This document shows, in pieces, positions 1 through 64,000 of a stretch of 64,000 bases of DNA. The DNA comes from an uncultured Serinicoccus sp. (lineage in GTDB: Bacteria > Actinomycetota > Actinomycetes > Actinomycetales > Dermatophilaceae), in NCBI RefSeq assembly GCF_947500995.1, contig NZ_CANMUA010000002.1, positions 1 through 64,000 of the forward strand, written 5' to 3'. Each line of letters starts with the position of its first letter. The stretch's first letter is position 1. Both the position numbers and the translations under genes were made by a program. The notes under the pieces are model-generated. The model was not told the origin of the DNA. It saw nothing but the letters and a program-made list of their open reading frames with translations, and made no database searches.

Positions 1-217
1 GAAGCGCCGAACGACGGAGCGTGACGCCTCCCATTCCGGGCGCCTGACCTGCGGGGCGTCGCCTGCTTCGGGCCAGCCATAAGGACTGGTTCCGATAGGG
101 CTGTCCACCAGTAGTACGCGACGGGGGGTCCCCGAGAGGCCACCCCTCCCCGGGCCGTGACCGGTCCTGGGTACGTGGCCACCGGCGCCCGGAGACAGGG
201 CGGAAGTTGATGCTGTG

Positions 218-247
218 ACACCCCCCGCGGTGGCTTGTTAGGGGTGT
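218..247. promoter_or_regulatory. inverted repeat just upstream of the relaxase start
   Basis: The arms ACACCCC (218-224) and GGGGTGT (241-247) form a perfect 7-bp inverted repeat that runs into the relaxase ribosome-binding site (AGGGG, 7 nt before the ATG at 252). It could be an operator for autoregulation or a piece of an origin of transfer, because MobF relaxases are commonly encoded close to oriT. Neither role is proven by sequence alone. The remaining bases 1-217 hold no recognisable gene. Confidence 0.35.
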
Positions 248-251
248 GGCG

Positions 252-3200
252 ATGACGATTCACAAGCTGACCGCGGGGTCGGGGTATGACTACCTGACCC
301 GGCAGGTCGCTCGTCAGGACGCGACCGAGGCCGGCCGGTCCGGGCTGGCGTCCTACTACACCGAGAAGGGCGAGGCGCCCGGGGTGTGGGTGGGGTCCGG
401 GCTGGGCGGGATCGAGGGCCTGGAGGCCGGGGACGTGGTCACCGCAGAGCAGATGACCCGCCTGTTCTCGACCGGTGAGCACCCCCTGGGGGACGCGGCT
501 GGGGACCTGGGCCGGCCGTACAAGGTGTACGGCGGCCGCGACGACGTCGGCACCTTCCGGATCGAGGTCGCCCGTCGGTGCGAGTCCCACAACGTGGCCC
601 TCGGGCTGCCGCGGGAGGCGCCGGTGGACATCGAGACCCGGGCCCGGATCCGCACCGAGGTGGGGCGGGAGATGTTCCGGCAGGAGTACGGGCGCGACCC
701 GTTGAACGACCGTGAGCTGGCTGGTCTGATCGCCCGGGCGTCCCGTCCACGGACCACCGCGGTCGCGGGGTACGACCTGACGTTCTCCCCGGTCAAGTCG
801 TTCTCGACATTGTGGGCGCTGTCCGACCCGGCCACCGCCGCACGACTGGAGCGGGCACACCAGGACGCCGTCGGGGAGGCGGTCCGGTTCCTGGAGTCCC
901 ATGCCTTGTTCACCCGTACCGGCAAGGACGGGGTGCAGCAGGTCGACGTCCGCGGCATGGTCGCGACCGCGTTCACCCACCGTGACTCCCGCGCCGGTGA
1001 CCCCGACCTGCACACCCACGTCGCCGTGGCCAACAAGGTCCAGACCACCGATGGCCGGTGGCTCTCGATCGACGGGCGTGTCCTGTTCAAGGCCACCGTC
1101 ACCGCCTCGGAGACCTACAACACGGCGCTGGAGAAGAACCTGGAGGCTCTCGGGCTGGCGTTGCAGCGGCGTGACCCGGCTCCGGGGGAGGACGTCCGGA
1201 AGCGCCCGGTGCGGGAGATCGTCGGGGTGGACCCGGCGTTGAACCGGGCGTGGTCCTCACGTCGTGCCTCGATCCAGGCGCGCCGCACCGAGCTGGCGCA
1301 ACAGTTCCAGGCCGACCACGGGCGGCCGCCGAACCCGGTGGAGTCGATCCAGCTGGCGCAGCAGGCGACCCTGGAGACGCGGGAGGCCAAGCACGCGCCC
1401 CGGTCCCTGGCGCAGCAACGGGCCGCGTGGCGGGCCGAGGCGGTCACGGTCCTGGGCGGTGAGGACAAGGTCACGGCCATGTTGCGGGCGGCCCAGCGGG
1501 GTGGTCAGCAGGTCAAGGACGCACCGGTGGCGGTCACTGACCAGTGGCGCCAGCAGACCGTGCAGCGGATGCTGGCCACGGTCCAGGGGGCCAGGTCGAC
1601 GTGGCAGGTGTGGCATCTGCGGGCCGAGGCCCAGCGGCGGGTGCGGGGCACCGCCACCCCCGCCGGCGGCGTGGACACCCTGGTCGAGGAGCTCACCCGT
1701 CAGGCGTTGACGGCGTCGGTTCCGATGCGCGGGGGCCGCGCTGACACCCTGGACGAACCGTCCGTGCTGCGGCGGGCCGACGGGACCAGCGTGTACCAGG
1801 TCGCCGGTTCCGAGCTGTTTACCTCCCGGGCGGTCCTGGACGCCGAGGCCCGGCTGGTGCAGGCGGCGGGACGCACCGATGGCCGGGTCGCGGACGCTGG
1901 CGCGGTGGATCTGGCGTTGGTCGAGTCGCTCGCCAACGGGGTCGAGCTCAACCCGGGTCAGGCGACGTTGGTGCGCTCGATGGCCACCTCCGGTGCACGG
2001 TTGCAGCTGGCGATCGCCCCCGCGGGGTCGGGGAAGACGACCGCGATGCGGGCACTGACCCAGGCGTGGGAGGCCTCCGGCGGGTCCGTGGTCGGGCTCG
2101 CACCGTCGGCCGCGGCCGCCGCCCAGCTGCACCAGCAGGCCGGCGCGACGACCGACACCCTGGCGTCCCTGGTGTGGCGCCTGGGCCACGATCCAGACTC
2201 GGTGCAGGACCTGGCCTGGGCCGCGGGGATCGGCCCGGCCAGTCTCGTCATCATCGACGAGGCCGGGATGGCCGACACCCTGTCCCTGGACACGGCGGTG
2301 TCGTGGCTGACCGCCCGGGGTGCGTCGGTGCGGCTGATCGGAGACGACCAGCAGCTCGCTGCGATCGGCGCCGGCGGGGTGCTGCGCGACATCCGCGCGA
2401 CCCACGGGGCGTTGCACCTGAGCGAGCTGATGCGGTTCACCGACCCGGCCGAGGGCGCCGCGTCCCTGGCGCTGCGGGAAGGGAACACCGAGGCTTTGGG
2501 GTTCTACCTGGACCGGTCCCGGGTCCACGTGGGAGACCTGGGCACCATCACCGAGGACGTGTTCGAGTCATGGCGGGCCGACCGCGGCAACGGGTTGGAC
2601 TCGATCATGCTCGCGCCCACCCGTGAACTGGTCTCCGAGCTGAACCGACGCGCCCGCGCCTACCGGCTCGAGGGCACTGACCAGACCGGGCGCGAGGTGC
2701 ACCTGGCCGACGGCAACCTCGCCTCGATCGGGGACGTCGTGCTGACCCGGTCCAACGACCGCCGGCTGCGCCTGTCGCCGACGGACTGGGTCAAGAACGG
2801 GGACCGGTGGACCGTCCTGGACGTTCACCGCGACGGCCGGATCCGCGCCGAGCACCTGGGCAGCGGCCGGCACATCACGCTCCCGGCCGACTACATCACC
2901 GAGTCCACCGAGCTGGGGTACGCCTCCACCGTCCACACCGCCCAGGGCGTCTCCGTCGACACCACCCACGGGGTCGCCACCGGGCAGGAGTCCCGCCAGC
3001 AGCTCTACACCATGCTGACCCGGGGACGGCAGGCCAACCATGTCTACCTCGAGGTCGTTGGCGACGGTGACCCGCACACCCGGATCGCGCCGGGCACGGT
3101 GCACCCCCGCACCGCGACCGACGTCCTGGAGGCCGTGCTGGCCCGCGACGACTCCCCGGTCTCGGCGTCGACGACGTCGCGGCACACCGACGACCCGGGA

Positions 3201-5993
3201 CCGCTGCTGGGGCAGGCCACCGCGCGCTACGTCGATGCCCTCTACACCGCGGCCGCGGACCTGGCCGGGCCAGAACGGTTGGCCACCCTGGACCAGGTCG
3301 CCGACCAGCTGGTGCCCGACCTGACCGGTTCCCCGGCGTGGCCCACGCTGCGGGCCCACCTGATGCTGATCGCCGCGCACGGCCACTCCCCCACCCAGGC
3401 CCTGCACCGGGCAGTGTCCGGACGCGAGGTCGACACCGCAGCCGACCCCGCGGCCGTTCTCGGGTGGCGCCTGGACGACACCGGGCTGCGCAACGCCGGC
3501 CCGGGCCCCCTGCCCTGGGTGCCCGGCATCCCCGCAGCACTGGCCGGACACCCGACCTGGGGCCTCTACCTGACCGCGCGGGCAGCGCGGGTCACCGACC
3601 TCGCCGGCGACGTCGCCGAGACCGCCACGACCGGCCCGACGCCCGCGTGGGCCAAACAGGGGCACGCCGCCCCCACGGCCGAGGTCCTCGGCAAGGTCGC
3701 CGTCTGGAGGGCTGCGACCGGCGTCGACGACACGGACCCACGTCCGACCGGGCCGCGGCAGACCGACACCGCACCCGCCACCTACCAACGGCAGCTGCGC
3801 GCCGAACTCGCCCACGGTGAGGCACCCGCGATCGCCGAATGGGCACCGCTGCTGACCTCGATCTCCCCCGCGGTGACCGCCGACCCGTTCGCGCCGGTCC
3901 TGGCCGAGCGGCTCGCCGCGATCTCCCGGGCCGGCCTGGACGCCGCAACCCTCACCCGGGACTCGGCCGCCACCGGGCCGCTCCCGGACGACCACGCTGC
4001 CTCCGCGCTCTGGTGGCGGATCCAGGGGCACCTGTCCCCGGCCGTCGCCGCGCACACCGCCGGCGACACCACCGTCACCACCGGCTGGAGCACCACGCTG
4101 CTGGACCACGTCAACGACCCCGAACGGGCCGCCGCCCTGCAGGGATCACCGTGGTGGCCGACCTTGGTCACCACCATCGACCACGCTTTGCACCGCGGCT
4201 GGAGCCTGGACGCCCTCGTCGAGACCCTGCCGGCGGCCGGGACCGACGTCGACGACGCGCAGGCGATGGTCTGGAAGATCAGCGTGCTGGCCGACCCTCC
4301 CCCGGCCGACGACACCCGCCACGAGCCTGAGGACGCCGCCCCCGAGGACGCAGCCTGGGCGACCCAGCACGAACCCGACCCCATCTCGATCCAACCCACC
4401 GACGCCGAGTGGGCCGCCTCCCTGGTCGGCCACACCCCGGACCTGGACGACGGGCCCGGCAACGACCTGGAGCCCGCGCCCACCGCCGCGGAGGTCGAGC
4501 ACGCGCTGGAGCTCGCCGCGCGCATCCGGCGCCTCGGGCCCGACGTGCCGGAGTACACCGAGGCTCAGCTGGACCGCGACTACGCCCGCCACCAAGAGCG
4601 CCAGGACTCCCCCGTCCCGGTCCAGCGGCTCGCGGACATCAACCAGCTGGCCCTGGACTACTACCAGTCCCACCTGGCCCACGGGTGGGCCCAGAACTAC
4701 CTGGCCGGGCGGTTCGGGCAGGACCTGACCGGTCACCCCCAGATCCAGCCCGGGTTCGCCCCGCCCGGGTGGACCCACCTGGTCGACCACCTCCGCTCCC
4801 GTGGCGTCACCGACCTCGAGCTCGAGACCGCGGGGGTCGCGACCCGCACCCGCGACGGGCGACTCATCGACCGGTTCCGCGACCGGGTCGTGCTCCCGAT
4901 CGTCCACGACGGCCAGGTTCTCGGGTTCGTCGGACGCCGCAACCCGCACCGGGACGACGACCAGGCCGCCGGCCCGAAGTACCTGAACACCCCGAACACG
5001 CCCCTGTTCCACAAGGGTGACCAGCTCTACGGCACCGACCCGACCCTGCTCGCCTCTGGCGCGACCCCCGTGCTCGTCGAGGGCCCGATGGACGCCGCCG
5101 CGATCACCCTTGCCACCGGCGGCCACTACGTAGGGGTCTCCACCCTCGGCACCGCGCTCACCGACGCCCAAGCCACCCAGCTCGCCGGCACGAGCGGTCC
5201 GGTCATCGTCGCCCGCGACAGCGACGTCGCCGGGCAGGTCGCCACCGAGCGTGACCACTGGCTCCTGGCCCAGCAAGGCACCCACACCTTCCACGCCGCC
5301 CTGCCGGCCGGGACCGACCCCGCCAGCCTGCTCACCGACCACGGCACCGACGCTGTCCACGACGCCCTCATCACCGCCCGCCCCCTGGCCACGGTCCTGC
5401 TCGAGGAGCGGCTGACCCACCTGCCCCCCGATCAGGCCCTGTCGGCGACCCTCACCGTCCTGGCCTCGGCCGACCCCGCCACCTGGGCGTCCGGTGTCGA
5501 CCGGGTCGCGCAGGTCACCGGCGCCGACACCCACCAGGTGCGCCGCGAGCTGCTCGCCGCGGTCCGCGCCTGGGAGGACGACGCCGCCGGCGTGGCCGCC
5601 GCGCGGCTCGCCGGCAGTGCCGACGTGCGGGCCCACCTCGACGCCGCCCAACAGGTCGAACCGGCAACCCGGTGGGCGGCCGCAGCCCAGGACATCGACC
5701 CCCGCCTCCCCCACGAGCCCGACTGGGCGGCTCTCGCGCGCGTCATGCAACACCTGCACGACCACGGGCACGACCCTGTTGCCCTGGCCCGCGCCACCAC
5801 CGCCGAACAGCCCCTCGCCACAGTCAACCCCGCGCAGGACCTGCGCTACCGACTCGTCGTCATCGGCCCACCCATGCCCCGCCCCAACATCACCACCCCC
5901 AGCAGCGATGCGGCCAACGAGCGGATGCGCCGCGCGACCCGTGACACACCCCGAACCAGCGACCGCTTTGACCGCGGAAGCCCCAGTCGATGA
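252..5993 (+). CDS. MobF-family conjugative relaxase / RecD-like helicase / DnaG-like primase fusion
   Basis: This protein should nick one strand at oriT, bind it covalently through an N-terminal tyrosine, unwind it 5'-3' and perhaps prime complementary synthesis. The N-terminus SGYDYLTRQVA carries the MobF tyrosine region, and HTHVAVANK near residue 255 is the metal-binding histidine motif of TrwC/TraI. A helicase follows, with Walker A APAGSGKTT near 590 and Walker B DEAGM near 667. After a long Ala/Pro-rich linker, residues about 1450-1700 resemble the DnaG catalytic core: GPKYLNTP and LFHKG near 1575, then the TOPRIM signature VEGPMDA near 1611. At 1,913 residues it is longer than plain TrwC (about 970) or F TraI (about 1,750). 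I chose ATG 252 over GTG 246 because AGGGG sits 7 nt upstream. It lies 12 kb from the transfer operon, separated by insertion sequences. Confidence 0.93.
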   Translation: MTIHKLTAGSGYDYLTRQVARQDATEAGRSGLASYYTEKGEAPGVWVGSGLGGIEGLEAGDVVTAEQMTRLFSTGEHPLGDAAGDLGRPYKVYGGRDDVGTFRIEVARRCESHNVALGLPREAPVDIETRARIRTEVGREMFRQEYGRDPLNDRELAGLIARASRPRTTAVAGYDLTFSPVKSFSTLWALSDPATAARLERAHQDAVGEAVRFLESHALFTRTGKDGVQQVDVRGMVATAFTHRDSRAGDPDLHTHVAVANKVQTTDGRWLSIDGRVLFKATVTASETYNTALEKNLEALGLALQRRDPAPGEDVRKRPVREIVGVDPALNRAWSSRRASIQARRTELAQQFQADHGRPPNPVESIQLAQQATLETREAKHAPRSLAQQRAAWRAEAVTVLGGEDKVTAMLRAAQRGGQQVKDAPVAVTDQWRQQTVQRMLATVQGARSTWQVWHLRAEAQRRVRGTATPAGGVDTLVEELTRQALTASVPMRGGRADTLDEPSVLRRADGTSVYQVAGSELFTSRAVLDAEARLVQAAGRTDGRVADAGAVDLALVESLANGVELNPGQATLVRSMATSGARLQLAIAPAGSGKTTAMRALTQAWEASGGSVVGLAPSAAAAAQLHQQAGATTDTLASLVWRLGHDPDSVQDLAWAAGIGPASLVIIDEAGMADTLSLDTAVSWLTARGASVRLIGDDQQLAAIGAGGVLRDIRATHGALHLSELMRFTDPAEGAASLALREGNTEALGFYLDRSRVHVGDLGTITEDVFESWRADRGNGLDSIMLAPTRELVSELNRRARAYRLEGTDQTGREVHLADGNLASIGDVVLTRSNDRRLRLSPTDWVKNGDRWTVLDVHRDGRIRAEHLGSGRHITLPADYITESTELGYASTVHTAQGVSVDTTHGVATGQESRQQLYTMLTRGRQANHVYLEVVGDGDPHTRIAPGTVHPRTATDVLEAVLARDDSPVSASTTSRHTDDPGPLLGQATARYVDALYTAAADLAGPERLATLDQVADQLVPDLTGSPAWPTLRAHLMLIAAHGHSPTQALHRAVSGREVDTAADPAAVLGWRLDDTGLRNAGPGPLPWVPGIPAALAGHPTWGLYLTARAARVTDLAGDVAETATTGPTPAWAKQGHAAPTAEVLGKVAVWRAATGVDDTDPRPTGPRQTDTAPATYQRQLRAELAHGEAPAIAEWAPLLTSISPAVTADPFAPVLAERLAAISRAGLDAATLTRDSAATGPLPDDHAASALWWRIQGHLSPAVAAHTAGDTTVTTGWSTTLLDHVNDPERAAALQGSPWWPTLVTTIDHALHRGWSLDALVETLPAAGTDVDDAQAMVWKISVLADPPPADDTRHEPEDAAPEDAAWATQHEPDPISIQPTDAEWAASLVGHTPDLDDGPGNDLEPAPTAAEVEHALELAARIRRLGPDVPEYTEAQLDRDYARHQERQDSPVPVQRLADINQLALDYYQSHLAHGWAQNYLAGRFGQDLTGHPQIQPGFAPPGWTHLVDHLRSRGVTDLELETAGVATRTRDGRLIDRFRDRVVLPIVHDGQVLGFVGRRNPHRDDDQAAGPKYLNTPNTPLFHKGDQLYGTDPTLLASGATPVLVEGPMDAAAITLATGGHYVGVSTLGTALTDAQATQLAGTSGPVIVARDSDVAGQVATERDHWLLAQQGTHTFHAALPAGTDPASLLTDHGTDAVHDALITARPLATVLLEERLTHLPPDQALSATLTVLASADPATWASGVDRVAQVTGADTHQVRRELLAAVRAWEDDAAGVAAARLAGSADVRAHLDAAQQVEPATRWAAAAQDIDPRLPHEPDWAALARVMQHLHDHGHDPVALARATTAEQPLATVNPAQDLRYRLVVIGPPMPRPNITTPSSDAANERMRRATRDTPRTSDRFDRGSPSR

Positions 5994-6060
5994 CGCCCGC
6001 CGGGACGAGGTGCTGCTATGAGTGCTCCTCATCGGCAGTGGCCCGAACCTGTGCCCCCAC

Positions 6061-6078
6061 CCTCAAATGTGAAGAGCC
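6061..6078. repeat. solitary ISL3-type terminal repeat
   Basis: CCTCAAATGTGAAGAGCC matches the reverse complement of the terminal repeat of the intact ISL3 element that starts at 6554, with one mismatch over 17 bases. No transposase is attached. It is the scar of an earlier ISL3-family insertion or deletion next to the 3' end of the relaxase gene. Confidence 0.55.
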
Positions 6079-6171
6079 GGTTATCATTGCCGCCTACCCC
6101 CGGGACTGCTGCACCGATAGGTGACATCTGATCTGTGGTGCTGTGAGGCGCTGCAGGGGAGGATGTGCACC

Positions 6172-6545
6172 ATGCCCAAGCCGTATCCCCAGGAGTTCCG
6201 TGACGAAGTCGTCCGGGTCGCCCGTCCACGCGAAGGGGGTGACGATCAAGCAGGTGGCCAAGGACTTCGGGATCTCCGAGTCGTGTCTGACCAACTGGAT
6301 GACCCAGGCTTGACCGAGACGCCGGGATCAAGCCCGGCGCCGACCGTGCGGAGCTAGCCGAGCTGCGTGAGGCCAAACCGCGCATCCGGCTGCTGGAGCA
6401 GGAGAACGAGGTCCTGCGGCGCGCTGCGGCCTACCTGTCGCAGGCGAACATCTCCACAAAATGATGTACCCGCTCGTCCGCGAGCTGGCCGGCAACGGGA
6501 TCCCCGTCACGGTGACGTGCCGGGTGCTCAAGATCGCTCGCCAGC
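6172..6545 (+). pseudogene. IS3-family OrfA and start of OrfB, broken
   Basis: The ATG follows a strong GGGGAGG and begins MPKPYPQEFRDEV, a typical IS3 OrfA helix-turn-helix start. The frame shifts around 6225 (the downstream sense reading is VTIKQVAKDFGISES), and a stop interrupts near 6312. The leucine-zipper part RIRLLEQENEVLRRAAAYL is readable in another frame, followed by the first residues of OrfB (MMYPLVRELAGNGIPV). The coding sequence is then cut by the ISL3 insertion at 6546-6553. Rejoining across it still leaves a TAA at the junction, so the gene was probably dead already or lost a codon there. Confidence 0.75.
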
Positions 6546-6553
6546 CCTAATAC

Positions 6554-7972
6554 GGCTCTTCGCATTTGAGCGGGGCGGGGCTGTTCATGCTGCTGACCTG
6601 TGCCCTCGGGTGAGGGTGATGTGGGCCAGTATGCGTCGTCGGTAGTTGGTCATGTTGCGGTACCCGCAGCCGACTCTCTTGGTGTCCTTGATGATCCGGT
6701 TGAAGCCCTCGGTGCGGGCGTTGGTGACGTTCTCGGTGAGCGCGGTGAGGATGGCCGGCCACCAGGTCTGGACCGTGGTGGCCAGACGGGTGGTCTCGGC
6801 CATGTGGGAGTCGGCCGCGGCGTTGTAGAAGTCGAATAGCCGGGCCCGGATGAGGGGCGGGTCGCTGGCGTCCAGGAGCAGCCTGAGGCGTTCCTTGACG
6901 GCGTGCGCGGCGCCAATCTCGTTGGTGGTGTCCTCGGCCGCCAAGGTGGTCTGCAGGCGCACGACCTGCTTGGTCGAGAGGTGCTCGTACCCGGTGAGCA
7001 GCAGCTGCCGGTGGGCCCAGGTCGCCTCGGCGGTGGTGCCTCGCCGGCCCAGTCGTTCCCGGGTAACGCGTTGGCGGACCTCGGTGACCATCTGGTTGGC
7101 CAGTGCCACCAGGTGCCACTTGTCGACCGCGACCCGCGCGTGCGGTAGCGCGGCCCGCACACCGGAGGCGTACGGCGCCGAAGGGTCGATGACGACCAGC
7201 TCGATGCCGCCGCGGAACGCCTGGGACTGCTCACCGAGCCAGTCGACGACGCAGGCCCCCGACCTGCCCGGGACCAGGCCCAGCAACGCGCCCGGGGCGC
7301 TGGTGTCGGCGTTGACGAAGGAGGTCATCCACGGGTTGGACCTTCTCCACCCGGCCTCTTCCAGGACCCACCGCACGGACCTGGCGCGGGTCTCATCGAT
7401 GCCCAGCACCCGGGTCGGCTCCGGTTCGGGGAACCATGCGGTCGCCGCGGCGATGAGCGCCTGGTGCGCGGTGTGCCAGGACACGCCGTGCTCGGCGGCG
7501 ACGTCGGACACCGCCCGGTTCGACCGGGCGATCGCTGCAGCGAGCTCGGCGCGCAACCGGGCGCTCAGCCTGGCTCGGGCCGGGATCTGGGTGGACTGCT
7601 GGGTGAACGTCGCCCGCTGGCACCCAGTCTGCTGACAGACCAGGCGCCGCTTGCGCCACCACAGATCCAGGATCTGACCGCTGACCTTCAGATCCTTCAC
7701 CGCCACGATCGGACGGTCCTTGACCCTGCTCGTCAGGACCCCGCACCCCGGGCAGGCACCCTCGCTCGCCCTGACCTCGATGAGCGCCTTCACCCGCCCC
7801 GGGTCGATCCGCTCGATCAGCAGGACGGTGAACTCGTCCTCCAGACCCAGAAGTACTGCCGTACCGTCGTCCATGCTCGTGGCCTCGTCGCTGTCGGTGG
7901 TGAGAGACCAACAGCATGTCGGGGCCACGAGCCCGATCACCTACCGGGCGCCCCGCTCAACTACGAAGAACC
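6554..7972 (-). mobile_element. intact ISL3-family insertion sequence, 1,419 bp, with 8-bp target duplication
   Basis: The ends GGCTCTTCGCATTTGAGCGGGGC and, inverted, GGTTCTTCGTAGTTGAGCGGGGC are imperfect terminal repeats. The octamer CCTAATAC stands immediately outside both ends (6546-6553 and 7973-7980), a perfect 8-bp target duplication as expected for ISL3 transposition. One uninterrupted transposase fills the element. It inserted into an older IS3-family element, which gives a relative date for the two events. Confidence 0.93.
6585..7874 (-). CDS. ISL3-family transposase
   Basis: This is a DDE transposase that mobilises the element containing it. It has an N-terminal zinc-finger-like module (CPGC, followed by a second Cys pair region near CQQTGCQ), a helix-turn-helix, and the catalytic region with VLGIDET and VVIDPSAPYA. 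The C-terminal TEGFNRIIKDTKRVGCGYRN is the usual ISL3 tail. I chose the ATG at 7874 (MDDGTAVLLG) because GAGG lies 8 nt upstream; the ORF track extends to 7940. At about 429 residues it has the usual family length, with no frameshift, so it may still be active. Confidence 0.93.
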   Translation of the reverse strand: MDDGTAVLLGLEDEFTVLLIERIDPGRVKALIEVRASEGACPGCGVLTSRVKDRPIVAVKDLKVSGQILDLWWRKRRLVCQQTGCQRATFTQQSTQIPARARLSARLRAELAAAIARSNRAVSDVAAEHGVSWHTAHQALIAAATAWFPEPEPTRVLGIDETRARSVRWVLEEAGWRRSNPWMTSFVNADTSAPGALLGLVPGRSGACVVDWLGEQSQAFRGGIELVVIDPSAPYASGVRAALPHARVAVDKWHLVALANQMVTEVRQRVTRERLGRRGTTAEATWAHRQLLLTGYEHLSTKQVVRLQTTLAAEDTTNEIGAAHAVKERLRLLLDASDPPLIRARLFDFYNAAADSHMAETTRLATTVQTWWPAILTALTENVTNARTEGFNRIIKDTKRVGCGYRNMTNYRRRILAHITLTRGHRSAA

Positions 7973-7980
7973 CCTAATAC

Positions 7981-8745
7981 CGGTGGCTCAAGGCGCCGGT
8001 CACCAACGCTGAACTGGTAGGCGCCTACCGCGCCAACGCCCTGTTCGACGCCCACCGCGACGCCCCCGAGTTCGGGCACCGGTTGCTGGACGACGAGGCA
8101 CGCGAGGCCGGTGTGGGTATGTGTGACCGGACCGCGTGGCGGATCTGCTCGGACAACAGCTGGTGGAGCGTGTTCGCCGAAGATGCGTGGCAAGAACGGC
8201 AAGCCGGGACCGCCCGCGCACGAAGACCTCGTCGAGTTGGACTTCACCGCCCTCGGTCCGAACAAACTGTGGCTGACCGACATCACCGAGCACCCCACCG
8301 GGGAGGGCAAGCTCTACCTGTGCGCCGTCAAGGAGGTCTGGTCGGGCCGCATCGTCGGGTACTCCATCGACGCCCGGATGAAGTCGCGCCTGGCGGTGCA
8401 GGCCCTGGACAACGCGGTCGCTACCCGCGCAGGGCGTGGACGTGGCTGGTTGCATCGTCCACTCCGACCGCGGCAGCCCTTTCCGGTCCCGGAAGTACCT
8501 GGCGGCGCTGCGCCACAGCACGTGGTCGGATCGATGGGCAAGGTCGGCACGAGCGCTGACAACGCCGCCATGGGGTCCTTCTTCGCCCTCCTGCAGAAGA
8601 ACGTCCTGGACCGCCGCTGGGCCACCAGACAGGACCTGCGCATCAGCATCGTCACCTGCCTCGAGCGCACCCACCACCGCCGCCGACGCCAGGACCGACT
8701 CGGCCGGTTGACGCCCATCGAGTACGAGGCCACCATGGCCACAGT
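7981..8745 (+). pseudogene. IS3-family OrfB remainder, broken
   Basis: This continues the OrfB interrupted at 6545: YRWLKAPVTNAELV, then FGHRLLDDEA, the integrase core LVELDFTALGPNKLWLTDITE, and after further frame changes CIVHSDRGSPFRS and IEYEATMA. At least two frameshifts (near 8180 and 8430) and local rearrangement around 8520 break the DDE domain, so no active transposase can be made. Confidence 0.8.
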
Positions 8746-8796
8746 CGCCCCTCAGGCGGTCTGCCCCAACCTGTCACCTACCCGTGCAGCAGTCCC

Positions 8797-9179
8797 GTGG
8801 TCAGATCGGGGCGCGTGAAGGTGGCGTCAGCCAACCTCGCGGTCTTGCAGATGGGCGGTGTGGAAACTTCCGTCTTGGGCAGACCTCGACACCTACCTCC
8901 GAACCGACGCGCAGCGTCGACTACACCCTCATCCGTGAAGAGCCGCGCAACGTCGCGTCCCCGGCGAAGTCCAGGCTGAGGCGGCCGTCAGTCTCTGCCG
9001 TCGCCTTCGAGACGGTGAGCTCATTGAGATCATCAGCTGTTTTAGGGAGATTGTCCTTGAGCCGTCCCAAAACCCATATGGTCCGACCTCCGTTGTCAAT
9101 GAATCAGTCAGACGGTCCGCGGATCCGCGTAGGGAATCGAGCTTTGGACTGCAGGACCTTCACGCAATCATGCAACTGG
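8797..9179. other. gene-free spacer with another ISL3-type end
   Basis: No convincing gene is present. CCTCATCCGTGAAGAGCC at 8927-8944 resembles the outer end of ISL3-family elements and has the same orientation as the solitary end at 6061-6078. The DNA becomes noticeably more AT-rich from about 9010 onward, marking the start of a separately acquired segment. Confidence 0.5.
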
Positions 9180-9956
9180 CTATCTAGCAGACAGGTAGTA
9201 CACTGGGGACGTGATTCCCAGGCCGAGAAGACAGCCGATCAGGGCGATCCAACCCGTGAAATCAGGCGGATAACCCATCATTTCTCCATTCTCGTTTGCG
9301 AACCAAAGGAGAAGGTTAAAGAAAAGGTTGCCTGCCACGACTGCGAAGACTCCCACGCCGACTACTAATGTCGGACGCAGCACCAAGCCAACCCCTAAAC
9401 AACAGGCGGCGATCGTAGTCAGCACACCAGCGTGAGCAGAAACGTATTCCCAATAAGAAAGACCAAACGGGCTCACCAAGAAATCTATGACTTCCACAGT
9501 CGCCAGTGCGGCTGTCCCCAAGCGCACCACCCGCCTCACGCTTAAGCGAACCAAATTGTACACAAGTGCCACGCATAAAGCAACAAAAACAAAAACGTAA
9601 GCAGCCTCGATTCCCTGCTGCATTCGGTTCGAGAAGAGCCCGTACAACATATACGCGGACACGATGCTAAGCATCGCGTCACGGAACTTAAGAGTCGCCG
9701 GGAAGGACAGGAGCCCAGACGCAAGGCCGAGAACGAAGGTGGCGCCGAATAAATTCCACCCACCTATGCCGTGCAACCCAAAGATATCAGGGTTCGAGGC
9801 AAATGACACCGCAACCACAAGGGGCTGACTCACAACGCCCGCATACGACGAGTCAGTTGATCCTGATACTATTTCCTGCGCGACCCATATAACGAGAAGA
9901 ACAAGAAGTATTAAGAGCAGCACGGCAAAGAAGTGCACGAAGTTCTGAGATGGCAT
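9180..9956 (-). CDS. hypothetical polytopic membrane protein
   Basis: This is a 258-residue protein of unrecognised family. It begins with a strongly hydrophobic segment (HFFAVLLLILLVLLVIWVA) and has about six or seven further membrane-length stretches, ending in WIALIGCLLGLGITSPVYYLSA. There are few charged residues between segments and no catalytic motif that I can identify. Its codon use is markedly more AT-rich than that of the conjugation genes, indicating a different source. It lies downstream of the zinc-ribbon gene on the same strand, and both are flanked by IS debris, so they look like a small cargo segment. Confidence 0.72.
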   Translation of the reverse strand: MPSQNFVHFFAVLLLILLVLLVIWVAQEIVSGSTDSSYAGVVSQPLVVAVSFASNPDIFGLHGIGGWNLFGATFVLGLASGLLSFPATLKFRDAMLSIVSAYMLYGLFSNRMQQGIEAAYVFVFVALCVALVYNLVRLSVRRVVRLGTAALATVEVIDFLVSPFGLSYWEYVSAHAGVLTTIAACCLGVGLVLRPTLVVGVGVFAVVAGNLFFNLLLWFANENGEMMGYPPDFTGWIALIGCLLGLGITSPVYYLSAR

Positions 9957-10100
9957 GATGTTTGAATTTAGGCGCGATTAGGGCAGCAAGCTCGACCGTA
10001 TACCTCTATCCGCCTGGCTATAGAGGCTGCCTCGAATGCCTTGAAAACGGTGCTCCACCGGCGCAGCGCGCTGCACATGCTGCACTTCCTCATGTTTGCT

Positions 10101-10460
10101 TCAACGCACCTCTTTTGCCGTTACTCCGCCCATCATGTTTAACGAAACGACCACTTCGAGCTGCTGGCCGGGCTGCACCGCTATGACGGCTGGCTTAGGA
10201 TTCAATCCGCCAACGTTGCAATCGACCATCGCAGTGAACCCGCCCTCACGAACGATGTCAATGGTTCGACCATTAGCTAAGGTGCCCTGAGCCACATTGT
10301 CAACATAGACGTACATTCCTCGAATAGCGCCATTCATGGACTTTTTCCGATTAATGCGCAGAGACGTTTTGCTAGAAGCCAAAGGCGCGCCACAATGTAT
10401 GCACGTTTTGGCTGCGGCGGACACGTCCCGGTTGCAGTCGGGACACGATGTGAGTGGCAT
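10101..10460 (-). CDS. zinc-ribbon protein with PEGA-like beta domain
   Basis: The 119-residue protein starts with a double-CxxC zinc ribbon (CPDC at 6-9 and CIHCG at 20-24). A beta-rich region follows (GMYVYVDNVAQGTLANGRTIDI, then PGQQLEVVVSLN) that resembles small PEGA-type carbohydrate or surface-interaction folds; this second assignment is only a pattern match. There is no signal peptide. The start is supported by GGAAGAGG 6 nt before the ATG. Base composition is lower in GC than the surroundings, like the neighbouring membrane protein gene, with which it could be co-transcribed. Confidence 0.72.
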   Translation of the reverse strand: MPLTSCPDCNRDVSAAAKTCIHCGAPLASSKTSLRINRKKSMNGAIRGMYVYVDNVAQGTLANGRTIDIVREGGFTAMVDCNVGGLNPKPAVIAVQPGQQLEVVVSLNMMGGVTAKEVR

Positions 10461-10576
10461 GTTGAACCTCTTCCCAGCAGGCGAGTATCAGTGGCGGTGA
10501 CAGTACTGAGGGCCTTGATGGCTGTCAAGACACACTTCTAATCCTGTTCTTCAGGCTTCATCGACGGTGTCCCGTG

Positions 10577-11838
10577 TCAAGCTTCTGGCAGGTTTTGGGG
10601 CTCGGGAAGGTTGGGATTATTGGGGTCGGTCAAGCCCGAGTGCACGTCGCGGGGCCGCTTCCAGGACAGCGTCTCGCGGGGTCGGGTCGTGTTGAAGGTC
10701 TCGCTGTGATCGACGAGGTCGTTCATGTCGTTGATCTGCTGGCAGTAGAGACGTTCGTACTTCAGCGAGCCGAGTGTCCGCTCGCGGACGCCGTTCTGCC
10801 CAGGAGTCCTGACCGGGTGGCGACGTGGTCCAACTCTGAGGTGGCCGAGATGGACGCTACGTACCGGGCCGAGCGGAACGGGCCGCCGTTGTCGCCTCCC
10901 CTGGGTGATCGGCACGACCTCCCCAGTCACCGGGTCGGTGAGAGCCTCCAGCAGGTCGGCCCGTTGGGCAGAAGGCTCGCAGCCTCGGCCAAGGCGAGCT
11001 GGACCGGCCGCAGTGATCGCGTCGTGCTGATTCGCGGTCGGCGACCAGCGCCACCCGAACTCGTACTTCGACCAGTAGTCCGCGATCCTAGCCACGCGCC
11101 AGGTCCCGCCACCGGAGGTCTCGTACTCGGAGAAGTCGAAGTGCCAGACCAGGCCCCGTCTGCGTCTTGGTAAATGCGGTCTTGCGCTGCTGCGCGAGCT
11201 GGCGTCGTCCCCGCTGACAGTCAGCCTTGAGCATCAGCCCCGCGGCGTCGAGGATGCGCGCGGCCGTCGACATCGACACCCGGTGCCCCGAATGCCAAGC
11301 CATCGCCCCGAGCTTCCGCTATCCCCAGGCGGCGTGCCTGCCCGCCACAGCGGTGATCATCACCCGCGAGGCCTGCCGTGCTGGCTGCGGCCACGGGCCC
11401 TTTGCCGGCCGCCCGACGCGGGCGTGCGCCTGTCATCGCCGGGACGTCCGCTCGGGGATGCCGACCAGTGCGCAGAACCTCGTGGTCGGCATCCCCGCTT
11501 CGGTGCGGACTACCTTGAGGTCCTCGAAGGGCCCAGCCGGCCCGCAGCGCTCAACTTCGGCACCCGGGCCTCAAGATGCGCCTCTCCCAAGGCGGTGGTC
11601 AGCTCGGTGACCTCGGCTTGCACTTGCTGCTCGCGGGTCGATGGCCCGGCCCGGTCGGCATCCAACGCAGTTCGTCCCGCCTCCAGGAACTCTGCCTTTC
11701 ACCGCCTGATCGACTGCTCGCAGACCTTCGCCTTGCGCGCCGCCTCAGCGGTCGAAACCTCGCGCGCCAGGACGCTGAGCACGATCCTGGCTTTCTGCTC
11801 CGCCGCGATCACAGGTGGTCGTCCCACGGTTCTTCATG
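10577..11838 (-). pseudogene. degenerate IS3/IS481-like transposase (OrfA + OrfB)
   Basis: Reading on the minus strand from 11838, GRPPVIAAEQKARIVLSVLARE followed by AARKAKVCEQSIRRWKAEFLEAG is an OrfA-type helix-turn-helix. Further down come MSTAARILDAAGLMLKA and finally the integrase-core end NGVRERTLGSLKYERLYCQQ with FNTTRPRETLSW. The pieces lie in different frames, so at least three frameshifts separate them. No functional transposase can be produced. Confidence 0.75.
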
Positions 11839-11856
11839 GTCACACCGATCACGCTC

Positions 11857-12035
11857 TCATAACCGGTCTGCCAAGAAGTTTGGAACGTGACACCCCGAGG
11901 GCCAGACCGCGGAGGTGCTCGAGGCGGCCGTTCGCTCCCTCGGTAGGGCCGTTGCTGGTGCGAAGGCCGTTCGAAGTAGGCCAGGACGTCCTCGGCTCAC
12001 TTGCCACGATCGCGACGGTCGCCTGCTCGGGCACG
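11857..12035 (-). pseudogene. 3' remnant of an ISL3-family transposase
   Basis: The minus strand encodes TSNGPTEGANGRLEHLRGLALG, the conserved ISL3 C-terminal motif. After a frameshift it continues HVPNFLADRL and then stops. Only the last 60 or so codons survive, and the fragment directly abuts the degenerate IS3-like transposase. It is further evidence of repeated ISL3 traffic here. Confidence 0.7.
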
Positions 12036-12251
12036 TGACTACGCCGCGCGAGGCCGATGTCGGCCTAGAGGTCATCTCAACCGGACACGCCGAAACCAGC
12101 ACGTTCGCAAATCCGCTATCGCAGGAGTACACGAGCCAAGAACACGCGGCCCGCGCCAACAGCCTCGGCAGCTGGGACGCCTGCCCTAATGAGCCCCGTC
12201 CGCCATCAACCAGTTCTGCTTTCCGTCATGGGACCCAATTGAGAGAGCGGC

Positions 12252-12629
12252 TCAACCTACGATGCAGACCTTCGGGCGCCCAGTGTCAGCACACGAGATG
12301 GTCGCTCTACCTTGGATCGTCGACCAACGCTCCGACTTGATGGTTTGCTTCCACTTCTTGGATGTGCCTCCACAACCGACGTGCACTTTCCACTTCTTTC
12401 CCTGCATGTCGTACGAAAAAGTGTTCACCCGTGGGTCAATGGTCGCCCATCGTGAAGCAAAGCCGTCCCGCCCGCCATCCACATCCACCCAGATCCCCAC
12501 GATGTTTGAGGTTGCGCAGGTGGCCGTGCCGCTGGCTGCATAAGCGGACTGGGTGGGTGCGGTGAGTGCCACCGCGACAAGCGCGGTAGTCGCCAGACCA
12601 GAAAGCACACGTCGAAGCTGTTTCGCCAT
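12252..12629 (-). CDS. small secreted hypothetical protein
   Basis: The 125-residue product has a clear Sec signal peptide: KQLRR, a hydrophobic stretch VLSGLATTALVAVALTA, and a likely cleavage site at SAYA-A. The mature part is about 90 residues with four cysteines (CATS, GCGG, SCAD, VCIVG) that could form two disulfides, and several Trp and Lys residues. I do not recognise the family. The start at 12629 (MAKQLRR) has AAGGA at a good distance, better than the upstream ATGs in the ORF track. No neighbour gives a clear functional hint. Confidence 0.7.
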   Translation of the reverse strand: MAKQLRRVLSGLATTALVAVALTAPTQSAYAASGTATCATSNIVGIWVDVDGGRDGFASRWATIDPRVNTFSYDMQGKKWKVHVGCGGTSKKWKQTIKSERWSTIQGRATISCADTGRPKVCIVG

Positions 12630-12834
12630 TCGCCAAGTTCCTTCCCGACGCATCATGTGATGCTGTGATCCGCAAGACTGGCGTCACCAGTTCACTGGTC
12701 CGGTGTCGCGAGGTAGGGGTCACGGCTTGCCTAGCGACCCCTGCCCTAGAAACCCCGCCGGTACTGACGAAGTAGGCAGTTCCTGCCCACGCCACTCAGT
12801 GTGCTGGCCCGCGGAAAGGCCGTCAAGACCGTGT

Positions 12835-13527
12835 TTAGTCCACTACCTCACCGGTGTGGGTGTCGATGGTGTGGCCGTCGATGAGGCGGAGACGTGGGAT
12901 GGGCCGGGTCCGGTCGTCTGCTAGGTCTGCTGGTGGTTCGGCTGCCGGGTGCGCCTGCCCGGTGCGGGTGTGGTCGAGGTCATGGCGGTAGAGCGCGCCC
13001 CGGGTGGCCTGGTGGGTGGTGTATCTGGCGTTGGCGGCGCGGGCTGGCCAGTCTCGGTGATGGTCCTCGCAGGCGCTGCGGGTGCGGCTGCGGACCCGGT
13101 CGAGAAAGGCGGGGAGAGCGTAGCGGTGCCAGTCTTCGAGGGCGTCGCTGGTGAACGCGGTACCGGCTTGGTGGCGTAGGTCGGCCAGGACGGCGATGTC
13201 GTGGACCAGGTGGGGGTGTTGGGGCCAGCAGGGCGGGATCATGTGGCTGGAGTCCCAGACGTGCTCGGTGTTGACCCACGCAGTGACCGCTTCGAGCCAG
13301 TCCCAGAGTTGGGCTCGTTGTTGGGGGTGGGTGACGGTGGCGGGGTCCCAGGGCCGGGCCAGCGCGTTGAGGTCGCCGAGTTCTTTGCGTTGCTTCTCGG
13401 TGCCGTGGGCGGCGATCTCGAGCTCACGGTAGGCGTTGGCCAGGGCGGGTCCGGGCTTGGGGAAGGGCAGGGCCAACGGCACGGGTGGCCGGCCTGGGGT
13501 GGAGTGGCCGTTCCTGGCGGTGGTCAC
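12835..13527 (-). CDS. hypothetical protein, last gene of the transfer operon
   Basis: The protein has about 230 residues and is soluble. The central part is Trp- and His-rich (LWDWLEAVTAWVNTEHVWD, then PPCWPQHPHLVHDIAVLADLRHQA, LEDWHRYALPAFLDRV), reminiscent of the actinobacterial DUF4913-type proteins often found in conjugative operons; I offer that only as a resemblance. Translation starts at GTG 13527, within GTGA, overlapping the stop of the VirD4-like gene and preceded by GTGGAGGAACC. The ORF track extends the frame to 14958, but that part is a shadow of the coupling-protein gene. Confidence 0.72.
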   Translation of the reverse strand: MTTARNGHSTPGRPPVPLALPFPKPGPALANAYRELEIAAHGTEKQRKELGDLNALARPWDPATVTHPQQRAQLWDWLEAVTAWVNTEHVWDSSHMIPPCWPQHPHLVHDIAVLADLRHQAGTAFTSDALEDWHRYALPAFLDRVRSRTRSACEDHHRDWPARAANARYTTHQATRGALYRHDLDHTRTGQAHPAAEPPADLADDRTRPIPRLRLIDGHTIDTHTGEVVD

Positions 13528-14987
13528 CGGTTCCTCCACTGGGTGTGGTCGTGATCGACGACGCCGGCGAGGGCGGTGGTGACGCGGCTGTTCGGGGTCG
13601 ACGCGAGGGTGGTGGCGGCGGTGGCGTGGGTGTGGGTGGTGAGACGGTCCCGTAGGTGGGCCTGGTCGGCGAGGAGCTGTTTGCCGTGCTTGCCGTCGAT
13701 GGCTCGGTGAAGCCGGGCGAGGATGGGTTTGCCGTTCTCGGAGATGACCAGGGCGTGCCGGTCTTTGATGCGGCGGACCTCGGAGCCGGTGAGGACGGGG
13801 ATGTCTTCGGCGGAGTAGCTGCGGCCGCCGCGGTGGCCGGTGTTCCAGGTGGACCGGCCGACCCGGACCTTGCCGAGGAGGTCGGACATCTCCTGGTTGA
13901 AGGCGACGTCTTTGGACCCGCCGAACAGGACGAGGTTGTTGGTGAGGCCGAGGACGGCGCGGGCTTCCTGTTGGCCGAAGATGGCGTCGAGCTGGGCTCG
14001 GGTTTGCGCGGCCCAGATGAAAGACAGACCGAGGGCGCGTTCGTTGGCCATCCGGGTGCGCAGGGTGGGCAGGGGTGCGGTGGAGGGCAGCTCGTCGAGG
14101 CAGGCCAGCATGGGTGGGCACAGCTTGCCGTGGGGGGAGTTCTGCGCCAGCGACAGTGCGGTGTCCAGGACGTGTTCGGCGATCGCGGTCATGAGGGGGG
14201 ATGCGGAGGCGTAGGGGTCTTCGCGGCCGAGGAGGTACAGGGTTCCGCCGGTGTTGATGACGTCGGCGAGGTCGGTGGCGGGGCGGCCGGGGCCGGGGAC
14301 GCACCGGCGGCGCATGGATTCCTGGAAGAACAGGGACATGGATTGCTGGACGGTGGTGATGGTGTTCCCTGCGGTGCGGTCGTCTCCGTTGAGGGCACCG
14401 TGCAGCAGCCCGTGCCAGAACGGTGCCGCCCCGGGGTGCTCGCGCAGGGTCTCGGCGGGGGTGATGGCGTTGCGGGGGTTGGCGACCCATTCCAGGACGT
14501 CGTCGAGGGTGGCGCCTTCGAGGGCGGCGGCGTGGAAGTAGGCCTGGATGACCTTGGCGGCTTCGGCGGCGTAGAACCGGGCGGCCTGGTCGCCGTAGCC
14601 CTCGGCGACGGCCCCTTTCACGGTGCCAGCGGTGAAGGCTTTGGCGCGGCGTTCGGCCACCAGCGGGTCGCCGCAGCCGGCGATCGGGTCCCAGACCAGC
14701 TCGGGCAGGCCGGGGGTGAGCCCGAAGGGGTCGAGCACCAGGGCGGGCCGGTCCCCGGCTGCTCTCGCGGTGAAGGTGAGCAGCAGGTCCTCGGGCTTGG
14801 TGAGGGTGACCAGGGCGGCACCGGGCGCGTCGAGGAGGGCTGGGGTGAGCAGGTCGAGCGTCTTGCCCGAACCTTGAGGCCCGATGACGCCGGCGGTGCG
14901 GTCCCAGGGCACCCACAGGTCGACACCGCGGGGTGCGGTGGAGCGGCCGAGCTGCCACCCAAGCTGGGTGGGGTCGAGACGGGTCAT
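13524..14987 (-). CDS. VirD4/TraD-like conjugative coupling ATPase (soluble part)
   Basis: This is the type IV coupling ATPase expected to dock the relaxase-DNA complex to the secretion channel. Walker A IGPQGSGKTLD lies near residue 35, Walker B ACLDELPS near 293, and the TraG/VirD4 signatures LGLSFIWAAQTRAQLDAIFG and VLGLTNNLVLFGG follow. It has 487 residues and no membrane segments. Most VirD4 proteins carry two N-terminal helices, and here those appear to be encoded by the preceding gene. The start ATG 14987 overlaps the upstream stop (ATGA) and has GGAAGG before it; the longer ORF to 15818 is a shadow. The GTG of the next gene overlaps its stop. Confidence 0.92.
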   Translation of the reverse strand: MTRLDPTQLGWQLGRSTAPRGVDLWVPWDRTAGVIGPQGSGKTLDLLTPALLDAPGAALVTLTKPEDLLLTFTARAAGDRPALVLDPFGLTPGLPELVWDPIAGCGDPLVAERRAKAFTAGTVKGAVAEGYGDQAARFYAAEAAKVIQAYFHAAALEGATLDDVLEWVANPRNAITPAETLREHPGAAPFWHGLLHGALNGDDRTAGNTITTVQQSMSLFFQESMRRRCVPGPGRPATDLADVINTGGTLYLLGREDPYASASPLMTAIAEHVLDTALSLAQNSPHGKLCPPMLACLDELPSTAPLPTLRTRMANERALGLSFIWAAQTRAQLDAIFGQQEARAVLGLTNNLVLFGGSKDVAFNQEMSDLLGKVRVGRSTWNTGHRGGRSYSAEDIPVLTGSEVRRIKDRHALVISENGKPILARLHRAIDGKHGKQLLADQAHLRDRLTTHTHATAATTLASTPNSRVTTALAGVVDHDHTQWRNR

Positions 14988-15442
14988 CGGGTCGCCTTCC
15001 TGCGGCGGTAGAGGTCGGGTCGGATCACGGCACGGTGTTGGCGTAGGCGGGCCAGTCCGAGGAGTTGGCGGGCCTCGGTGGCGTTGGCCATGCCCTTGAG
15101 CGCGCCCGGGCCCCACCGGGTCCAGCCGTACCCGCCTGCGGCGGCCACCAGGATCAGGACCACGATCTCGGTGGCGACGACCCATGCCCACAGGGCACCG
15201 GTGGTGGCCACGGCCAGGGGTGGGTCGGCCAGCCCGGCGGAGGCGTCCCCGGCGAGGAGCCCAGGGACGGAGGAGAACAGCCGTGTGGTGGGGGGCCAGG
15301 TGGGGCCGGCGCCGGCGACCGTGTTGGCGGCGGCTCGGCCGGCGTGGGCACCGAGGACCAGGATGAGCAGGACCGCGAAGCAGATCCCGAGCGGGATCTC
15401 CCAGGTGTAGGGGTAGGGGTTGGTGCGGCGGTCGCGTTGCAT
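14984..15442 (-). CDS. membrane protein, probable detached membrane domain of the coupling protein
   Basis: The 152-residue protein has two membrane segments (about 14-38, PLGICFAVLLILVLGAHAG, and about 84-105, ALWAWVVATEIVVLILVAAAGGY) separated by an extracytoplasmic loop. It ends with a basic cytoplasmic tail (RHRAVIRPDLYRRRKATR-type). That topology equals the N-terminal transmembrane domain of VirD4. It ends in ATGA shared with the start of the coupling ATPase gene, so the two should be made together and probably form one complex. Confidence 0.75.
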   Translation of the reverse strand: MQRDRRTNPYPYTWEIPLGICFAVLLILVLGAHAGRAAANTVAGAGPTWPPTTRLFSSVPGLLAGDASAGLADPPLAVATTGALWAWVVATEIVVLILVAAAGGYGWTRWGPGALKGMANATEARQLLGLARLRQHRAVIRPDLYRRRKATR

Positions 15443-15478
15443 CGGTGCGTCCTTCGTCGTGACGTGCTGTGCTGCGGG

Positions 15479-17038
15479 TCAGGGGGTGGCGGGGTCGTCG
15501 GCGACGTCGCCGAGCCGCCAGATCTGGAAGATGTTGCGGGTCAGGTCGTCGGCGTAGCTGAAGGCGCCCACGCCGAGGGAGGGGTTCGCGGCCTCGAACG
15601 TGCTCTGGGACGCGGGGTCGAGGACGAAACCGACGTGGCCGATGGTGTTCGGCCCGAGGTAGGAGTCGAAGAAGAACAGGTCTCCGGGTTGGGCCTGGTC
15701 GACGGGGACCTGGTAGCCGTTGCCGGCGGCGAGCCAGTCGCGTTGTGCCTGGGCGGTGCGGGGTGAGGTGATCCCGACGCGGGCCATCGCTTGTTGGGTG
15801 AGGCTGGAGCAGTCCCACGCGTCCGGGCCGGTGGCGCCGAGGACGTAGGCGTCACCCTGCTGGTCCAGCGCGAACTCGAGCATGGTGGCGACTCGCTCGT
15901 CGCTGATGGGGGGCAGGTCCGGGTCGCCGGTGCCGCCGGGGCAGTCGGCGGGCTCGGCGAGCACCAGACCACCGCCGTAGGCGTGGGCGTAGTGCAGGAC
16001 GTCGTTGACGTACCAGTCGGCCCGGTTGTACCCGAAGAGGGCCTCGCGGACCCCGTCCGGACCGTCCGCGGCGCCGAGCGCCCGCAGGTAGTTCGCGGCC
16101 GAGTGGACCGAGTCCGCATCGTTGGTGATCTGCGCCGCCCCGTCGCCGTCGCCGTCGACGCCGTAGGTCGCGAAGGTGGCGGGCATGAACTGCATGAGCC
16201 CCTGGGCGCCGGCGGTGCTGGTGGCGGTGGTGGACCCGTGCGCGGTCTCGGCCATGCCGATGCCGGCCAGCAGGGTCCACGGCAGGTTGTACTCGGCGGC
16301 GGCGGCCTCGTACAGGTCCTGCACCCGGGCGGGCACTGGCTGGGCCGGGTTGGTCAGGGACGCCTGGCGTGGCTCACCGGCCTGGGGCAGCGCGAACCCG
16401 ATGCCCCCTTCACCGCCGCCGGGCAGGTCGGGTGCCTGGTCGTCGGGGATGGAGGGTCCGACCGGTGTGCCGGACAGCATCACGCCGCGGTCGGCGAGGA
16501 AGGCGACGGGGTCGACGGGTTTCCCGTCGAGCCGGACCTCCAGGTGCAGGTGCAGCCCGGTGGAGCGCCCGGTGGTGCCCTCCACCCCGAGGACCTGCCC
16601 GATCGCGACCTGGTCGCCGACGGTGACGGCGGGGTCGATGCTGTCCAGGTGGGCGTACCGGGTCAGGACCCCGCTGGCGTGCTGGACGTCGACGGTGGTG
16701 CCGTATCCCCCGTTCGGTCCGGCGTCGACCACGAGCCCGGCGGCGGCAGCCACGATCGGCGCACCGGAGGGCACCGACCCCAGGTCGAGACCGGTGTGCT
16801 CCCCGGGCAATCCGGTCTCGGGGTCGATGCGAGGACCGAACCCGGAACGGTGCTCGTAGGTGGTGTCGACGTAGGGGACGCGCCAGTCGCCGGTGGCGGG
16901 GATGGTCCCGGCGCAGCTGGTCACCCGGTGCTGCTCGGCCAGGGCGGGTGTGGCGATCACGGTGACCACGACGGCCAAACCCAGCGGCACCCCGGCCAGG
17001 ACCAGCAGGACCGCGAGGAGGCCGATGGCGCGTTTCAT
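15479..17038 (-). CDS. three-domain murein hydrolase: M23 peptidase, lytic transglycosylase, NlpC/P60
   Basis: This 519-residue exported protein should open the peptidoglycan for the conjugation channel, the role of VirB1 in other systems. An N-terminal anchor or signal (LLAVLLVLAGVPLGLAVVVTVIA) is followed by an M23/LytM domain (HTGLDLG near 79, HLHLEV near 162). Next is a soluble lytic transglycosylase domain (catalytic Glu in GIGMAETAHG near 259, GLMQFMPATF) and then an NlpC/P60 domain (Cys in WDCSSL near 405, His in GHVGFV near 464). All three catalytic sets appear intact. ATG 17038 overlaps the VirB4 stop (ATGA). The reading frame upstream of 17038 in the ORF track is a shadow. Confidence 0.93.
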   Translation of the reverse strand: MKRAIGLLAVLLVLAGVPLGLAVVVTVIATPALAEQHRVTSCAGTIPATGDWRVPYVDTTYEHRSGFGPRIDPETGLPGEHTGLDLGSVPSGAPIVAAAAGLVVDAGPNGGYGTTVDVQHASGVLTRYAHLDSIDPAVTVGDQVAIGQVLGVEGTTGRSTGLHLHLEVRLDGKPVDPVAFLADRGVMLSGTPVGPSIPDDQAPDLPGGGEGGIGFALPQAGEPRQASLTNPAQPVPARVQDLYEAAAAEYNLPWTLLAGIGMAETAHGSTTATSTAGAQGLMQFMPATFATYGVDGDGDGAAQITNDADSVHSAANYLRALGAADGPDGVREALFGYNRADWYVNDVLHYAHAYGGGLVLAEPADCPGGTGDPDLPPISDERVATMLEFALDQQGDAYVLGATGPDAWDCSSLTQQAMARVGITSPRTAQAQRDWLAAGNGYQVPVDQAQPGDLFFFDSYLGPNTIGHVGFVLDPASQSTFEAANPSLGVGAFSYADDLTRNIFQIWRLGDVADDPATP

Positions 17039-18591
17039 GCGGCGGCCTCGATGCCCTCGTTGGTGTAGGTCAGGTCGAGCTCTGGGCGGGTCAGAACGGT
17101 CTGCACCTTGTAGGAGCGGTCCCCGACCTGCCACAGGGCGCGTCCTTTGCCTTGCAGCGCCCACCCGGTGACGACGTCCCGGGCCAACGGTCCGAGCCCG
17201 AGCAGGTGGTCCAGCTCGTGGCCGACCTGGTGCGGTTGGCCGTGCAGGATCTTGATGTCGGCCAGGTGCAGCAGGTCCTTGGCGATGGTCGCGGCCTGGG
17301 ACCCCTGGTCGCCGGCGGACAGCAGGTCCGACGGTTTGTGCATGACGCAGTACTGGACGTCCCCTCCGAGGCCGCCGACACCGCGGGACAGCCTCAGGTC
17401 GGCATCGAAGGACTTGACCGCTTCCGGGCCGAGCCGCAGCTGCATCCAGGCCTCGTCCCGCACCACGACCCGCAGGTCGCCGGTCCGAGCGACCTCTCGG
17501 ATCCCTCGACCCCAGGAGTTCAGGCAGGTCAGGGCTATGCCGGTGGCTTCCTCTCCCAAGGGCCGCAGCCGGGACAGGGACAGCGACTGGATCGGCGCGT
17601 CCCAGTTGATCGTGATGTTCGTGTGCTCGTCGAACAGTCCGGCCAGTGCCCCGTTGACCAGCTGTCCGAGGGCGTCGCGCAGCAGCCGGGTGGCGTCCAG
17701 GAAGTGGCGGACGTCGGCGTACCGGCACTCGGCCACTAGCGTGTCTGCGGGATTGTCCAGGGCGGCCCACAGTGCGGGGATGGTCGTCTCGGTCAACCTG
17801 GTCGCTCCCCGGGAGTACCCGGTCAGGTCAGCCAGTGCCGCCTTGATGACGGCCTCGTCGCTGGGCCCGAACGGGACCCGGGCCTCACCGATGCGTTGGG
17901 ACCCGACCAGGCCACGCACCAGGGTCAGCCACCGCCCGAAGACGACCTGGGCGCGGGCCTGGGCGGCAGGACCGTCCAGGTTCTCCCACCCGGTCGCCAG
18001 CGGCCCGATCGCCAGCGGGTTGACCCGTGCCGGCAGGCCCGGCCCCAAGGAGATCGGTGCCACACCCAGGAACCGGCACAGGGCCTCGTACTCGTCCTTG
18101 GTGTCGCCGAGGATGAGCGCCTTGTAGTCGAAGTCCATCATCCGCAGCAGGAACGCCTTGGTGTTCGCTGACTTGCCCAGGCCGGGTTTGCCCCACGCCA
18201 TGATGTTGGGGTTGGTCACCGGGATCGCCTCGTTGAGAACCCACCCCAGGGGGTCGCAGTAGAACGCGGACCCGGACAGCATGTCGATCCCCATCTGGGC
18301 GCCGGTCGGCGGCAGGCCAGGGGTCGCGATGAACGGCCACAGGGCGGGGGCCTGGTCGCTGGTCATCCGCCATGCCGCGACCGGCGCGGCCGCGGGCACC
18401 CACCCTGCCTCGCGGCGACGCAGCCCGCGCCAGGAGCTGGGACGGAAGATGCGGGGTTCCTTCGCCGTGACGGCGGCGGCCGGGATGCTGGGGATCTCGT
18501 GCCCGAAGTCCCCCAGCAGCCGGGACACGTCCCGTCCTGTGGTGGCGCGCCGGGGGCGTTCGGTCCTGGTGGTGGCCATCGGCGGGTTCAC
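17035..18591 (-). CDS. VirB4-like conjugation ATPase
   Basis: This is the cytoplasmic ATPase that powers assembly and substrate transfer in the type IV secretion machine. Walker A GKPGLGKSANTK is near residue 130 and Walker B VVVRDEAWM near 374. The flanking ALILGDTKDEYEAL and SRGVGGLGGDVQYCVMHKPSDLL are typical of the actinobacterial VirB4/TraC group. The product is about 518 residues, shorter than classical VirB4 (about 790), because the N-terminal portion seems to be supplied by the SCO6880-like neighbour. GTG 18591 overlaps the upstream TGA (GTGA) with AGGAG just before it; ATG 18579 is the alternative start. Confidence 0.9.
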   Translation of the reverse strand: MNPPMATTRTERPRRATTGRDVSRLLGDFGHEIPSIPAAAVTAKEPRIFRPSSWRGLRRREAGWVPAAAPVAAWRMTSDQAPALWPFIATPGLPPTGAQMGIDMLSGSAFYCDPLGWVLNEAIPVTNPNIMAWGKPGLGKSANTKAFLLRMMDFDYKALILGDTKDEYEALCRFLGVAPISLGPGLPARVNPLAIGPLATGWENLDGPAAQARAQVVFGRWLTLVRGLVGSQRIGEARVPFGPSDEAVIKAALADLTGYSRGATRLTETTIPALWAALDNPADTLVAECRYADVRHFLDATRLLRDALGQLVNGALAGLFDEHTNITINWDAPIQSLSLSRLRPLGEEATGIALTCLNSWGRGIREVARTGDLRVVVRDEAWMQLRLGPEAVKSFDADLRLSRGVGGLGGDVQYCVMHKPSDLLSAGDQGSQAATIAKDLLHLADIKILHGQPHQVGHELDHLLGLGPLARDVVTGWALQGKGRALWQVGDRSYKVQTVLTRPELDLTYTNEGIEAAA

Positions 18592-20090
18592 CCGCTCCTG
18601 CGGGTCAGGGACACCCCGAGGGGCACCACGGTCGCGGCGAAAGACACATCCTGGGCCAGGTCCAGGCGCATGGGGGCGAACCCGCAGCGGCGGATCGCGG
18701 CGTCGAGGCGGCGCCCTGCCTCGGCGGCGCTGACGGTCTTGGGGACGGTGACGGTGGCGACCGCGTACGGTTCGGTGAGGGAGTTGCCGCGGGCCAGTTT
18801 GGACTCGATCCGACGCACCTTGTCGACCTCGTCGCGGGAGCGGGTGCTGACCTTGCGCCGAGCCCGTGCGTTCAGCTCCTCCCCCAGGTCGGCGGCGAAC
18901 TCGCTGTTGGTCGAGCGGCGGGCGGCCTGACCGGCGGGCACGATCGGGTAGCAGACCATGAGCGCTCGACGCTCCCCGTCCTGCTGGGTGGACAGGATCG
19001 GCGCCAGCGCCCCGATCGCGGCGCCCTTCACGGGGAGCTTGAGAGTGGAGCTGACCGAGTTCCACGCGTCGTGGCTGTAGTGCCGGGGTGCCGGGTCGGC
19101 GCCGGAGGGCCCGGCCATCGACCACGGCACCTCGGTGTTGACCTGGTCGCCGGCGGCGTGCGCGGCGAGGGCCTCGACGAGGCTGGCGCGGTCGCCGGGC
19201 GCGAACCCGGTCCGGCAGGCGGTCGCCAGCTCGGCGCTGGTCAACCACTCCACCGAGGAGGCCCCGACCGCGGCCCGCAGGTGGGACTCGGTCTCGGCGG
19301 CGACGGCGTGCAGCGCTCGGGCTCGGCCGCTGACGCCGCCGCCGTACTCCTTGGCGACCTTGCTCAGCCGGGACTCGGGCACGACGATGGTGACGAACGA
19401 CTCGGTGCGCACCGACGCCGCGGTCAGGGTCGCGGCCAGGGTGTCGTTGATGACGCGGGCGGCCGCGGGGGCGCCCGGCTGGCGGTGGCGGGCCATCCAG
19501 TCTGCTCGTTCGGCTCCGTCCTCGGGGACGGTCCGCACCTGCAGGATCACTTCGCTGACCAGTTCGGTCTTGACCTGCACGTCCAGCAGCTGGCTGAGGC
19601 CGCGGCCGTACCCGTCGCGTTCGGAGGCCTCGGCCAGGCCGAGCCCGGGGTGCACCACGGCGGCGGTCAGCGCCCAGGTGCGGGCGGCGTGGTTCTGCAC
19701 CAACGCCACCCGGCGGTAGGTCGGCCCGTAGGGGGGACCCTCGTGGACCTCGATGCTGGTCAGGACCCCGGGCAGGTCGGCCTGGGCCGGGTCCCTCACG
19801 GCGCCGCGGGTGGCGCGGGCACGGAACCGGGTCCATCCCATCAGCCCCCCGGCCGCGGTCGCGAGGGTCGCGGCCAACCAACCGGTGACCGACCGGCCCC
19901 GCACCGGGACGGCGACGACCACTGCGAGCAGTGCCCACAGCACCAAGAACAACCCTGCCGAGGCCCACGCCGACCTGGAGACCGCGACCGCGACCGGCAA
20001 CACCGCCACGGTGAGCGTGCCCAGCTGCCACCCGGACAGCCCGAAGAACCACCCGATGCGGGCCCGGGAGTAGTCACCGTAGATCGTCAT
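18588..20090 (-). CDS. SCO6880-family conjugation protein (VirB3 / VirB4 N-terminal-like)
   Basis: The 500-residue protein begins GDYSRARIGWFFGLSGWQ and has two membrane helices (about 20-45 and 48-62, with another weak segment near 70-85), then a large cytoplasmic region without a Walker motif. This architecture is the actinobacterial SCO6880 family, always found beside VirB4-type ATPases and thought to combine the VirB3 inner-membrane part with the non-catalytic N-terminus of VirB4. It is separated by 48 bp from the VirB6-like gene and overlaps the VirB4 gene. Confidence 0.85.
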   Translation of the reverse strand: MTIYGDYSRARIGWFFGLSGWQLGTLTVAVLPVAVAVSRSAWASAGLFLVLWALLAVVVAVPVRGRSVTGWLAATLATAAGGLMGWTRFRARATRGAVRDPAQADLPGVLTSIEVHEGPPYGPTYRRVALVQNHAARTWALTAAVVHPGLGLAEASERDGYGRGLSQLLDVQVKTELVSEVILQVRTVPEDGAERADWMARHRQPGAPAAARVINDTLAATLTAASVRTESFVTIVVPESRLSKVAKEYGGGVSGRARALHAVAAETESHLRAAVGASSVEWLTSAELATACRTGFAPGDRASLVEALAAHAAGDQVNTEVPWSMAGPSGADPAPRHYSHDAWNSVSSTLKLPVKGAAIGALAPILSTQQDGERRALMVCYPIVPAGQAARRSTNSEFAADLGEELNARARRKVSTRSRDEVDKVRRIESKLARGNSLTEPYAVATVTVPKTVSAAEAGRRLDAAIRRCGFAPMRLDLAQDVSFAATVVPLGVSLTRRSG

Positions 20091-20138
20091 GCACCCATCT
20101 CCATCCGTGTCGTCCTGCTCGTGTCGTCGTCATCGCCT

Positions 20139-21701
20139 TCACGCCGGTGGCACCGCCGCGGCCGCACCGGAACCGGCTGCGCCACCGGCCCCAGGGCCGG
20201 TGCCCGCGGGTGATGCTCCCGCCGGGGTAGTGCCGGACCCGGCACCGGTGGGCGCGGCCGCCGGCGGTGCTGGCAGGGGCGCGGCCGGGGCCGGTGCGGT
20301 CGGCGTGGTGGGCGCTGTGGGTGCGGTGGGCGCCGGGTCAGGTCCGGGCGCGGTGCGTGGGCTGCCGGTGTCCCCGGTGCCGGGGGGCGATGCGGGTCCC
20401 TGCGGGCCGGTCTCGGGGGCGTTGTCGCCACCGTCCTGGTCCTCGCCGCGCTGTTCGGGGTGCCGGTTCCGGTTCCGGTCTGCGCCCCGAGAGCCGGCGA
20501 AGTCGGGGACGTAGGTGTTGGAGCCGACGCCCATCTGGTTGGTCAGGTCCGCGCCGATGGTGGCGCCACGGGTGCCGGCCGCAGTCATCGCGCTGAGCCC
20601 GAGCGCGGCGACACCCCCGACCGCGGCCGCAGCGGGTCCGAGTGCGGCACCGGCGGAGCTCAGGCCGGACCCCAGTCCCTTGGAGGCACGTGCGCTGGCG
20701 TCACCGTCGGTGGAGCGTTCGGCCTGGGACCGCCCGTGCTCGTCGGTGCTGGAGGCGGCGGTCGAGGTCGACTTCTCCGAGGACCCGGACAGCACCCCTT
20801 GCAGTCCACCCTGCGCGGCGAGCCCGGCGCGCATCGCCGCGCCAGAGCTGGTGCCCGGGTCGACGAACGCGAGCAGCTTGAACAGCACCAACGGGGAGAA
20901 GCAGGCGATGCAGATGAGGAAGACGCCGGGGATGGCCGTGCCCAGGGTCTGCCCCAACCCGTCGGCTTCGTCCAGGACCACCCCGGAGGTCAACGAGACC
21001 CCGAGCCCCACCACCAGGGCCATCAGCACGGAGGTGAACGCGGCCGCGTGGAACCAGCGCACCGACTTCCAGAACCAGTCGTTGCCGCGGGCGACCAGGC
21101 CTGCCGCCGAGACCGGCGCTGTCGCGACCAGCACCAGCAGCGCGGCGGCACGGGCCAGCATCACCAGGAAGTGCCCGATCCCCCCCAGCCACAGAAACAG
21201 CCCCATGAAGCCCAGGACCGTGGCCAGCACCCCGTCGGTGAGGTCTTCGACCGACAGGGTGATCTCACCCAGGGGCTCCCAGGCGGACCACGCGGGGATC
21301 CCGAGCAGGCCCTGCAGCAGCGCCCCGGACAGCCCCGCGGTGGCGGTGATGACCAAGGCGGCGTAGGAGATCCACGCGAACCAGGCGAGCACGAACTGGC
21401 CCAGCCCGACGAGGACCTGCGCGAGGTCCTCGCCCCGGCGGCGGAACGCGACGATGCCCAGGCGCACGAACAGCATGGCCCCCAGCAGCGTCAGCGCGAT
21501 CCAGAAGGTGATGGCGTAGGCGTTGCCCAACGGCCCGCCCTCGGTGACGTCCGGGGTCATGACGTGGTCGACGATGCCGAGGACGAACTTGAGGAACCAC
21601 AGTCCCGCGGACCAGATCGCGAACATCACCGCGGTCCAGGCGTCGGCGACGAGCTTTCCGACGGCGGCCTGCCCGAGGAACTCGAACGGGTTGGGGATCA
21701 T
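20139..21701 (-). CDS. VirB6/TrbL-like polytopic conjugation channel protein
   Basis: This 520-residue inner-membrane protein should form part of the transfer channel. It has about seven membrane segments between residues 20 and 290 (for example LGFMGLFLWLGGIGHFLVML and AAALLVLVATAPVSAAGLV) and the conserved WFWKSVRWF-type motif between helices. The last 200 residues are a Ser/Ala/Gly/Pro-rich, probably disordered tail (PTAPTAPTTPTAPAPAAPLP), common in Gram-positive VirB6 homologues and probably cytoplasmic. It sits upstream of SCO6880-like and VirB4 in the operon. Confidence 0.87.
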   Translation of the reverse strand: MIPNPFEFLGQAAVGKLVADAWTAVMFAIWSAGLWFLKFVLGIVDHVMTPDVTEGGPLGNAYAITFWIALTLLGAMLFVRLGIVAFRRRGEDLAQVLVGLGQFVLAWFAWISYAALVITATAGLSGALLQGLLGIPAWSAWEPLGEITLSVEDLTDGVLATVLGFMGLFLWLGGIGHFLVMLARAAALLVLVATAPVSAAGLVARGNDWFWKSVRWFHAAAFTSVLMALVVGLGVSLTSGVVLDEADGLGQTLGTAIPGVFLICIACFSPLVLFKLLAFVDPGTSSGAAMRAGLAAQGGLQGVLSGSSEKSTSTAASSTDEHGRSQAERSTDGDASARASKGLGSGLSSAGAALGPAAAAVGGVAALGLSAMTAAGTRGATIGADLTNQMGVGSNTYVPDFAGSRGADRNRNRHPEQRGEDQDGGDNAPETGPQGPASPPGTGDTGSPRTAPGPDPAPTAPTAPTTPTAPAPAAPLPAPPAAAPTGAGSGTTPAGASPAGTGPGAGGAAGSGAAAAVPPA

Positions 21702-21731
21702 GCCGGTGCACCTCCTGGGGTCGGGCCGTGC

Positions 21732-22571
21732 TCAGTCGCGGGGGTCGCCGGTGCTGGCCCAGGTGCGCCACCCGGCGCGGGCGGCCAGGTCCGTCCCGGG
21801 CCAGGTCGAGGGGGCCTGCGCGACGTCGTGAGTGGTGTCGATGAGCCACCGGTCACCGGCCCAGGTCATGGCCTCGCAGTGCCCGTAGGCGATGCGGGCG
21901 TCCTCGGTCCCGCCGGCGCGCACGTCCAGCAGCACGCAGGCCAGGACCCAGTCGTCGTCGTCGAGCCCCTTGACCTGTCCCGCGGCCGGGGCCGCGGTGA
22001 CGGAGAGGGTGTCGGTCTTGGTCTGCCCGGACTGCTCGGCGGCGGTGAGGAAGACCTGCACGTTCTCGGTCATGACCCACCCACCGGGCTCACCGGGTCC
22101 GGTGGTCCACGCCTCGTGGATCTGGTGCGTGGCCGGGATGGACATGGCCTGCAGGACGGCGACGTCGATGGCGGCCAGCTGGGCGAGGGCGCCCTGCGGG
22201 GTCGCGGGGTACCCGGTGGCCACCCCTCGCGGCCCGGTCCGGTCCGGGGACGGGACGGTGATCGTCGGGGCCGGCTCGGTGGAGATCTGGCCCTCCCGTG
22301 CGTCGCTGGCCTGGACCCTCAGCATGGGGGCGGCCGCGATCGCGACTCGCCGTCCCGGTCCCGCCTGTTCTGGCGCGTCCGTGGCCGGCTCCCCCGCTGC
22401 GGTTCCCGGGGCGGCCGGACTGGTCCCGGTACCGGCGCCTGCGGCGGTCAGGGCCCGGTAGGTGACGTAGCCCACCCCTGCCAGCAGCAGCAGCGCCACC
22501 GCCACGGCTGCGGCGAGGATGGCCAGCAGCCTCCCCCGGCTCCACCCGGTGTCGCCGCTGGTCGGGGTCAC
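21732..22571 (-). CDS. VirB8/TcpC-like bitopic conjugation protein
   Basis: The 279-residue protein has a short cytoplasmic start, one membrane helix (RLLAILAAAVAVALLLLAGVGYV), a low-complexity linker and a C-terminal extracytoplasmic domain. The end of the domain (WAGDRWLID, with a Trp-rich finish) suggests an NTF2/VirB8-like fold, a position normally held by VirB8 or TcpC. Assignment rests on topology and operon position, not on a hard motif. GTG 22571 overlaps the preceding stop (GTGA); the ORF-track start at 22766 lies inside the neighbouring gene. Confidence 0.72.
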   Translation of the reverse strand: MTPTSGDTGWSRGRLLAILAAAVAVALLLLAGVGYVTYRALTAAGAGTGTSPAAPGTAAGEPATDAPEQAGPGRRVAIAAAPMLRVQASDAREGQISTEPAPTITVPSPDRTGPRGVATGYPATPQGALAQLAAIDVAVLQAMSIPATHQIHEAWTTGPGEPGGWVMTENVQVFLTAAEQSGQTKTDTLSVTAAPAAGQVKGLDDDDWVLACVLLDVRAGGTEDARIAYGHCEAMTWAGDRWLIDTTHDVAQAPSTWPGTDLAARAGWRTWASTGDPRD

Positions 22572-22888
22572 CACGAGACGCACCCGGCGCCGACCATCGA
22601 GGTCACGATCCCGGGCAGGATCAGGTAGAGGATGACGGCGATGAAGACGATGACGATGCCGACGACCCCGGCCCGGGAGGCGTGCGGCATCGCGAAGACG
22701 CGGCCGGCGACCACAGCGGCGATGGCCACCACGATGCCGACCACGAACAGGGCGACGACCGCCCACAGGACGTAGCCCATGATCTGGTCGACGGGGACCT
22801 GGGCGCCGGGGGGTGCGGTCGGGCAGACGGTGGCGAAGGACACCGCTTGGTAGGTGGCGGACTGGGTGAGCGTGGTCAGGGTGTTCAT
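22568..22888 (-). CDS. small two-helix membrane protein, VirB2-like
   Basis: The 106-residue protein has an N-terminal extracytoplasmic segment and two membrane helices (YVLWAVVALFVVGIVVAIAAVV and VVGIVIVFIAVILYLILPGI) joined by a short basic loop with AMPHASRAG. Size and topology match VirB2-type pilin or TrbC subunits of Gram-positive type IV systems. ATG 22888 overlaps the preceding stop and follows AGAGGA. The cysteines near residue 22 and at the end (GAGCVSW) might pair outside the membrane. The ORF-track extension to 23101 is a shadow. Confidence 0.72.
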   Translation of the reverse strand: MNTLTTLTQSATYQAVSFATVCPTAPPGAQVPVDQIMGYVLWAVVALFVVGIVVAIAAVVAGRVFAMPHASRAGVVGIVIVFIAVILYLILPGIVTSMVGAGCVSW

Positions 22889-23733
22889 GTGTCTCGTCCT
22901 CTCTGGTGGTGCTGGGTGGGGGTCTCGAGCCCGGTGAGCTCGAGCACGTGGGTGGCTGCCGCGACCAGGGCCGCGGGCAGGTCCGTGGTGTCCAGGCCTC
23001 GCAGGGCCAGGGCCGGGGCGTCGGGGACGCCGACCAGGTGCTGCTGCGCGGACAGGTGCCTGGTCCGGTCCCCCATGCAGTGGCGGATCGTCCTGCCCCA
23101 CCGCCGCGGGTTCGCGCGGGTGACCGCCAGCACCGGTTCGGTGTCCTCGGCGAGCAGGCTCAGCAGCTGCTCGGCCCGGCGCAGCCCGGGCACGTCAGGT
23201 GTGGTCACGACGACGACCGGACCGTGAGAAGGCCATGCGACACGGGCGAGCCACCCGCCGCGCAGGTAGAGCTGGTTGGCGTCCCAGCCGGGATCCAGCA
23301 CGGTCAACGACACCTGCTCGGGCGCGGGCACGGGGAGGGGGACCTGGTCGGGGCCGGGGTAGACCTCGCCCTGACGGTCGATGACGACACGGTCGCGCAA
23401 GCCACGCAACCAGCCCGCTCCGACACCGCCGAGCTCGGCGGTGGCGCACCCGACCAAGCCGCTGGTGCTGATGGCGGATGCCTCGACCACCCGCGCCGGG
23501 GACGCTGCCGCGGTCGCCAGGGCTAGGGACAGGGTGGTGGCTCCGGCCGACCCGTGGGCTCCCAGCACCGGCAGGACCGGGTGGCCAGGGTCCCAGTCCG
23601 CATCACCGGCGCTAGGCCCGGACGACGATGAGGGCTCCTCGGTTCCGGGTGCGGGCGGCTCGACGGCCCGGAACTGCCCCGACTGCAACGCGGCCCAGGC
23701 GCGCTGCAGCTCAGCGACGGGGCGGGCGCTCAC
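22885..23733 (-). CDS. ParA/MinD-like P-loop protein of the transfer operon with altered Walker A
   Basis: The 282-residue soluble protein has a disordered N-terminus and then a MinD/CpaE-type nucleotide-binding fold: LGAHGSAGATTLSLALA stands where KGGVGKT would be, and VVVVTTPDVPGLRRAEQLL resembles the switch and adaptor strand. The invariant lysine of Walker A is replaced (SAGATT), so ATP hydrolysis may be lost or altered. Related proteins are common next to actinobacterial VirB genes, with unknown function. It is translationally coupled on both sides (ATGA overlaps). Confidence 0.7.
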   Translation of the reverse strand: MSARPVAELQRAWAALQSGQFRAVEPPAPGTEEPSSSSGPSAGDADWDPGHPVLPVLGAHGSAGATTLSLALATAAASPARVVEASAISTSGLVGCATAELGGVGAGWLRGLRDRVVIDRQGEVYPGPDQVPLPVPAPEQVSLTVLDPGWDANQLYLRGGWLARVAWPSHGPVVVVTTPDVPGLRRAEQLLSLLAEDTEPVLAVTRANPRRWGRTIRHCMGDRTRHLSAQQHLVGVPDAPALALRGLDTTDLPAALVAAATHVLELTGLETPTQHHQRGRDT

Positions 23734-24521
23734 GCCGACCTCCGGGCGTAGGTGCCGCGCAGCTGGGCCAGGGCGCGGCGGGCCCGGCGCTCCACCGACG
23801 CCGAGGAGGTGTGCTGGTCGGCGGCCACGGCACGCACGGCCGGTTTGGACGTCAGGCCGGCGTTGGCTCGCCGGGTCACGACGGCGTCGCTGGCCTCGGC
23901 CAGCCCGAGCAGCAGCCTGACCTCACGGGAGGGCAGGACCTGGTCCTCGACCGCTTCCTCGAGCAGGTCGTACAGCGCCTCCTGCGCGCCGCGCTGCTCG
24001 ACCTCGCTGCGGTGACACTCGATCGCCAACCAGGACGCGTCCTGGTCCTGGGTCGGGTCCAGCAGGCTCACCCGGTCGGCCCACGGCGTCGCCCAGCCCA
24101 GATGGCGCAGCACGTCGCGGCGGACGTTCATCAGGACGGTGGAAGCGACCTGGATCCGGTTCGCCCACGACAGGGTGCGCACACTGATCCACAGCTGACC
24201 GGCCACCAGCTCATCCATCCTCGGGCACATGGTGTACAGGTCCCTCGCGATCACAGTGGCCCCCGGCACCAACAGCTCGGCCAGCACGCTCGCGGCGGCC
24301 GTGTCGTCGGCGCCGTCCACCGCACCGAGCTCGCCCAAGGCCAACAGGACCTCGTTCGCCTCCACCGGCGCAGCCCCACGCAGCCACTGCGCGAGCTGCT
24401 CCGGGCCGTCAACCAGCGCGAGCACCGAGTGACGGGCCACCCACACCGGCCAGGCCTGCACGGCGCGCTGCACCGGGCTCGGAGACCCGTCGGTCAACCC
24501 CAACTGTGTCCGCAGGCTCAT
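23730..24521 (-). CDS. first gene of the transfer operon, possible sigma-like DNA-binding regulator
   Basis: The 263-residue soluble protein has no hydrophobic segments. Its C-terminus, VRAVAADQHTSSASVERRARRALAQLR, reads like a sigma-70 region-4 helix-turn-helix, and the middle (LMNVRRDVLRHLGW) could correspond to the region-2 area; this is inference from pattern only. I chose ATG 24521 because GAGGAG lies 7 nt upstream; the ORF-track start at 24644 lacks a site. As the promoter-proximal gene of the transfer operon it is well placed to control transfer. Confidence 0.6.
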   Translation of the reverse strand: MSLRTQLGLTDGSPSPVQRAVQAWPVWVARHSVLALVDGPEQLAQWLRGAAPVEANEVLLALGELGAVDGADDTAAASVLAELLVPGATVIARDLYTMCPRMDELVAGQLWISVRTLSWANRIQVASTVLMNVRRDVLRHLGWATPWADRVSLLDPTQDQDASWLAIECHRSEVEQRGAQEALYDLLEEAVEDQVLPSREVRLLLGLAEASDAVVTRRANAGLTSKPAVRAVAADQHTSSASVERRARRALAQLRGTYARRSA

Positions 24522-24717
24522 CGCCAGCTCCTCTCCACGTCCGCACACCCCGGAACGCTCTCCCCCGGACGTCCCCGGTTGCGCCCCTGATCCGTGCGTA
24601 CCCACCCCACGTTCGGGGGGGGTACGCGCTGGGGACACCGGCAAAGCTGCAGGTCAGGCGGCGCCCCCGAAGGCCCCCTAACTTTTCCCGCGGCCCCCCT
24701 ATATGTCTGGCTAGTTG

Positions 24718-24735
24718 TGCCCTGTTAGTTGGGCA
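24718..24735. promoter_or_regulatory. possible operator between divergent genes
   Basis: TGCCC-tgttagtt-GGGCA is a short perfect inverted repeat, overlapped by two direct copies of TAGTTG 14 bp apart, in the 250-bp region separating the transfer operon from the divergent XRE regulator. Its position suits binding by that regulator. The region 24522-24717 otherwise contains no gene. Confidence 0.35.
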
Positions 24736-24773
24736 TAAGGGTACACGAAAACGGCCCGTGGGATGATCCGAGC

Positions 24774-25037
24774 GTGCCGGTTCGTCGCGATCTCTCAGAC
24801 GAGGACTCCCAGCAGCGCTGGTCGCAGTCGCGGCTCAGGGTGGGTGCGAACACCCGTCGGCTACGGCAGGAGCAGGGGTTGACCCAGACCGGCCTGGCCC
24901 AGCGCGCCGGGCTGAGCCGCAACCAGCTGATCGACCTCGAGCAGGGGCGTCGCGGTCTGCTCTTCGAACGGTTGGAGGATCTGGCAGCAGCTCTCGGGGT
25001 GCCGGTCGGCGAGCTGTTCACCACCGCCGAGACGTAG
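24774..25037 (+). CDS. XRE-family transcriptional regulator
   Basis: The protein is about 87 residues. A Cro/C1-type helix-turn-helix spans residues 20-75: VGANTRRLRQEQGLTQTGLAQRAGLSRN with recognition helix LIDLEQGRR, then LAAALGVPVGELF. It is divergent from the transfer operon, so it probably controls that operon, its own gene, or both. The start is uncertain: GTG 24774 (MPVRRDLS) gives the compact protein, while the ORF track uses 24729. It converges on the LysM/BTAD gene with a shared terminator between them. Confidence 0.8.
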   Translation: MPVRRDLSDEDSQQRWSQSRLRVGANTRRLRQEQGLTQTGLAQRAGLSRNQLIDLEQGRRGLLFERLEDLAAALGVPVGELFTTAET

Positions 25038-25039
25038 AA

Positions 25040-25094
25040 GCACCCCCCTGCGCCGGGAGGGGACGTGGTGAAGGGGCTCGGCGCAGGAGGGTGC
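25040..25094. terminator. bidirectional hairpin between convergent genes
   Basis: GCACCCCCCTGCGCCG pairs with CGGCGCAGGAGGGTGC across a 23-nt loop, with one bulge. It lies just after the XRE stop and 13 bp from the stop of the convergent LysM/BTAD gene, so it can end both transcripts. There is no clear U-tract. Confidence 0.65.
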
Positions 25095-25106
25095 GGTCGG
25101 TGGGTC

Positions 25107-28100
25107 TCAGCCCGCTCTGCGTGGCTCCATCCAGGACCGGCGGGCCAGGACCTGCTCCGTGCGGGCGGGGAGGTCCTCGGGTGGGGTGCCCTCTTCCTCG
25201 GTCCGGTCGCAGACAGCCTCCTGCAGCAGCGTGGCCGCTTCACCGTGGTGCCCCTCGGCGGTGAGCACGGCCGCCAGGTCCAGGGTGGGGATCTCTTCGT
25301 ACGGCGCGGCCAGCGTCGCGGTCTGCGCGGCGGCCCGGGCGGAGACCAGGTCCGCGCACTGCAGGTCGTGCACGACCAGGATGTGGGCGACGTCGACGAT
25401 GGCGCACACCATGTGCTGGTCGACCCGGTCACCCTCGACCAGCCAGGACCAGCCGGTGCGTCGCAGCTGGCTGAACGGCTCGCCGGTGACCAGGCTCAGC
25501 GCGTGCCGCAGGTCCTCGATGCCCTCGGCCCCGCCGCGCGCCTCCCCCCGGGCCCGCAGCCGGCGGAACAGGTCGAGGTCGCACAGCACCCCCAGGACCT
25601 GGTACACGTTCGTGCCGTGCTCCTGGCGCGCCGGTGCCTTCTGGGCGTGCGGCAGGTGCGGCTGCCCGTCGGTGGCGTTCGGCCCCAGCCACTCCCGGGC
25701 CCGCCGGATGTAGTCGCGGCACTTGGCTTCGCTGAGACTGAACGCGTCCGCGGTCTGGGCCGGGGTGACCCCGCGAGGGTGCAGCACCAGGTAGGCGAGC
25801 AGCTCGGTGAAGTAGGCCTTTCGGTCCGGCAACGGGGCGCCGTATGCCTTCGCGGCGACCGGGCCCAGCAGGGTCAGTCGGGGCCGGCGCGAGTCCCGGT
25901 CCCACCAGTCCGCGAGGTCCTGCTCCAGGTCAGGGTCAGCCTCGAGCACGTCCGAGGCGACCGCCTGGGGCACCCGGGGCGCGAGCTGGGCCAGATCCTG
26001 CTCGGTGGTGGCGGCGACGTGCACGTACTCACCGTCCGGTCCCGGGAGCAGCGAGGACGCCGACACCACGGCGGCATCGGCGTCCACCAGGTGCGGGCGG
26101 CGCTCCACGGTGTGCTCGGGCCGCAGCGCACCGGCATCGTCGGCGAAGGACCGCCACAGCTCGTTCTCGGTGCCCTCGCTGGCCACGGGCATGGGCACGT
26201 CGTGCAGGTCCTCACCCTGGGCGAGCAGCAGCGCACATCCCTGCGCCTCGTCCGGGGTCAGGCCGGCGGCGACCAGCTCCAGCCCGGACTCGGGCAGGCG
26301 CAGCCTCCCGTCGCTGCCGATCACCAGCTGCATCATCTGCTCGTCCGGGACGTCCGTGTGCAGCACGAGCGCGCTGCCGGTGCGTCCGGGGCGGGCACCC
26401 ATCGCCTCACGCAGCCCGGCAGTGAGCTCGGTGCCGGCGTAGCCGGGCCCGAGCATCAGGATCCTCGCCGGCCAGGTGTCGTCGCTGGCCAGCATCGCCC
26501 TGGCGGTGGCGGTGTCCGTGATCTGTCCCAACCGCTGGTGCACGGCCTGCGCGTCCCGGTGCAGGGCGCCGATCGTCTCCGGGCCGGCCACGTGGACCCG
26601 GCTGGGATTCATCGGCGCGACCTCTTCGGCGATACCCACACAGTCCAGACGCACCTCGGCCGACCATGGGTTGACCGCGATCTCAGCCGCGACGTACCGG
26701 GCGAAGTCAGCGGTGTAGTCGCGGTCCCCGGACAAGGACACCTGCAGGTCCTCCAGGTTCAGCAGCCACGCCGACCCGTCGTCGCCAGCGCCGATCGAGA
26801 CCAGCAGCGGCCACGCCGCAGGCAGGTCCGGGCCGCCGCGACCGACCTGGTCCAGACCGGTGCCCGCCGGCAGGGACCAGTGCAACCGGTCCGCCGAGCC
26901 CTGCCACGGGGCTTGCAGGTCGGCCGGTTCAGACAGGTGCAGCACCAGCGCGTCCTCGCGCAGCTGGGCGGCGACCAGGACGGGCGTCGGCCCACCGGCG
27001 GCGACCTGCCGGGCCGCGAGGCGGCGCAGCGTGACGTCCAGGTCCTCCAGGGTGGGAGCCGCGACGGCGCCGTGGGCGTGCACGGTCTTGGCGACCGGGG
27101 CGAGCTGCTGGGGCGCTGTGCTCACCGTCCGTCCCGGGCGGCGGTGCCGGAACTGGCGTCGCCGACGCCGCCCCAGGGCCAGGAACAAGCCCCCGGCGAG
27201 CAGGGCCCCGGACCCGGTCAGCCCGGTCAGCAGCCACGACGGCCCCGCGTCGTCGGTGGCTTCCGCGCCGGCGTCACCGGACCAGGCTCGGTGCTCGGCC
27301 TCTTCCCCGGCGGGTGTCAGCGCCCCTACGGCGCCGCTGCCCCCGGAGGTGGAGTCCTCGGATCCAGCGGTCAGGGACGCCATCGACCCGTCACGGGCAG
27401 CGCCCACCGGGCCCGCCGGGTTGCCGGCCTGCGCCGTCGACTCATCCGGTGCCGGTGCGCTGCCCCCGACCCGGGCCCCGGTCTCGGCACCACGGTGGGC
27501 CCGGTCGACGAGGGGGGCTGCCTGCTCCTCGGGGTGGTCCTCGGGCAGCGTGATCTGCCAGCCCGGGTGGATCAGGTCAGGGTCTTGCAAGGTGCGCCCG
27601 TCCGGTTGGACGACGTCATCGCTGGCCTCGTACAGCTCGGGCCACCGGGTGCCGTCGTCCAGGTGCTCAGCGGCCAGCCTGGACAGGGTGTCCCCCTCCT
27701 CCACGACCACCGTGTCCGCGTCCTGCGAAGCCTCCCCGTCCCGGCGCTCGGCCTGCGCGGGGAGGGTGATCTGCCAGCCCGGGTGGATCAGGTCAGGGTC
27801 TTGCAAGGTGCGCCCATCCGGTTGGACGACGTCATCGCTGGCCTCGTACAGCTCGGGCCACCGGGTGCCGTCGTCCAGGTGCTCAGCGGCCAGCCCGGAC
27901 AGGGTGTCCCCCTCCTCCACGACCACCGTGTCCGCGTCCTGCGCAGCCTCCCCGTCCCGGCGCTCGGATGCGGCGGGCGGGGTCGGTCCGACCTCGGTGG
28001 CGCCTGCAGACCGCTGGCCGGTGTCGATCGGACCGGTCTGACTCTGCTGCGTGGTCGTCGTCGGGTGCGTCGCACTGGCCGGGGTAGCGGCGTTGACCGC

Positions 28101-28457
28101 GGCCGGGGCGGTGAGGAACAGCGCGAGGGCGGCGGCGACCAGGCCGTGCGTGGTCGACTGCGGCAGGGACAGGGCCGGGAGCTGGGGTGCTTTCACCCCG
28201 CGCAGCTGGGCAGGGATCTCGACCAGGATGCTGACCGCGAACGCTGCCCACACCAGCCAGCCGAGGACCTTCGCGGCGGCCAGCACCACGGTTCCGTCGT
28301 CCCGGGTGGTCAGAACATCGCGCAACTGTCCCAGGTCGGGCAGGCTGCTGGGCAGGGGGTTGCCGCCGAGGGCGATGAGGACGACGGGTAGGCCGACGAG
28401 GATCACGGCCAGGACGAGGAGGGCACCGAGCCCGGTCAGGACGCGTCGCAGTCTCAT
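25107..28457 (-). CDS. membrane protein with two LysM units and BTAD-type transcriptional-activator C-terminus
   Basis: The 1,116-residue protein starts with membrane segments (about 8-30, 60-82 and 103-122). Two LysM-like peptidoglycan-binding units follow (about 164-232 and 236-304; VVVEEGDTLS and HPGWQITLP in each), then another helix near 400 (LLTGLTGSGALLAGGLFLAL) and a long cytoplasmic part. The C-terminal quarter resembles the winged-helix plus bacterial transcriptional activation domain of SARP-type regulators (LLAYLVLHPRGVTPAQTADAF, EEIPTLDLAAVL). Similar proteins accompany Tad loci in actinobacteria. It may sense or anchor to the wall during pilus assembly; its exact function is unknown. 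Its start overlaps the TadG-like stop (ATGA). Confidence 0.82.
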   Translation of the reverse strand: MRLRRVLTGLGALLVLAVILVGLPVVLIALGGNPLPSSLPDLGQLRDVLTTRDDGTVVLAAAKVLGWLVWAAFAVSILVEIPAQLRGVKAPQLPALSLPQSTTHGLVAAALALFLTAPAAVNAATPASATHPTTTTQQSQTGPIDTGQRSAGATEVGPTPPAASERRDGEAAQDADTVVVEEGDTLSGLAAEHLDDGTRWPELYEASDDVVQPDGRTLQDPDLIHPGWQITLPAQAERRDGEASQDADTVVVEEGDTLSRLAAEHLDDGTRWPELYEASDDVVQPDGRTLQDPDLIHPGWQITLPEDHPEEQAAPLVDRAHRGAETGARVGGSAPAPDESTAQAGNPAGPVGAARDGSMASLTAGSEDSTSGGSGAVGALTPAGEEAEHRAWSGDAGAEATDDAGPSWLLTGLTGSGALLAGGLFLALGRRRRRQFRHRRPGRTVSTAPQQLAPVAKTVHAHGAVAAPTLEDLDVTLRRLAARQVAAGGPTPVLVAAQLREDALVLHLSEPADLQAPWQGSADRLHWSLPAGTGLDQVGRGGPDLPAAWPLLVSIGAGDDGSAWLLNLEDLQVSLSGDRDYTADFARYVAAEIAVNPWSAEVRLDCVGIAEEVAPMNPSRVHVAGPETIGALHRDAQAVHQRLGQITDTATARAMLASDDTWPARILMLGPGYAGTELTAGLREAMGARPGRTGSALVLHTDVPDEQMMQLVIGSDGRLRLPESGLELVAAGLTPDEAQGCALLLAQGEDLHDVPMPVASEGTENELWRSFADDAGALRPEHTVERRPHLVDADAAVVSASSLLPGPDGEYVHVAATTEQDLAQLAPRVPQAVASDVLEADPDLEQDLADWWDRDSRRPRLTLLGPVAAKAYGAPLPDRKAYFTELLAYLVLHPRGVTPAQTADAFSLSEAKCRDYIRRAREWLGPNATDGQPHLPHAQKAPARQEHGTNVYQVLGVLCDLDLFRRLRARGEARGGAEGIEDLRHALSLVTGEPFSQLRRTGWSWLVEGDRVDQHMVCAIVDVAHILVVHDLQCADLVSARAAAQTATLAAPYEEIPTLDLAAVLTAEGHHGEAATLLQEAVCDRTEEEGTPPEDLPARTEQVLARRSWMEPRRAG
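27552..27966. repeat. 216-bp in-frame tandem duplication encoding the LysM units
   Basis: The block beginning GATCTGCCAGCCCGGGTGG occurs at 27552 and again at 27768, a period of exactly 216 bp (72 codons). Over about 200 bp I count only three differences between copies. The near-identity points to a recent duplication or gene conversion, and such a repeat can gain or lose copies by slippage without breaking the frame. Confidence 0.9.
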
Positions 28458-28900
28458 TGTTCGACTCCTTCCAGAGAACGGGTGATCCGTGCCTCGCCGC
28501 TGCCGTTCGCGGACAGCGACCCGACACCGATGACCCCCAGGAACCGGGTCTGGTAGGTGGCGGTGACCTCGACCCGGACCGTGGTGGCACCGGTCAACGC
28601 CGCGGCCCCGGAGACGCCGGCCGCGGCGAGGTAGGCGTTGGCTGCGGGTACCGCACCCGCGGTGTCGCTCACGGCACCGACCCCGCGCATCGCGGGACCG
28701 GTCTGCACCTGTTGGGCACCGGCACGGGCGGCCTCGCGGGCCACAGACCGGGCCTCCTGCATGGCGTGGATCTGCCCGGACACGTCGACCGCCAGACCGG
28801 CCATGATGAGGACCACGGCTGCGATGAGCACCGTGAACACGGTGACGGACCCACGATCAGAGACCGCGGCTGGGCGACCGGTGCGGGGGTGGGGTTGCAT
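28454..28900 (-). CDS. TadG-like pilus-assembly protein
   Basis: The 148-residue protein has an N-terminal class III-type signal (DRGSVTVFTV) and one membrane helix (TVLIAAVVLIMAGLAVDVSG), then an extracytoplasmic domain with alternating Val/Thr residues. This matches short TadG/TadE-like pseudopilin partners of actinobacterial Flp pili. It overlaps the LysM/BTAD gene by 4 bp and follows the second TadE gene by 13 bp. Confidence 0.8.
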   Translation of the reverse strand: MQPHPRTGRPAAVSDRGSVTVFTVLIAAVVLIMAGLAVDVSGQIHAMQEARSVAREAARAGAQQVQTGPAMRGVGAVSDTAGAVPAANAYLAAAGVSGAAALTGATTVRVEVTATYQTRFLGVIGVGSLSANGSGEARITRSLEGVEQ

Positions 28901-28913
28901 CAGGCCTGCCTTC

Positions 28914-29378
28914 CTAACCCTGCCGGTTGCGGTAGGTGTCCAGCGGGGAGGTCATGGTCGAGGTCAGGGTGCGGGAACCGGGCACGCCGGGCATCCCCAG
29001 GTCGGACATGTCGACCACGCAGGTGACCGTGGCGGCCACGGTGCCGGGGGTTCCCTCGGGCAGCCCGAAAGCGGCGGTGTCGACGGCCACCGACTGGGTG
29101 CCGCACCGCACCGCCTGGTTCGTCAGGGACGCGGACGCCGCCCCCGCTGCGGAGGTGTTCGCCTCCCCCGGTGACCGGGCGATCGAGGCGGCCCGGGCCG
29201 CCTCGGAGGCAGCGGCCTGAACGGCCTGCTGGGCCAGAGCCCATCTCCCGGCGAAGATCACCAGGACCACGAACAGGAGCAGCACCGGGGCCAGGACGAC
29301 GATCTCCAAGGTCGCCGAGCCCCGCTCCGCCCGAGCCCGGCGGCGCCGCGGCCGGTCCGTGGCGTGGTTCGTCCTCAT
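28914..29378 (-). CDS. tadE: TadE-like pseudopilin
   Basis: The 154-residue protein has a basic N-terminus, then the processing-site-like ERGSATLE (Gly followed five residues later by Glu) and a membrane helix (IVVLAPVLLLFVVLVIFAGRW), the typical TadE pattern. The exported domain contains two Cys (VRCGTQ, TCVVD). ATG 29378 overlaps the upstream stop (ATGA). The frame upstream of 29378 in the ORF track is a shadow. Confidence 0.85.
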   Translation of the reverse strand: MRTNHATDRPRRRRARAERGSATLEIVVLAPVLLLFVVLVIFAGRWALAQQAVQAAASEAARAASIARSPGEANTSAAGAASASLTNQAVRCGTQSVAVDTAAFGLPEGTPGTVAATVTCVVDMSDLGMPGVPGSRTLTSTMTSPLDTYRNRQG

Positions 29379-29800
29379 CCGGTGATCCGTTCTACGGGCA
29401 CGCTGGCGGACTGGACGATCGCGGGTGCCCATCCAGGGATGAGGGACTGGGCCTGGCCGGTGACGGTGACCGTGGCCGTGGTCGCTGACCGGTTCGCAAC
29501 GGTCCCGGCGCCCTGCAGCACCCCGTCTCCGCCGCCGGCGGTGAGAAAGTCGTCGGCGGCCGCGGCACCTGCCCCGGCGGTCGAGTCCTCGGCGGCCGCG
29601 ACCCGGGCCCCGTCCTGGGCGGCGCCCAGGGCCAACGCCCGTGCGTGGAACCACAGACCGGCTTGGACGGCCATGAACAGGAACAGGAACATGACCGGGG
29701 CCAGGATGACCATCTGCACCGTGACCGAGCCCCGCTCGGTGGACCGGTCGGGGCGTCCCGACCGGTCCACCGCACGATCGCGGCCGCGGTGGCGGCTCAT
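29375..29800 (-). CDS. second TadE-like pseudopilin
   Basis: The 141-residue protein shows the same plan: arginine-rich start, ERGSVTVQ processing-like motif and helix (MVILAPVMFLFLFMAVQAGLW), then an Ala/Gly-rich exported domain. Here the usual Glu at position +5 is Gln, which may change processing. It is coupled to the Flp pilin gene by a TGATG overlap and to the next TadE gene by ATGA. Confidence 0.82.
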   Translation of the reverse strand: MSRHRGRDRAVDRSGRPDRSTERGSVTVQMVILAPVMFLFLFMAVQAGLWFHARALALGAAQDGARVAAAEDSTAGAGAAAADDFLTAGGGDGVLQGAGTVANRSATTATVTVTGQAQSLIPGWAPAIVQSASVPVERITG

Positions 29801-29979
29801 CAGCCGAGCTCGCCGATCTTGCCGGTGGCCCACGCGGTCAGCAGCGCGCCGACGGTGGTGACGAGGGCGACGATGATGACCGCCCACATGATGTGCTCGA
29901 CGGTGATCGAGCCGCGTTCGCGGCCCTCACGGAGCCGGGCCGCGGTGATGGTGTGCAGGTTGATCGCGGTGCGCTTCAT
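29800..29979 (-). CDS. Flp-like major pilin (59 aa, absent from the ORF track)
   Basis: The minus strand encodes a 59-residue peptide: basic leader KRTAINLHTITAARLREGRERG, then SITVEHIMWAVIIVALVTT and a short tail KIGELG. The site G|SITVE has the Glu at +5 that defines type IVb prepilins, followed by one hydrophobic helix, as in Flp pilins of the Tad system. AGAAAG precedes the ATG and a 140-bp gap separates it from tadC, so it may have its own promoter and be made in excess. It ends TGATG into the first TadE gene. Confidence 0.85.
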   Translation of the reverse strand: MKRTAINLHTITAARLREGRERGSITVEHIMWAVIIVALVTTVGALLTAWATGKIGELG

Positions 29980-30121
29980 GAACCGGCTTCTTTCTCTGTA
30001 GGTGATGCGGGGTTGTCGTTGGTTGCTGGTGTCGTGTCCCAGGGGCGGGTTCAGCGGGTTGCCATACCGGTCCTGGTGTGGTGGCGTGCTCGTCTCGTCG
30101 TCGTCTTCCCAGAGGTGCAGG

Positions 30122-31036
30122 TCAGCCCCCCGTCACCATGCGCAGGATCTGCGGGGTCAGGAGCAACCCCAGGAAGACGGCGCCGAGCATGGTCATCGGT
30201 AGCGTCATCCGTTCGCTAATCGCGTTCGCGTCGGCCTTCTGCGCGTTGAGCAGCGCCGACCGCACGCTCGCCGACCGGGCCCGTAGCTGGTCATAAACCT
30301 GGGCGCCCTCTTCTCCGGACAGGCGCATGATGTCGGCCAGGTCGTGCAGCTCGGGCAACCCCAGTTCCTCGCCGAGCTCGCGCAGCGAGTCCCAGGGGGT
30401 GGTCCCGGACCACCGTGTCCGTGCCAGCTCCTCGCCCAACCGCCGGAACACCCAGGAGTCACCGATCGAGGCGGCCGCCTCCATCGCCTGCCTCGGTGCG
30501 GACCCGGCGGCCCGCTCGAGAGCGACCAGGTCGATGAACGCGCCCAGGGACCGGGAGAACTCGACCCTGGCTTTCTTCGCGTCGTCGATCACGTTGTAGG
30601 TCGGGATGAACCACAGCACGACGGCCAGTCCGAGGGAGGCCGCGACCGGAAGGTAGAGCGGCAGCCCGGACCAGAACACCATCGGCACCACGCTCAGCAA
30701 GGGACCGACGACCAGGCCTATGAAGGCGAAGAGCAGCTTCTCGCCGTAGAACCGTTCCCTGGTCATCCGCAGCACGGCCAGGTCCTGGGCCGAGACCCTG
30801 CCCCACACGCGTGCCGGCAGCACCCGGTGACCCACCGACCCCAGCACGTCCCGGACGTCTGCGTCCTTGGACGCACCGTTGCGGGTGCGCAGGGTGGCGG
30901 CCCGGGTGCCGGCCGGGGACAACCGGGTCAGGGCGTCGGCCAGGTCCGGGGCGGCTGGGACCAGGCGGATCAGGATCAGCGCCAGGCCGGCACCGACCAG
31001 TCCCCCGGCGACCAGCATCAGCTGCAGCCCGGTCAT
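30122..31036 (-). CDS. tadC: TadC-like pilus platform protein
   Basis: This 304-residue inner-membrane protein of the type II secretion F family should act with TadB as the assembly platform. It has an N-terminal helix, a pair of helices near 105-150 (KLLFAFIGLVVGPLLSVVPMVFW, LGLAVVLWFIP), a cytoplasmic T2SSF domain (FSRSLGAFIDLVALERAAGS) and a last helix (TMLGAVFLGLLLTPQILRMV). ATG 31036 overlaps the TadB stop; the frame beyond it in the ORF track is a shadow. Confidence 0.9.
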   Translation of the reverse strand: MTGLQLMLVAGGLVGAGLALILIRLVPAAPDLADALTRLSPAGTRAATLRTRNGASKDADVRDVLGSVGHRVLPARVWGRVSAQDLAVLRMTRERFYGEKLLFAFIGLVVGPLLSVVPMVFWSGLPLYLPVAASLGLAVVLWFIPTYNVIDDAKKARVEFSRSLGAFIDLVALERAAGSAPRQAMEAAASIGDSWVFRRLGEELARTRWSGTTPWDSLRELGEELGLPELHDLADIMRLSGEEGAQVYDQLRARSASVRSALLNAQKADANAISERMTLPMTMLGAVFLGLLLTPQILRMVTGG

Positions 31037-31890
31037 GACGCGGCCTGCCGTGCGTGAGTGCCGATGAACCTGGGCAGCGGCTTGCCGCGGGACATCACCC
31101 GCATCCAGACCAGGGTGGCGACGTAGGCGGCCAGCAGCACCAGCAGCAACGCCTGCCCGAAGGGTGTCCCGTACGGGGCGACGTAGTCCCCGGACAGGGC
31201 CAGGAACGCCAGGACCCCGACCGAGATCAGGGTGATCAGGCGCGCGTTGGACCGGGGCTTGGCCCGGTCGGCCTCGATCTCCCGGCGGGCCCGGACCTCC
31301 TGACCCACGGACTCGGCCAACGCGTCGAGGACCGCCGCGAGACCGGCCCCCCGGCGCCGGGCCCCGAGCCGCAGCTGGGCCACGATCAGGTCCCCGGTCG
31401 CGTCGTCGAGGTCGTCGGCCAGCAGGGTCAGCGCGGACTGGGTGTCCCACCGGGACCGCAACCGTCCGACCAGACGAGACACCTCGGGCCGGATCGGTTC
31501 AGGGGTGGAGCGCAGAGAGGTGATGAGTGCCTGCTCCAGGCCGACCCCGGCGGTCAGGACCCCGGCCACGGACCGCACCCACTCCTCCATCGCCTCCAAC
31601 CGCTTCACCTGTGCCTGCGCCGGGGGCGCCGCCAGCAGCAGCGGCAGCCCGGCCACCGCGGCCGGGACCAGCACCACAGCGACCAGGAACCCGGTCAGCG
31701 CCGCGATCAGAGCACCGGCCACGAACCCGGCGGCCAGGAGCACCAGGGTGCGGCGGGACAGGGTGATCGTGCGGGGGCGCGAGCGAGGCGGCCGTGGGGG
31801 CGGTGCCGGTCTGCGGGTCAGCCCCAGCGCGATGAGTAGCACCCCGCCGGCGACGAGGGCGCCGGCAAGGCCTGGAACCACCGGGGTCAT
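31033..31890 (-). CDS. tadB: TadB-like pilus platform protein
   Basis: This 285-residue T2SSF-family inner-membrane protein has N-terminal helices (GALVAGGVLLIALGL; VLLAAGFVAGALIAALTGFLVAVVLV), a cytoplasmic domain with WVRSVAGVLTAGVGLEQAL, and C-terminal helices (LITLISVGVLAFLALSG; ALLLVLLAAYVATLVWMRV). It lies between tadA and tadC with 4-bp overlaps on both sides. Confidence 0.9.
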   Translation of the reverse strand: MTPVVPGLAGALVAGGVLLIALGLTRRPAPPPRPPRSRPRTITLSRRTLVLLAAGFVAGALIAALTGFLVAVVLVPAAVAGLPLLLAAPPAQAQVKRLEAMEEWVRSVAGVLTAGVGLEQALITSLRSTPEPIRPEVSRLVGRLRSRWDTQSALTLLADDLDDATGDLIVAQLRLGARRRGAGLAAVLDALAESVGQEVRARREIEADRAKPRSNARLITLISVGVLAFLALSGDYVAPYGTPFGQALLLVLLAAYVATLVWMRVMSRGKPLPRFIGTHARQAAS

Positions 31891-33542
31891 GCGGCACCCC
31901 CTTCCTGGTCCTGCTCAGCCTGGTAGGCGGCCAGGTCGAACCCGAACCGGACCAGGTCGCGGTAGTCGTCGGGCAGCACCCGCGGGAGCGCGACAGCGGC
32001 ACCGGGGTGGGCCTTGAAGATGTGGGTGTGCGCATAGCCCTTGGCCTGTTCGCCCGGGGTGAGGGCGATGATCTCCGAGACGAACCGAGACACCCGCGCG
32101 GTGCCGTCCTCGACGGGGTCGACCTGTTTGGTGACGTGGACGACCACGTCGATCCCGGCGGCTACCGAACGGAGGGCGAAGTCGTGGGTGGCGTGCTCAC
32201 CGGCCTCCATCACGCAGGTGACGAGCTTGTCCACAGCGCCCAGGGCGTGCGCCGCGTGCGTGGTCGAGATCGATCCCGACCCGGACTGCATTGCCTTGAG
32301 CATGGCCATCGCCTCTGGTCCGCGGACCTCGCCGACGATCTGCCGGTTCAGGTTCATGCGGAAGGAGTCGAACAACGCCTCCTCGAGGGTGAACTCGCCG
32401 GCCTTGCGGCCGCTCGGACCGATCTCGCCGGACCCGGGCCGGGCCTCCCAGGCGAAGCAGTGCGGGTGCCGGTCGGTCATCTCGTGCAGGTGCAGCTCGT
32501 ACTCGGTCTCGAAGGTGCCGATGACCTCATACCGAGGGATCTCGTTGCACAAGGCCCGCACCATCGTCGTCTTCCCCGCGCCCTGCGCGCCGGAGACCAC
32601 CACCGAACGCCCGGAGCGGACCACCGCGGCCAAGAACGACGCAGCGACCGGGCTCAAGGCACCCATCCCGATCAGGTCCTGCAGGCTGACCTGGGTCAGC
32701 CGGTGCCGGCGGATCACGACCTGCGGCCGCGGGGTCACCCACGCCTGCGCCGCGAGGCGGGCCCCGCCATCCAGGCGCAGGTGCAGTCGCGGGTGTGAGG
32801 GTGAGAACGGGCGGGGGTTGACCTCGGAACGGGTCGCGACGAACGTCAAGAATTCGATGAGCTCCTCATCGGAGTCAGCGACCGGGTCCGCCTCCACCTG
32901 ACGGCCCCCGGTCAGCTCGACCACGACCCGGTCGTGGCCGAAGATCATCACGTTCTCCACCTGATCGTCATCGACCAGCGGCTGCAACCGGCCCAGCCCG
33001 AACACGGCGTCAAAGACAGCCCTGCCCAACCGGTCCTGATGAGCCAGGGGCCACGGGTCGTTCCCGGCCCGGGCCCGCTCGGTGGACTCCCGGGCCAATA
33101 GGTCGGCGATGATCGCCCGGCCGCGTTCCCGCTGCCCATCCCGGTCCTTGAGCAGGTCCCCGGTCGACTCCTGGCTCAACCGGTCAGCCGTCTGCTGCCG
33201 CAGCACCGCCACCAGCGACCAGTCCAACCGCCCGGACCGGTCCCAGCCATGAGCCTGCTGGCCGCTTTCCCCTGGGTGGTGCACCGTCTCGAACGGGACG
33301 ACCGTGGCTCGAGCACCTGGCAACGGCCCCTGCCCCGCACCGGGGGCCTGCACAGCCGGTGCCGGGGAACGCTCCCCCGGTGGGAGGGTGAAGGTGCCTC
33401 GCCGCCGCCCCGGCCTGGCCGGTGCTGGCGTGGCCTCCGTCGTGCCCCCGGGGGTGGCAGCGGCGAACAGCGGCAGGTTCGTCGGGTCAGTCCCCGGTCC
33501 GGTCAGCGGCTGCTCGGTGCTGGTGTCGGTCTCGCTGGTCAT
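31887..33542 (-). CDS. tadA: TadA/CpaF pilus-assembly ATPase
   Basis: This 551-residue secretion ATPase powers Flp pilus assembly. After a disordered Pro-rich N-terminus it has the CpaF core: LGRLQPLVDDDQVENVMIFG, then Walker A SGAQGAGKTTM near residue 317, the Asp box FETEYELHLHE, His box and Walker B region VGEVRGPEAMAMLKAMQSG with SISTTHAAHA. All motifs expected of a VirB11/CpaF ATPase are present. Its start overlaps the CpaE-like stop and its stop overlaps tadB. Confidence 0.94.
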   Translation of the reverse strand: MTSETDTSTEQPLTGPGTDPTNLPLFAAATPGGTTEATPAPARPGRRRGTFTLPPGERSPAPAVQAPGAGQGPLPGARATVVPFETVHHPGESGQQAHGWDRSGRLDWSLVAVLRQQTADRLSQESTGDLLKDRDGQRERGRAIIADLLARESTERARAGNDPWPLAHQDRLGRAVFDAVFGLGRLQPLVDDDQVENVMIFGHDRVVVELTGGRQVEADPVADSDEELIEFLTFVATRSEVNPRPFSPSHPRLHLRLDGGARLAAQAWVTPRPQVVIRRHRLTQVSLQDLIGMGALSPVAASFLAAVVRSGRSVVVSGAQGAGKTTMVRALCNEIPRYEVIGTFETEYELHLHEMTDRHPHCFAWEARPGSGEIGPSGRKAGEFTLEEALFDSFRMNLNRQIVGEVRGPEAMAMLKAMQSGSGSISTTHAAHALGAVDKLVTCVMEAGEHATHDFALRSVAAGIDVVVHVTKQVDPVEDGTARVSRFVSEIIALTPGEQAKGYAHTHIFKAHPGAAVALPRVLPDDYRDLVRFGFDLAAYQAEQDQEGGAA

Positions 33543-34324
33543 GACGCCTCCCGGTCCGGTTCGGTGAGTTCCTGCCGGTTCTGCGTGATCGTGGTCATGG
33601 CCGCCTGGTCCAGCCGGCGCAGGCTGCCGACGAGCTGGCTCGCGGCCAGCCGCCGCACCGATGCCCCGACAGAGAATGCGGCCGCCGACTTGGCGTCCAG
33701 ATCCACCGTGCCCAGAACCTTGGCGCCCAGCACCTGCTCCACCTCACGGGCCGAGTACGGGTGGCCGGCCCCGACCAGGACCACCGCGAACGAGGACCCG
33801 GCTCCCGACTCGTCGAACTCGGTCCGCAGCGCCTGCACCCACGAGCGTGCCCCAGCCAGGGACACCAGGTCCGAGCGGCAGGTCACCAGAGTCAGATCCG
33901 CCCCATGCAGCAGGGGTGTCGCCGAACCCACCAGCCCCAGCCGGCCCAGGTCGACGATCGCGTCCTGGCCCGTCCCCGACAGCGCCTTCAACGCCCCCAG
34001 CAGCGGGTCCCACAACCCGCCCAGTCCGCGGGCCTGGGTGTGGGAACGGGGCCCGGGCAGCAGCGCGACCTGGGAGCCCGGCAACACCATCGAGACCGTC
34101 GGGATCGTGGAACGCAGATCGCCCCGCCGCTCCGCAGCAACCAGCTCCACCAAGGCGTCCGGGGGCGCCACGGCCCCCTGCAGAAAACCAGCCAGAACCG
34201 GTGAACCCCCGGTCGGGTCCGCGTCCACCAGCACCGTGGGACGGCCCCGGGTCAATGCCCAACCCAGCGCGGTTGTGGTCACCCCCGGCGACCCGGAGGC
34301 GGACGTGAGCGCGATGACCGCCAT
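33539..34324 (-). CDS. CpaE/MinD-like P-loop protein with altered Walker A
   Basis: This 261-residue protein has the position and fold of CpaE/TadZ, which places the pilus machine at a cell site. The P-loop is SGSPGVTTTAL, so the conserved lysines of the deviant Walker A (KGGxGKT) are missing, as in several actinobacterial TadZ-like proteins. PTVLVDADPTGGSP and DAIVDLGRLG keep the MinD switch pattern. It joins CpaB by TGATG and tadA by ATGA. Confidence 0.82.
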   Translation of the reverse strand: MAVIALTSASGSPGVTTTALGWALTRGRPTVLVDADPTGGSPVLAGFLQGAVAPPDALVELVAAERRGDLRSTIPTVSMVLPGSQVALLPGPRSHTQARGLGGLWDPLLGALKALSGTGQDAIVDLGRLGLVGSATPLLHGADLTLVTCRSDLVSLAGARSWVQALRTEFDESGAGSSFAVVLVGAGHPYSAREVEQVLGAKVLGTVDLDAKSAAAFSVGASVRRLAASQLVGSLRRLDQAAMTTITQNRQELTEPDREAS

Positions 34325-35043
34325 CAGCCCTCCCGGCTCTCCAGCACTAGGGCGACCCGCCCGGCCGCGGCGTACTGCGCCACCGCCGGCGCCTGCGCCG
34401 CGTCGATCAGCACCGACACCACCGTGGCCTGCTGGCCCGTGGCCACGTCCGGGGCACGCACCGAGACCACCTCAGCCTCGGTCAGGACCGGATCCTCCAC
34501 CGTCGCCGGGTCCCCCTGAGCGCCCGCCGTGACCACGACCCGCACCCGGTCCCCGGCCACCAACGGCTCCCCCGGCATCAGCTGCGGCGTCACCGCCACA
34601 CCCACCACCGACTCACCGTCGGCCGGGACGAGCTGCTCGGTCACCGCCTCCTGCGTCAGCAACGACCCGGCGGCCAGATCTAGCGCTGCGCGCCGCCCCA
34701 CCAGGTCCTCCAGGTCCGAGCCAGGCACCACAGCCAGGGACGGGTCGGAACCCACCTGCACGACCGCCAGATCCTCAGCCCCGATGACCTCTCCGCGCAT
34801 CACCGTCGACCGGACCGCGACCACGTCCGTGGCCTCTGACGTCGCCAGGTACACCCAGACCCCGACCAGCGCGCCGAGCACCACCAACGCGACACCGGCC
34901 AAAGTCAGCACCGGGCGCCGGCGCAGCTTCAGCGGTGTCGGCACCGGCGTCGACTCACCCTCCACCACCGGAAGCGTGGCGTTAGGTCCATTGCCGGGGT
35001 CGCCAGCACCTGAGGACTGGTCCGCGTCTCGTCTCCTGGACAT
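34324..35043 (-). CDS. CpaB/RcpC-like SAF-domain protein
   Basis: The 239-residue protein has a cytoplasmic start, one helix (LTLAGVALVVLGALVGVWVYLA) and a SAF domain (VVAVRSTVMRGEVIGAEDLAVV with AALDLAAGSLLTQEAV), then a beta domain (VGVAVTPQLMPGEPLVAGDRVRV). That is the CpaB arrangement in Flp pilus loci. GGGGAAG stands 7 nt before the ATG. It is the first clearly pilus-related gene, with an 88-bp gap to the secreted protein gene upstream. Confidence 0.82.
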   Translation of the reverse strand: MSRRRDADQSSGAGDPGNGPNATLPVVEGESTPVPTPLKLRRRPVLTLAGVALVVLGALVGVWVYLATSEATDVVAVRSTVMRGEVIGAEDLAVVQVGSDPSLAVVPGSDLEDLVGRRAALDLAAGSLLTQEAVTEQLVPADGESVVGVAVTPQLMPGEPLVAGDRVRVVVTAGAQGDPATVEDPVLTEAEVVSVRAPDVATGQQATVVSVLIDAAQAPAVAQYAAAGRVALVLESREG

Positions 35044-35131
35044 GTCTGCTTCCCCTTCGCTACGCCGACGCGAGCCTCTCGCGCCTTCCCCGTCTCGTGT
35101 CCCGCTGCAACCGAACTAGTTGGCTGAGGAT

Positions 35132-36100
35132 CTACGGCTGGATGATGGCTTGGGCCTCGCCCAAGCGAATGGTCGTCGACTCGACCAGATCCATCGGGAT
35201 CTGACCGGACTGACCCATACCGGACCAAGTGATGACCCAGAACGAGGTCGCCGACACCTGGTAGGTCCCCGGGTCCTCATACCGGTGGCCGCAGTCCGGG
35301 GAGGCCTGATCACCGAATTCGTCCGCGTACGAGGTTCCCGGGCCCGTGCAGGTCACCAAGGACCCGTCACCCATGTCCCACACCACCTGCTCCACCACAC
35401 CGGTCGCAGTCACCGAGTAACCACCCGCGGACGCGGTCCGGCTGACCGGGCCTAACGTGTTCTCGGCAGGGTCATCGACCCACATCCAGGTCGGCAACCC
35501 GATCAGCCCGATCCGGTCCGGACCGTCTTCCGGGACGATGCCTATCCCGATCGCTTGAAGGTCCATCTGGGAGATCGCTTGGTACGCCAGATCCAGCGGG
35601 TTGGGGACGTTCTCCCACGGCGGGCTCATCGACCACGCCATGTCCACGAATCCCGGCTCGAGCGACGGGTCGCCCAGCCAGTTACCGCGCACGTAGATCG
35701 CCCCCTCGGTGTTGCCCTCCCAAGCCGGGTCAGACTTCCGCGGCTGCGGATCTGCAAGCTTCGCGTAGGCGTTCCACCCCTGCACCCAGTGCCAACCACC
35801 CGCCAGCTCGCACGGCACCACCTGCCCACTCACCGTTTCCGTACACGCGACATCCACCGGCGGTCCCTCACCGCCACCGCCACCGCCACCACCCGGATCT
35901 ACCGGATCCCCCGGCACACTGGGGTCTCCCGGGCCTTCAATGACGATTCTGCAGCGTCCAGTTCCTGGATCGATGACCTCACCGGGGCCGCAGACCACCG
36001 GTGGAACTGACTCGCCCGCCATCGCCGCTGCGCCTGAGCTAACTGGTGCGACCATTGCCAACATCAAGGTGGTAATGGTCGCTGCCTTCAGGGACCGCAT
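35132..36100 (-). CDS. secreted protein of the pilus operon
   Basis: The 322-residue protein has a signal peptide (KAATITTLMLAMVAPVSSGAAAMA), a Pro/Gly-rich spacer with a run of eight Gly, and a C-terminal part with a PKD-like finish (YRYEDPGTYQVSA-type: GHRYEDPGTYQVSATSFW) preceded by VVWDMGDGS. Four to six cysteines could form disulfides. Comparable proteins occur at the head of actinobacterial Tad loci, without known activity; a minor adhesin or surface component is possible. It overlaps the lipoprotein gene by 13 bp. Confidence 0.72.
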   Translation of the reverse strand: MRSLKAATITTLMLAMVAPVSSGAAAMAGESVPPVVCGPGEVIDPGTGRCRIVIEGPGDPSVPGDPVDPGGGGGGGGEGPPVDVACTETVSGQVVPCELAGGWHWVQGWNAYAKLADPQPRKSDPAWEGNTEGAIYVRGNWLGDPSLEPGFVDMAWSMSPPWENVPNPLDLAYQAISQMDLQAIGIGIVPEDGPDRIGLIGLPTWMWVDDPAENTLGPVSRTASAGGYSVTATGVVEQVVWDMGDGSLVTCTGPGTSYADEFGDQASPDCGHRYEDPGTYQVSATSFWVITWSGMGQSGQIPMDLVESTTIRLGEAQAIIQP

Positions 36101-36693
36101 GGCTCGTACTCCATGGGGTCGTGAGTGACGAACAGCTCACCCTCGCTTGTGGCGTCTGGGCCGACCCGATAGGTGATCTGCTGCCGATCTCCCAACTCAC
36201 CCCGATTCGGCTTCTCACCGTTGTAAGTCACGTCAGACCAGTCCAGGCAAGCCGTCACCTGGTAGTCCTCGCCCTCGGCTACGGCCTCGACCGCCGTGAC
36301 CGTCACGACAGTCTCACCCTCCTGAGCGAGCCCCTCCTCTCGATCCATCTGCAGGTTGGACACCCACTGCGCGACCGCTTGGCCACGTGCAACCCCAGCT
36401 AGGTCCTGGACCGGGACTTCGGAGTTCCGTCGTGCCTCATCCAGGAGTGCCCATGCTTTGACCACGGCTTGGGCTGCATCTGCTTGCCCTTCGTCTTGTG
36501 GTTCGGCAGCAGTCGGACCCGCCGAGGTTTGTCGTGCGTCCTCCGGCGCGCTCGATGTGGCCGTGTCAGTTTCGCGAGTGTCCGATGCCTGGGTGGTCTC
36601 GGACGAATCGTTCGGCGCGCCACCCCCGCACCCGGCCAACAGGCCAAGGCACGCCGCCAAGACCAACCCACTCGTCACCCCGCTGGTACGCAT
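36088..36693 (-). CDS. lipoprotein
   Basis: The 201-residue protein begins with a lipoprotein signal, LVLAACLGLLAGC-GGG, with lipobox LAGC. A Ser/Thr/Glu-rich linker follows, then a compact domain (VVKAWALLDEARRNSE, VTVTAVEAVAEGEDYQVTACLDW) resembling NTF2-like lipoproteins. GGAGG lies 5 nt before ATG 36693; the longer ORF-track start has no such site. It is the first gene of the pilus operon. Confidence 0.8.
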   Translation of the reverse strand: MRTSGVTSGLVLAACLGLLAGCGGGAPNDSSETTQASDTRETDTATSSAPEDARQTSAGPTAAEPQDEGQADAAQAVVKAWALLDEARRNSEVPVQDLAGVARGQAVAQWVSNLQMDREEGLAQEGETVVTVTAVEAVAEGEDYQVTACLDWSDVTYNGEKPNRGELGDRQQITYRVGPDATSEGELFVTHDPMEYEPCGP

Positions 36694-36889
36694 GTAACCT
36701 CCTTCACTACTAGGAAGCCATCCAGGCGATACGGGAAGCATCAGTGCGGGGATGGACGCCCGATAAGCACTAGTTCTACGTCGGCGGCGTCCAACGCACC
36801 CCGCTTGCCGTAAGGTGAAGATGCACCGACCCAGCGTGACGCTAGCCCAGGATGGCGCGGGGATGACGGGTAGGCAAATAACGATTCGG

Positions 36890-37330
36890 TCAAGAATTTT
36901 GGCGGCGAGCGGCGCGCAGAGCCTGCACGACACGCGGCGCAGACACCCCCAGCCGCTCAGCGAGCAGCGTCACATGCCGCGTGGAAACCTCACTCTTCAA
37001 GTCACCATTCTCCCACCGGACCACAGTTCGGGGACTGACGTACACCGCCTCAGCCAGTTGCGCGATTGTCAAACCAGCCGCGAGTCGCTGCTCCCGCAAC
37101 GTCGCTGGGTCAGCAGCTGCAATTAACAAGGTCTCGACTGGAACGTCCAGTATCTCTGCGATGCGTCCAAGCACCCCCGGGCGTGGTATCGAACGCCCCA
37201 ATTCCCACCGCGACACACGTTCGCCGCCCACAATCCCAACCGCCCGGGCCAATTGGTGCTGAGTCAGTCCTGCACGTTTTCGCAGCGACCGCAGACGCTT
37301 CGGATCCATGGGGGCGCGCGCTGGAGACAT
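36890..37330 (-). CDS. double helix-turn-helix XRE regulator
   Basis: The product is about 146 residues with two tandem Cro/C1-type HTH domains: RSLRKRAGLTQHQLARAVGI with RVSRWELGRSIP, then REQRLAAGLTIAQLAEAVYV with TVVRWENGD. Two DNA-binding domains in one chain suggest binding of adjacent half-sites without dimerising. It lies upstream of the pilus operon on the same strand and could control that operon or excision. The start is uncertain (37330, 37309 and upstream codons lack a good site); the 5' part of the ORF-track frame looks non-coding. Confidence 0.78.
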   Translation of the reverse strand: MSPARAPMDPKRLRSLRKRAGLTQHQLARAVGIVGGERVSRWELGRSIPRPGVLGRIAEILDVPVETLLIAAADPATLREQRLAAGLTIAQLAEAVYVSPRTVVRWENGDLKSEVSTRHVTLLAERLGVSAPRVVQALRAARRQNS

Positions 37331-37395
37331 CAGGTCAGCCCAACCGGATCGAGCCCTGGCCTGCGATTGATGTTCTGTCCCACAGGGTCCCCTCG

Positions 37396-37602
37396 CTACA
37401 ACGAAGGGATCTGCACCATCAGCCGATCCACATCGGCCGGGTTGACGCGAATGAGGCGAGGGCCGCTTCGGTATGCCGGGAGTTGACCCTCGGCGATACG
37501 GCGTCGCAGTGTGCGGATACTCATGCCAGTCCGTTCGGCGGCAGCGGCCAGGGACTCGTAGTGCCGAGCCTTTGTGGGCGCACGTTCCATTGCATAGCTC
37601 AT
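37396..37602 (-). CDS. excisionase-like helix-turn-helix protein
   Basis: The 68-residue protein has a MerR/excisionase-type winged helix: YESLAAAAERTGMSIRTLRRRIAEGQLPAYRSGPRLIRVNPADVD. Such proteins direct an integrase toward excision of integrative elements, or act as small regulators. There is no integrase next to it, which is unusual. I prefer ATG 37602 (MSYAMERAP); 37590 is also possible. Confidence 0.75.
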   Translation of the reverse strand: MSYAMERAPTKARHYESLAAAAERTGMSIRTLRRRIAEGQLPAYRSGPRLIRVNPADVDRLMVQIPSL

Positions 37603-37650
37603 ACCGCCTACAAGCCATGGAGCGGATCGCTTCAGCATCACGTCACGCCT

Positions 37651-37950
37651 TCATTCAGTCAGGCTCTCGTTGCACGTAGCCATGAGCGTGACGGACGCAA
37701 CGGGCAGTACCCCAAAGACGTTCGGCAGCGAGACGTCGATCGCCTCCTCGCCGGTCGTGACTGGGTCGAAGGTCTCAGGGGCGCCGGGGGAAGATGGACC
37801 CGTCTCTTGGAACGATTGCCACGGCTTCGGTGTCCACATGCGCATGTCGATCTGCACAGTCCAGTGCGTGCCGCCTTCGGACCGCGAGACCCGGACAGCA
37901 GGCGCCGTGTTCTCTCTAGCGATGGCTGCAGTGTGCTTCGAGGTGTGCAC
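37651..37950 (-). CDS. hypothetical protein
   Basis: This is an approximately 99-residue frame with strong third-position GC bias and a plausible protein composition (HWTVQIDMRMWTPKPWQSF, VSLPNVFGVLPVASVTLMATC). No family is recognised. A GTG at 37950 is the likeliest start because longer versions would overlap the preceding gene. It follows that gene by 28 bp on the same strand, so the three small genes probably form one unit. Confidence 0.5.
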   Translation of the reverse strand: MHTSKHTAAIARENTAPAVRVSRSEGGTHWTVQIDMRMWTPKPWQSFQETGPSSPGAPETFDPVTTGEEAIDVSLPNVFGVLPVASVTLMATCNESLTE

Positions 37951-37978
37951 CCCGGCATATGCCCGGCGCGGGCTCGCG

Positions 37979-38359
37979 TTAGTCGTCCTGGGACTCCGCC
38001 CCGGTGCCAGACCCGCGGGTGATCCAGCCCTGAAGGACTTCATCACCCAGCATGAGCTTGGCGGGCACACCACCCAGGAGCGGCCCGCCGCCCACCTCAA
38101 AGGGGTCGCCCACGGGAAGCGGGTGCGGGTCGGAGGGGTCGACGTACTGGAAGAGCACGAAGCGCGTCCCGGTGTTGGCGAGGTTCGTCGAGGCTGTCGG
38201 TCCCTCCTGGGTCGGGCGGCGCGTGTCTGGCAGGGTGGCCCGGTCCATGTCGGCGATTTTCTGCACCCGTGGGTCGACCGGCTCGCCCAGGCGCTGAGCC
38301 AACTTCACGTCGAGGCGAGCCACGTCCTGGTCTGCGCGCGTGATGACGATCTCGTTCAT
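37979..38359 (-). CDS. hypothetical soluble protein
   Basis: The 126-residue protein has no membrane segment. It begins NEIVITRADQDVARLDVKLAQRLGEPVDPRV and has a Gly/Pro-rich middle. The family is unknown. ATG 38359 overlaps the stop of the membrane-protein gene (ATGA), with AGAGGA upstream, so the two are translationally coupled and their products may work together. Confidence 0.65.
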   Translation of the reverse strand: MNEIVITRADQDVARLDVKLAQRLGEPVDPRVQKIADMDRATLPDTRRPTQEGPTASTNLANTGTRFVLFQYVDPSDPHPLPVGDPFEVGGGPLLGGVPAKLMLGDEVLQGWITRGSGTGAESQDD

Positions 38360-38706
38360 GGGGATTCCTCTGCCGGGTCTTCCTGGTCCCGAGTATCCCA
38401 CTCATTTATGATCGGCTCCAGGGCTGAGGCAAGGGCGGCCCTGATCAGCCGAACGTCGAAGTCGGTGAGGTCGGGGGATGCCGCGAGAGTCTCGAGCTGC
38501 GCTACGCCGAGCCCGCGAGACTCTGGATCCTCGGAGACCAGTTGGTCCATGGACCAGCGCATGTGATCATGGGCCGTCGCCCTGCGGGCCTCGGCAATGG
38601 TGTCCTGGTTGTCGCGCGTGGCGACTTTCGCTTGCGCCCAGTGCCCCCCGTAGCCGACGACCGCGCCGACGACCAGCGTCAGCACTGCCACCCACCACTC
38701 GGCCAT
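38356..38706 (-). CDS. hypothetical membrane-anchored protein
   Basis: The 116-residue protein has one N-terminal membrane helix (WWVAVLTLVVGAVVGYGGHWA) and a charged, helical cytoplasmic part (RDNQDTIAEARRATAHDHMRW). This layout is common among small actinobacterial proteins of unknown role in defence islands. It is the first gene of a three-gene set on the minus strand, downstream of the restriction operon. Confidence 0.65.
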   Translation of the reverse strand: MAEWWVAVLTLVVGAVVGYGGHWAQAKVATRDNQDTIAEARRATAHDHMRWSMDQLVSEDPESRGLGVAQLETLAASPDLTDFDVRLIRAALASALEPIINEWDTRDQEDPAEESP

Positions 38707-38956
38707 GCCGGCCAGCCTAGAGGAAGCCTCCCAAATTTCGCCCGGACTCTTTCAATGCGGTCGGACCCAGCCTTCCGGGCGGTGGTCCAGCCATGCCTCG
38801 CTGGTCCACAGCCGCCAGCGTCCGCCAGGCCCTGGCACCACCCCGGGCGCGTCGACAGCACCAACGAGTCAACCGGTTCTCGGCAGCGGCGCCGCAGGTT
38901 CGGCGACGCTGATGCGTGGCCGAGTCGGGGCAGGCCCGAACCCCGTACGCCTCAGG

Positions 38957-41900
38957 TCAGTAGTGCTCGGCGATGTACTCGTACGCCCGCTCGAACAGAC
39001 CGGGGGTCTTGTGCAGTTGGTGCCTGTGCAGCACTTCACGGACGTGTCGACGTACGAGTTGGTCGCCCTGTTGCGTGGCCTCCCAACCGTCGTACCGAAC
39101 TTCCCGGACGATGCTGTCGATGTCGTTGACGACGCGCTCGACCAGGGCCGGCGAGTCATCCGCGGCGTACTCGACGAAGATTTGCGTCAGTGCCCCCACA
39201 CGCGGATCGGGCAGCAGGTCCAGCTTGCCCTCGTGATCTGCCTTTTCAGCCGCAGTTAGGTCCTTCGCCAACTGGAAGGCCTCCCGCAGCCACTCGATTG
39301 ACTGCTCGGCCGCGGCCATGGTCCGTTCCCGTAGACGATCGAGCCGCTCGGCGAGCGACTTGTACACGGGGTGTTCGCCCGAGGCGTCCTCACGCTTCTT
39401 CAGCCGGGCGGCGATGGAGTCGATGATGTCGTCGGCGGTCTTGCCCTCAACCTCTTTTGGATCTTCCAGAAGGCCTTCGTCGATCAGGGTGCGGACCGTT
39501 TCGGCGTCGGCTACTACAACCTCATCGGCGCGGGTGACCCTGATGTCGTCCATGTGCCCGTGCACCAGGCCCAGTGTCTTCGCGCCGAGCCTGTGCCACA
39601 GGTGGTCGGCCGGTCCGGGCGGGGGCTGCAAGGAGGCGTAGACCTGGGACAGGAAGCGGTACTCCATGCGGTGGGTGCGCAGGTCGTCGTGCGGCCAGAG
39701 GGTTTCCCAGATGCCCTCAAGCATGACGTAGTTCGCAGCGAACTTCTGCTCGTCCTCGGGTCGGGGCATCCTGGCCTGGGCATCTATCAGCGTCTGTGGG
39801 CCCTGCTGGTTAACGTCAATGCCGGCGAACCGGACCATGGTGGCTTCTAGCTGCGCCTCGAAGACCTCGACGAGCCCCTCGATCTCGATCTGCTGCTGTG
39901 CCTGCTTCGGGTTGGCCGGTGCCATCGCCGTGGCGAAGCCAGCTCCGAGACCGACGTAGTCGACGATGATCCCGTACCGCTTGTCTGCACCCGTCTCGGG
40001 GTTGCGCCAGGTGCGGTTTGCCCGGGTGATCGTCTGGAACAGCGTGTGGTCTTTCAGCGGCTTGTCCAGGTACAGCACGCCCTCGATGGGTGCGTTGAAC
40101 CCTGTGCCAAGCTTGGAGGTGCAGACCAGGAACTTCAGTGGGTCACCGTGGGTGCGGAACCGCTTGAGCAGGTCGGCCTCCTGCGACTCGGTCAGGGCGT
40201 ACTTCTGCCAGGCGGGGTCCTCCCCCTTCGCGGTGCCGACGGTCATCACGACGGCGACCTCGTCCCGCACTGGCGCTGGCACGTCGTCGCCGATCTGGGC
40301 CCACTCCCGCTGCTGACGCTCTTCGAGCATCTGACCCAGCTCCTCGGTGTACGCGACGCACGCGGCCCGGTCGACCACGACGATCTGCGCCTTCATCCCG
40401 AGCGGGTCCACGGTGGAGTAGAAGTGGTCAATGAGGTCCTCGCAGACGGCCCGTACCCGGTCGGGGTTGCCGAAGAACGTCGAGGCCCGGGAGGCCCGCC
40501 TGGCGAGTTCGTCCTGCTGGACGTCGTCGAGGTTCTCGTCCTGCGCCATGACCTTGAACGCCTCATCGAGGCCTTGCTTGTCGAGGGTGAACTCGACCCT
40601 GCGTGGGGCGACGTGGATCGGCACGGTCATCCCGTCGCGGATCGACGCGTCCGTGCCGTAGGTGTGCAGCGCACTGCCGGGGTCCGTCTCGTCACCGAAA
40701 GTCGCAAAGGTGTTGCGGTCGACGTCGGCGATCGGGGTGCCGGTGAACGCGAAAAGGTTGGCGTTCGGCAGTGCCGCCCGCATCGTCTGCCCCAGGTCGC
40801 CCTCCTGGGTGCGGTGGGCCTCGTCGACCAACACCACGATGTTGTCCCGCTCGTTCAGCACTCCGGCGCCCGCGAATTTGTGAACTGTGGTGAAGATCAG
40901 TCCACGCCGGTCGGACCTCAGCAGGTCCTGCAAGGCACCCGCGGTGGGCGGTACTTGCAGCCGTGGCATGGACGTGGTGCGGAACTGGTCCCATAGTTGC
41001 TGGACGAGTTGCACGCGGTCGGCGACCAGCACGATCGTCGGGTTGTTCAGCTCGGGGTCGCGCAGCAGCTTCCCGGCCGCGAACACCATCGCCAGCGTTT
41101 TGCCCGACCCCTGGGTGTGGTAGATCAGGCCCTTGCGCCGGGCCGGGTCCTTTACCCGGCCCACGATCAGGTTGACGGCTTCGTACTGGGTGTATCGGGC
41201 TAGCAGCTTGTTCAGCGAACGGGTGCCGTCGTCGGACTGCGGCGTCTCGAACGCAACGTAGTCGGCCAGGAAGTCGAGCACGGTCCGCGGCGTCAGCATC
41301 GAGGTCGCGGCCTGCAGCACGTCGGCCAGGCGCGGCTGGTCCTTCACCGCCCCCCAGGTGTGCCAGTGCTGCACCGGGGTGCGAACACCGGCGTAACGGA
41401 ACTGTTTGCCCTCGGTGGCGAAGGTCAGCACGTTCGGCACGAAGAACGGCGCCCAGCTCTCCTGGTAGGTCTCGACCAGCTCGCTCGCGCCCTTGACCCA
41501 CGACACCCGCTGGTTCACCGGTGTTTTCAGCTCCCCCACGACCAGGGGGAAGCCGTTTACCCACAGAACCACGTCGAACCGGGCCACGTGCCCCGGGATG
41601 CCGTACCGAATCTCCTCCGAGACGACGAAGACGTTGTTGGACAAGTCATCGAAATCGAGCAACCGCACCGGGACCGAGCCCTTGGTGCCGACGAACTCGT
41701 GCGTCACCTCACCGCGCAGCCAGGCCGCGAAATCCCGGTTGCTCTCCATCAAGCCGACATCATGCGCAGTCAGGGGCATCGTCCGCAGCTGACGCAACAC
41801 CTCGTGCACCCGCTCCGGGTCCTCCGCGATCACCGGGTTCAGCCGCACCAGCGACTCCACCACCTGGTCGGTGACGAACGGATCCTCGTCCGGCCGACCC

Positions 41901-41992
41901 AGCTCATTGGCCGGGACGTGAGTCCACCCGACACCTTCCAACGCCTTGATGAGCGGCGCCTGAACACTCAGAAGCTCCCCCAACCCGCTCAT
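38957..41992 (-). CDS. hsdR: type I restriction enzyme, R (translocase/endonuclease) subunit
   Basis: This 1,011-residue motor subunit cleaves DNA lacking the host methylation. The N-terminal nuclease has the ExK motif in VVGELKTP near 155. The SF2 translocase has Walker A TQGSGKTLAMV near 297, DEAHRTQ near 388, FAFTGTPIADVD and LVCTSKLGTGFNAP. A helical C-terminus for complex assembly follows. All catalytic motifs appear intact, and its start overlaps the hsdS stop. Confidence 0.95.
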   Translation of the reverse strand: MSGLGELLSVQAPLIKALEGVGWTHVPANELGRPDEDPFVTDQVVESLVRLNPVIAEDPERVHEVLRQLRTMPLTAHDVGLMESNRDFAAWLRGEVTHEFVGTKGSVPVRLLDFDDLSNNVFVVSEEIRYGIPGHVARFDVVLWVNGFPLVVGELKTPVNQRVSWVKGASELVETYQESWAPFFVPNVLTFATEGKQFRYAGVRTPVQHWHTWGAVKDQPRLADVLQAATSMLTPRTVLDFLADYVAFETPQSDDGTRSLNKLLARYTQYEAVNLIVGRVKDPARRKGLIYHTQGSGKTLAMVFAAGKLLRDPELNNPTIVLVADRVQLVQQLWDQFRTTSMPRLQVPPTAGALQDLLRSDRRGLIFTTVHKFAGAGVLNERDNIVVLVDEAHRTQEGDLGQTMRAALPNANLFAFTGTPIADVDRNTFATFGDETDPGSALHTYGTDASIRDGMTVPIHVAPRRVEFTLDKQGLDEAFKVMAQDENLDDVQQDELARRASRASTFFGNPDRVRAVCEDLIDHFYSTVDPLGMKAQIVVVDRAACVAYTEELGQMLEERQQREWAQIGDDVPAPVRDEVAVVMTVGTAKGEDPAWQKYALTESQEADLLKRFRTHGDPLKFLVCTSKLGTGFNAPIEGVLYLDKPLKDHTLFQTITRANRTWRNPETGADKRYGIIVDYVGLGAGFATAMAPANPKQAQQQIEIEGLVEVFEAQLEATMVRFAGIDVNQQGPQTLIDAQARMPRPEDEQKFAANYVMLEGIWETLWPHDDLRTHRMEYRFLSQVYASLQPPPGPADHLWHRLGAKTLGLVHGHMDDIRVTRADEVVVADAETVRTLIDEGLLEDPKEVEGKTADDIIDSIAARLKKREDASGEHPVYKSLAERLDRLRERTMAAAEQSIEWLREAFQLAKDLTAAEKADHEGKLDLLPDPRVGALTQIFVEYAADDSPALVERVVNDIDSIVREVRYDGWEATQQGDQLVRRHVREVLHRHQLHKTPGLFERAYEYIAEHY

Positions 41993-43170
41993 GCAGCCAC
42001 GTCCTCCATCAGCTCGTCGTACGACTCCGGGATCTCGTGCTCGCCCGACAGTAAGGCGGTCAGCAGGTTCGAGCGGACATTGCGTAGACGGGTCGCATGC
42101 CGCCGCAGCCCTTCACGTGCTTTGGTCAAGGCGTCGTACTTACCGGCGAGACCGGCCATCTCGTCGGCCGCGTGCCAGCGAACCTCGATCGACATAAGCT
42201 CGGTCCGGTTAATCTTTGGCATCTTCGTCCTGCCAGAGCGAGAGGCCGCCACTTCAGTGAAGGCGCTGCTCAGTAGAAGCTGCTGAAGGTAGCGCCGTGG
42301 AACCCCGTCCCGGCCGAGAAGGGGGTACGCGTCAGCGCTACACAAACCCGGCGCATCGGGTACCGCCACTTTGCGAAGGTTTGGCCGAATCTTGGAGTAG
42401 ATCACGTGCCGGTCGTCGAACCGATACTTGCCACTTGTCACCCCATCTTCCCGGGCACTGACCACTCCCACCAAGTCGCCCGTTCCGCTGACGATTCGCT
42501 CCGCACCGACGTGGGGAAGTTCGGCGAGGGAACCCGTCGGCTTCACCAGCGACCCATCAACCGAACAGAGCTGATCGAGACTCACGCAGACTTTGCCGAC
42601 CGGACTAAAGTCAACGTCGCGCATCAGTTCCGTTGCGGAGAGCAGATGCGCGTAGGCGCTCTCGGCGGTCGTGATGGTGTCGTCAAGGGCGGTGACCAGG
42701 TCCACGATGCGCCGCTGCTCGGCGACTTGGGGATACTGGACGGGCACGCTTAAGAGGTCCCTCGGGTTGAGGCGTTCGCGACGCCCGCCGACGCCCTTAG
42801 ACTGCGCTGCGAGGTCCGCCCAGAGCGCAGGCCGCTGGGTGATTAGCTGAACATACTTGGGAAGCGCCCGCGCAGTGGTCCTGTAGGTGGGGAACTCAGG
42901 GGATGCATAGGCTATGTCATGCTCGGCGGGGACGACAGTGATAGCCCCCTCGAACGCCTTCAGCTTGCTGTAAATGAGCTGGCCGGGCCGGACCTGGTGC
43001 AGCTGCTTATAGCGCGTACTCTCCGTGGTGACCGCATCTCGGTGCAACAGTCCTCGCCCGAAGCCGAGCACGCCAACGATTGGATACTTGGTTCCCCGCT
43101 GAACATCTACCTTCTGAATGTCCGGCTGCACGAGGTCTCCGAAAGTGCCCTGCTGCCACTCCTTACGCAT
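41989..43170 (-). CDS. hsdS: type I restriction-modification specificity subunit
   Basis: The 393-residue protein contains two target-recognition domains, each ending in a conserved helix (EQRRIVDLVTALDDTITTAESA near 165-190 and ALTKAREGLRRHATRLRNVRSNLLTALLSG near the C-terminus). The two DNA-reading domains define a bipartite target. The second half (SVDGSLVKPTGSLAELPHVGAERI) keeps the usual TRD opening. ATG 43170 overlaps the hsdM TAA. Confidence 0.92.
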   Translation of the reverse strand: MRKEWQQGTFGDLVQPDIQKVDVQRGTKYPIVGVLGFGRGLLHRDAVTTESTRYKQLHQVRPGQLIYSKLKAFEGAITVVPAEHDIAYASPEFPTYRTTARALPKYVQLITQRPALWADLAAQSKGVGGRRERLNPRDLLSVPVQYPQVAEQRRIVDLVTALDDTITTAESAYAHLLSATELMRDVDFSPVGKVCVSLDQLCSVDGSLVKPTGSLAELPHVGAERIVSGTGDLVGVVSAREDGVTSGKYRFDDRHVIYSKIRPNLRKVAVPDAPGLCSADAYPLLGRDGVPRRYLQQLLLSSAFTEVAASRSGRTKMPKINRTELMSIEVRWHAADEMAGLAGKYDALTKAREGLRRHATRLRNVRSNLLTALLSGEHEIPESYDELMEDVAA

Positions 43171-44677
43171 TGAAACCCGCCGCCTTAAGTTTCTCGTCCA
43201 GTACGTGCTCGGCGGCGCGCAGCTCGGCCCGGGCGTCGTGGTAGGCGGCCAGGGCGGCCTCGACGTCAACCTCGACGGCAGCCTGGGTGGTGATGTAGCG
43301 CCCGATGTTCAGATCGAAGTTGTTGCCGGCGATCTCGTCCAGGTTGACCAGGCGCAGGTTAAGACCACTCTCGCCGTCGATGTCCTCACCCTGCGCGTAA
43401 GCCGCGTGGATCGTCTCGATGTCGGCGTCGGACATCGTGTTCTGGTTCTTGCCGGCGCGGAACCGTGCTGCGGCGTCGACGAAGAGCACCTTGCCGGCGC
43501 GCTCAACTGGTTTAGTCTTGCGGAAAATGAGTAATGCCACCGGGATAGTCGTGGAGTAGAACAGGTTGTTGGGCAGTCCGATGATCGCCTCGAGCAGGTC
43601 CTTCTCCACCAGGCACTGCCGGATGTTGCCCTCCTTGCCGCCGCGGAACAGAACGCCGTGTGGCATGACGACCCCGACCCGACCGGTGTCCTCCCGCATC
43701 ACCGAGATCATGTGCTGGATCCAGGCGAAGTCGCCGTTCTTGGCCGGTGGCACTCCGCAGAACGCGCGACCGTAGGGGTCGTTGGACCAGCCGGCGGCAC
43801 CCCAGTTCTGAAGGCTGAACGGCGGGTTGGCGATGACGACGTCGAACCGGTCGAGCTTGCCCTTCGTGACGAACCGCGGCTCCCGGAAGGTGTCGCCGCG
43901 GCGAATCTCAAAGTCGCTCAGTCCGTGCAGGTAGAGGTTCATCTTTGCGATGGCGCTGGTGGTCAGGTTGATCTCCTGGCCATGCAGTCGCAGCGTCCGC
44001 GGATCGCCACCGGCTTCGGTGACCGCGTTGATCGTCTCGACCAGCATTCCGCCCGAGCCACAGGCCGGGTCCACGATGTGGTCACCTGGCTGGGGGGCGA
44101 GAATCTTGACGAGCAGGTGGACGACGTGGCGAGGCGTGAAGAACTCCCCGGCCTTCTTGCCGCTGGCCTCGGCGAACTCGCGCAGCAGGTACTCGTACGC
44201 AGCTCCGAGCATGTCGCCTTCGATGTGGTTCGGGTCGAGCTTAACGCCATGAAAGGTGTCAAGTAGGGCAACCAGGGCGTTCTCGGGCAGGCGCTGCTTG
44301 TTGGCCCAGTTCACGTCTCCGAAGACGCCGACCAGGTCGGGGTTGGCCTGTTCGATGCGCTGCAGAGCGGTGTTCAATTTTACGCCGACGTTGGTGACGG
44401 TCTGGTGCACGTCCGCCCAGTGGCAGCCGTCGGGGATCGTGAACGGGTGATAGTCGGCCTCGATCTCGTCCGTGAGCTCGTCGCCCCATATCTCGATCGC
44501 ATGTGCATGCCAGGAGTCCCAGGTGTCCGAGATCCACTTGTAGAACATCACCGGGAAGACATAGGCCTTGAAGTCGCCCGGGTCAACGGGCCCCCGTAGC
44601 GCGTTTGCCGCGGCCCACAGGGTTGACTCGAGCTGGCGCTGCGTCATGACCTGCACGTCGCTGTCGGCGTAGGTCAC
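43163..44677 (-). CDS. hsdM: type I restriction-modification adenine methyltransferase
   Basis: This 504-residue N6-adenine methyltransferase protects host DNA and is needed for restriction. The N-terminal helical domain (QLESTLWAAANALRGPVDPGDFKAYVFPVMFYKWISD) is typical. The SAM motif DPACGSGGML lies near 202 and the catalytic NPPFS near 281. GTG 44677 follows GAGGAGGGCC; the longer ORF-track start at 44845 has no site. It is first in the M-S-R operon. Confidence 0.95.
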   Translation of the reverse strand: MTYADSDVQVMTQRQLESTLWAAANALRGPVDPGDFKAYVFPVMFYKWISDTWDSWHAHAIEIWGDELTDEIEADYHPFTIPDGCHWADVHQTVTNVGVKLNTALQRIEQANPDLVGVFGDVNWANKQRLPENALVALLDTFHGVKLDPNHIEGDMLGAAYEYLLREFAEASGKKAGEFFTPRHVVHLLVKILAPQPGDHIVDPACGSGGMLVETINAVTEAGGDPRTLRLHGQEINLTTSAIAKMNLYLHGLSDFEIRRGDTFREPRFVTKGKLDRFDVVIANPPFSLQNWGAAGWSNDPYGRAFCGVPPAKNGDFAWIQHMISVMREDTGRVGVVMPHGVLFRGGKEGNIRQCLVEKDLLEAIIGLPNNLFYSTTIPVALLIFRKTKPVERAGKVLFVDAAARFRAGKNQNTMSDADIETIHAAYAQGEDIDGESGLNLRLVNLDEIAGNNFDLNIGRYITTQAAVEVDVEAALAAYHDARAELRAAEHVLDEKLKAAGFNA

Positions 44678-45101
44678 CCTCGGCCCTCCTCTTTCTCGAA
44701 ACTTCCGCCCTGTCCCGAGCAACTTACATGGACCCTCCCGCGCTGGACCGGCAGGCGGGCTGCAGCAACAGAGGTTGTTCGGCACGGACACCGTGTCCGA
44801 TCGCCGGTGCCCGCACCACGACGCAGCCGGTTCAACGGCCGTCACACCCCAGCTTGGGGTGCTGCACCCGCAAATGGCCGGCAGCCATCGTGGGGTCGCG
44901 GCCAGGAAGAAGGACCTCGGGCTTTCACGTCACACGTCCGTGGAGTTTGAGGTAGGAAGCCAGACAACCTTGGAGGCGTGGGCGGCATCGCTTAACTGGG
45001 GCCCGTCACGGCCTGGAAAGTGCTCCCTCGGGATCCCAAGCTGGCGGAACAGGCGCCCTCAAGATGCATGCGAGATGCACGACGTAGCGATTACGCTGGG
45101 C
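44678..45101. other. spacer upstream of hsdM
   Basis: No gene is recognised. The segment should contain the promoter of the hsdMSR operon, though I see no confident -35/-10 pair. Its left boundary is the ribosome-binding site of hsdM and its right boundary is the end of an IS3-family element. Confidence 0.5.
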
Positions 45102-45116
45102 TGTCGCGTACCGGGT

Positions 45117-46064
45117 TTAGTGGAGGCTCTGAACTGACGCGTCGACGGTAGCTGGTGCGTGGTTGTGACGGTAGTAGTGATCCTCGAGCTCGACCGGGGG
45201 TACGAGTCCGAGCTCGCCGTGCAGGCGTCGGTGGTTGAACCAGTCGATGTACTCGGCGACGGCGATCTCGAGGTCGTCGATGTGCTTCCAGGGCCCTTTG
45301 TTGCGGACGAGCTCGGCCTTGAACAGTGAGTTGAACGCCTCGGCCATGGCGTTGTCGTAGGAGTCGCCGGTCGAGCCGACCGAGGCGACGGCGCCGGCCT
45401 CGGCCAGCCTCTGGGTGTACCGCACGGCGAGGTACTGCACGCCCTTGTCCGAGTGCGCGATCACGCCGGTGGTGTCCTGGCCGGCGTGCTGGCGGGTCCA
45501 CAGGCCCATCTCGAGGGCGTCCAGGGCCAGGTCGGTGCGCAGGGACTTGGATAGCTGCCAGCCGACGACGCGGCGGGAGTACACGTCGATGACGAACGCG
45601 GCGTAGACCCACCCGGCGAACGTGCGGCAGTAGGTGATGTCGGCGACCCACACCCTGTTCGGTGCGGGCGCCTTGAAGTCGCGGTCCAGCAGGTCCGGTC
45701 GGGTGCCCGGACCGGTGCCCGGGATCGTGGTCCTGGGGCCCTTGGCGCGGGTAATCCCGCGCAGTCCCTCGGCCCGCATGATCCGGTGCACGGTGCACCG
45801 GGCGATGCGGTGCCCGGTCCGGTTCAGCTCGGCGTGTATCTTGCGGACGCCGTAGACGCCGTAGTTGTCCGCGTGGACCGCCCGGATCACCTCCCGGTGG
45901 CCCTGGTCGGCCACCGCCCGCGCCGAGGGCGGCCTGGTCTTGGCGGCGTAGTAGCTGCTCGGGGCGATCTGCATCCCGGCCTCACGTAGGACGGTGCAGA
46001 TCGGCTCGACCCCGAACCGGCCGCGGTGCTGGTCGATGTACTCGACCAGCACCGCAGTGCTCAC
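45117..46064 (-). CDS. IS3-family transposase OrfB (DDE integrase core)
   Basis: This is a 315-residue transposase catalytic subunit with an HTH_21-like start (YIDQHRGRFGVEPICTVLREAG) and an rve core: VWVADITYCRTFAGW (first Asp), GVIAHSDKGVQY (second Asp) and DSYDNAMAEAFNSLFKAEL (Glu). All three acidic residues are present. It starts at a GTG that overlaps the OrfA stop (GTGA). Production may be by reinitiation or by the -1 frameshift usual for IS3. Confidence 0.92.
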   Translation of the reverse strand: MSTAVLVEYIDQHRGRFGVEPICTVLREAGMQIAPSSYYAAKTRPPSARAVADQGHREVIRAVHADNYGVYGVRKIHAELNRTGHRIARCTVHRIMRAEGLRGITRAKGPRTTIPGTGPGTRPDLLDRDFKAPAPNRVWVADITYCRTFAGWVYAAFVIDVYSRRVVGWQLSKSLRTDLALDALEMGLWTRQHAGQDTTGVIAHSDKGVQYLAVRYTQRLAEAGAVASVGSTGDSYDNAMAEAFNSLFKAELVRNKGPWKHIDDLEIAVAEYIDWFNHRRLHGELGLVPPVELEDHYYRHNHAPATVDASVQSLH

Positions 46065-46381
46065 TTCAGCTTGCGGTCGAGCTCCGCCGCGGCGAAAAAC
46101 GCCGACGCCGTCCGCAGAATCTCGTTCGCCCGCCGTAGCTCCTTGACCTCACGCTCGAGCTCGGTGATCCGCTGCGTCTCCGCCGTCGTCGTCCCAGGAC
46201 GGTGGCCCTCGTCGATCTCGGCCTGCGTGACCCAGTTGCGCAATGTCTCGGGATTGATCCCCAGCTGCTCACCCACCCGGCGCAGCGCACCGGTCCTGGT
46301 CGCCGGGTCCCGCCGCAGATCGAGCGCCATCCGGATCGCTCTGTCCCGAAGCTCCTCGGGGTACTTCCTCGGTGCTGCCAT
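46061..46381 (-). CDS. IS3-family transposase OrfA
   Basis: The 106-residue DNA-binding subunit has an N-terminal HTH (RKYPEELRDRAIRMALDL, then GINPETLRNWVTQAEID) and a leucine zipper (ELEREVKELRRANEILRTASAFFAAAEL). ATG 46381 has GGAAGG 9 nt upstream. It is intact and overlaps OrfB. Confidence 0.9.
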   Translation of the reverse strand: MAAPRKYPEELRDRAIRMALDLRRDPATRTGALRRVGEQLGINPETLRNWVTQAEIDEGHRPGTTTAETQRITELEREVKELRRANEILRTASAFFAAAELDRKLK

Positions 46382-46433
46382 GACTCTCATCCTTCCGTGG
46401 AATGAGAGCCTCCATCAGACCCGGCACGCGACA

Positions 46434-46889
46434 CGCGGCTCGCGGACGTCTCCTTAACTCACAGGCTAAACCAACAGAGACAGACCGGGTGTCAATGGCC
46501 AGACCGGGTGAGCGTGGACTGGAAGTTCTCACGTCCGTCCCGGCAGCGGTGGGCAGCAGTGGATCTGAGACCACGGGGAACCAACTGGTGCCAACCCTCG
46601 GCAGCACACGGACCCTGGCTCGGTATGAAGCCCCCAGCCATGGATGTCATACCGCCCAGTAGGACACAGGGGTGTCGTTGGGTCGAGTCTCGCCCCAGGG
46701 CGAAGGCGCGCTACGCCTACCAGGACCTTCGGTTCGGCTGAGTCTTGGGCTGTGCACCGTCAAAGCGCAACTACTCCCTGCCCAGGAGATTGCGGGGTAG
46801 CGATGACAGTGACAACAGCGCAACTCGTGTCGACATTTCATGCTGGTCGGCTCTGTTAGTGCCCGGGAATTCGCCACTTGGCCGCTGGT
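46434..46889. other. spacer between IS3 element and the 1,016-aa gene
   Basis: I see no recognisable gene, RNA or strong repeat. The small frames here lack coding bias. The IS3 insertion may have separated formerly adjacent genes. Confidence 0.45.
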
Positions 46890-49800
46890 CTATTCGGCTG
46901 CGACTGCCGGCCTTACGAACGGATCCGAATGGTCGATGTCATCCTCGCTCCAACCGTACCTGGCCCGAAGGAGCTCCAATACCGCAGCCGATGGCAACGG
47001 CTCCGGCCGAACGACCAGACTCCACCAGGTCTGGGCGCTGGCTGTGACGGTCACCAGTAGTGCCTGTCTCAACGCCTCGACGGTGAACAGGTCGGTTGCC
47101 ACCGGGTCGCCCTCCGGCTCCGGGGCCATGAACACCTCGCGCAACTGCCGCGCCTCATCGGGTGACCCCGGCGCGAGAAACGTGTGCCGTGCGTTCTTCG
47201 CGACGTTGTGGACCGCGATCAATATTTGCCAGTCCCTCCAGCCCTCGTCGCGCAGCGTGACGACCACATCGGCAAAGGCGGCATCGTTCCGCAACGCGTC
47301 GAGAGTTGGCCTCATCCGCGGCGGCAAGTCGTTGTAGCGATGCTGGATCTCCTTTCGGCTCCGGTCTGGGTCGTACCCGGGCCCTCTCGTGCTAGGAGCT
47401 GCGAGATCTGGATGTGATTCAGCCGAGGTCACGTCCGGCGCTGAGAGTGGCGCGGTCGTGCGCGGTCGGGCATCGAAACTCGCCTCGGATACGGTCGAGC
47501 GCCAGAGCACGTCGTACGGGACAGCGAATGTGATGTCGGTTAGCAGATCATCCTCAAGACCGCCGACCAAGATCTCCTGGAACCGGTCATCGGACAGCGT
47601 GGAAACCTCCACGACCGCGGCCGTGACTGCTGCCAACGTCCGCCGAGCGACCACGTTGGCCGACTCATGCGTCAGACGGTCGACGGCGGGCAACAGCACA
47701 CTGAGCCTGCTCTCCGCGGGCGTCGATGCCTTGTCCTCGACGCTAAAGTCAGCGCCTGCGGGGAGCGCGGTGACGTAGACGGCCCTGCGCATCGGTACGA
47801 GGCCCAAATCCTTGTCAGCCAGATGCGCCAGTAGGACCTGCAAAGCGGCCGCGAACCGCTCACCGACCGCAACGTCGGCATACAAGTTGCGAAACACGAC
47901 CTTCCAAGTAACCCCTAGGGCATCGAACCGGACGTGGCGGACTTCGGTCGTGTCACCGAACGGTGGCCTCCCGAGATCGTCGACCACCCGATCGACGTGC
48001 TCGTCGAACTCGATGTCCTCGAACCACGGCCGTCGACCCTCAAACGCTTCAGCGAGAAGGTCATCCAGGAACTCGCTGATCCCGCCGCGGACGATAGCGC
48101 CCTCAACGTTCGCCCAGTACGGATCCCCGGCCTTGCGAGCCAAAGACCTGATCTGGGTCAGCTCGAAGAACGCGCCCGTGAGCCAGCCATGCCGATCAAA
48201 GTCCATCGGCCGCTCGGCGAGCAGACGGTGTGACACCAGTGCAACGCAGTTCATGTGAGCAGCGCTGCACCACGACCCCTGGTGGTAGTCGGCGAACGCG
48301 GCGTACGCCAACCCGATCGAGTGCTGAGCTGGGTCCGTGCTATCAACGAGGTACGCCGCCGCCAGTGCGTACTGCTTGGCCGCCATGTACAGGCCCAGCT
48401 CTCGGTAAGCGACGGAGGTTGCCAGAGTCGCGTGCACCATTTGCTCCCGGCTGTCCCCCGAGAACAACCCGTTCCGAGCCCGGTGCAGCTGCTTAAGCGC
48501 AGCAACCCGCCGTTCCGCGCTGATCAACGCCTGGCACCTATCGAGGGCGTTGTTCGCAGCTGTCGTCTCTCCGCTGGTCGTCGCGACCCGCGCGTCGATG
48601 GCATCGACCACCTCGTCGTAACCGGGGATGTCAACCAGGACCGGCGCAAACATCGTCAACACCTTGCCAAGAGTCTCCACAGGGAACAAGGGTGCCCCTG
48701 GGAGAACCTCCACCAGCCTCCTATACGCGCCGATCGCACCCGCCGGGTCCACAAGTGGCACATTGACCAGCGTCAGTTCACCGGCCGCCATCGCCGCTCG
48801 GAGCTCCTCCGAGGTCATGTCTGTGAACTTGTCACCGATGACGTACCCGTCCTCGGTCTCGTTCGCGGTCATCACATCGGGTTGAAGCCGCAGCCACCCG
48901 AGCGTGTCGAGGAGGATGCAGGCGGCACCAGGAGGCGGGTCCGCATTTAGGAGCACCTCGACCCTTTGGGACAGGCCGACGTTCCAAGCATGAAGGGTCT
49001 CCGCAGCGTGCCCAGTCCTGCCACGTGCCGCCGCACCAGTCATGTACATCAGGAGCACCGACGCGTCCGAGAGTTCCTGACCGTCAGCGGTTATGACGGC
49101 TTCGTCCAGGTACTCCGCGGCCCGATCATCGGCGGGAGTCAGGTCGCCCAGGCCGCGGATGTTCGCGGCCACGCACTCGTACAGCGCCCTCCTGCGAAGC
49201 GCCTGTGGACGGCCTGGCTCGAGAGCACTCTCCAGCCGCTCGAGCCAGAATGGCAGGTCGGGGCGGCCCTCGCGGGTCACGCACGCGTAGTGCAAGCACC
49301 CAGCGAGGTCGAGCAGGCGACCCACCGTGTCGACTGGGTCGGTATCCGCGCGCCAGCGAGCAAGGTCCTCGTCGTACCAGTCGGGCCGGTCAAAGGGCAC
49401 CGGCAGCACCCGCGCGGGAAGGTGCAGGTAGGTCTCTGCGATCCAAAACAATGCATGGTCCGAGAGAAGCTCAGCGATCGCGTTGCCGTCGAAGACCGCC
49501 AGGCGCACCCGGTGTCGCTCCATCGCATCTCGCTCGATTGCGTGCCGCCGCGCGACCGGGATATCCGCCTCGCAGTACGCGACGATGGACTCGACCTCGG
49601 ACCCGCCGTCGACGATCTCGGCGACATCAGCACGGATCTTCCCACGCAGGTCGCTCTGCTGGAGCGTGCACGCGAAACCGACCATGGCCCGGTCCGGGAC
49701 GCCGAGGTCGCGCCCGATCCGCTGGACCTGTCCCGGCAGCTGCGTCGGGAATGTCTCGAAGTCGCGACCCTGGTCTCCACCACCGGCGACCGGCCCGGTC

Positions 49801-49940
49801 GCCGGCAGCAGGTTCCGGGTCACCGTCGCCCTGGCGAGCATCCGCGTCAAGGTCTCGAACTCGTGTTGGCCGTTCCGAACTCGCAGTTGATTCAGCGCGA
49901 ACCGGATTTCGTGTCGAACGTGCTCGACATTGTCAGCCAT
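46890..49940 (-). CDS. large protein with nuclease-like N-terminus and helical-repeat body, defence candidate
   Basis: The product has 1,016 residues. Residues about 20-150 contain HEFETLTRMLAR, PVAGGGDQGRDFETF and FACTLQQSDLRGKIRADV, an E...D...QxK arrangement that I read as a PD-(D/E)xK (Mrr-like) nuclease, of the kind often fused to anti-phage sensor proteins. LAVFDGNAIAELLSDHALFWIAETYL follows. Residues about 210-620 look like TPR-type helical repeats (LGLYMAAKQYALAAAYL, IGLAYAAFADYHQGS). The last 400 residues are unrecognised, with a helical segment WRDWQILIAVHNVAKNARH. No Walker A is present, so it is not a STAND ATPase. It is divergent from the 820-aa gene across a 486-bp gap. Confidence 0.75.
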   Translation of the reverse strand: MADNVEHVRHEIRFALNQLRVRNGQHEFETLTRMLARATVTRNLLPATGPVAGGGDQGRDFETFPTQLPGQVQRIGRDLGVPDRAMVGFACTLQQSDLRGKIRADVAEIVDGGSEVESIVAYCEADIPVARRHAIERDAMERHRVRLAVFDGNAIAELLSDHALFWIAETYLHLPARVLPVPFDRPDWYDEDLARWRADTDPVDTVGRLLDLAGCLHYACVTREGRPDLPFWLERLESALEPGRPQALRRRALYECVAANIRGLGDLTPADDRAAEYLDEAVITADGQELSDASVLLMYMTGAAARGRTGHAAETLHAWNVGLSQRVEVLLNADPPPGAACILLDTLGWLRLQPDVMTANETEDGYVIGDKFTDMTSEELRAAMAAGELTLVNVPLVDPAGAIGAYRRLVEVLPGAPLFPVETLGKVLTMFAPVLVDIPGYDEVVDAIDARVATTSGETTAANNALDRCQALISAERRVAALKQLHRARNGLFSGDSREQMVHATLATSVAYRELGLYMAAKQYALAAAYLVDSTDPAQHSIGLAYAAFADYHQGSWCSAAHMNCVALVSHRLLAERPMDFDRHGWLTGAFFELTQIRSLARKAGDPYWANVEGAIVRGGISEFLDDLLAEAFEGRRPWFEDIEFDEHVDRVVDDLGRPPFGDTTEVRHVRFDALGVTWKVVFRNLYADVAVGERFAAALQVLLAHLADKDLGLVPMRRAVYVTALPAGADFSVEDKASTPAESRLSVLLPAVDRLTHESANVVARRTLAAVTAAVVEVSTLSDDRFQEILVGGLEDDLLTDITFAVPYDVLWRSTVSEASFDARPRTTAPLSAPDVTSAESHPDLAAPSTRGPGYDPDRSRKEIQHRYNDLPPRMRPTLDALRNDAAFADVVVTLRDEGWRDWQILIAVHNVAKNARHTFLAPGSPDEARQLREVFMAPEPEGDPVATDLFTVEALRQALLVTVTASAQTWWSLVVRPEPLPSAAVLELLRARYGWSEDDIDHSDPFVRPAVAAE

Positions 49941-50426
49941 CGGCAGACGCTCTCACAACGGTCTGCGTTCTCGACCGCCGACCTACCCCGGAGGGGTAAC
50001 GACGGCCCCAGCCAGTACCCCAGGAGACCATCGCGGGCACTCGTGCAGCGTCCAGCGGCCGTGCCCCGCCGGGTTCACGCAGTGCAAGATTCACTTCAAC
50101 CGCGGCGTGCACACGACGATGGAGCGCGGATTCGAGCAGCGGTGGTCCTTCCAGAAGTGGACCGGGAGATCTCGTCTCCCGTCCATGACCCACGCGTCGA
50201 GGACGAGGCGCCTGTAGGACTTGAGTGGCTGGCCGCCGCGCCCCACAAAGAGTTCTCTGGCGATTCGACCAGACCCGCGCCGAGAAGGCCCGGGGAGGCG
50301 ACACACAAGCAGAGGTCCCATCTCGGCGGTGCGGAGCCGAGTTGCCAGAAGGGTTCACTAGACCAGCGTGGCACAGGCCCCGACCGCGCCTGAGGTTTGA
50401 CCCGCTAGCAACGCAGCCAGGACATT
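49941..50426. other. 486-bp divergent intergenic region
   Basis: The region separates the divergent 1,016-aa and 820-aa genes and must hold both promoters, which I cannot place. Part of it (50091-50321) contains a possible broken minus-strand gene, listed separately. Confidence 0.5.
50091..50321 (-). pseudogene. possible fragment of an HNH-like or other small gene
   Basis: The minus-strand frame has protein-like composition and GC bias: GRGGQPLKSYRRLVLDAWVMDGRR, then VHFWKDHRCSNPRS and TPRLK before the stop. Beyond the stop the same frame continues ILHCVNPAGHGRW. The Cys/His spacing recalls HNH endonuclease zinc sites, but the match is incomplete, and I cannot exclude a chance frame. There is no ribosome-binding site. 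Confidence 0.3.
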
Positions 50427-52889
50427 ATGAATGACCGTAGGGTCTCTCCCAGAGCGAGGAAACGTATGAAGCAGATGCCTGAAGTCAGCCCCGAGCCTTC
50501 GAACCATGGGGAGATACCGTTCAACGAAGACCCAGAGGCGGAGCTCGGCTTGTTCGCGGGATGCCACACCCCGACAGACCTTCGAAGGGTGTTCCGCGCC
50601 GAGGTCGACAGGGCGGTGGAGCAGATGCTCGCCTTGGTACACGACGCGGACGCGTTCGACGTCATCGAACTCATGCGGATGCAAGAGTTCTTCCCCCTGA
50701 GCCCGCTCCTCACCCTCCCCGACGCGTCAGCACTGAACGTCGAGATCGTCGCAGCCATGCTCCTGGGCCGCCCTTCGCGCAGGCGCCCACCTACACCGCA
50801 CGAGGATTCACGCCCCGACGGTGTCATCCCTGAACTTCGTGATCGCTCTTCGCGCCTGATTCGACTAGCGAACTATCGTCACCTGTCGGAGGCCACGCTC
50901 CAGGGCGACTCGTTAGCGCTGCTCGCCGCGCAGTACCAGTCGTCCGTCCTGCTCATCCGCAACCTTCTGTACGACAGCATTCGCGACGCACAGGATACCC
51001 AACTGTTCGACGACCCGAGAGTTCGGCCGCTGATGAGTGAGTACCTCGGATACACCTATCCAGATGTTGTCGCGGTCCGCAACACGATGAAGAACATCGG
51101 CAGGGAGCGCTTGAAGTCGGTTGTCGACGAGACCATCGATGTGTTCGGACGCGACCGAGGGACCGCGCAAGCCGACATGCCAGTGGAATGGCGGAAAGCG
51201 CTCCAGGCAGCCCTCGAGAAGTTCTTGATCCGGCCAGCGGGCAGAGCAGTGATGACGCCGGCACAGGTGGCGCAGGATGCTGGGATTTCGGAAACGGCTG
51301 CGTTCGCTGTCATGAACTCCTCGGCCCAAGAGTTCGACCCGAGCGTCGCACCGGAAGACCGGGTGTTCGAACTACTGACTTCGACAAACCCGTTTCTCGC
51401 CAAACCTCTGGTGTCGGACGGGGCCGGAAACTTTGCCGAGACCACCATCGGTGTCGGACTGGACTCCTTGCGTCGTACCGTCGAGGGTGCGCTCACGAAT
51501 ACCAAGCACTGGCACACATACGACCAGAAAGTCCGGCAGGTCGTCAGCGAACGTCTTGCCCTCGACTCCCTACAACGTGTCTTGGGGGCGCCACCGGCCC
51601 TGGCAGGCGCCAAGTACTACGCACCCACGGATGACACCAGCGCGCACCTGCTTGGCCGGGACAGCGCGAACCTGAAGAGTGTGGGGAAGATCGTGGAGGG
51701 TGACGGGCTGTTCGTCATCGGCGACGTGGCGATCTGCGTCGAGGTGAAGGGCAAATCGATGTCAGCCCCGGCTCGTCGGGGAGACGTCCACCGACTGTGG
51801 AACGACCTGCGCGCGACGATCGGGAACGGCCATGCACAGGCTGCACGTCTACAGGCGCTCATCGAGAACAACCATGGGATTTGGTTGCGCGACGGCACCT
51901 GGTTCGACCTGAGCCCCGTGCGTGAAGTCCGGTCTGTGGTCGCACTCCTTGATGACATCGGTCCCTTGGGCACGAACCTCGGCGATCATCGCAGCAGTGG
52001 GTTGCTACCAACACACGGCACTCCGTGGATCACATCGCTGCACGATCTTGAGACCATCGCCCAGGTATGCCAACGGCCCTCGGAGTTCCTCCTTTACCTG
52101 CGCCGACGGACCGACTCGGACGTAACCACCTATTACAAGGGCGCAGACGAGCTCGATCTTTTCATGCTGTTCATGGACGCCGACCTCTACGTCGAACCCG
52201 ACCCCGACCGGCTCCACCCGCAACACCCCGACACTCCAGGAGAGACGAAGCGCGCCCGCCCGACTCACGACGAGGACGCGGTCCTGACGTTTGTTGGGGA
52301 CCAGTGCGCCGAGCTGGACGCGTGGATGAACCGTGACAACCTGGTCCCGGGTGTTCCCCAACCGGTAAAGCCGACTTACCGGGCGCTCCCCCGGGTCCTC
52401 GACCTCGTCGACGCAGTCGAGGCGCACGGAAACGGCATGGTCCGCTTCGGCGCTGACATGTTCGCCCTGTCGGAGGACACCCAGCAGACCGTGCTGGAGG
52501 GTATTGACGAGTGCATCCGACGCACCCGCCTTGACGGGCAGCCCCACGACGGGATGATCTCCCTCGCCGGGGCGTGGGGGCACCCGACCCTCTTCTTCTT
52601 CACCCGACCCCACGCTTACGACCAAGACACGGTCCTACGCCGGTTCGCTGCCTACATCCGCCTCAAGCGTCACCAGCTCGGGTCAGACCGGTCGTATGGA
52701 CTGCTCTTCGACGAGGACGGTAACTTCGAAGTCGCCATGTACTTCAACAGCCTTCCGGAGGCCGACGCAAACCTCGACGCCCTCGTCAAGGCGGCGAACC
52801 TACAAGAACCGGCCGCGACCGGCCCCCGCGTCCCCCCTTCGGCTCGCCGAACGACTCGTCGTCTCCGGAGCGGCAGGAAGAACCGCTGA
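50427..52889 (+). CDS. large hypothetical protein with central nuclease-like motif
   Basis: The 820-residue soluble protein is not a family I can name. The first 400 residues are mostly helical (RRVFRAEVDRAVEQMLALVHDADAFD, LLAAQYQSSVLLIRNLLYDS). Residues about 425-445 contain EGDGLFVIGDVAICVEVKGKS, which fits the D...ExK core of PD-(D/E)xK nucleases, followed by ARRGDVHRLWNDLRATIG. The rest includes YLRRRTDSDVTTYYKGADELDLFMLFMDADLY and a basic tail RRTTRRLRSGRKNR that may bind nucleic acid. CAGGA lies 6 nt before the ATG. It is divergently paired with the 1,016-aa gene. Confidence 0.75.
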   Translation: MNDRRVSPRARKRMKQMPEVSPEPSNHGEIPFNEDPEAELGLFAGCHTPTDLRRVFRAEVDRAVEQMLALVHDADAFDVIELMRMQEFFPLSPLLTLPDASALNVEIVAAMLLGRPSRRRPPTPHEDSRPDGVIPELRDRSSRLIRLANYRHLSEATLQGDSLALLAAQYQSSVLLIRNLLYDSIRDAQDTQLFDDPRVRPLMSEYLGYTYPDVVAVRNTMKNIGRERLKSVVDETIDVFGRDRGTAQADMPVEWRKALQAALEKFLIRPAGRAVMTPAQVAQDAGISETAAFAVMNSSAQEFDPSVAPEDRVFELLTSTNPFLAKPLVSDGAGNFAETTIGVGLDSLRRTVEGALTNTKHWHTYDQKVRQVVSERLALDSLQRVLGAPPALAGAKYYAPTDDTSAHLLGRDSANLKSVGKIVEGDGLFVIGDVAICVEVKGKSMSAPARRGDVHRLWNDLRATIGNGHAQAARLQALIENNHGIWLRDGTWFDLSPVREVRSVVALLDDIGPLGTNLGDHRSSGLLPTHGTPWITSLHDLETIAQVCQRPSEFLLYLRRRTDSDVTTYYKGADELDLFMLFMDADLYVEPDPDRLHPQHPDTPGETKRARPTHDEDAVLTFVGDQCAELDAWMNRDNLVPGVPQPVKPTYRALPRVLDLVDAVEAHGNGMVRFGADMFALSEDTQQTVLEGIDECIRRTRLDGQPHDGMISLAGAWGHPTLFFFTRPHAYDQDTVLRRFAAYIRLKRHQLGSDRSYGLLFDEDGNFEVAMYFNSLPEADANLDALVKAANLQEPAATGPRVPPSARRTTRRLRSGRKNR

Positions 52890-52973
52890 CCAGCGAACGC
52901 TCCAACACCTAAGGCGCAGACCGGTCTTCATGCGGACCTGGAGTGTGTCCGTAGCGGCTGGTATGCAGAGCCC

Positions 52974-53252
52974 ATGACTGACACCGACTGGGTCGCCCTC
53001 GGTGCCATCGCGGGAGCCCTAACGGCGCTTGGGACAGCCGCGATGGCCGTTGCCATCATCGTCACCGCCCTATACGCACGAGACACTCTGCAAGCGACAC
53101 GGGACGACAGCCGAGCGCGAACTCGACCGGTGATCGTCGCCGAATTGCGGCGGGAGAGCCTCTCGAAGGGCACCGCGCTCCTGGTGCTGAAGAACCTCGG
53201 ACAGTCTGTGGCTGCGAACGTGTCGGTGACCTATCCTGGCCCGGCACGCTGA
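52974..53252 (+). pseudogene. truncated membrane-anchored protein
   Basis: The 92-residue frame has an N-terminal helix (VALGAIAGALTALGTAAMAVAIIVTALYA) and a cytoplasmic part (RDTLQATRDDSRARTRPVIVAELRRE, VLKNLGQSVAANVSVTY). The latter is the normal start of a longer family (usually about 170 residues), in which the beta domain continues after NVSVT. Here the frame runs into unrelated DNA and stops at once. Translation is possible, but the product would lack half its domain. Confidence 0.65.
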
Positions 53253-53343
53253 CCCCAGAACGACCGAGCACTACGACCGGGCCCGCGGCAACCTCGACCA
53301 CCACGGCGTCCACTTCCTCACCGCCTACGTCGCCGGCGTCTGA
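53245..53343 (+). pseudogene. C-terminal remnant of a tyrosine recombinase
   Basis: Read from 53245, the sequence encodes HADPRTTEHYDRARGNLDHH and then GVHFLTAYVAGV before TGA. This is the characteristic end of actinobacterial transposon-type tyrosine recombinases, with the catalytic Tyr in HYDRAR. Nothing upstream continues it, because the join falls inside the truncated membrane gene. It marks an old recombination breakpoint. Confidence 0.75.
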
Positions 53344-53656
53344 ACCTGTCCATGGTCCACGGCCGGCGTCAGCTCGGCCCAGGTTGGGCTATCTGTCGCA
53401 GGTCTTCGTAGGGCGTTCCGTTCCGAGAGATCTCTGGGCGGGTTGACTCGTGGGTCGAGGTCGTGCGCCTGAGTGCGAGCGCAAACTACCCGGATACAGG
53501 TGATGGTCCCAAGATTCCGTCACGCCTCATGAACCGCGACACGTCGGCAGCCATCCATCGGCCGGGTCTGTCGGACCCGCTTCATATCCTTCAGGAGGAT
53601 CGCCGGACTCGTGCACGACCGGCTCCAGGCCACCTGCCGGTCAAGAAGGGGACGCG
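53344..53656. other. spacer before the CHAT gene
   Basis: No gene or structured element is recognised. It presumably carries the promoter of the CHAT-domain gene. Confidence 0.45.
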
Positions 53657-54724
53657 ATGTCGGAGAAGCAGTACCGCGACAAGATTGTGGCGATCCGGAA
53701 GCAGCAAGCCAGTGACGAGACGAACCGCGGGAAGGCGCGGGCAGCCGCCGGGAAGCATCGCGCCGACGCGGCCAAGGAGCTCCAGAAGATCACGCCGCGC
53801 ACGAGCGCCAGCATGGCTCGGACCTACCAGCGCAACGCGGAGAACCTAGAGAAGAGGGCTCAGGCCGAGGACAAGAAGGTGAGCGCCCTGTCGGTCAAGC
53901 TCAGCAAGTCAGCCGGAGACCTGGCAACGGCTGAGGAGAACCTCGCCCGTGAGATCAAGAGCTCGGCGAAGAAGGAGGAGGACAAGAAGAAGGCCGATGC
54001 TCGAACCCGGGAGCAGGCGGATGCCCGGCGTCAGCAGAAGGAGAAGAGTCATGCCCGCGAGATCGCGCGGCTCTCCAGCCCTACCGTGCACTACGTGACG
54101 GTTCAGCCGCCGAAGCCAGAGATTCTCCGAGTCCTTTACCTGACCGCCAACCCTGAGATGGACCTCCGAACCGAGGTCGAGGTTCGTGACGTTCAGCAGG
54201 CGGTCAAACGTGCGCTACACCGAGATCTCATTGACATCCAGTACCGGCCCGCAGCTACCCCTGAAGACCTACTCGACGGTCTGAACGACGTCCGACCCCA
54301 CGTTGTCCACTTTTCCGGTCACGCCGGCGATGCCGCGGTATTGTTCGACAACGCCAGCGTCGACGGCCCCGAGGGGCGGGACGTTCCATTTGAGCTGCTG
54401 GCTCGTGCCCTTAGCGCCACCGCTGAACCGCCGAAACTGCTGACCCTGAATGGCTGCGACACCCTTGATGGAGCTGAGGTCTTGCTTGAGGCGACCCCTG
54501 TGATCATCGCAATGGCGACCCAGATCAGCGACTTGGCTGCTAGTGCCTTCGCCGCCAGGTTCTACGCTGCGATTGCCTCAGCGCAGCCGATCGGGCCGGC
54601 GCTACGCCAAGGTGCGGTCGTACTGGACCTGATGGGGCTGGACGAGGGTTGGAAGCCCACCCTGCTCTCACGCGACGATCTTGACGTCGACGACCTGGTC
54701 TTGGTTCGAGTCGCGGGCGAATAG
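53657..54724 (+). CDS. CHAT-domain (caspase-like) protease with N-terminal coiled coil
   Basis: In the 355-residue protein, residues about 1-150 are an extremely charged coiled coil (ENLEKRAQAEDKKVSALSVKL, SSAKKEEDKKKADARTRE). Residues about 160-350 are a CHAT peptidase: ILRVLYLTANPEMD, the catalytic His in HVVHFSGHAG near 217 and the catalytic Cys in LTLNGCDT near 264. Both catalytic residues are present. CHAT proteases act as effectors in several bacterial defence systems; here no gasdermin, TPR partner or Cas gene is adjacent, so its trigger is unknown. It stands alone between decayed fragments. Confidence 0.87.
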   Translation: MSEKQYRDKIVAIRKQQASDETNRGKARAAAGKHRADAAKELQKITPRTSASMARTYQRNAENLEKRAQAEDKKVSALSVKLSKSAGDLATAEENLAREIKSSAKKEEDKKKADARTREQADARRQQKEKSHAREIARLSSPTVHYVTVQPPKPEILRVLYLTANPEMDLRTEVEVRDVQQAVKRALHRDLIDIQYRPAATPEDLLDGLNDVRPHVVHFSGHAGDAAVLFDNASVDGPEGRDVPFELLARALSATAEPPKLLTLNGCDTLDGAEVLLEATPVIIAMATQISDLAASAFAARFYAAIASAQPIGPALRQGAVVLDLMGLDEGWKPTLLSRDDLDVDDLVLVRVAGE

Positions 54725-55114
54725 AGAATCCGTGTAAGGCACGCGGCCGCGCCATTCGGCATTCCCTCTCTCGGGACGTCGAAGCTGCGTCCTACCGCCG
54801 CTAGCGGGCCAGTCTCGAGGGCACAGAGGTGACCGAGACCATGCCGTGCCCGGCCTCGTCCGCGGCCACGCGCGCCGACGTCCACGACTTCCTCGACGGG
54901 CAGGGGCTGAACCGGGCCGCCCTCGGCTGGTATGTGGCCCACCCCGGCGGCCCGAGTTCATCGAGGCCCTCGTGGAGGCGCGGCCACTCGGCCTAGGCGC
55001 GGTCCCGGTCTCCGCATGCCCGCATTGCCGTTCATTGACGGCCATGCGGGCATATGCTCTAATGAGCGGTAACAACGCCAATCGTTCCGAGCGGCGTGAA
55101 CGAGAGGAGTTCTC
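54725..55114. other. spacer containing a decayed gene fragment
   Basis: The stretch has no intact gene. It contains the type III polyketide-synthase-like scrap listed separately, and the ribosome-binding site (GAGAGGAG) of the following gene. Confidence 0.5.
54831..54995 (+). pseudogene. fragment resembling a type III polyketide (chalcone) synthase
   Basis: In three frames the stretch reads VTETMP, GLVRGHA, ADVHDFLDGQGLNRAALGWYVAHPGGP and EFIEALVEA. Chalcone-synthase-like enzymes have a very similar order near the C-terminus, with the HPGGP motif as part of the active-site region. Two or more frameshifts and loss of both flanks make it non-functional. The identification rests on about 45 residues. 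Confidence 0.5.
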
Positions 55115-55612
55115 ATGACCAGCGACCTACACATCCACATCCCCCAGGGCTTCAGCGGGACGATGACCGTCACCAAGGACGGCCAGGTCACCGTCACCGC
55201 TACGGCACCTACCGCGCCGTCCGCCAGCGCCGCCGCCGCAATCTGGTCGACGCTCGACCCGAAGATGGCGGAAGACCTCGAGGAGATGCTCAAGCGCCAG
55301 AAGGGCTACGACGCGACCACGCGCTCCCGCGAGATCGCCAAGGCGCTCCTCTCACGGGGGTGGGACATTTACTCGGTCAACCTCAAGGGTGGCTACATCC
55401 TGTTCACCTACGCGGGCACGCACGAGGCGATCTCGCTGTACCTGAGCTCGCTCGACCTCAACAACGCCAAGAAGTCGCAGCGCAAGTTCATGATGAGCCT
55501 GCCTGGTGTCGACGTGCACGCCCCCGACGTGCGCATCCCCATCAACGGCAACGCCCACGAGCAGGCGCTCGCCAACATCGAGGCCATCGAGGAGTGGGCC
55601 GACGGCAAGTAG
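55115..55612 (+). CDS. hypothetical protein
   Basis: The 165-residue soluble protein is not a recognised family. It begins HIHIPQGFSGTMTVTKDGQVTVTAT, a beta-strand-rich start followed by an Ala/Ser linker. A central helical region (AEDLEEMLKRQKGYDATTRSREIAKALLSRGWD) and YILFTYAGTHEAISLYLSSL follow. GAGAGGAG lies just before the ATG, and a hairpin terminator follows the stop, so it is a complete single-gene unit. It lies in the defence-rich part of the island, but a role there is only guilt by association. Confidence 0.72.
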   Translation: MTSDLHIHIPQGFSGTMTVTKDGQVTVTATAPTAPSASAAAAIWSTLDPKMAEDLEEMLKRQKGYDATTRSREIAKALLSRGWDIYSVNLKGGYILFTYAGTHEAISLYLSSLDLNNAKKSQRKFMMSLPGVDVHAPDVRIPINGNAHEQALANIEAIEEWADGK

Positions 55613-55630
55613 TCGGACCATCTTTCGCCG

Positions 55631-55666
55631 AGAGCGCCCTCCCGTGTCCAGGCGGGAGAGTGCTCT
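55631..55666 (+). terminator. rho-independent-like terminator
   Basis: AGAGCGCCCTCCCG and CGGGAGAGTGCTCT form a 14-bp stem with two mismatches around an 8-nt loop, followed by TATT. It lies 19 bp after the stop of the 165-aa gene. Confidence 0.7.
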
Positions 55667-55668
55667 TA

Positions 55669-56021
55669 TTGCTTCGCGTTGTCCGAACAGGCTTGCGATC
55701 CGGGCGCTCTTGAAGGTGCGTCACTTCGCCGCAAGTGGCATGCGTGGCCGGTCGAGGGGGACCAGCCGATGCTGTCCTCTCGTGCCCGTGCAGGCCAACG
55801 GTCGACGCTCGGGTGGCAGGGCTTGTCGGAGCCCGTCTCTAGCATCTCGGCATGGCTCAATGCACAGCGCCCGTCGACGGTCACCGCACGGCAAGCCTCC
55901 CGGCAAGCGGCCGCACCTGCCGCAGGCGTCGCTCTTACTGCCGCCCCACCTACCCCAACGCCACTCCGCGCCTGTTTGCGGCACTAAGCGTTGAAGAATC
56001 ATTTGCGTTGCGGGAGAGGGT
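55669..56021. other. spacer
   Basis: I see no gene, repeat or RNA with support. GC falls gradually toward the following membrane-protein gene. Confidence 0.4.
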
Positions 56022-56600
56022 ATGGTAAAGCGCGCGTGGGGCAGTTGGAGGGAGGCTTCCCGCCTGTGGGACGCGTATCTATTGCGTGTTGGGCAATGGA
56101 GACTGCTACCGAAGCTCGCGGGCGTTGCAGTTGGCGACCTCGTGCTCAGCGTGTTGCTTGCCCACCTTTCCTTTCTCCTTTGCCTACTCTTGGGCCTTCC
56201 TATGGTGTGGTTCGAGACGATCGTCAAGTTCATCGCCTTCACGGGGGCAATCGCTTTCGCTGTAGGTCTCGGCTCAATCTGCTGGATCGGCCTGAGGGAC
56301 CTCGGGCTCAAGATTGGTGGTGTCGGCGCCTTGGCGATTGCAGTCGTGAACTTCTATGTGCTGAACTATGTTATCGACTATCAAGAGTGGATTTTGACTC
56401 AGGTCTCACGGGCGAGCCCGGATCCAGGTGGTTTTGCCGAGGGCATTGACTGGGCCAATCCTTACGCTCGCTGGTACGTCGGAGTTGTTGCCCTGCTGGG
56501 AACTTTGATTGGATTCGTCTTCAAGATTAGGAACGCCTACGGACTGCTGCGCCACGGAGAGAAGCATAAGCAATCACCGACATGGAGCCGCCTCCAGTAG
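56022..56600 (+). CDS. hypothetical membrane protein
   Basis: The 192-residue protein has about four membrane segments: VAVGDLVLSVLLAHLSFLLCLLLGL, IVKFIAFTGAIAFAVGLGSICWIGL, VGALAIAVVNFYVLNYVI and WYVGVVALLGTLIGFVF. N- and C-termini are basic and probably cytoplasmic. There is no family match from memory. Codon use is somewhat more AT-rich than the restriction genes. GGGAGAGGGT precedes the ATG. Confidence 0.68.
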   Translation: MVKRAWGSWREASRLWDAYLLRVGQWRLLPKLAGVAVGDLVLSVLLAHLSFLLCLLLGLPMVWFETIVKFIAFTGAIAFAVGLGSICWIGLRDLGLKIGGVGALAIAVVNFYVLNYVIDYQEWILTQVSRASPDPGGFAEGIDWANPYARWYVGVVALLGTLIGFVFKIRNAYGLLRHGEKHKQSPTWSRLQ

Positions 56601-56769
56601 GGACCATCCAAGCAAGTACTACGCCAGCTTGGTAACCCATCCATAAGCGACCCGGGTGGGCACGTCCTTTTCCCGCGGACTCGCTTGTCGCGAGTCAGCG
56701 AGTCCGACCGGTGCGTCATTCCGCCGCGATGAGGGCGGGTCCCGGCAACACATCCGCAGAACGAAGCCG

Positions 56770-58005
56770 CTAGGAAGATGTTCCTCGGGCGAAGTCCGGC
56801 TCCCCCGCGCACCAATTGGCTGGGATGCCGAGCGACGTCAACGCAGGTTGGTTGGCCGGCTCCGGGGTCTCCGGGCCACTTACATCTGCAGTGTCGGCCC
56901 ACGAGAGGGGTCGAACTGACGGTATTCCCGGCTCCGCAGTGGCCCACAGACGAGGCACTTGCTTAGTCAAAGATCGCCAGGTCAACCAGGAAGCAGAAAC
57001 GACGTTCGGGTTGTGCGCGCGTCGCCAGCCACGCGGCGTGCGCCAGTGAGCGTCCGTATGAAGATCGGCATCGCGGAGGTGATTCGGCGGCAAGAACGGG
57101 TCGCCGTAGAGCGCCGACCTGAACTCAAAGTCTTTCGTGCGCGCCCCGGTGTTACTCAGTACGGCGGTAACGAGCGGGTGTGGCAGGTTGCGGCCGTAGC
57201 GGTTGGCCTTGCTGTTGAGCACCCTGGTCACCCCGGTCGCGTTGTCTACACCCGCCGCTCGCCCCATTCCCCGCATGAGAACGAGGGGTGAGTCTTGGAC
57301 CCCGGTTGGCAGAGCCCTGAACTCCAAGTGCCACCCCTCTTCTATGAACGGGAAGCAACCGGCGTCCGCATCGTCGTCATACGCCCGACCCAGCCGCCGG
57401 GCGACGTCTTCCGGGTCGAGTCCGTCGAGCCACCGGACAAGGCGGTCACGCAGCTTGGTGCTCTTGACGGGAGCTGGCCCGATGACGTACCAATCGAAGC
57501 TCAGGGACCAGCCGACCACCCGTACTTCGTCCAGGATGGCCTGCACTTGAGCGAGGCGACGATCGCTTGCCTTACGCTCTGGCCGAGCACTCACAACTAC
57601 TGCTTCTAAATAGAACGGCACGTCTGCGTGGACCAGAAAGTCAGGCCGCTTGCTGGTGCCCGAAATGTTCGGGTGGATCTCGACCTCATGCCCGCTGCCC
57701 GTCACAACTTGATGCAGATACAGCTCCCAGAATGCGCTCTCAAATGCGTCGTCTTCACCAGACTGCAATTGGCCAATGACCGAGGCTCGATGCTCCAAAG
57801 GCAATGCGGCGACCCACATCTCGAACATATCGCGGACCGGCTCGAAGAACACTGACCCAGTCCTGTTCAGGAACGCGAATTCGGGTTCGCTCTCCGCTCG
57901 GCGAGTCTTGTCATACCGCGGCACGTCATCGAACACCTTCATGAGTCGACGGTCCCAGACAGTCGCAGGCGCGACCAAACCGAATCTCCCGAGCACGTCA
58001 TCCAC
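56770..58005 (-). CDS. hypothetical protein with nuclease-like core
   Basis: In the 411-residue protein, the segment about 90-140, ESAFWELYLHQVVTGSGHEVEIHP, then KRPDFLVHADVPFYLEAVVVS, follows the helix-PD-beta-ExX pattern of PD-(D/E)xK folds, with Glu in WELYL, Asp in RPDF and Glu in LEAV. The usual Lys is replaced by Val, so catalysis is doubtful. The remainder (RLVRWLDGLDPEDVARRLG, NRYGRNLPHPLVTAVLSNTG) is unrecognised and contains no membrane segment. It may be an inactive or variant nuclease acting in defence; that is inference. Confidence 0.65.
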   Translation of the reverse strand: MDDVLGRFGLVAPATVWDRRLMKVFDDVPRYDKTRRAESEPEFAFLNRTGSVFFEPVRDMFEMWVAALPLEHRASVIGQLQSGEDDAFESAFWELYLHQVVTGSGHEVEIHPNISGTSKRPDFLVHADVPFYLEAVVVSARPERKASDRRLAQVQAILDEVRVVGWSLSFDWYVIGPAPVKSTKLRDRLVRWLDGLDPEDVARRLGRAYDDDADAGCFPFIEEGWHLEFRALPTGVQDSPLVLMRGMGRAAGVDNATGVTRVLNSKANRYGRNLPHPLVTAVLSNTGARTKDFEFRSALYGDPFLPPNHLRDADLHTDAHWRTPRGWRRAHNPNVVSASWLTWRSLTKQVPRLWATAEPGIPSVRPLSWADTADVSGPETPEPANQPALTSLGIPANWCAGEPDFARGTSS

Positions 58006-58133
58006 CGCGTGATTGCGCTGCCGTCGCGGTCATGACCGGCGAGCTGCGGCGAGCCTGCACCTGGTTGTTGCGAACCAACACGTACAGCTCCCGATGACGT
58101 CTCGGATCGCCTCGACGCGGTCAGACGTCGGCG

Positions 58134-59596
58134 CTACTCCTCGCCGGAGCTCCCAGGGACGGGGAGATGGATGAATGCCGCACACACCGTGACCTTCCGG
58201 TCGTCACGGACGAACTCGAGGAGCGGCCACCCGTCCACCGGCCCCGGTACCGTGCCCTGGTAGCCGTCGACCCCCTCGAGGACTGCCTGGTAGGTGGCAC
58301 ACGCTGCCGCGAAGTCCTTCTGCCGCATCAATGCCAGCAGGACGCCGAGGTGTCGTGAACGTTCAGGTAGCCGAACAACTGCGGGTCGAGTGCCTTGCGG
58401 ATCGTGTCGTGATCGTGGGCCCACTTGGCTTCGCAGATGAATACCGTCGCCGGCCCGCGACCAGGGTCGAGGACGTCAGCCTGGATGAAGATGTCCGATT
58501 TCCCACCCCGCGTGTACACCTCCCGAGCCGCACCGGGGAGGGTGGCGTTCCACGTCGCCGCGAGCAGGTCGCTGATGCGGTCCTCGACGAGTCCACCGAA
58601 CGCAGTTGGGGTCCGCTCGACAGCGTTCGCCCAGTGGCGCAAAGAGAACAAGACGTCTTGAAAGGTCGCTCGACTCAGCCGCGACCGGGGGTTGAGCTGG
58701 ACCTCCTCCGCGACACCTGGCGGAGGCTCCATTGTGACCGCGGGCTGAGCCGGCTGCTCCGACGGCTCGTCAACCGCGACCGACTCCGCTGCCACGGAAG
58801 CAGGCTGGTCTTCGGCGTCCTCTAGCTGCGGTTCTGCTCCCTGCCACTCCTCCGGGAAGCTCAGGCTGTCGCGAACGGCCTGCCGGTTGATCAACTGTAT
58901 GCGCTTAGCCTCTACCAACTCGGCGAGGCGTTCAGGCAGGTCAACCCCCAAAAACTGATCCACCTGTTCCGCATTAGCGGCCACGATTGGAGCGATGAGC
59001 TCGCGTCGCTCCTGAATTAGATCAGCCAGAACGAGTTCGCCGCGCGCAACCGCGGCCTCATCCTCGCCAGTGAGATTGAAGTACGTGTACAGCGAGAACC
59101 TCACCGCGCGTCCCTCGCGGGAGTCGTCATCAGCGCCGAGCTCCCACATCTCGCCTGCTCGCTGGAAGGTGGCCGCGTCCTCTACTGAGCGATGCGTGAT
59201 CGCATCCAGACCTCCCAGTTCGGCGACGACCGCAGCATCAACGGCATCCAGATCAGCCCCCGTCACATCGGGCCACTGCTGGAGGAAGGACGAGTCGCCG
59301 GCGACCTCCACGGCGACGTAATACCGCCGTGTGGGCAGACCCAGGCTCCGGTCTTCGTTCCACTTGGTGGCGCCCTCGCGCTCCGACGCCGTGCGTAGCC
59401 GACCGAGCGTCGGCGCTTCGATACTCAGCTCCGCGATGCACTCGCGGAGCAGATGCGGCGCGAACGACTCCAAGTCTTCGACCCGGGTGACCGCGTTGAT
59501 ACGTCCGCCAAGCGGCTCGGCCCGCCGCCACAGCTCGCGAGACAGGGGACGGTTCTCCTTGATGAAGGAGGTGAACAGCGGCTCCGGCACATGCAA
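58134..59596 (-). pseudogene. PD-(D/E)xK nuclease-like protein, broken by one frameshift
   Basis: The first frame gives 422 residues, with an N-terminal helical domain, a Pro/Glu-rich spacer and a C-terminal nuclease-like motif, GGKSDIFIQADV near 365 and FICEAKWAHD near 385 (Asp...ExK). It then reads YLNVHDTSASCWH and stops. Shifting frame at about 58350 restores a coherent ending, GVLLALMRQKDFAAACATYQ to HLPVPGSSGEE, which the ORF track shows separately at 58134-58424. A single missing base in the run ACCTCGGCGTCC explains this. The catalytic residues lie before the break, so partial activity cannot be excluded. AGGA supports ATG 59596. Confidence 0.75.
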
Positions 59597-60177
59597 ATCC
59601 TGTCATACGGCTCCGACCAGGCCAGCAGGGAAGCGGAGCCTCGGTCAGCGACTGGCCCAGGACATCGGGACACCGGGCGCAGAAGGCGCACCGCGGCCCG
59701 TGGCAGCAATGACGCTCGCCGTAGCTCGAACCATCCCGTCCGACGTGGGCCAATGGACAACCTTCAATGAGGGTCGCAAACACTGCGCCGGCACGTCGTG
59801 CGCGCCCCTCGTGGGTGCGTCATACCGCCGCGAATGGTCTCGGCGCTCGTTCGGGATTGGCGTCTCGCGCGTCGTGACCCGGCGCGCTTGCGGCGAGAGC
59901 AACTAGACCGCATTCAAGGTCGCCTCGGAAGCCGACCACGTCCACCACCATCTCCGCAGCGACACGGCCACCTTAACCGTCCTCAATGAACCCTGCGCAG
60001 GTCGCGGCGGTCTCGAGCTTGGCTTACGGCTCCGGAGCGAACCACACCCCGTCCTCAGGACCCAACTGGCGTGCTCACTTGGGTGGGGTGCCTCCTTGAT
60101 GGGTCGTGCTCATCTCGTATGAGGTCCCCGTCAGCGAGGGACCGTCCTGCACGTATCCTGCACGCCACGACATAGAG
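59597..60177. other. island-chromosome junction region without genes
   Basis: No supported gene lies in these 580 bp. Scattered short frames lack consistent coding bias. The attachment site that bounds the island should lie between here and the 3' end of tRNA-Val, but its partner copy is outside the window, so I cannot mark it. Confidence 0.45.
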
Positions 60178-60179
60178 AA

Positions 60180-60213
60180 GGCCCCTGACCAGGGTTTGCG
60201 CTGGTCAGGGGCC
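60180..60213 (-). terminator. terminator after the tRNA-Val gene
   Basis: GGCCCCTGACCAG pairs perfectly with CTGGTCAGGGGCC around an 8-nt loop, 8 bp beyond the CCA end of tRNA-Val. It should end the transcript of the three-tRNA cluster. Confidence 0.85.
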
Positions 60214-60221
60214 TACTGTAC

Positions 60222-60296
60222 TGGTGGACGATACTGGGATCGAACCAGTGACCTCTTCCGTGTCAAGGAAGCGCGCTACCGCTGCGCCAATCGTCC
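60222..60296 (-). tRNA. tRNA-Val (GAC)
   Basis: The minus strand reads GGACGATTGGCGCAGCGGTA at its 5' end, has anticodon loop TTGACAC (GAC), T arm GGTTCGATCCC, matching acceptor ATCGTCC and an encoded CCA. Its 3' end faces the mobile region, so it is the likely integration target of the element. Confidence 0.92.
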
Positions 60297-60320
60297 CTGC
60301 GCGGTGGACCCGCGAGTGCG

Positions 60321-60391
60321 AGGTGGAGACGGGATTCGAACCCGTGTATACGGCTTTGCAGGCCGCTGCCTCGCCTCTCGGCCACTCCACC
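60321..60391 (-). tRNA. tRNA-Cys (GCA)
   Basis: The minus strand reads GGTGGAGTGGCCGAGAGGCG at its 5' end, anticodon loop CTGCAAA (GCA), T arm GGGTTCGAATCCC and acceptor CTCCACC. No CCA is encoded. Confidence 0.92.
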
Positions 60392-60418
60392 GTGAGGCAT
60401 CTGGTGGTGCTGCCTCAG

Positions 60419-60491
60419 AGCGGATGACCGGGCTCGAACCGGCGACCTCAACCTTGGCAAGGTTGCGCTCTACCAACTGAGCTACATCCGC
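60419..60491 (-). tRNA. tRNA-Gly (GCC)
   Basis: The minus strand reads GCGGATGTAGCTCAGTTGGT, anticodon loop TTGCCAA (GCC), T arm CCGGTTCGAGCCCGG and acceptor CATCCGC. It is first of the Gly-Cys-Val cluster; no CCA is encoded. Confidence 0.93.
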
Positions 60492-60582
60492 CTGCTCCGC
60501 TGTCACCAGCGGCGCGAGAAGAAACACTATCCGACGGGCGCGGACGATTCCAAATCACCTCGCGCGGCGCGCCGCGCAGCGC

Positions 60583-61707
60583 TCATCGCGGCCCCGGTAT
60601 GCCGTCCATGGCGGCGATCCGACGCCCCTCCTCGTCGTCGGTCGCGGCGTCGGCGGCGAGCTCGGCCCGGCGCGCCTGGAGGCGGGCCTCCCGGGTGGCG
60701 CGGCGCTCCTCCCACCACTCGTTGACCCGCGCCCGCGGGCCGCGGTACTCCGGCGGCGGCCACAGCCGGCGGATCGCCGCGTTGAGCGAGGCGCCGACGA
60801 GGACCGCGAAGGAGAGGAAGTAGAGGTAGACCATGAGGATGATGGGGGCGGTCAACGGGCCGAAGACCGAGAAGCCGCCGGCGGCGAGCTCGGCCCAGCG
60901 CCGAATGAGGATGGAGCTCACCACCCACAGGAGGATCGTCAGCAGCGCCCCGGGCAGGTCCCGCCAGAACGGCGAGCGCTCGGGGGTGGCGACGTGGAAC
61001 AGCCCGGTGAGGCTGATGATGCCCAGCAGGCCCACCAGCGGCCAGTACAGCTCGAGGAGCAGGTCCAGCCGGGGCGGCAGCCAGCGCAGGAGGTAGCCCG
61101 GGCCGATGAGCAGCAGCGGCAGGGTCAGGCCCATGACCACGGTGGAGGCGAGGTATGCCGTGAGCGAGAGCACGCGGGCGCCGACCGGACCGCGGTGCCC
61201 GCCCTGTCCGTACATGATCGAGATGGCGTCGAGGAAGATGTGCAGCGCCCGCGACCCGGACCACAGGGCGATGAGGAACCCGACCGACAGGTAGTCGCCG
61301 CGGCGGGCGGTGAGGGTCTGCTGGAAGGTCGGCATGATGACCTGCTCCACGGCCTGCGGGGTGAGGAAGGTCAGCGTCCACTGCTCGAGGGCGCTGCTCA
61401 TCCGCTCCAGCGTCTGCGGCCCGAGGAACTCCGAGGCGAAGCCGGCACCGGCGACCAGCGCGACCAGCAGGGGCGGCAGGGACAGCAGCGTGAAGAACGC
61501 GGCCTCGGCCGCCAGCCCGGTCGCCCGGTAGCGGAACGCCACGACGGCGGTCTCGGCGCTCACGCGCACGAGGGGCACCGCCCCCGGCACGGGCGCGATG
61601 ACCCGACGCAGACGACAGCGGAACGTCACGTCCACCACAGTCACAGGCGTCACGCTAGCCCCGTCCGACACAGATGGGGCGGAGGCGTGCCGCTCAGCCA
61701 CCGTCAT
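60583..61707 (-). CDS. YihY/BrkB-family inner-membrane protein
   Basis: The 374-residue protein has the six-helix YihY/virulence factor BrkB plan: TGLAAEAAFFTLLSLPPLLVALVAGAG, then LSVGFLIALWSGSRALHIFLDAI, STVVMGLTLPLLLIGPGYLL, LVGLLGIISLTGLFHV, LLTILLWVVSSILI and TAPIILMVYLYFLSFAVLVGASLNA. The C-terminus is charged. Its molecular function is not known; the family was once misnamed ribonuclease BN. ATG 61707 is preferred over the longer ORF-track start, which would run into the divergent glgX. This is ordinary chromosome beyond the island. Confidence 0.88.
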   Translation of the reverse strand: MTVAERHASAPSVSDGASVTPVTVVDVTFRCRLRRVIAPVPGAVPLVRVSAETAVVAFRYRATGLAAEAAFFTLLSLPPLLVALVAGAGFASEFLGPQTLERMSSALEQWTLTFLTPQAVEQVIMPTFQQTLTARRGDYLSVGFLIALWSGSRALHIFLDAISIMYGQGGHRGPVGARVLSLTAYLASTVVMGLTLPLLLIGPGYLLRWLPPRLDLLLELYWPLVGLLGIISLTGLFHVATPERSPFWRDLPGALLTILLWVVSSILIRRWAELAAGGFSVFGPLTAPIILMVYLYFLSFAVLVGASLNAAIRRLWPPPEYRGPRARVNEWWEERRATREARLQARRAELAADAATDDEEGRRIAAMDGIPGPR

Positions 61708-61798
61708 TCCGGGCACCCCCCGGCCCGTAGACTGGGGCGCCGGTGACGGCGCGGTCGACCTTCCGCGACTCCCGCAACAAGAAAGGCCCCACCCCCCG

Positions 61799-63928
61799 AT
61801 GGACCTCTGGCCCGGAACGGCATACCCCCTGGGCGCGACCTTCGACGGACGCGGCACCAACTTCGCCCTCTTCTCCGAGCACGCCACCGCGGTGGACCTG
61901 TGCCTCGTCAACGACCGCTCGATCGAGACCACCGTCCCGCTGACCGAGGTCGACGCGCACGTCTGGCACGGCTACGTCCCCAACTGCCAGCCGGGCCAGC
62001 GCTACGGCTTCCGGGTCCACGGCCCGTACGAGCCCTCCGAGGGCCACCGCTTCAACCCCCACAAGCTGCTCCTGGACCCCTACGCCAAGGCGATCGCCGG
62101 GCAGATCCGCGGGCACCAGGGGCTGTTCGCCTACGACTTCGGCGACCCCTCGTCCTACAACACCGACGACTCGGCGCTGCACACCATGACCTCCGTCGTG
62201 GTCAACCCCTTCTTCGACTGGGGCCACGACCGGCCGCCGCAGCACGCCTACCACGACAGCGTCATCTACGAGGCGCACGTCAAGGGCCTGACGATGAACC
62301 ACCCCGAGGTGCCGCCGGAGATCCGCGGGACGTATGCCGGGGTGGCGCACCCGGCGGTCGTCGACCACCTCACCAGCCTGGGCGTGACGGCGGTGGAGCT
62401 GCTGCCCGTGCACCAGTTCGTCGATGACCCGCACCTGCAGGACCAGGGGCTGTCGAACTATTGGGGCTACAACACCATCGGCTTCCTCGCGCCGCACAAC
62501 GGCTACTCGGCCTACGGGCACCGCGGGCAGCAGGTCACCGAGTTCAAGTCGATGGTCAAGACGCTGCACGAGGCGGGTATCGAGGTCATCCTCGACGTCG
62601 TCTACAACCACACCGCCGAGGGCAACCACCTCGGGCCGACGCTGTCCTTCCGCGGCATCGACAACGCCAGCTACTACCGGCTCGTCGACTACGACAAGGC
62701 CCACTACTACGACACCACGGGCACCGGCAACAGCCTGCTCATGCGCTCCCCGCACGTCCTGCAGCTCATCATGGACAGCCTGCGCTACTGGGTCACCGAG
62801 ATGCACGTGGACGGCTTCCGCTTCGATCTCGCGGCGACCCTCGCGCGGCAGTTCCACGAGGTGGACAAGCTGTCCGCCTTCTTCGACATCGTCCAGCAGG
62901 ACCCGGTCATCTCCCAGGTCAAGCTCATCGCCGAGCCGTGGGACCTCGGGGACGGTGGCTACCAGGTCGGCAACTTCCCGCCGCTGTGGACCGAGTGGAA
63001 CGGCAAGTACCGCGACACCGTCCGCGACTACTGGCGCGGGGCCCCGGCGACCATGGGCGAGTTCGCCTCCCGCATCACCGGCTCCAGCGACCTCTACGAG
63101 CACAGCGGGCGACGCCCCTACGCCTCGATCAACTTCGTCGTCGCCCACGACGGCTTCACCCTGGCCGACCTCGTCTCCTACAACGAGAAGCACAACGAGG
63201 CCAACGGCGAGGGCGGCGCCGACGGCGAGGACCACAACCGGTCGTGGAACTGCGGCGTCGAGGGCCCGACCGACGACCCGGACGTGCGGGCGCTGCGGCT
63301 GCGCCAGCAGAAGAACTTCCTCGCCACCCTCCTGCTCAGCCAGGGGGTGCCCATGCTGGCCCACGGCGACGAGATGGGCCGCACCCAGCACGGCAACAAC
63401 AACGTCTACGCCCAGGACAACGAGCTGGCCTGGATGGACTGGGACCTCGACCCCGACCAGGCCGACCTCCTCGACTTCACCTCCGGGCTCATCGCGCTGC
63501 GCAAGCAGCACCCGGCGTTCCGCCGGCGGCGCTTCTACCTCGGGGACGCCGAGCACGGCGGCCAGAGCGACCTCGGCGACATCCACTGGTACTCCCCCGG
63601 CGGCGAGGTGATGACCGAGGAGCGTTGGCACAGCCGCGAGCAGGCGGTCATGGTCTTCCTCAACGGGGAGGCCATCAGCGAGCGGGACGAGCGGGGCCGC
63701 GAGGTCACCGACGACCACTTCCTGCTGCTCTTCAACGGCCACCACGAGGCCGTCGAGTTCACCGTGCCGGACGGGATGAACACGCCCACCTGGCAGGTCG
63801 TCGTCGACACCAGCGGGGACGAGCTGGACGACGAGGTGCCCTGGGAGACCGGCGGGACGCACGAGGTGCCGCCGCGCGCCGTCGTCGTGCTCCAGGCCAC
63901 GCCGCAGCCCGAGCTCGCCGCCGAGTAG
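61799..63928 (+). CDS. glgX: glycogen debranching enzyme GlgX (GH13)
   Basis: This 709-residue cytoplasmic enzyme hydrolyses alpha-1,6 branches of glycogen trimmed by phosphorylase. An N-terminal CBM48 (WPGTAYPLGATFDGRGTNFALFSEHA) precedes the GH13 barrel with DVVYNHTAEG, DGFRFDLAA (nucleophile Asp), LIAEPWD (acid Glu) and FVVAHDGFTLADLV. ATG 61799 gives the usual family length (about 700); AAAGG lies somewhat far upstream. It is divergent from the BrkB-like gene and followed by a terminator. Confidence 0.95.
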   Translation: MDLWPGTAYPLGATFDGRGTNFALFSEHATAVDLCLVNDRSIETTVPLTEVDAHVWHGYVPNCQPGQRYGFRVHGPYEPSEGHRFNPHKLLLDPYAKAIAGQIRGHQGLFAYDFGDPSSYNTDDSALHTMTSVVVNPFFDWGHDRPPQHAYHDSVIYEAHVKGLTMNHPEVPPEIRGTYAGVAHPAVVDHLTSLGVTAVELLPVHQFVDDPHLQDQGLSNYWGYNTIGFLAPHNGYSAYGHRGQQVTEFKSMVKTLHEAGIEVILDVVYNHTAEGNHLGPTLSFRGIDNASYYRLVDYDKAHYYDTTGTGNSLLMRSPHVLQLIMDSLRYWVTEMHVDGFRFDLAATLARQFHEVDKLSAFFDIVQQDPVISQVKLIAEPWDLGDGGYQVGNFPPLWTEWNGKYRDTVRDYWRGAPATMGEFASRITGSSDLYEHSGRRPYASINFVVAHDGFTLADLVSYNEKHNEANGEGGADGEDHNRSWNCGVEGPTDDPDVRALRLRQQKNFLATLLLSQGVPMLAHGDEMGRTQHGNNNVYAQDNELAWMDWDLDPDQADLLDFTSGLIALRKQHPAFRRRRFYLGDAEHGGQSDLGDIHWYSPGGEVMTEERWHSREQAVMVFLNGEAISERDERGREVTDDHFLLLFNGHHEAVEFTVPDGMNTPTWQVVVDTSGDELDDEVPWETGGTHEVPPRAVVVLQATPQPELAAE

Positions 63929-63946
63929 CCGGCATACAGCTGCTGC

Positions 63947-63996
63947 TTCTGGACCTCCGGTTCTGGGGGACGGGCCCCAGAAACAGAGGTCCAGAA
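63947..63996 (+). terminator. long imperfect palindrome after glgX
   Basis: TTCTGGACCTC...TTCTGGGG and CCCCAGAA...GAGGTCCAGAA form two stacked stems (11 bp and 8 bp) separated by an internal loop, around GACGGG. It lies 18 bp after the glgX stop and probably ends its transcript, although no T-run is seen before the window ends. Confidence 0.65.
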
Positions 63997-64000
63997 CCGG

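Follow-up and report, generated by a model that had tools for sequence, protein, structure and literature searches.

The edge of a contig from an uncultured Serinicoccus genome, of which we analyzed a stretch of 64,000 nucleotides (hereafter, the window), raises the question of whether a single conjugation protein can nick, unwind and also prime the strand that it transfers. The first primer laid on the incoming strand in an unfamiliar recipient helps to set the host range of conjugation, and a primase tied to the relaxase would directly answer how this strand gets primed.

Domain architecture and the DnaG-type core

A stop-free ORF with an ATG start at window positions 252-5993 (plus strand) encodes a protein of 1,913 amino acids (aa), in which Pfam matches to TrwC, AAA_30, DNAG_N and Toprim_2 all exceed the curated cut-offs. 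From the N to the C terminus, it comprises a TrwC relaxase, an SF1/RecD-like helicase, three helical repeats of ~65 residues and a DnaG RNA-polymerase-domain core. An earlier note on this DNA had read relaxase, helicase and DnaG-type core in one protein, and this reading is borne out by Pfam profiles, invariant residues and predicted fold. The gene and its parts are as follows.

252-5993, plus strand: MobF relaxase-helicase-primase gene, 1,913 aa, with an alternative in-frame GTG start at 246 (Pfam/NCBIfam; 79 related loci)
273-1445, plus strand: TrwC/MobF relaxase domain, aa 8-398 (PF08751, E 1.4e-86)
1809-3053, plus strand: SF1 (TraI/RecD-like) helicase region, aa ~520-934 (PF13604; TraA_Ti model, 520-934)
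3285-3485, plus strand: ~65-aa helical repeat, copy 1, aa 1012-1078 (4e-23)
3837-4034, plus strand: helical repeat, copy 2, aa 1196-1261 (9e-23)
4119-4289, plus strand: helical repeat, copy 3, aa 1290-1346 (3e-12)
4614-5417, plus strand: DnaG RNA-polymerase-domain core without zinc-binding domain, aa 1455-1722 (PF08275 and Toprim_2; PDB sequence and fold matches)
5070-5327, plus strand: TOPRIM part of the core, aa 1607-1692 (E1610, D1614, D1656, D1658 and D1689 invariant where aligned, 84 homologues)
5670-5867, plus strand: helical repeat, copy 4, behind the primase core, aa 1807-1872 (8e-19)

The protein has the features of MobF membership, namely, the TrwC profile, a tandem tyrosine, the 3-His motif and a C-terminal SF1 helicase. 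It scored 291 bits with the TrwC profile (cut-off 25) and 244 bits with the MobF model NF041492 (cut-off 100). Residue conservation was read from an alignment of 85 proteins (~84 homologues), which retained the tandem Tyr35/Tyr36 in 84 rows, with one gap, and His243, His254 and His256 of motif III in 85/85. The AAA_30 helicase match (PF13604) covers aa 565-762 (E 5e-59), and Lys595 and Asp669-Glu670 of the Walker A and B motifs, as well as Arg924, are invariant where aligned.

The helical repeats, located with a profile built in the present analysis, had no Pfam or PDB match. Four copies were present in 50 of the 89 repeat-bearing proteins. Copies 1-3 occupy equivalent places in primase-less MobF proteins of Prescottella equi, Mycobacterium kubicae, Gordonia and Cryobacterium, so that they are part of the relaxase, with the primase lying behind them. 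The repeat is typical of this MobF branch; that it docks the protein to the secretion system is no more than a guess.

Within the C-terminal region, DNAG_N was matched at aa 1476-1596 (E 1.7e-24) and Toprim_2 at aa 1607-1692 (E 1.5e-10), so that the profile searches proposed in the earlier note found both TOPRIM and the DnaG core (PF08275) above cut-off. The motifs it had quoted are all present, GPKYLN at 1574-1579, LFHKG at 1585-1589 and VEGPMDA at 1609-1615. The NCBIfam dnaG model matched aa 1437-1722 (E 1.5e-41) with a score under its whole-protein cut-off, as expected because the other DnaG domains are missing. By sequence, the C terminus matched the DnaG cores of Pseudomonas aeruginosa, Bacillus subtilis, Escherichia coli, Mycobacterium tuberculosis and Staphylococcus aureus in the PDB. 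An AlphaFold2 model of residues 1401-1913, computed with an alignment of 55 relatives, reached a pLDDT of 91.3 and a pTM of 0.86, and Foldseek aligned ~320 residues of it with the RNA polymerase domain of DnaG (E-values from 1e-13 to 3e-17 across the first 20 matches). TM-scores, normalized to target length, rose to 0.82 for the solved cores of S. aureus (4edg) and M. tuberculosis (5w33). Judged by this model, the DnaG RNA-polymerase-domain core, consisting of DNAG_N and TOPRIM, is complete.

The same note had named a structure without a TOPRIM fold, or the loss of its Glu/Asp metal residues, as outcomes that would speak against it; both fold and residues were found. K1588, E1610, D1614, D1656, D1658 and D1689 never vary where aligned, apart from one ambiguous letter at D1689, and K1576 is conserved in 83 of 84 proteins, with one variant. 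Five of the six acidic positions of the TOPRIM metal site (Glu, D-x-D and a further Asp) are invariant. The sixth, which we take to be E. coli D347, is Ala in most of the aligned proteins and Cys or Asn in host actinobacterial DnaGs. The fused and mobile cores have EGP where DnaG has EGY. Across ten pairs of relatives, the primase core had dN/dS values of 0.06-0.51, mostly below 0.3 and near those of the helicase and linker. The primase region is under purifying selection.

The suspicion that the DnaG zinc-binding domain is missing proved correct. The whole protein has one cysteine, whole fused relatives have 0-9, and no zinc-binding domain was found in the window protein or in any fused homologue; across the whole genome, the sole match to the zinc ribbon PF01807 was the host DnaG on contig C9. 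A DnaB-binding domain had no Pfam match in the window protein. As a candidate for such a domain, the region behind the core (about aa 1708-1890) was rejected; modelled separately, it had no PDB match at E <= 0.001, and there is thus no sign of a DnaB-binding domain. Reading of the TOPRIM part, aa 1607-1692, did not reveal the DaN- motif, described as the common mark of the Toprim_2/3/4 mobile primases (PMC5512222). Lack of the zinc domain is the main doubt about priming. T7 primase without this domain makes random, template-independent dinucleotides (PMC6163395), and a zinc-less core could need another partner for template recognition.

Distribution and origin of the fusion

One scan of GTDB contigs detected 79 loci in other genomes whose relatives cover most of the protein; in almost every case, one ORF of about 1,790-2,370 aa encodes the relative. 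The single-ORF fusion is therefore genuine and not a product of chance. These loci belong mainly to Nocardioides, Ornithinimicrobium, Knoellia, Phycicoccus, Micropruina and Propionibacteriaceae, and the nearest relative, 97% identical, is from an uncultured Serinicoccus (L024). In the window's genome, contig C5 holds a gene for another fused protein (63% identical), and contig C1 one for a third MobF protein, which is without primase. The fusion is also found on complete plasmids, e.g., Nocardioides pNOCA01, and on a Pimelobacter plasmid. Of the 188 species in the window's own family, 59 have the primase module, as do 25 of 53 genera, and it usually lies in an ORF of ~1,850-2,250 aa; it was present in 13 of 297 genomes sampled from the order and, in a phylum sample of 297 genomes, only in the window's own. 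Two weaker matches in the phylum sample were ordinary DnaGs with a zinc motif. Judged from these scans, the fusion is widespread in some actinobacteria.

The module is absent from many related MobF proteins, among them the one encoded on contig C1 and those of Prescottella, Gordonia, Mycobacterium and Cryobacterium, so that the primase is not essential to MobF transfer generally. The long C termini of the MobF proteins from these four genera were searched for primase remnants with a profile of the fused core, and none were found. In some plasmid records, from Ornithinimicrobium INDO-MA30-4, Dermacoccus and Ruania, the fused gene is annotated in pieces (L131 3093-8756, L130 2899-8705, L119 4930-9460), the cause being decay or sequencing error.

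Where did the core come from? Capture of the host DnaG, tested by tree, received no support: mobile actinobacterial cores stand apart from host DnaG (100/98). The window core and bacterial DnaG have in common the complete RNA polymerase domain fold and the TOPRIM metal residues, whereas the former is without the zinc-binding domain, has no detected DnaB-binding domain, carries EGP instead of EGY and is placed apart in the tree. Thus, the fused core probably does not derive from host DnaG and belongs to a group of zinc-less mobile primases.

Free-standing members of this group lie near transfer genes. In Yimella, a separate zinc-less primase gene is situated amid conjugation genes, immediately before the coupling-protein gene; in Micromonospora, such a gene immediately follows the coupling-protein gene, and in Amycolatopsis, one is found near a MOBP relaxase. 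In two species of one genus, the separate primase gene overlaps or directly follows a MobP-like relaxase gene (L139 5072-8094, L140 5887-8726). In L140 the two genes share 4 nt, and genes for T4CP and VirB4-like proteins lie close by. The L139 and L140 primases showed a weak DnaB_bind match.

Two Nocardiopsis plasmids encode MobF proteins in which the relaxase comes first, the DnaG core second and the helicase last (L118 5967-12944, L125 3844-10599). Long branches part their relaxases from the window's group in the relaxase tree, and their cores group with the free-standing Micromonospora gene in the primase tree (98/83). By itself, the tree rejects a single origin of all fusions only weakly (AU p 0.034), and most of the conclusion comes from the difference in domain order and from the distance between the relaxases; taken together, these make independent fusion the better reading, and the fusion probably arose at least twice. 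The AU test gave p 0.055 for main-group membership of the L008 fusion, from a plasmid record named Variovorax, and p 0.21 for the Yimella gene as a later fission. In the main group, fused and primase-less states are intermingled on the relaxase tree, with at least three changes by a quick method, and hence more than one loss or gain of the primase may have occurred.

A probable role in conjugative transfer

Relaxases enter the recipient bound to the transferred strand, and a fused primase would therefore arrive there as well. We consider it fairly probable that the window protein is the relaxase of an actinobacterial conjugative element of the T4SS type, whose zinc-less DnaG-type primase primes the complement of the transferred strand in the recipient. 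The MobF domain would nick oriT and become tyrosine-linked to the 5' end of the transferred strand, which the helicase would unwind in the donor. The relaxase molecule would enter the recipient with the strand, bringing the primase already bound to its template, and primers laid on the incoming single strand would serve the recipient polymerase, so that the complementary strand could start without recruitment of DnaG to foreign DNA. Template positioning, the task of the zinc domain in DnaG, might come from tethering, from the relaxase or helicase, or from the zinc domain of host DnaG in trans. We infer that the core is catalytically active, that it is carried into the recipient and primes there, and that the element does not depend on recipient DnaG. 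In each of its forms, be it fused, gene-coupled or independently fused, the primase is tied to DNA transfer, and this is the strongest indirect evidence for a role in conjugation. Among known systems, an I1 plasmid transfers the SogL primase (PMC8406263), and transfer requires a primase linked to a MOBQ relaxase (PMC12857230).

Priming could also be of use to the donor. It is unlikely, to our judgment, that the primase acts mainly in the donor or resident cell, priming the displaced strand when the relaxase starts rolling-circle-like replication of the excised or plasmid-borne element, with recipient priming secondary. In the helicase mode of TraI, one relaxase molecule remains in the donor, which counts for such a role, as does the presence of fused proteins both on plasmids and on large, apparently chromosomal contigs. 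The authors of the Rickettsia study proposed donor or recipient priming for TraA_Ti (PMC4564193). However, DnaG and vegetative replication are already at hand in a donor, and linkage to a strand-crossing relaxase pays most in the recipient.

The absence of the zinc domain invites two further explanations, each of which we regard as improbable. The core might prime only with the zinc domain of host DnaG in trans, the element recruiting the host primase rather than replacing it. Host DnaG holds the only zinc ribbon of the genome, and trans crosstalk between primase subunits is on record (Corn et al. 2005, as cited in PMC6163395), yet the separation of mobile zinc-less primases from host DnaG in the tree (100/98) and conserved substitutions such as EGP for EGY suggest independent operation. 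Alternatively, a core that no longer primes could be kept as a structural or single-stranded-DNA-binding module for DNA handling or secretion-channel docking, as the missing zinc domain in every fused homologue, the alanine at the D347 position and the many MobF relatives without a core might suggest, but mere binding needs none of the other metal residues and the NTP/template lysines, essentially invariant in ~84 proteins, and the core is under purifying selection.

Priming of the transferred strand in the recipient, the reading that we prefer, can be set beside known relaxases and primases. F TraI and R388 TrwC likewise have an N-terminal TrwC HUH domain, the tandem tyrosine, the 3-His motif and a C-terminal SF1 helicase but no primase; the window protein adds the DnaG core and helical repeats behind the helicase. 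To our knowledge, the primase linked to MobA of RSF1010/R1162 is not of the DnaG type. This MOBQ relaxase resembles the window protein in being covalently joined to a transfer-required primase (PMC12857230) and differs from it in having no helicase; two transport signals are ascribed to the joined protein in work cited in PMC8406263. TraC1 of RP4 and SogL of ColIb-P9 and R64 are likewise Toprim-type conjugative primases, and they reach the recipient (PMC5512222, PMC8406263), but they are separate from the relaxase, whereas the window primase is fused. In TraA_Ti of Rickettsia bellii, relaxase and helicase are likewise followed by a C-terminal Toprim primase (PMC4564193); its relaxase is of the MobA/L type, a different lineage from TrwC/MobF. 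That architecture was called unique to rickettsiae (PMC4564193), and the fusion described here broadens this trait.

That relaxases can carry helicase or primase domains is textbook knowledge (PMC12857230, PMC3297438), and work on polyvalent proteins covers Toprim primases of conjugative elements (PMC5512222). Among the articles that it covered, a full-text search found no paper on a MOBF relaxase joined to DnaG. While relaxase-primase fusion itself is already known, what is new here is the union of MobF with a genuine DnaG core, widespread in some actinobacteria and with probable convergent fusion. Elements with fused, gene-coupled or absent primase constitute a natural experiment, and the zinc-less DnaG cores provide a test set for the need of the zinc domain in priming.

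It is tempting to go further, albeit tentatively and with less confidence than in recipient priming itself. A zinc-less mobile DnaG lineage, at first free-standing beside relaxase or coupling genes, might have been fused at least twice to MobF proteins at different chain positions. The resulting DNA-bound nickase-helicase-primase would enter the recipient and prime without host DnaG, tethering replacing the template recognition of the zinc domain. Such proteins would represent repeatedly assembled, self-contained transfer replisomes.

The surrounding element and the region upstream of the gene

Further transfer genes and other features of a mobile element are encoded in the window.

13524-15818, minus strand: T4SS coupling protein (TraG/TraD-like; PF12696, PF10412, PF02534, NCBIfam), N terminus of the ORF probably over-extended
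15479-17770, minus strand: cell-wall hydrolase of the transfer system (M23, SLT, NlpC/P60)
18588-20090, minus strand: SCO6880-family conjugation protein (NF042935, E 5.5e-119)
20139-21701, minus strand: SCO6881-like membrane protein of the transfer system (NF047967, E 1.8e-5, a weak match below cut-off)
31887-33542: type II/IV secretion ATPase
38957-44845: type I restriction-modification set, with genes to 46390 including an adjacent IS3-type transposase

The element is either an integrated element or a large plasmid. A tRNA Val-Cys-Gly cluster at 60222-60491 marks a possible end of an integrated element, and an ISL3 transposase is encoded at 6585-7940. A protein of ~1,016 aa encoded at 46890-49940 had no Pfam match; in another genome, a neighbour of a fused MobF gene begins in much the same way (L142 6903-9953).

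In 62 of 82 relatives, the sequence ACACCTNNNGCA lies in the 200 bp that precede the gene, compared with 0.0013 occurrences expected per locus, an expectation taken from the same loci elsewhere. It is usually located 60-170 bp before the start (e.g., L009 and L021) and also precedes the primase-less MobF gene on C1; it is a candidate oriT/nic.

In the window, the relaxase gene starts 251 bp into its 482-kb contig, and, owing to an insert that reaches 113 bp into the contig, ACACCTNNNGCA cannot be seen there. These 113 bp, common to the starts of C2 and C5, had been considered as oriT and were rejected, since L024 and L019 show them to be the end of the insert. Upstream of the relaxase gene, the insert, probably a transposon, comprises ~5.26 kb with 98.8% identity (L024 78-5336, L019 2630-7884, window 1-113), and it was found with the window element, its C5 paralogue and an Ornithinimicrobium. 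Its genes apparently include those for metal-resistance-like membrane transporters and an ArsR-type regulator.
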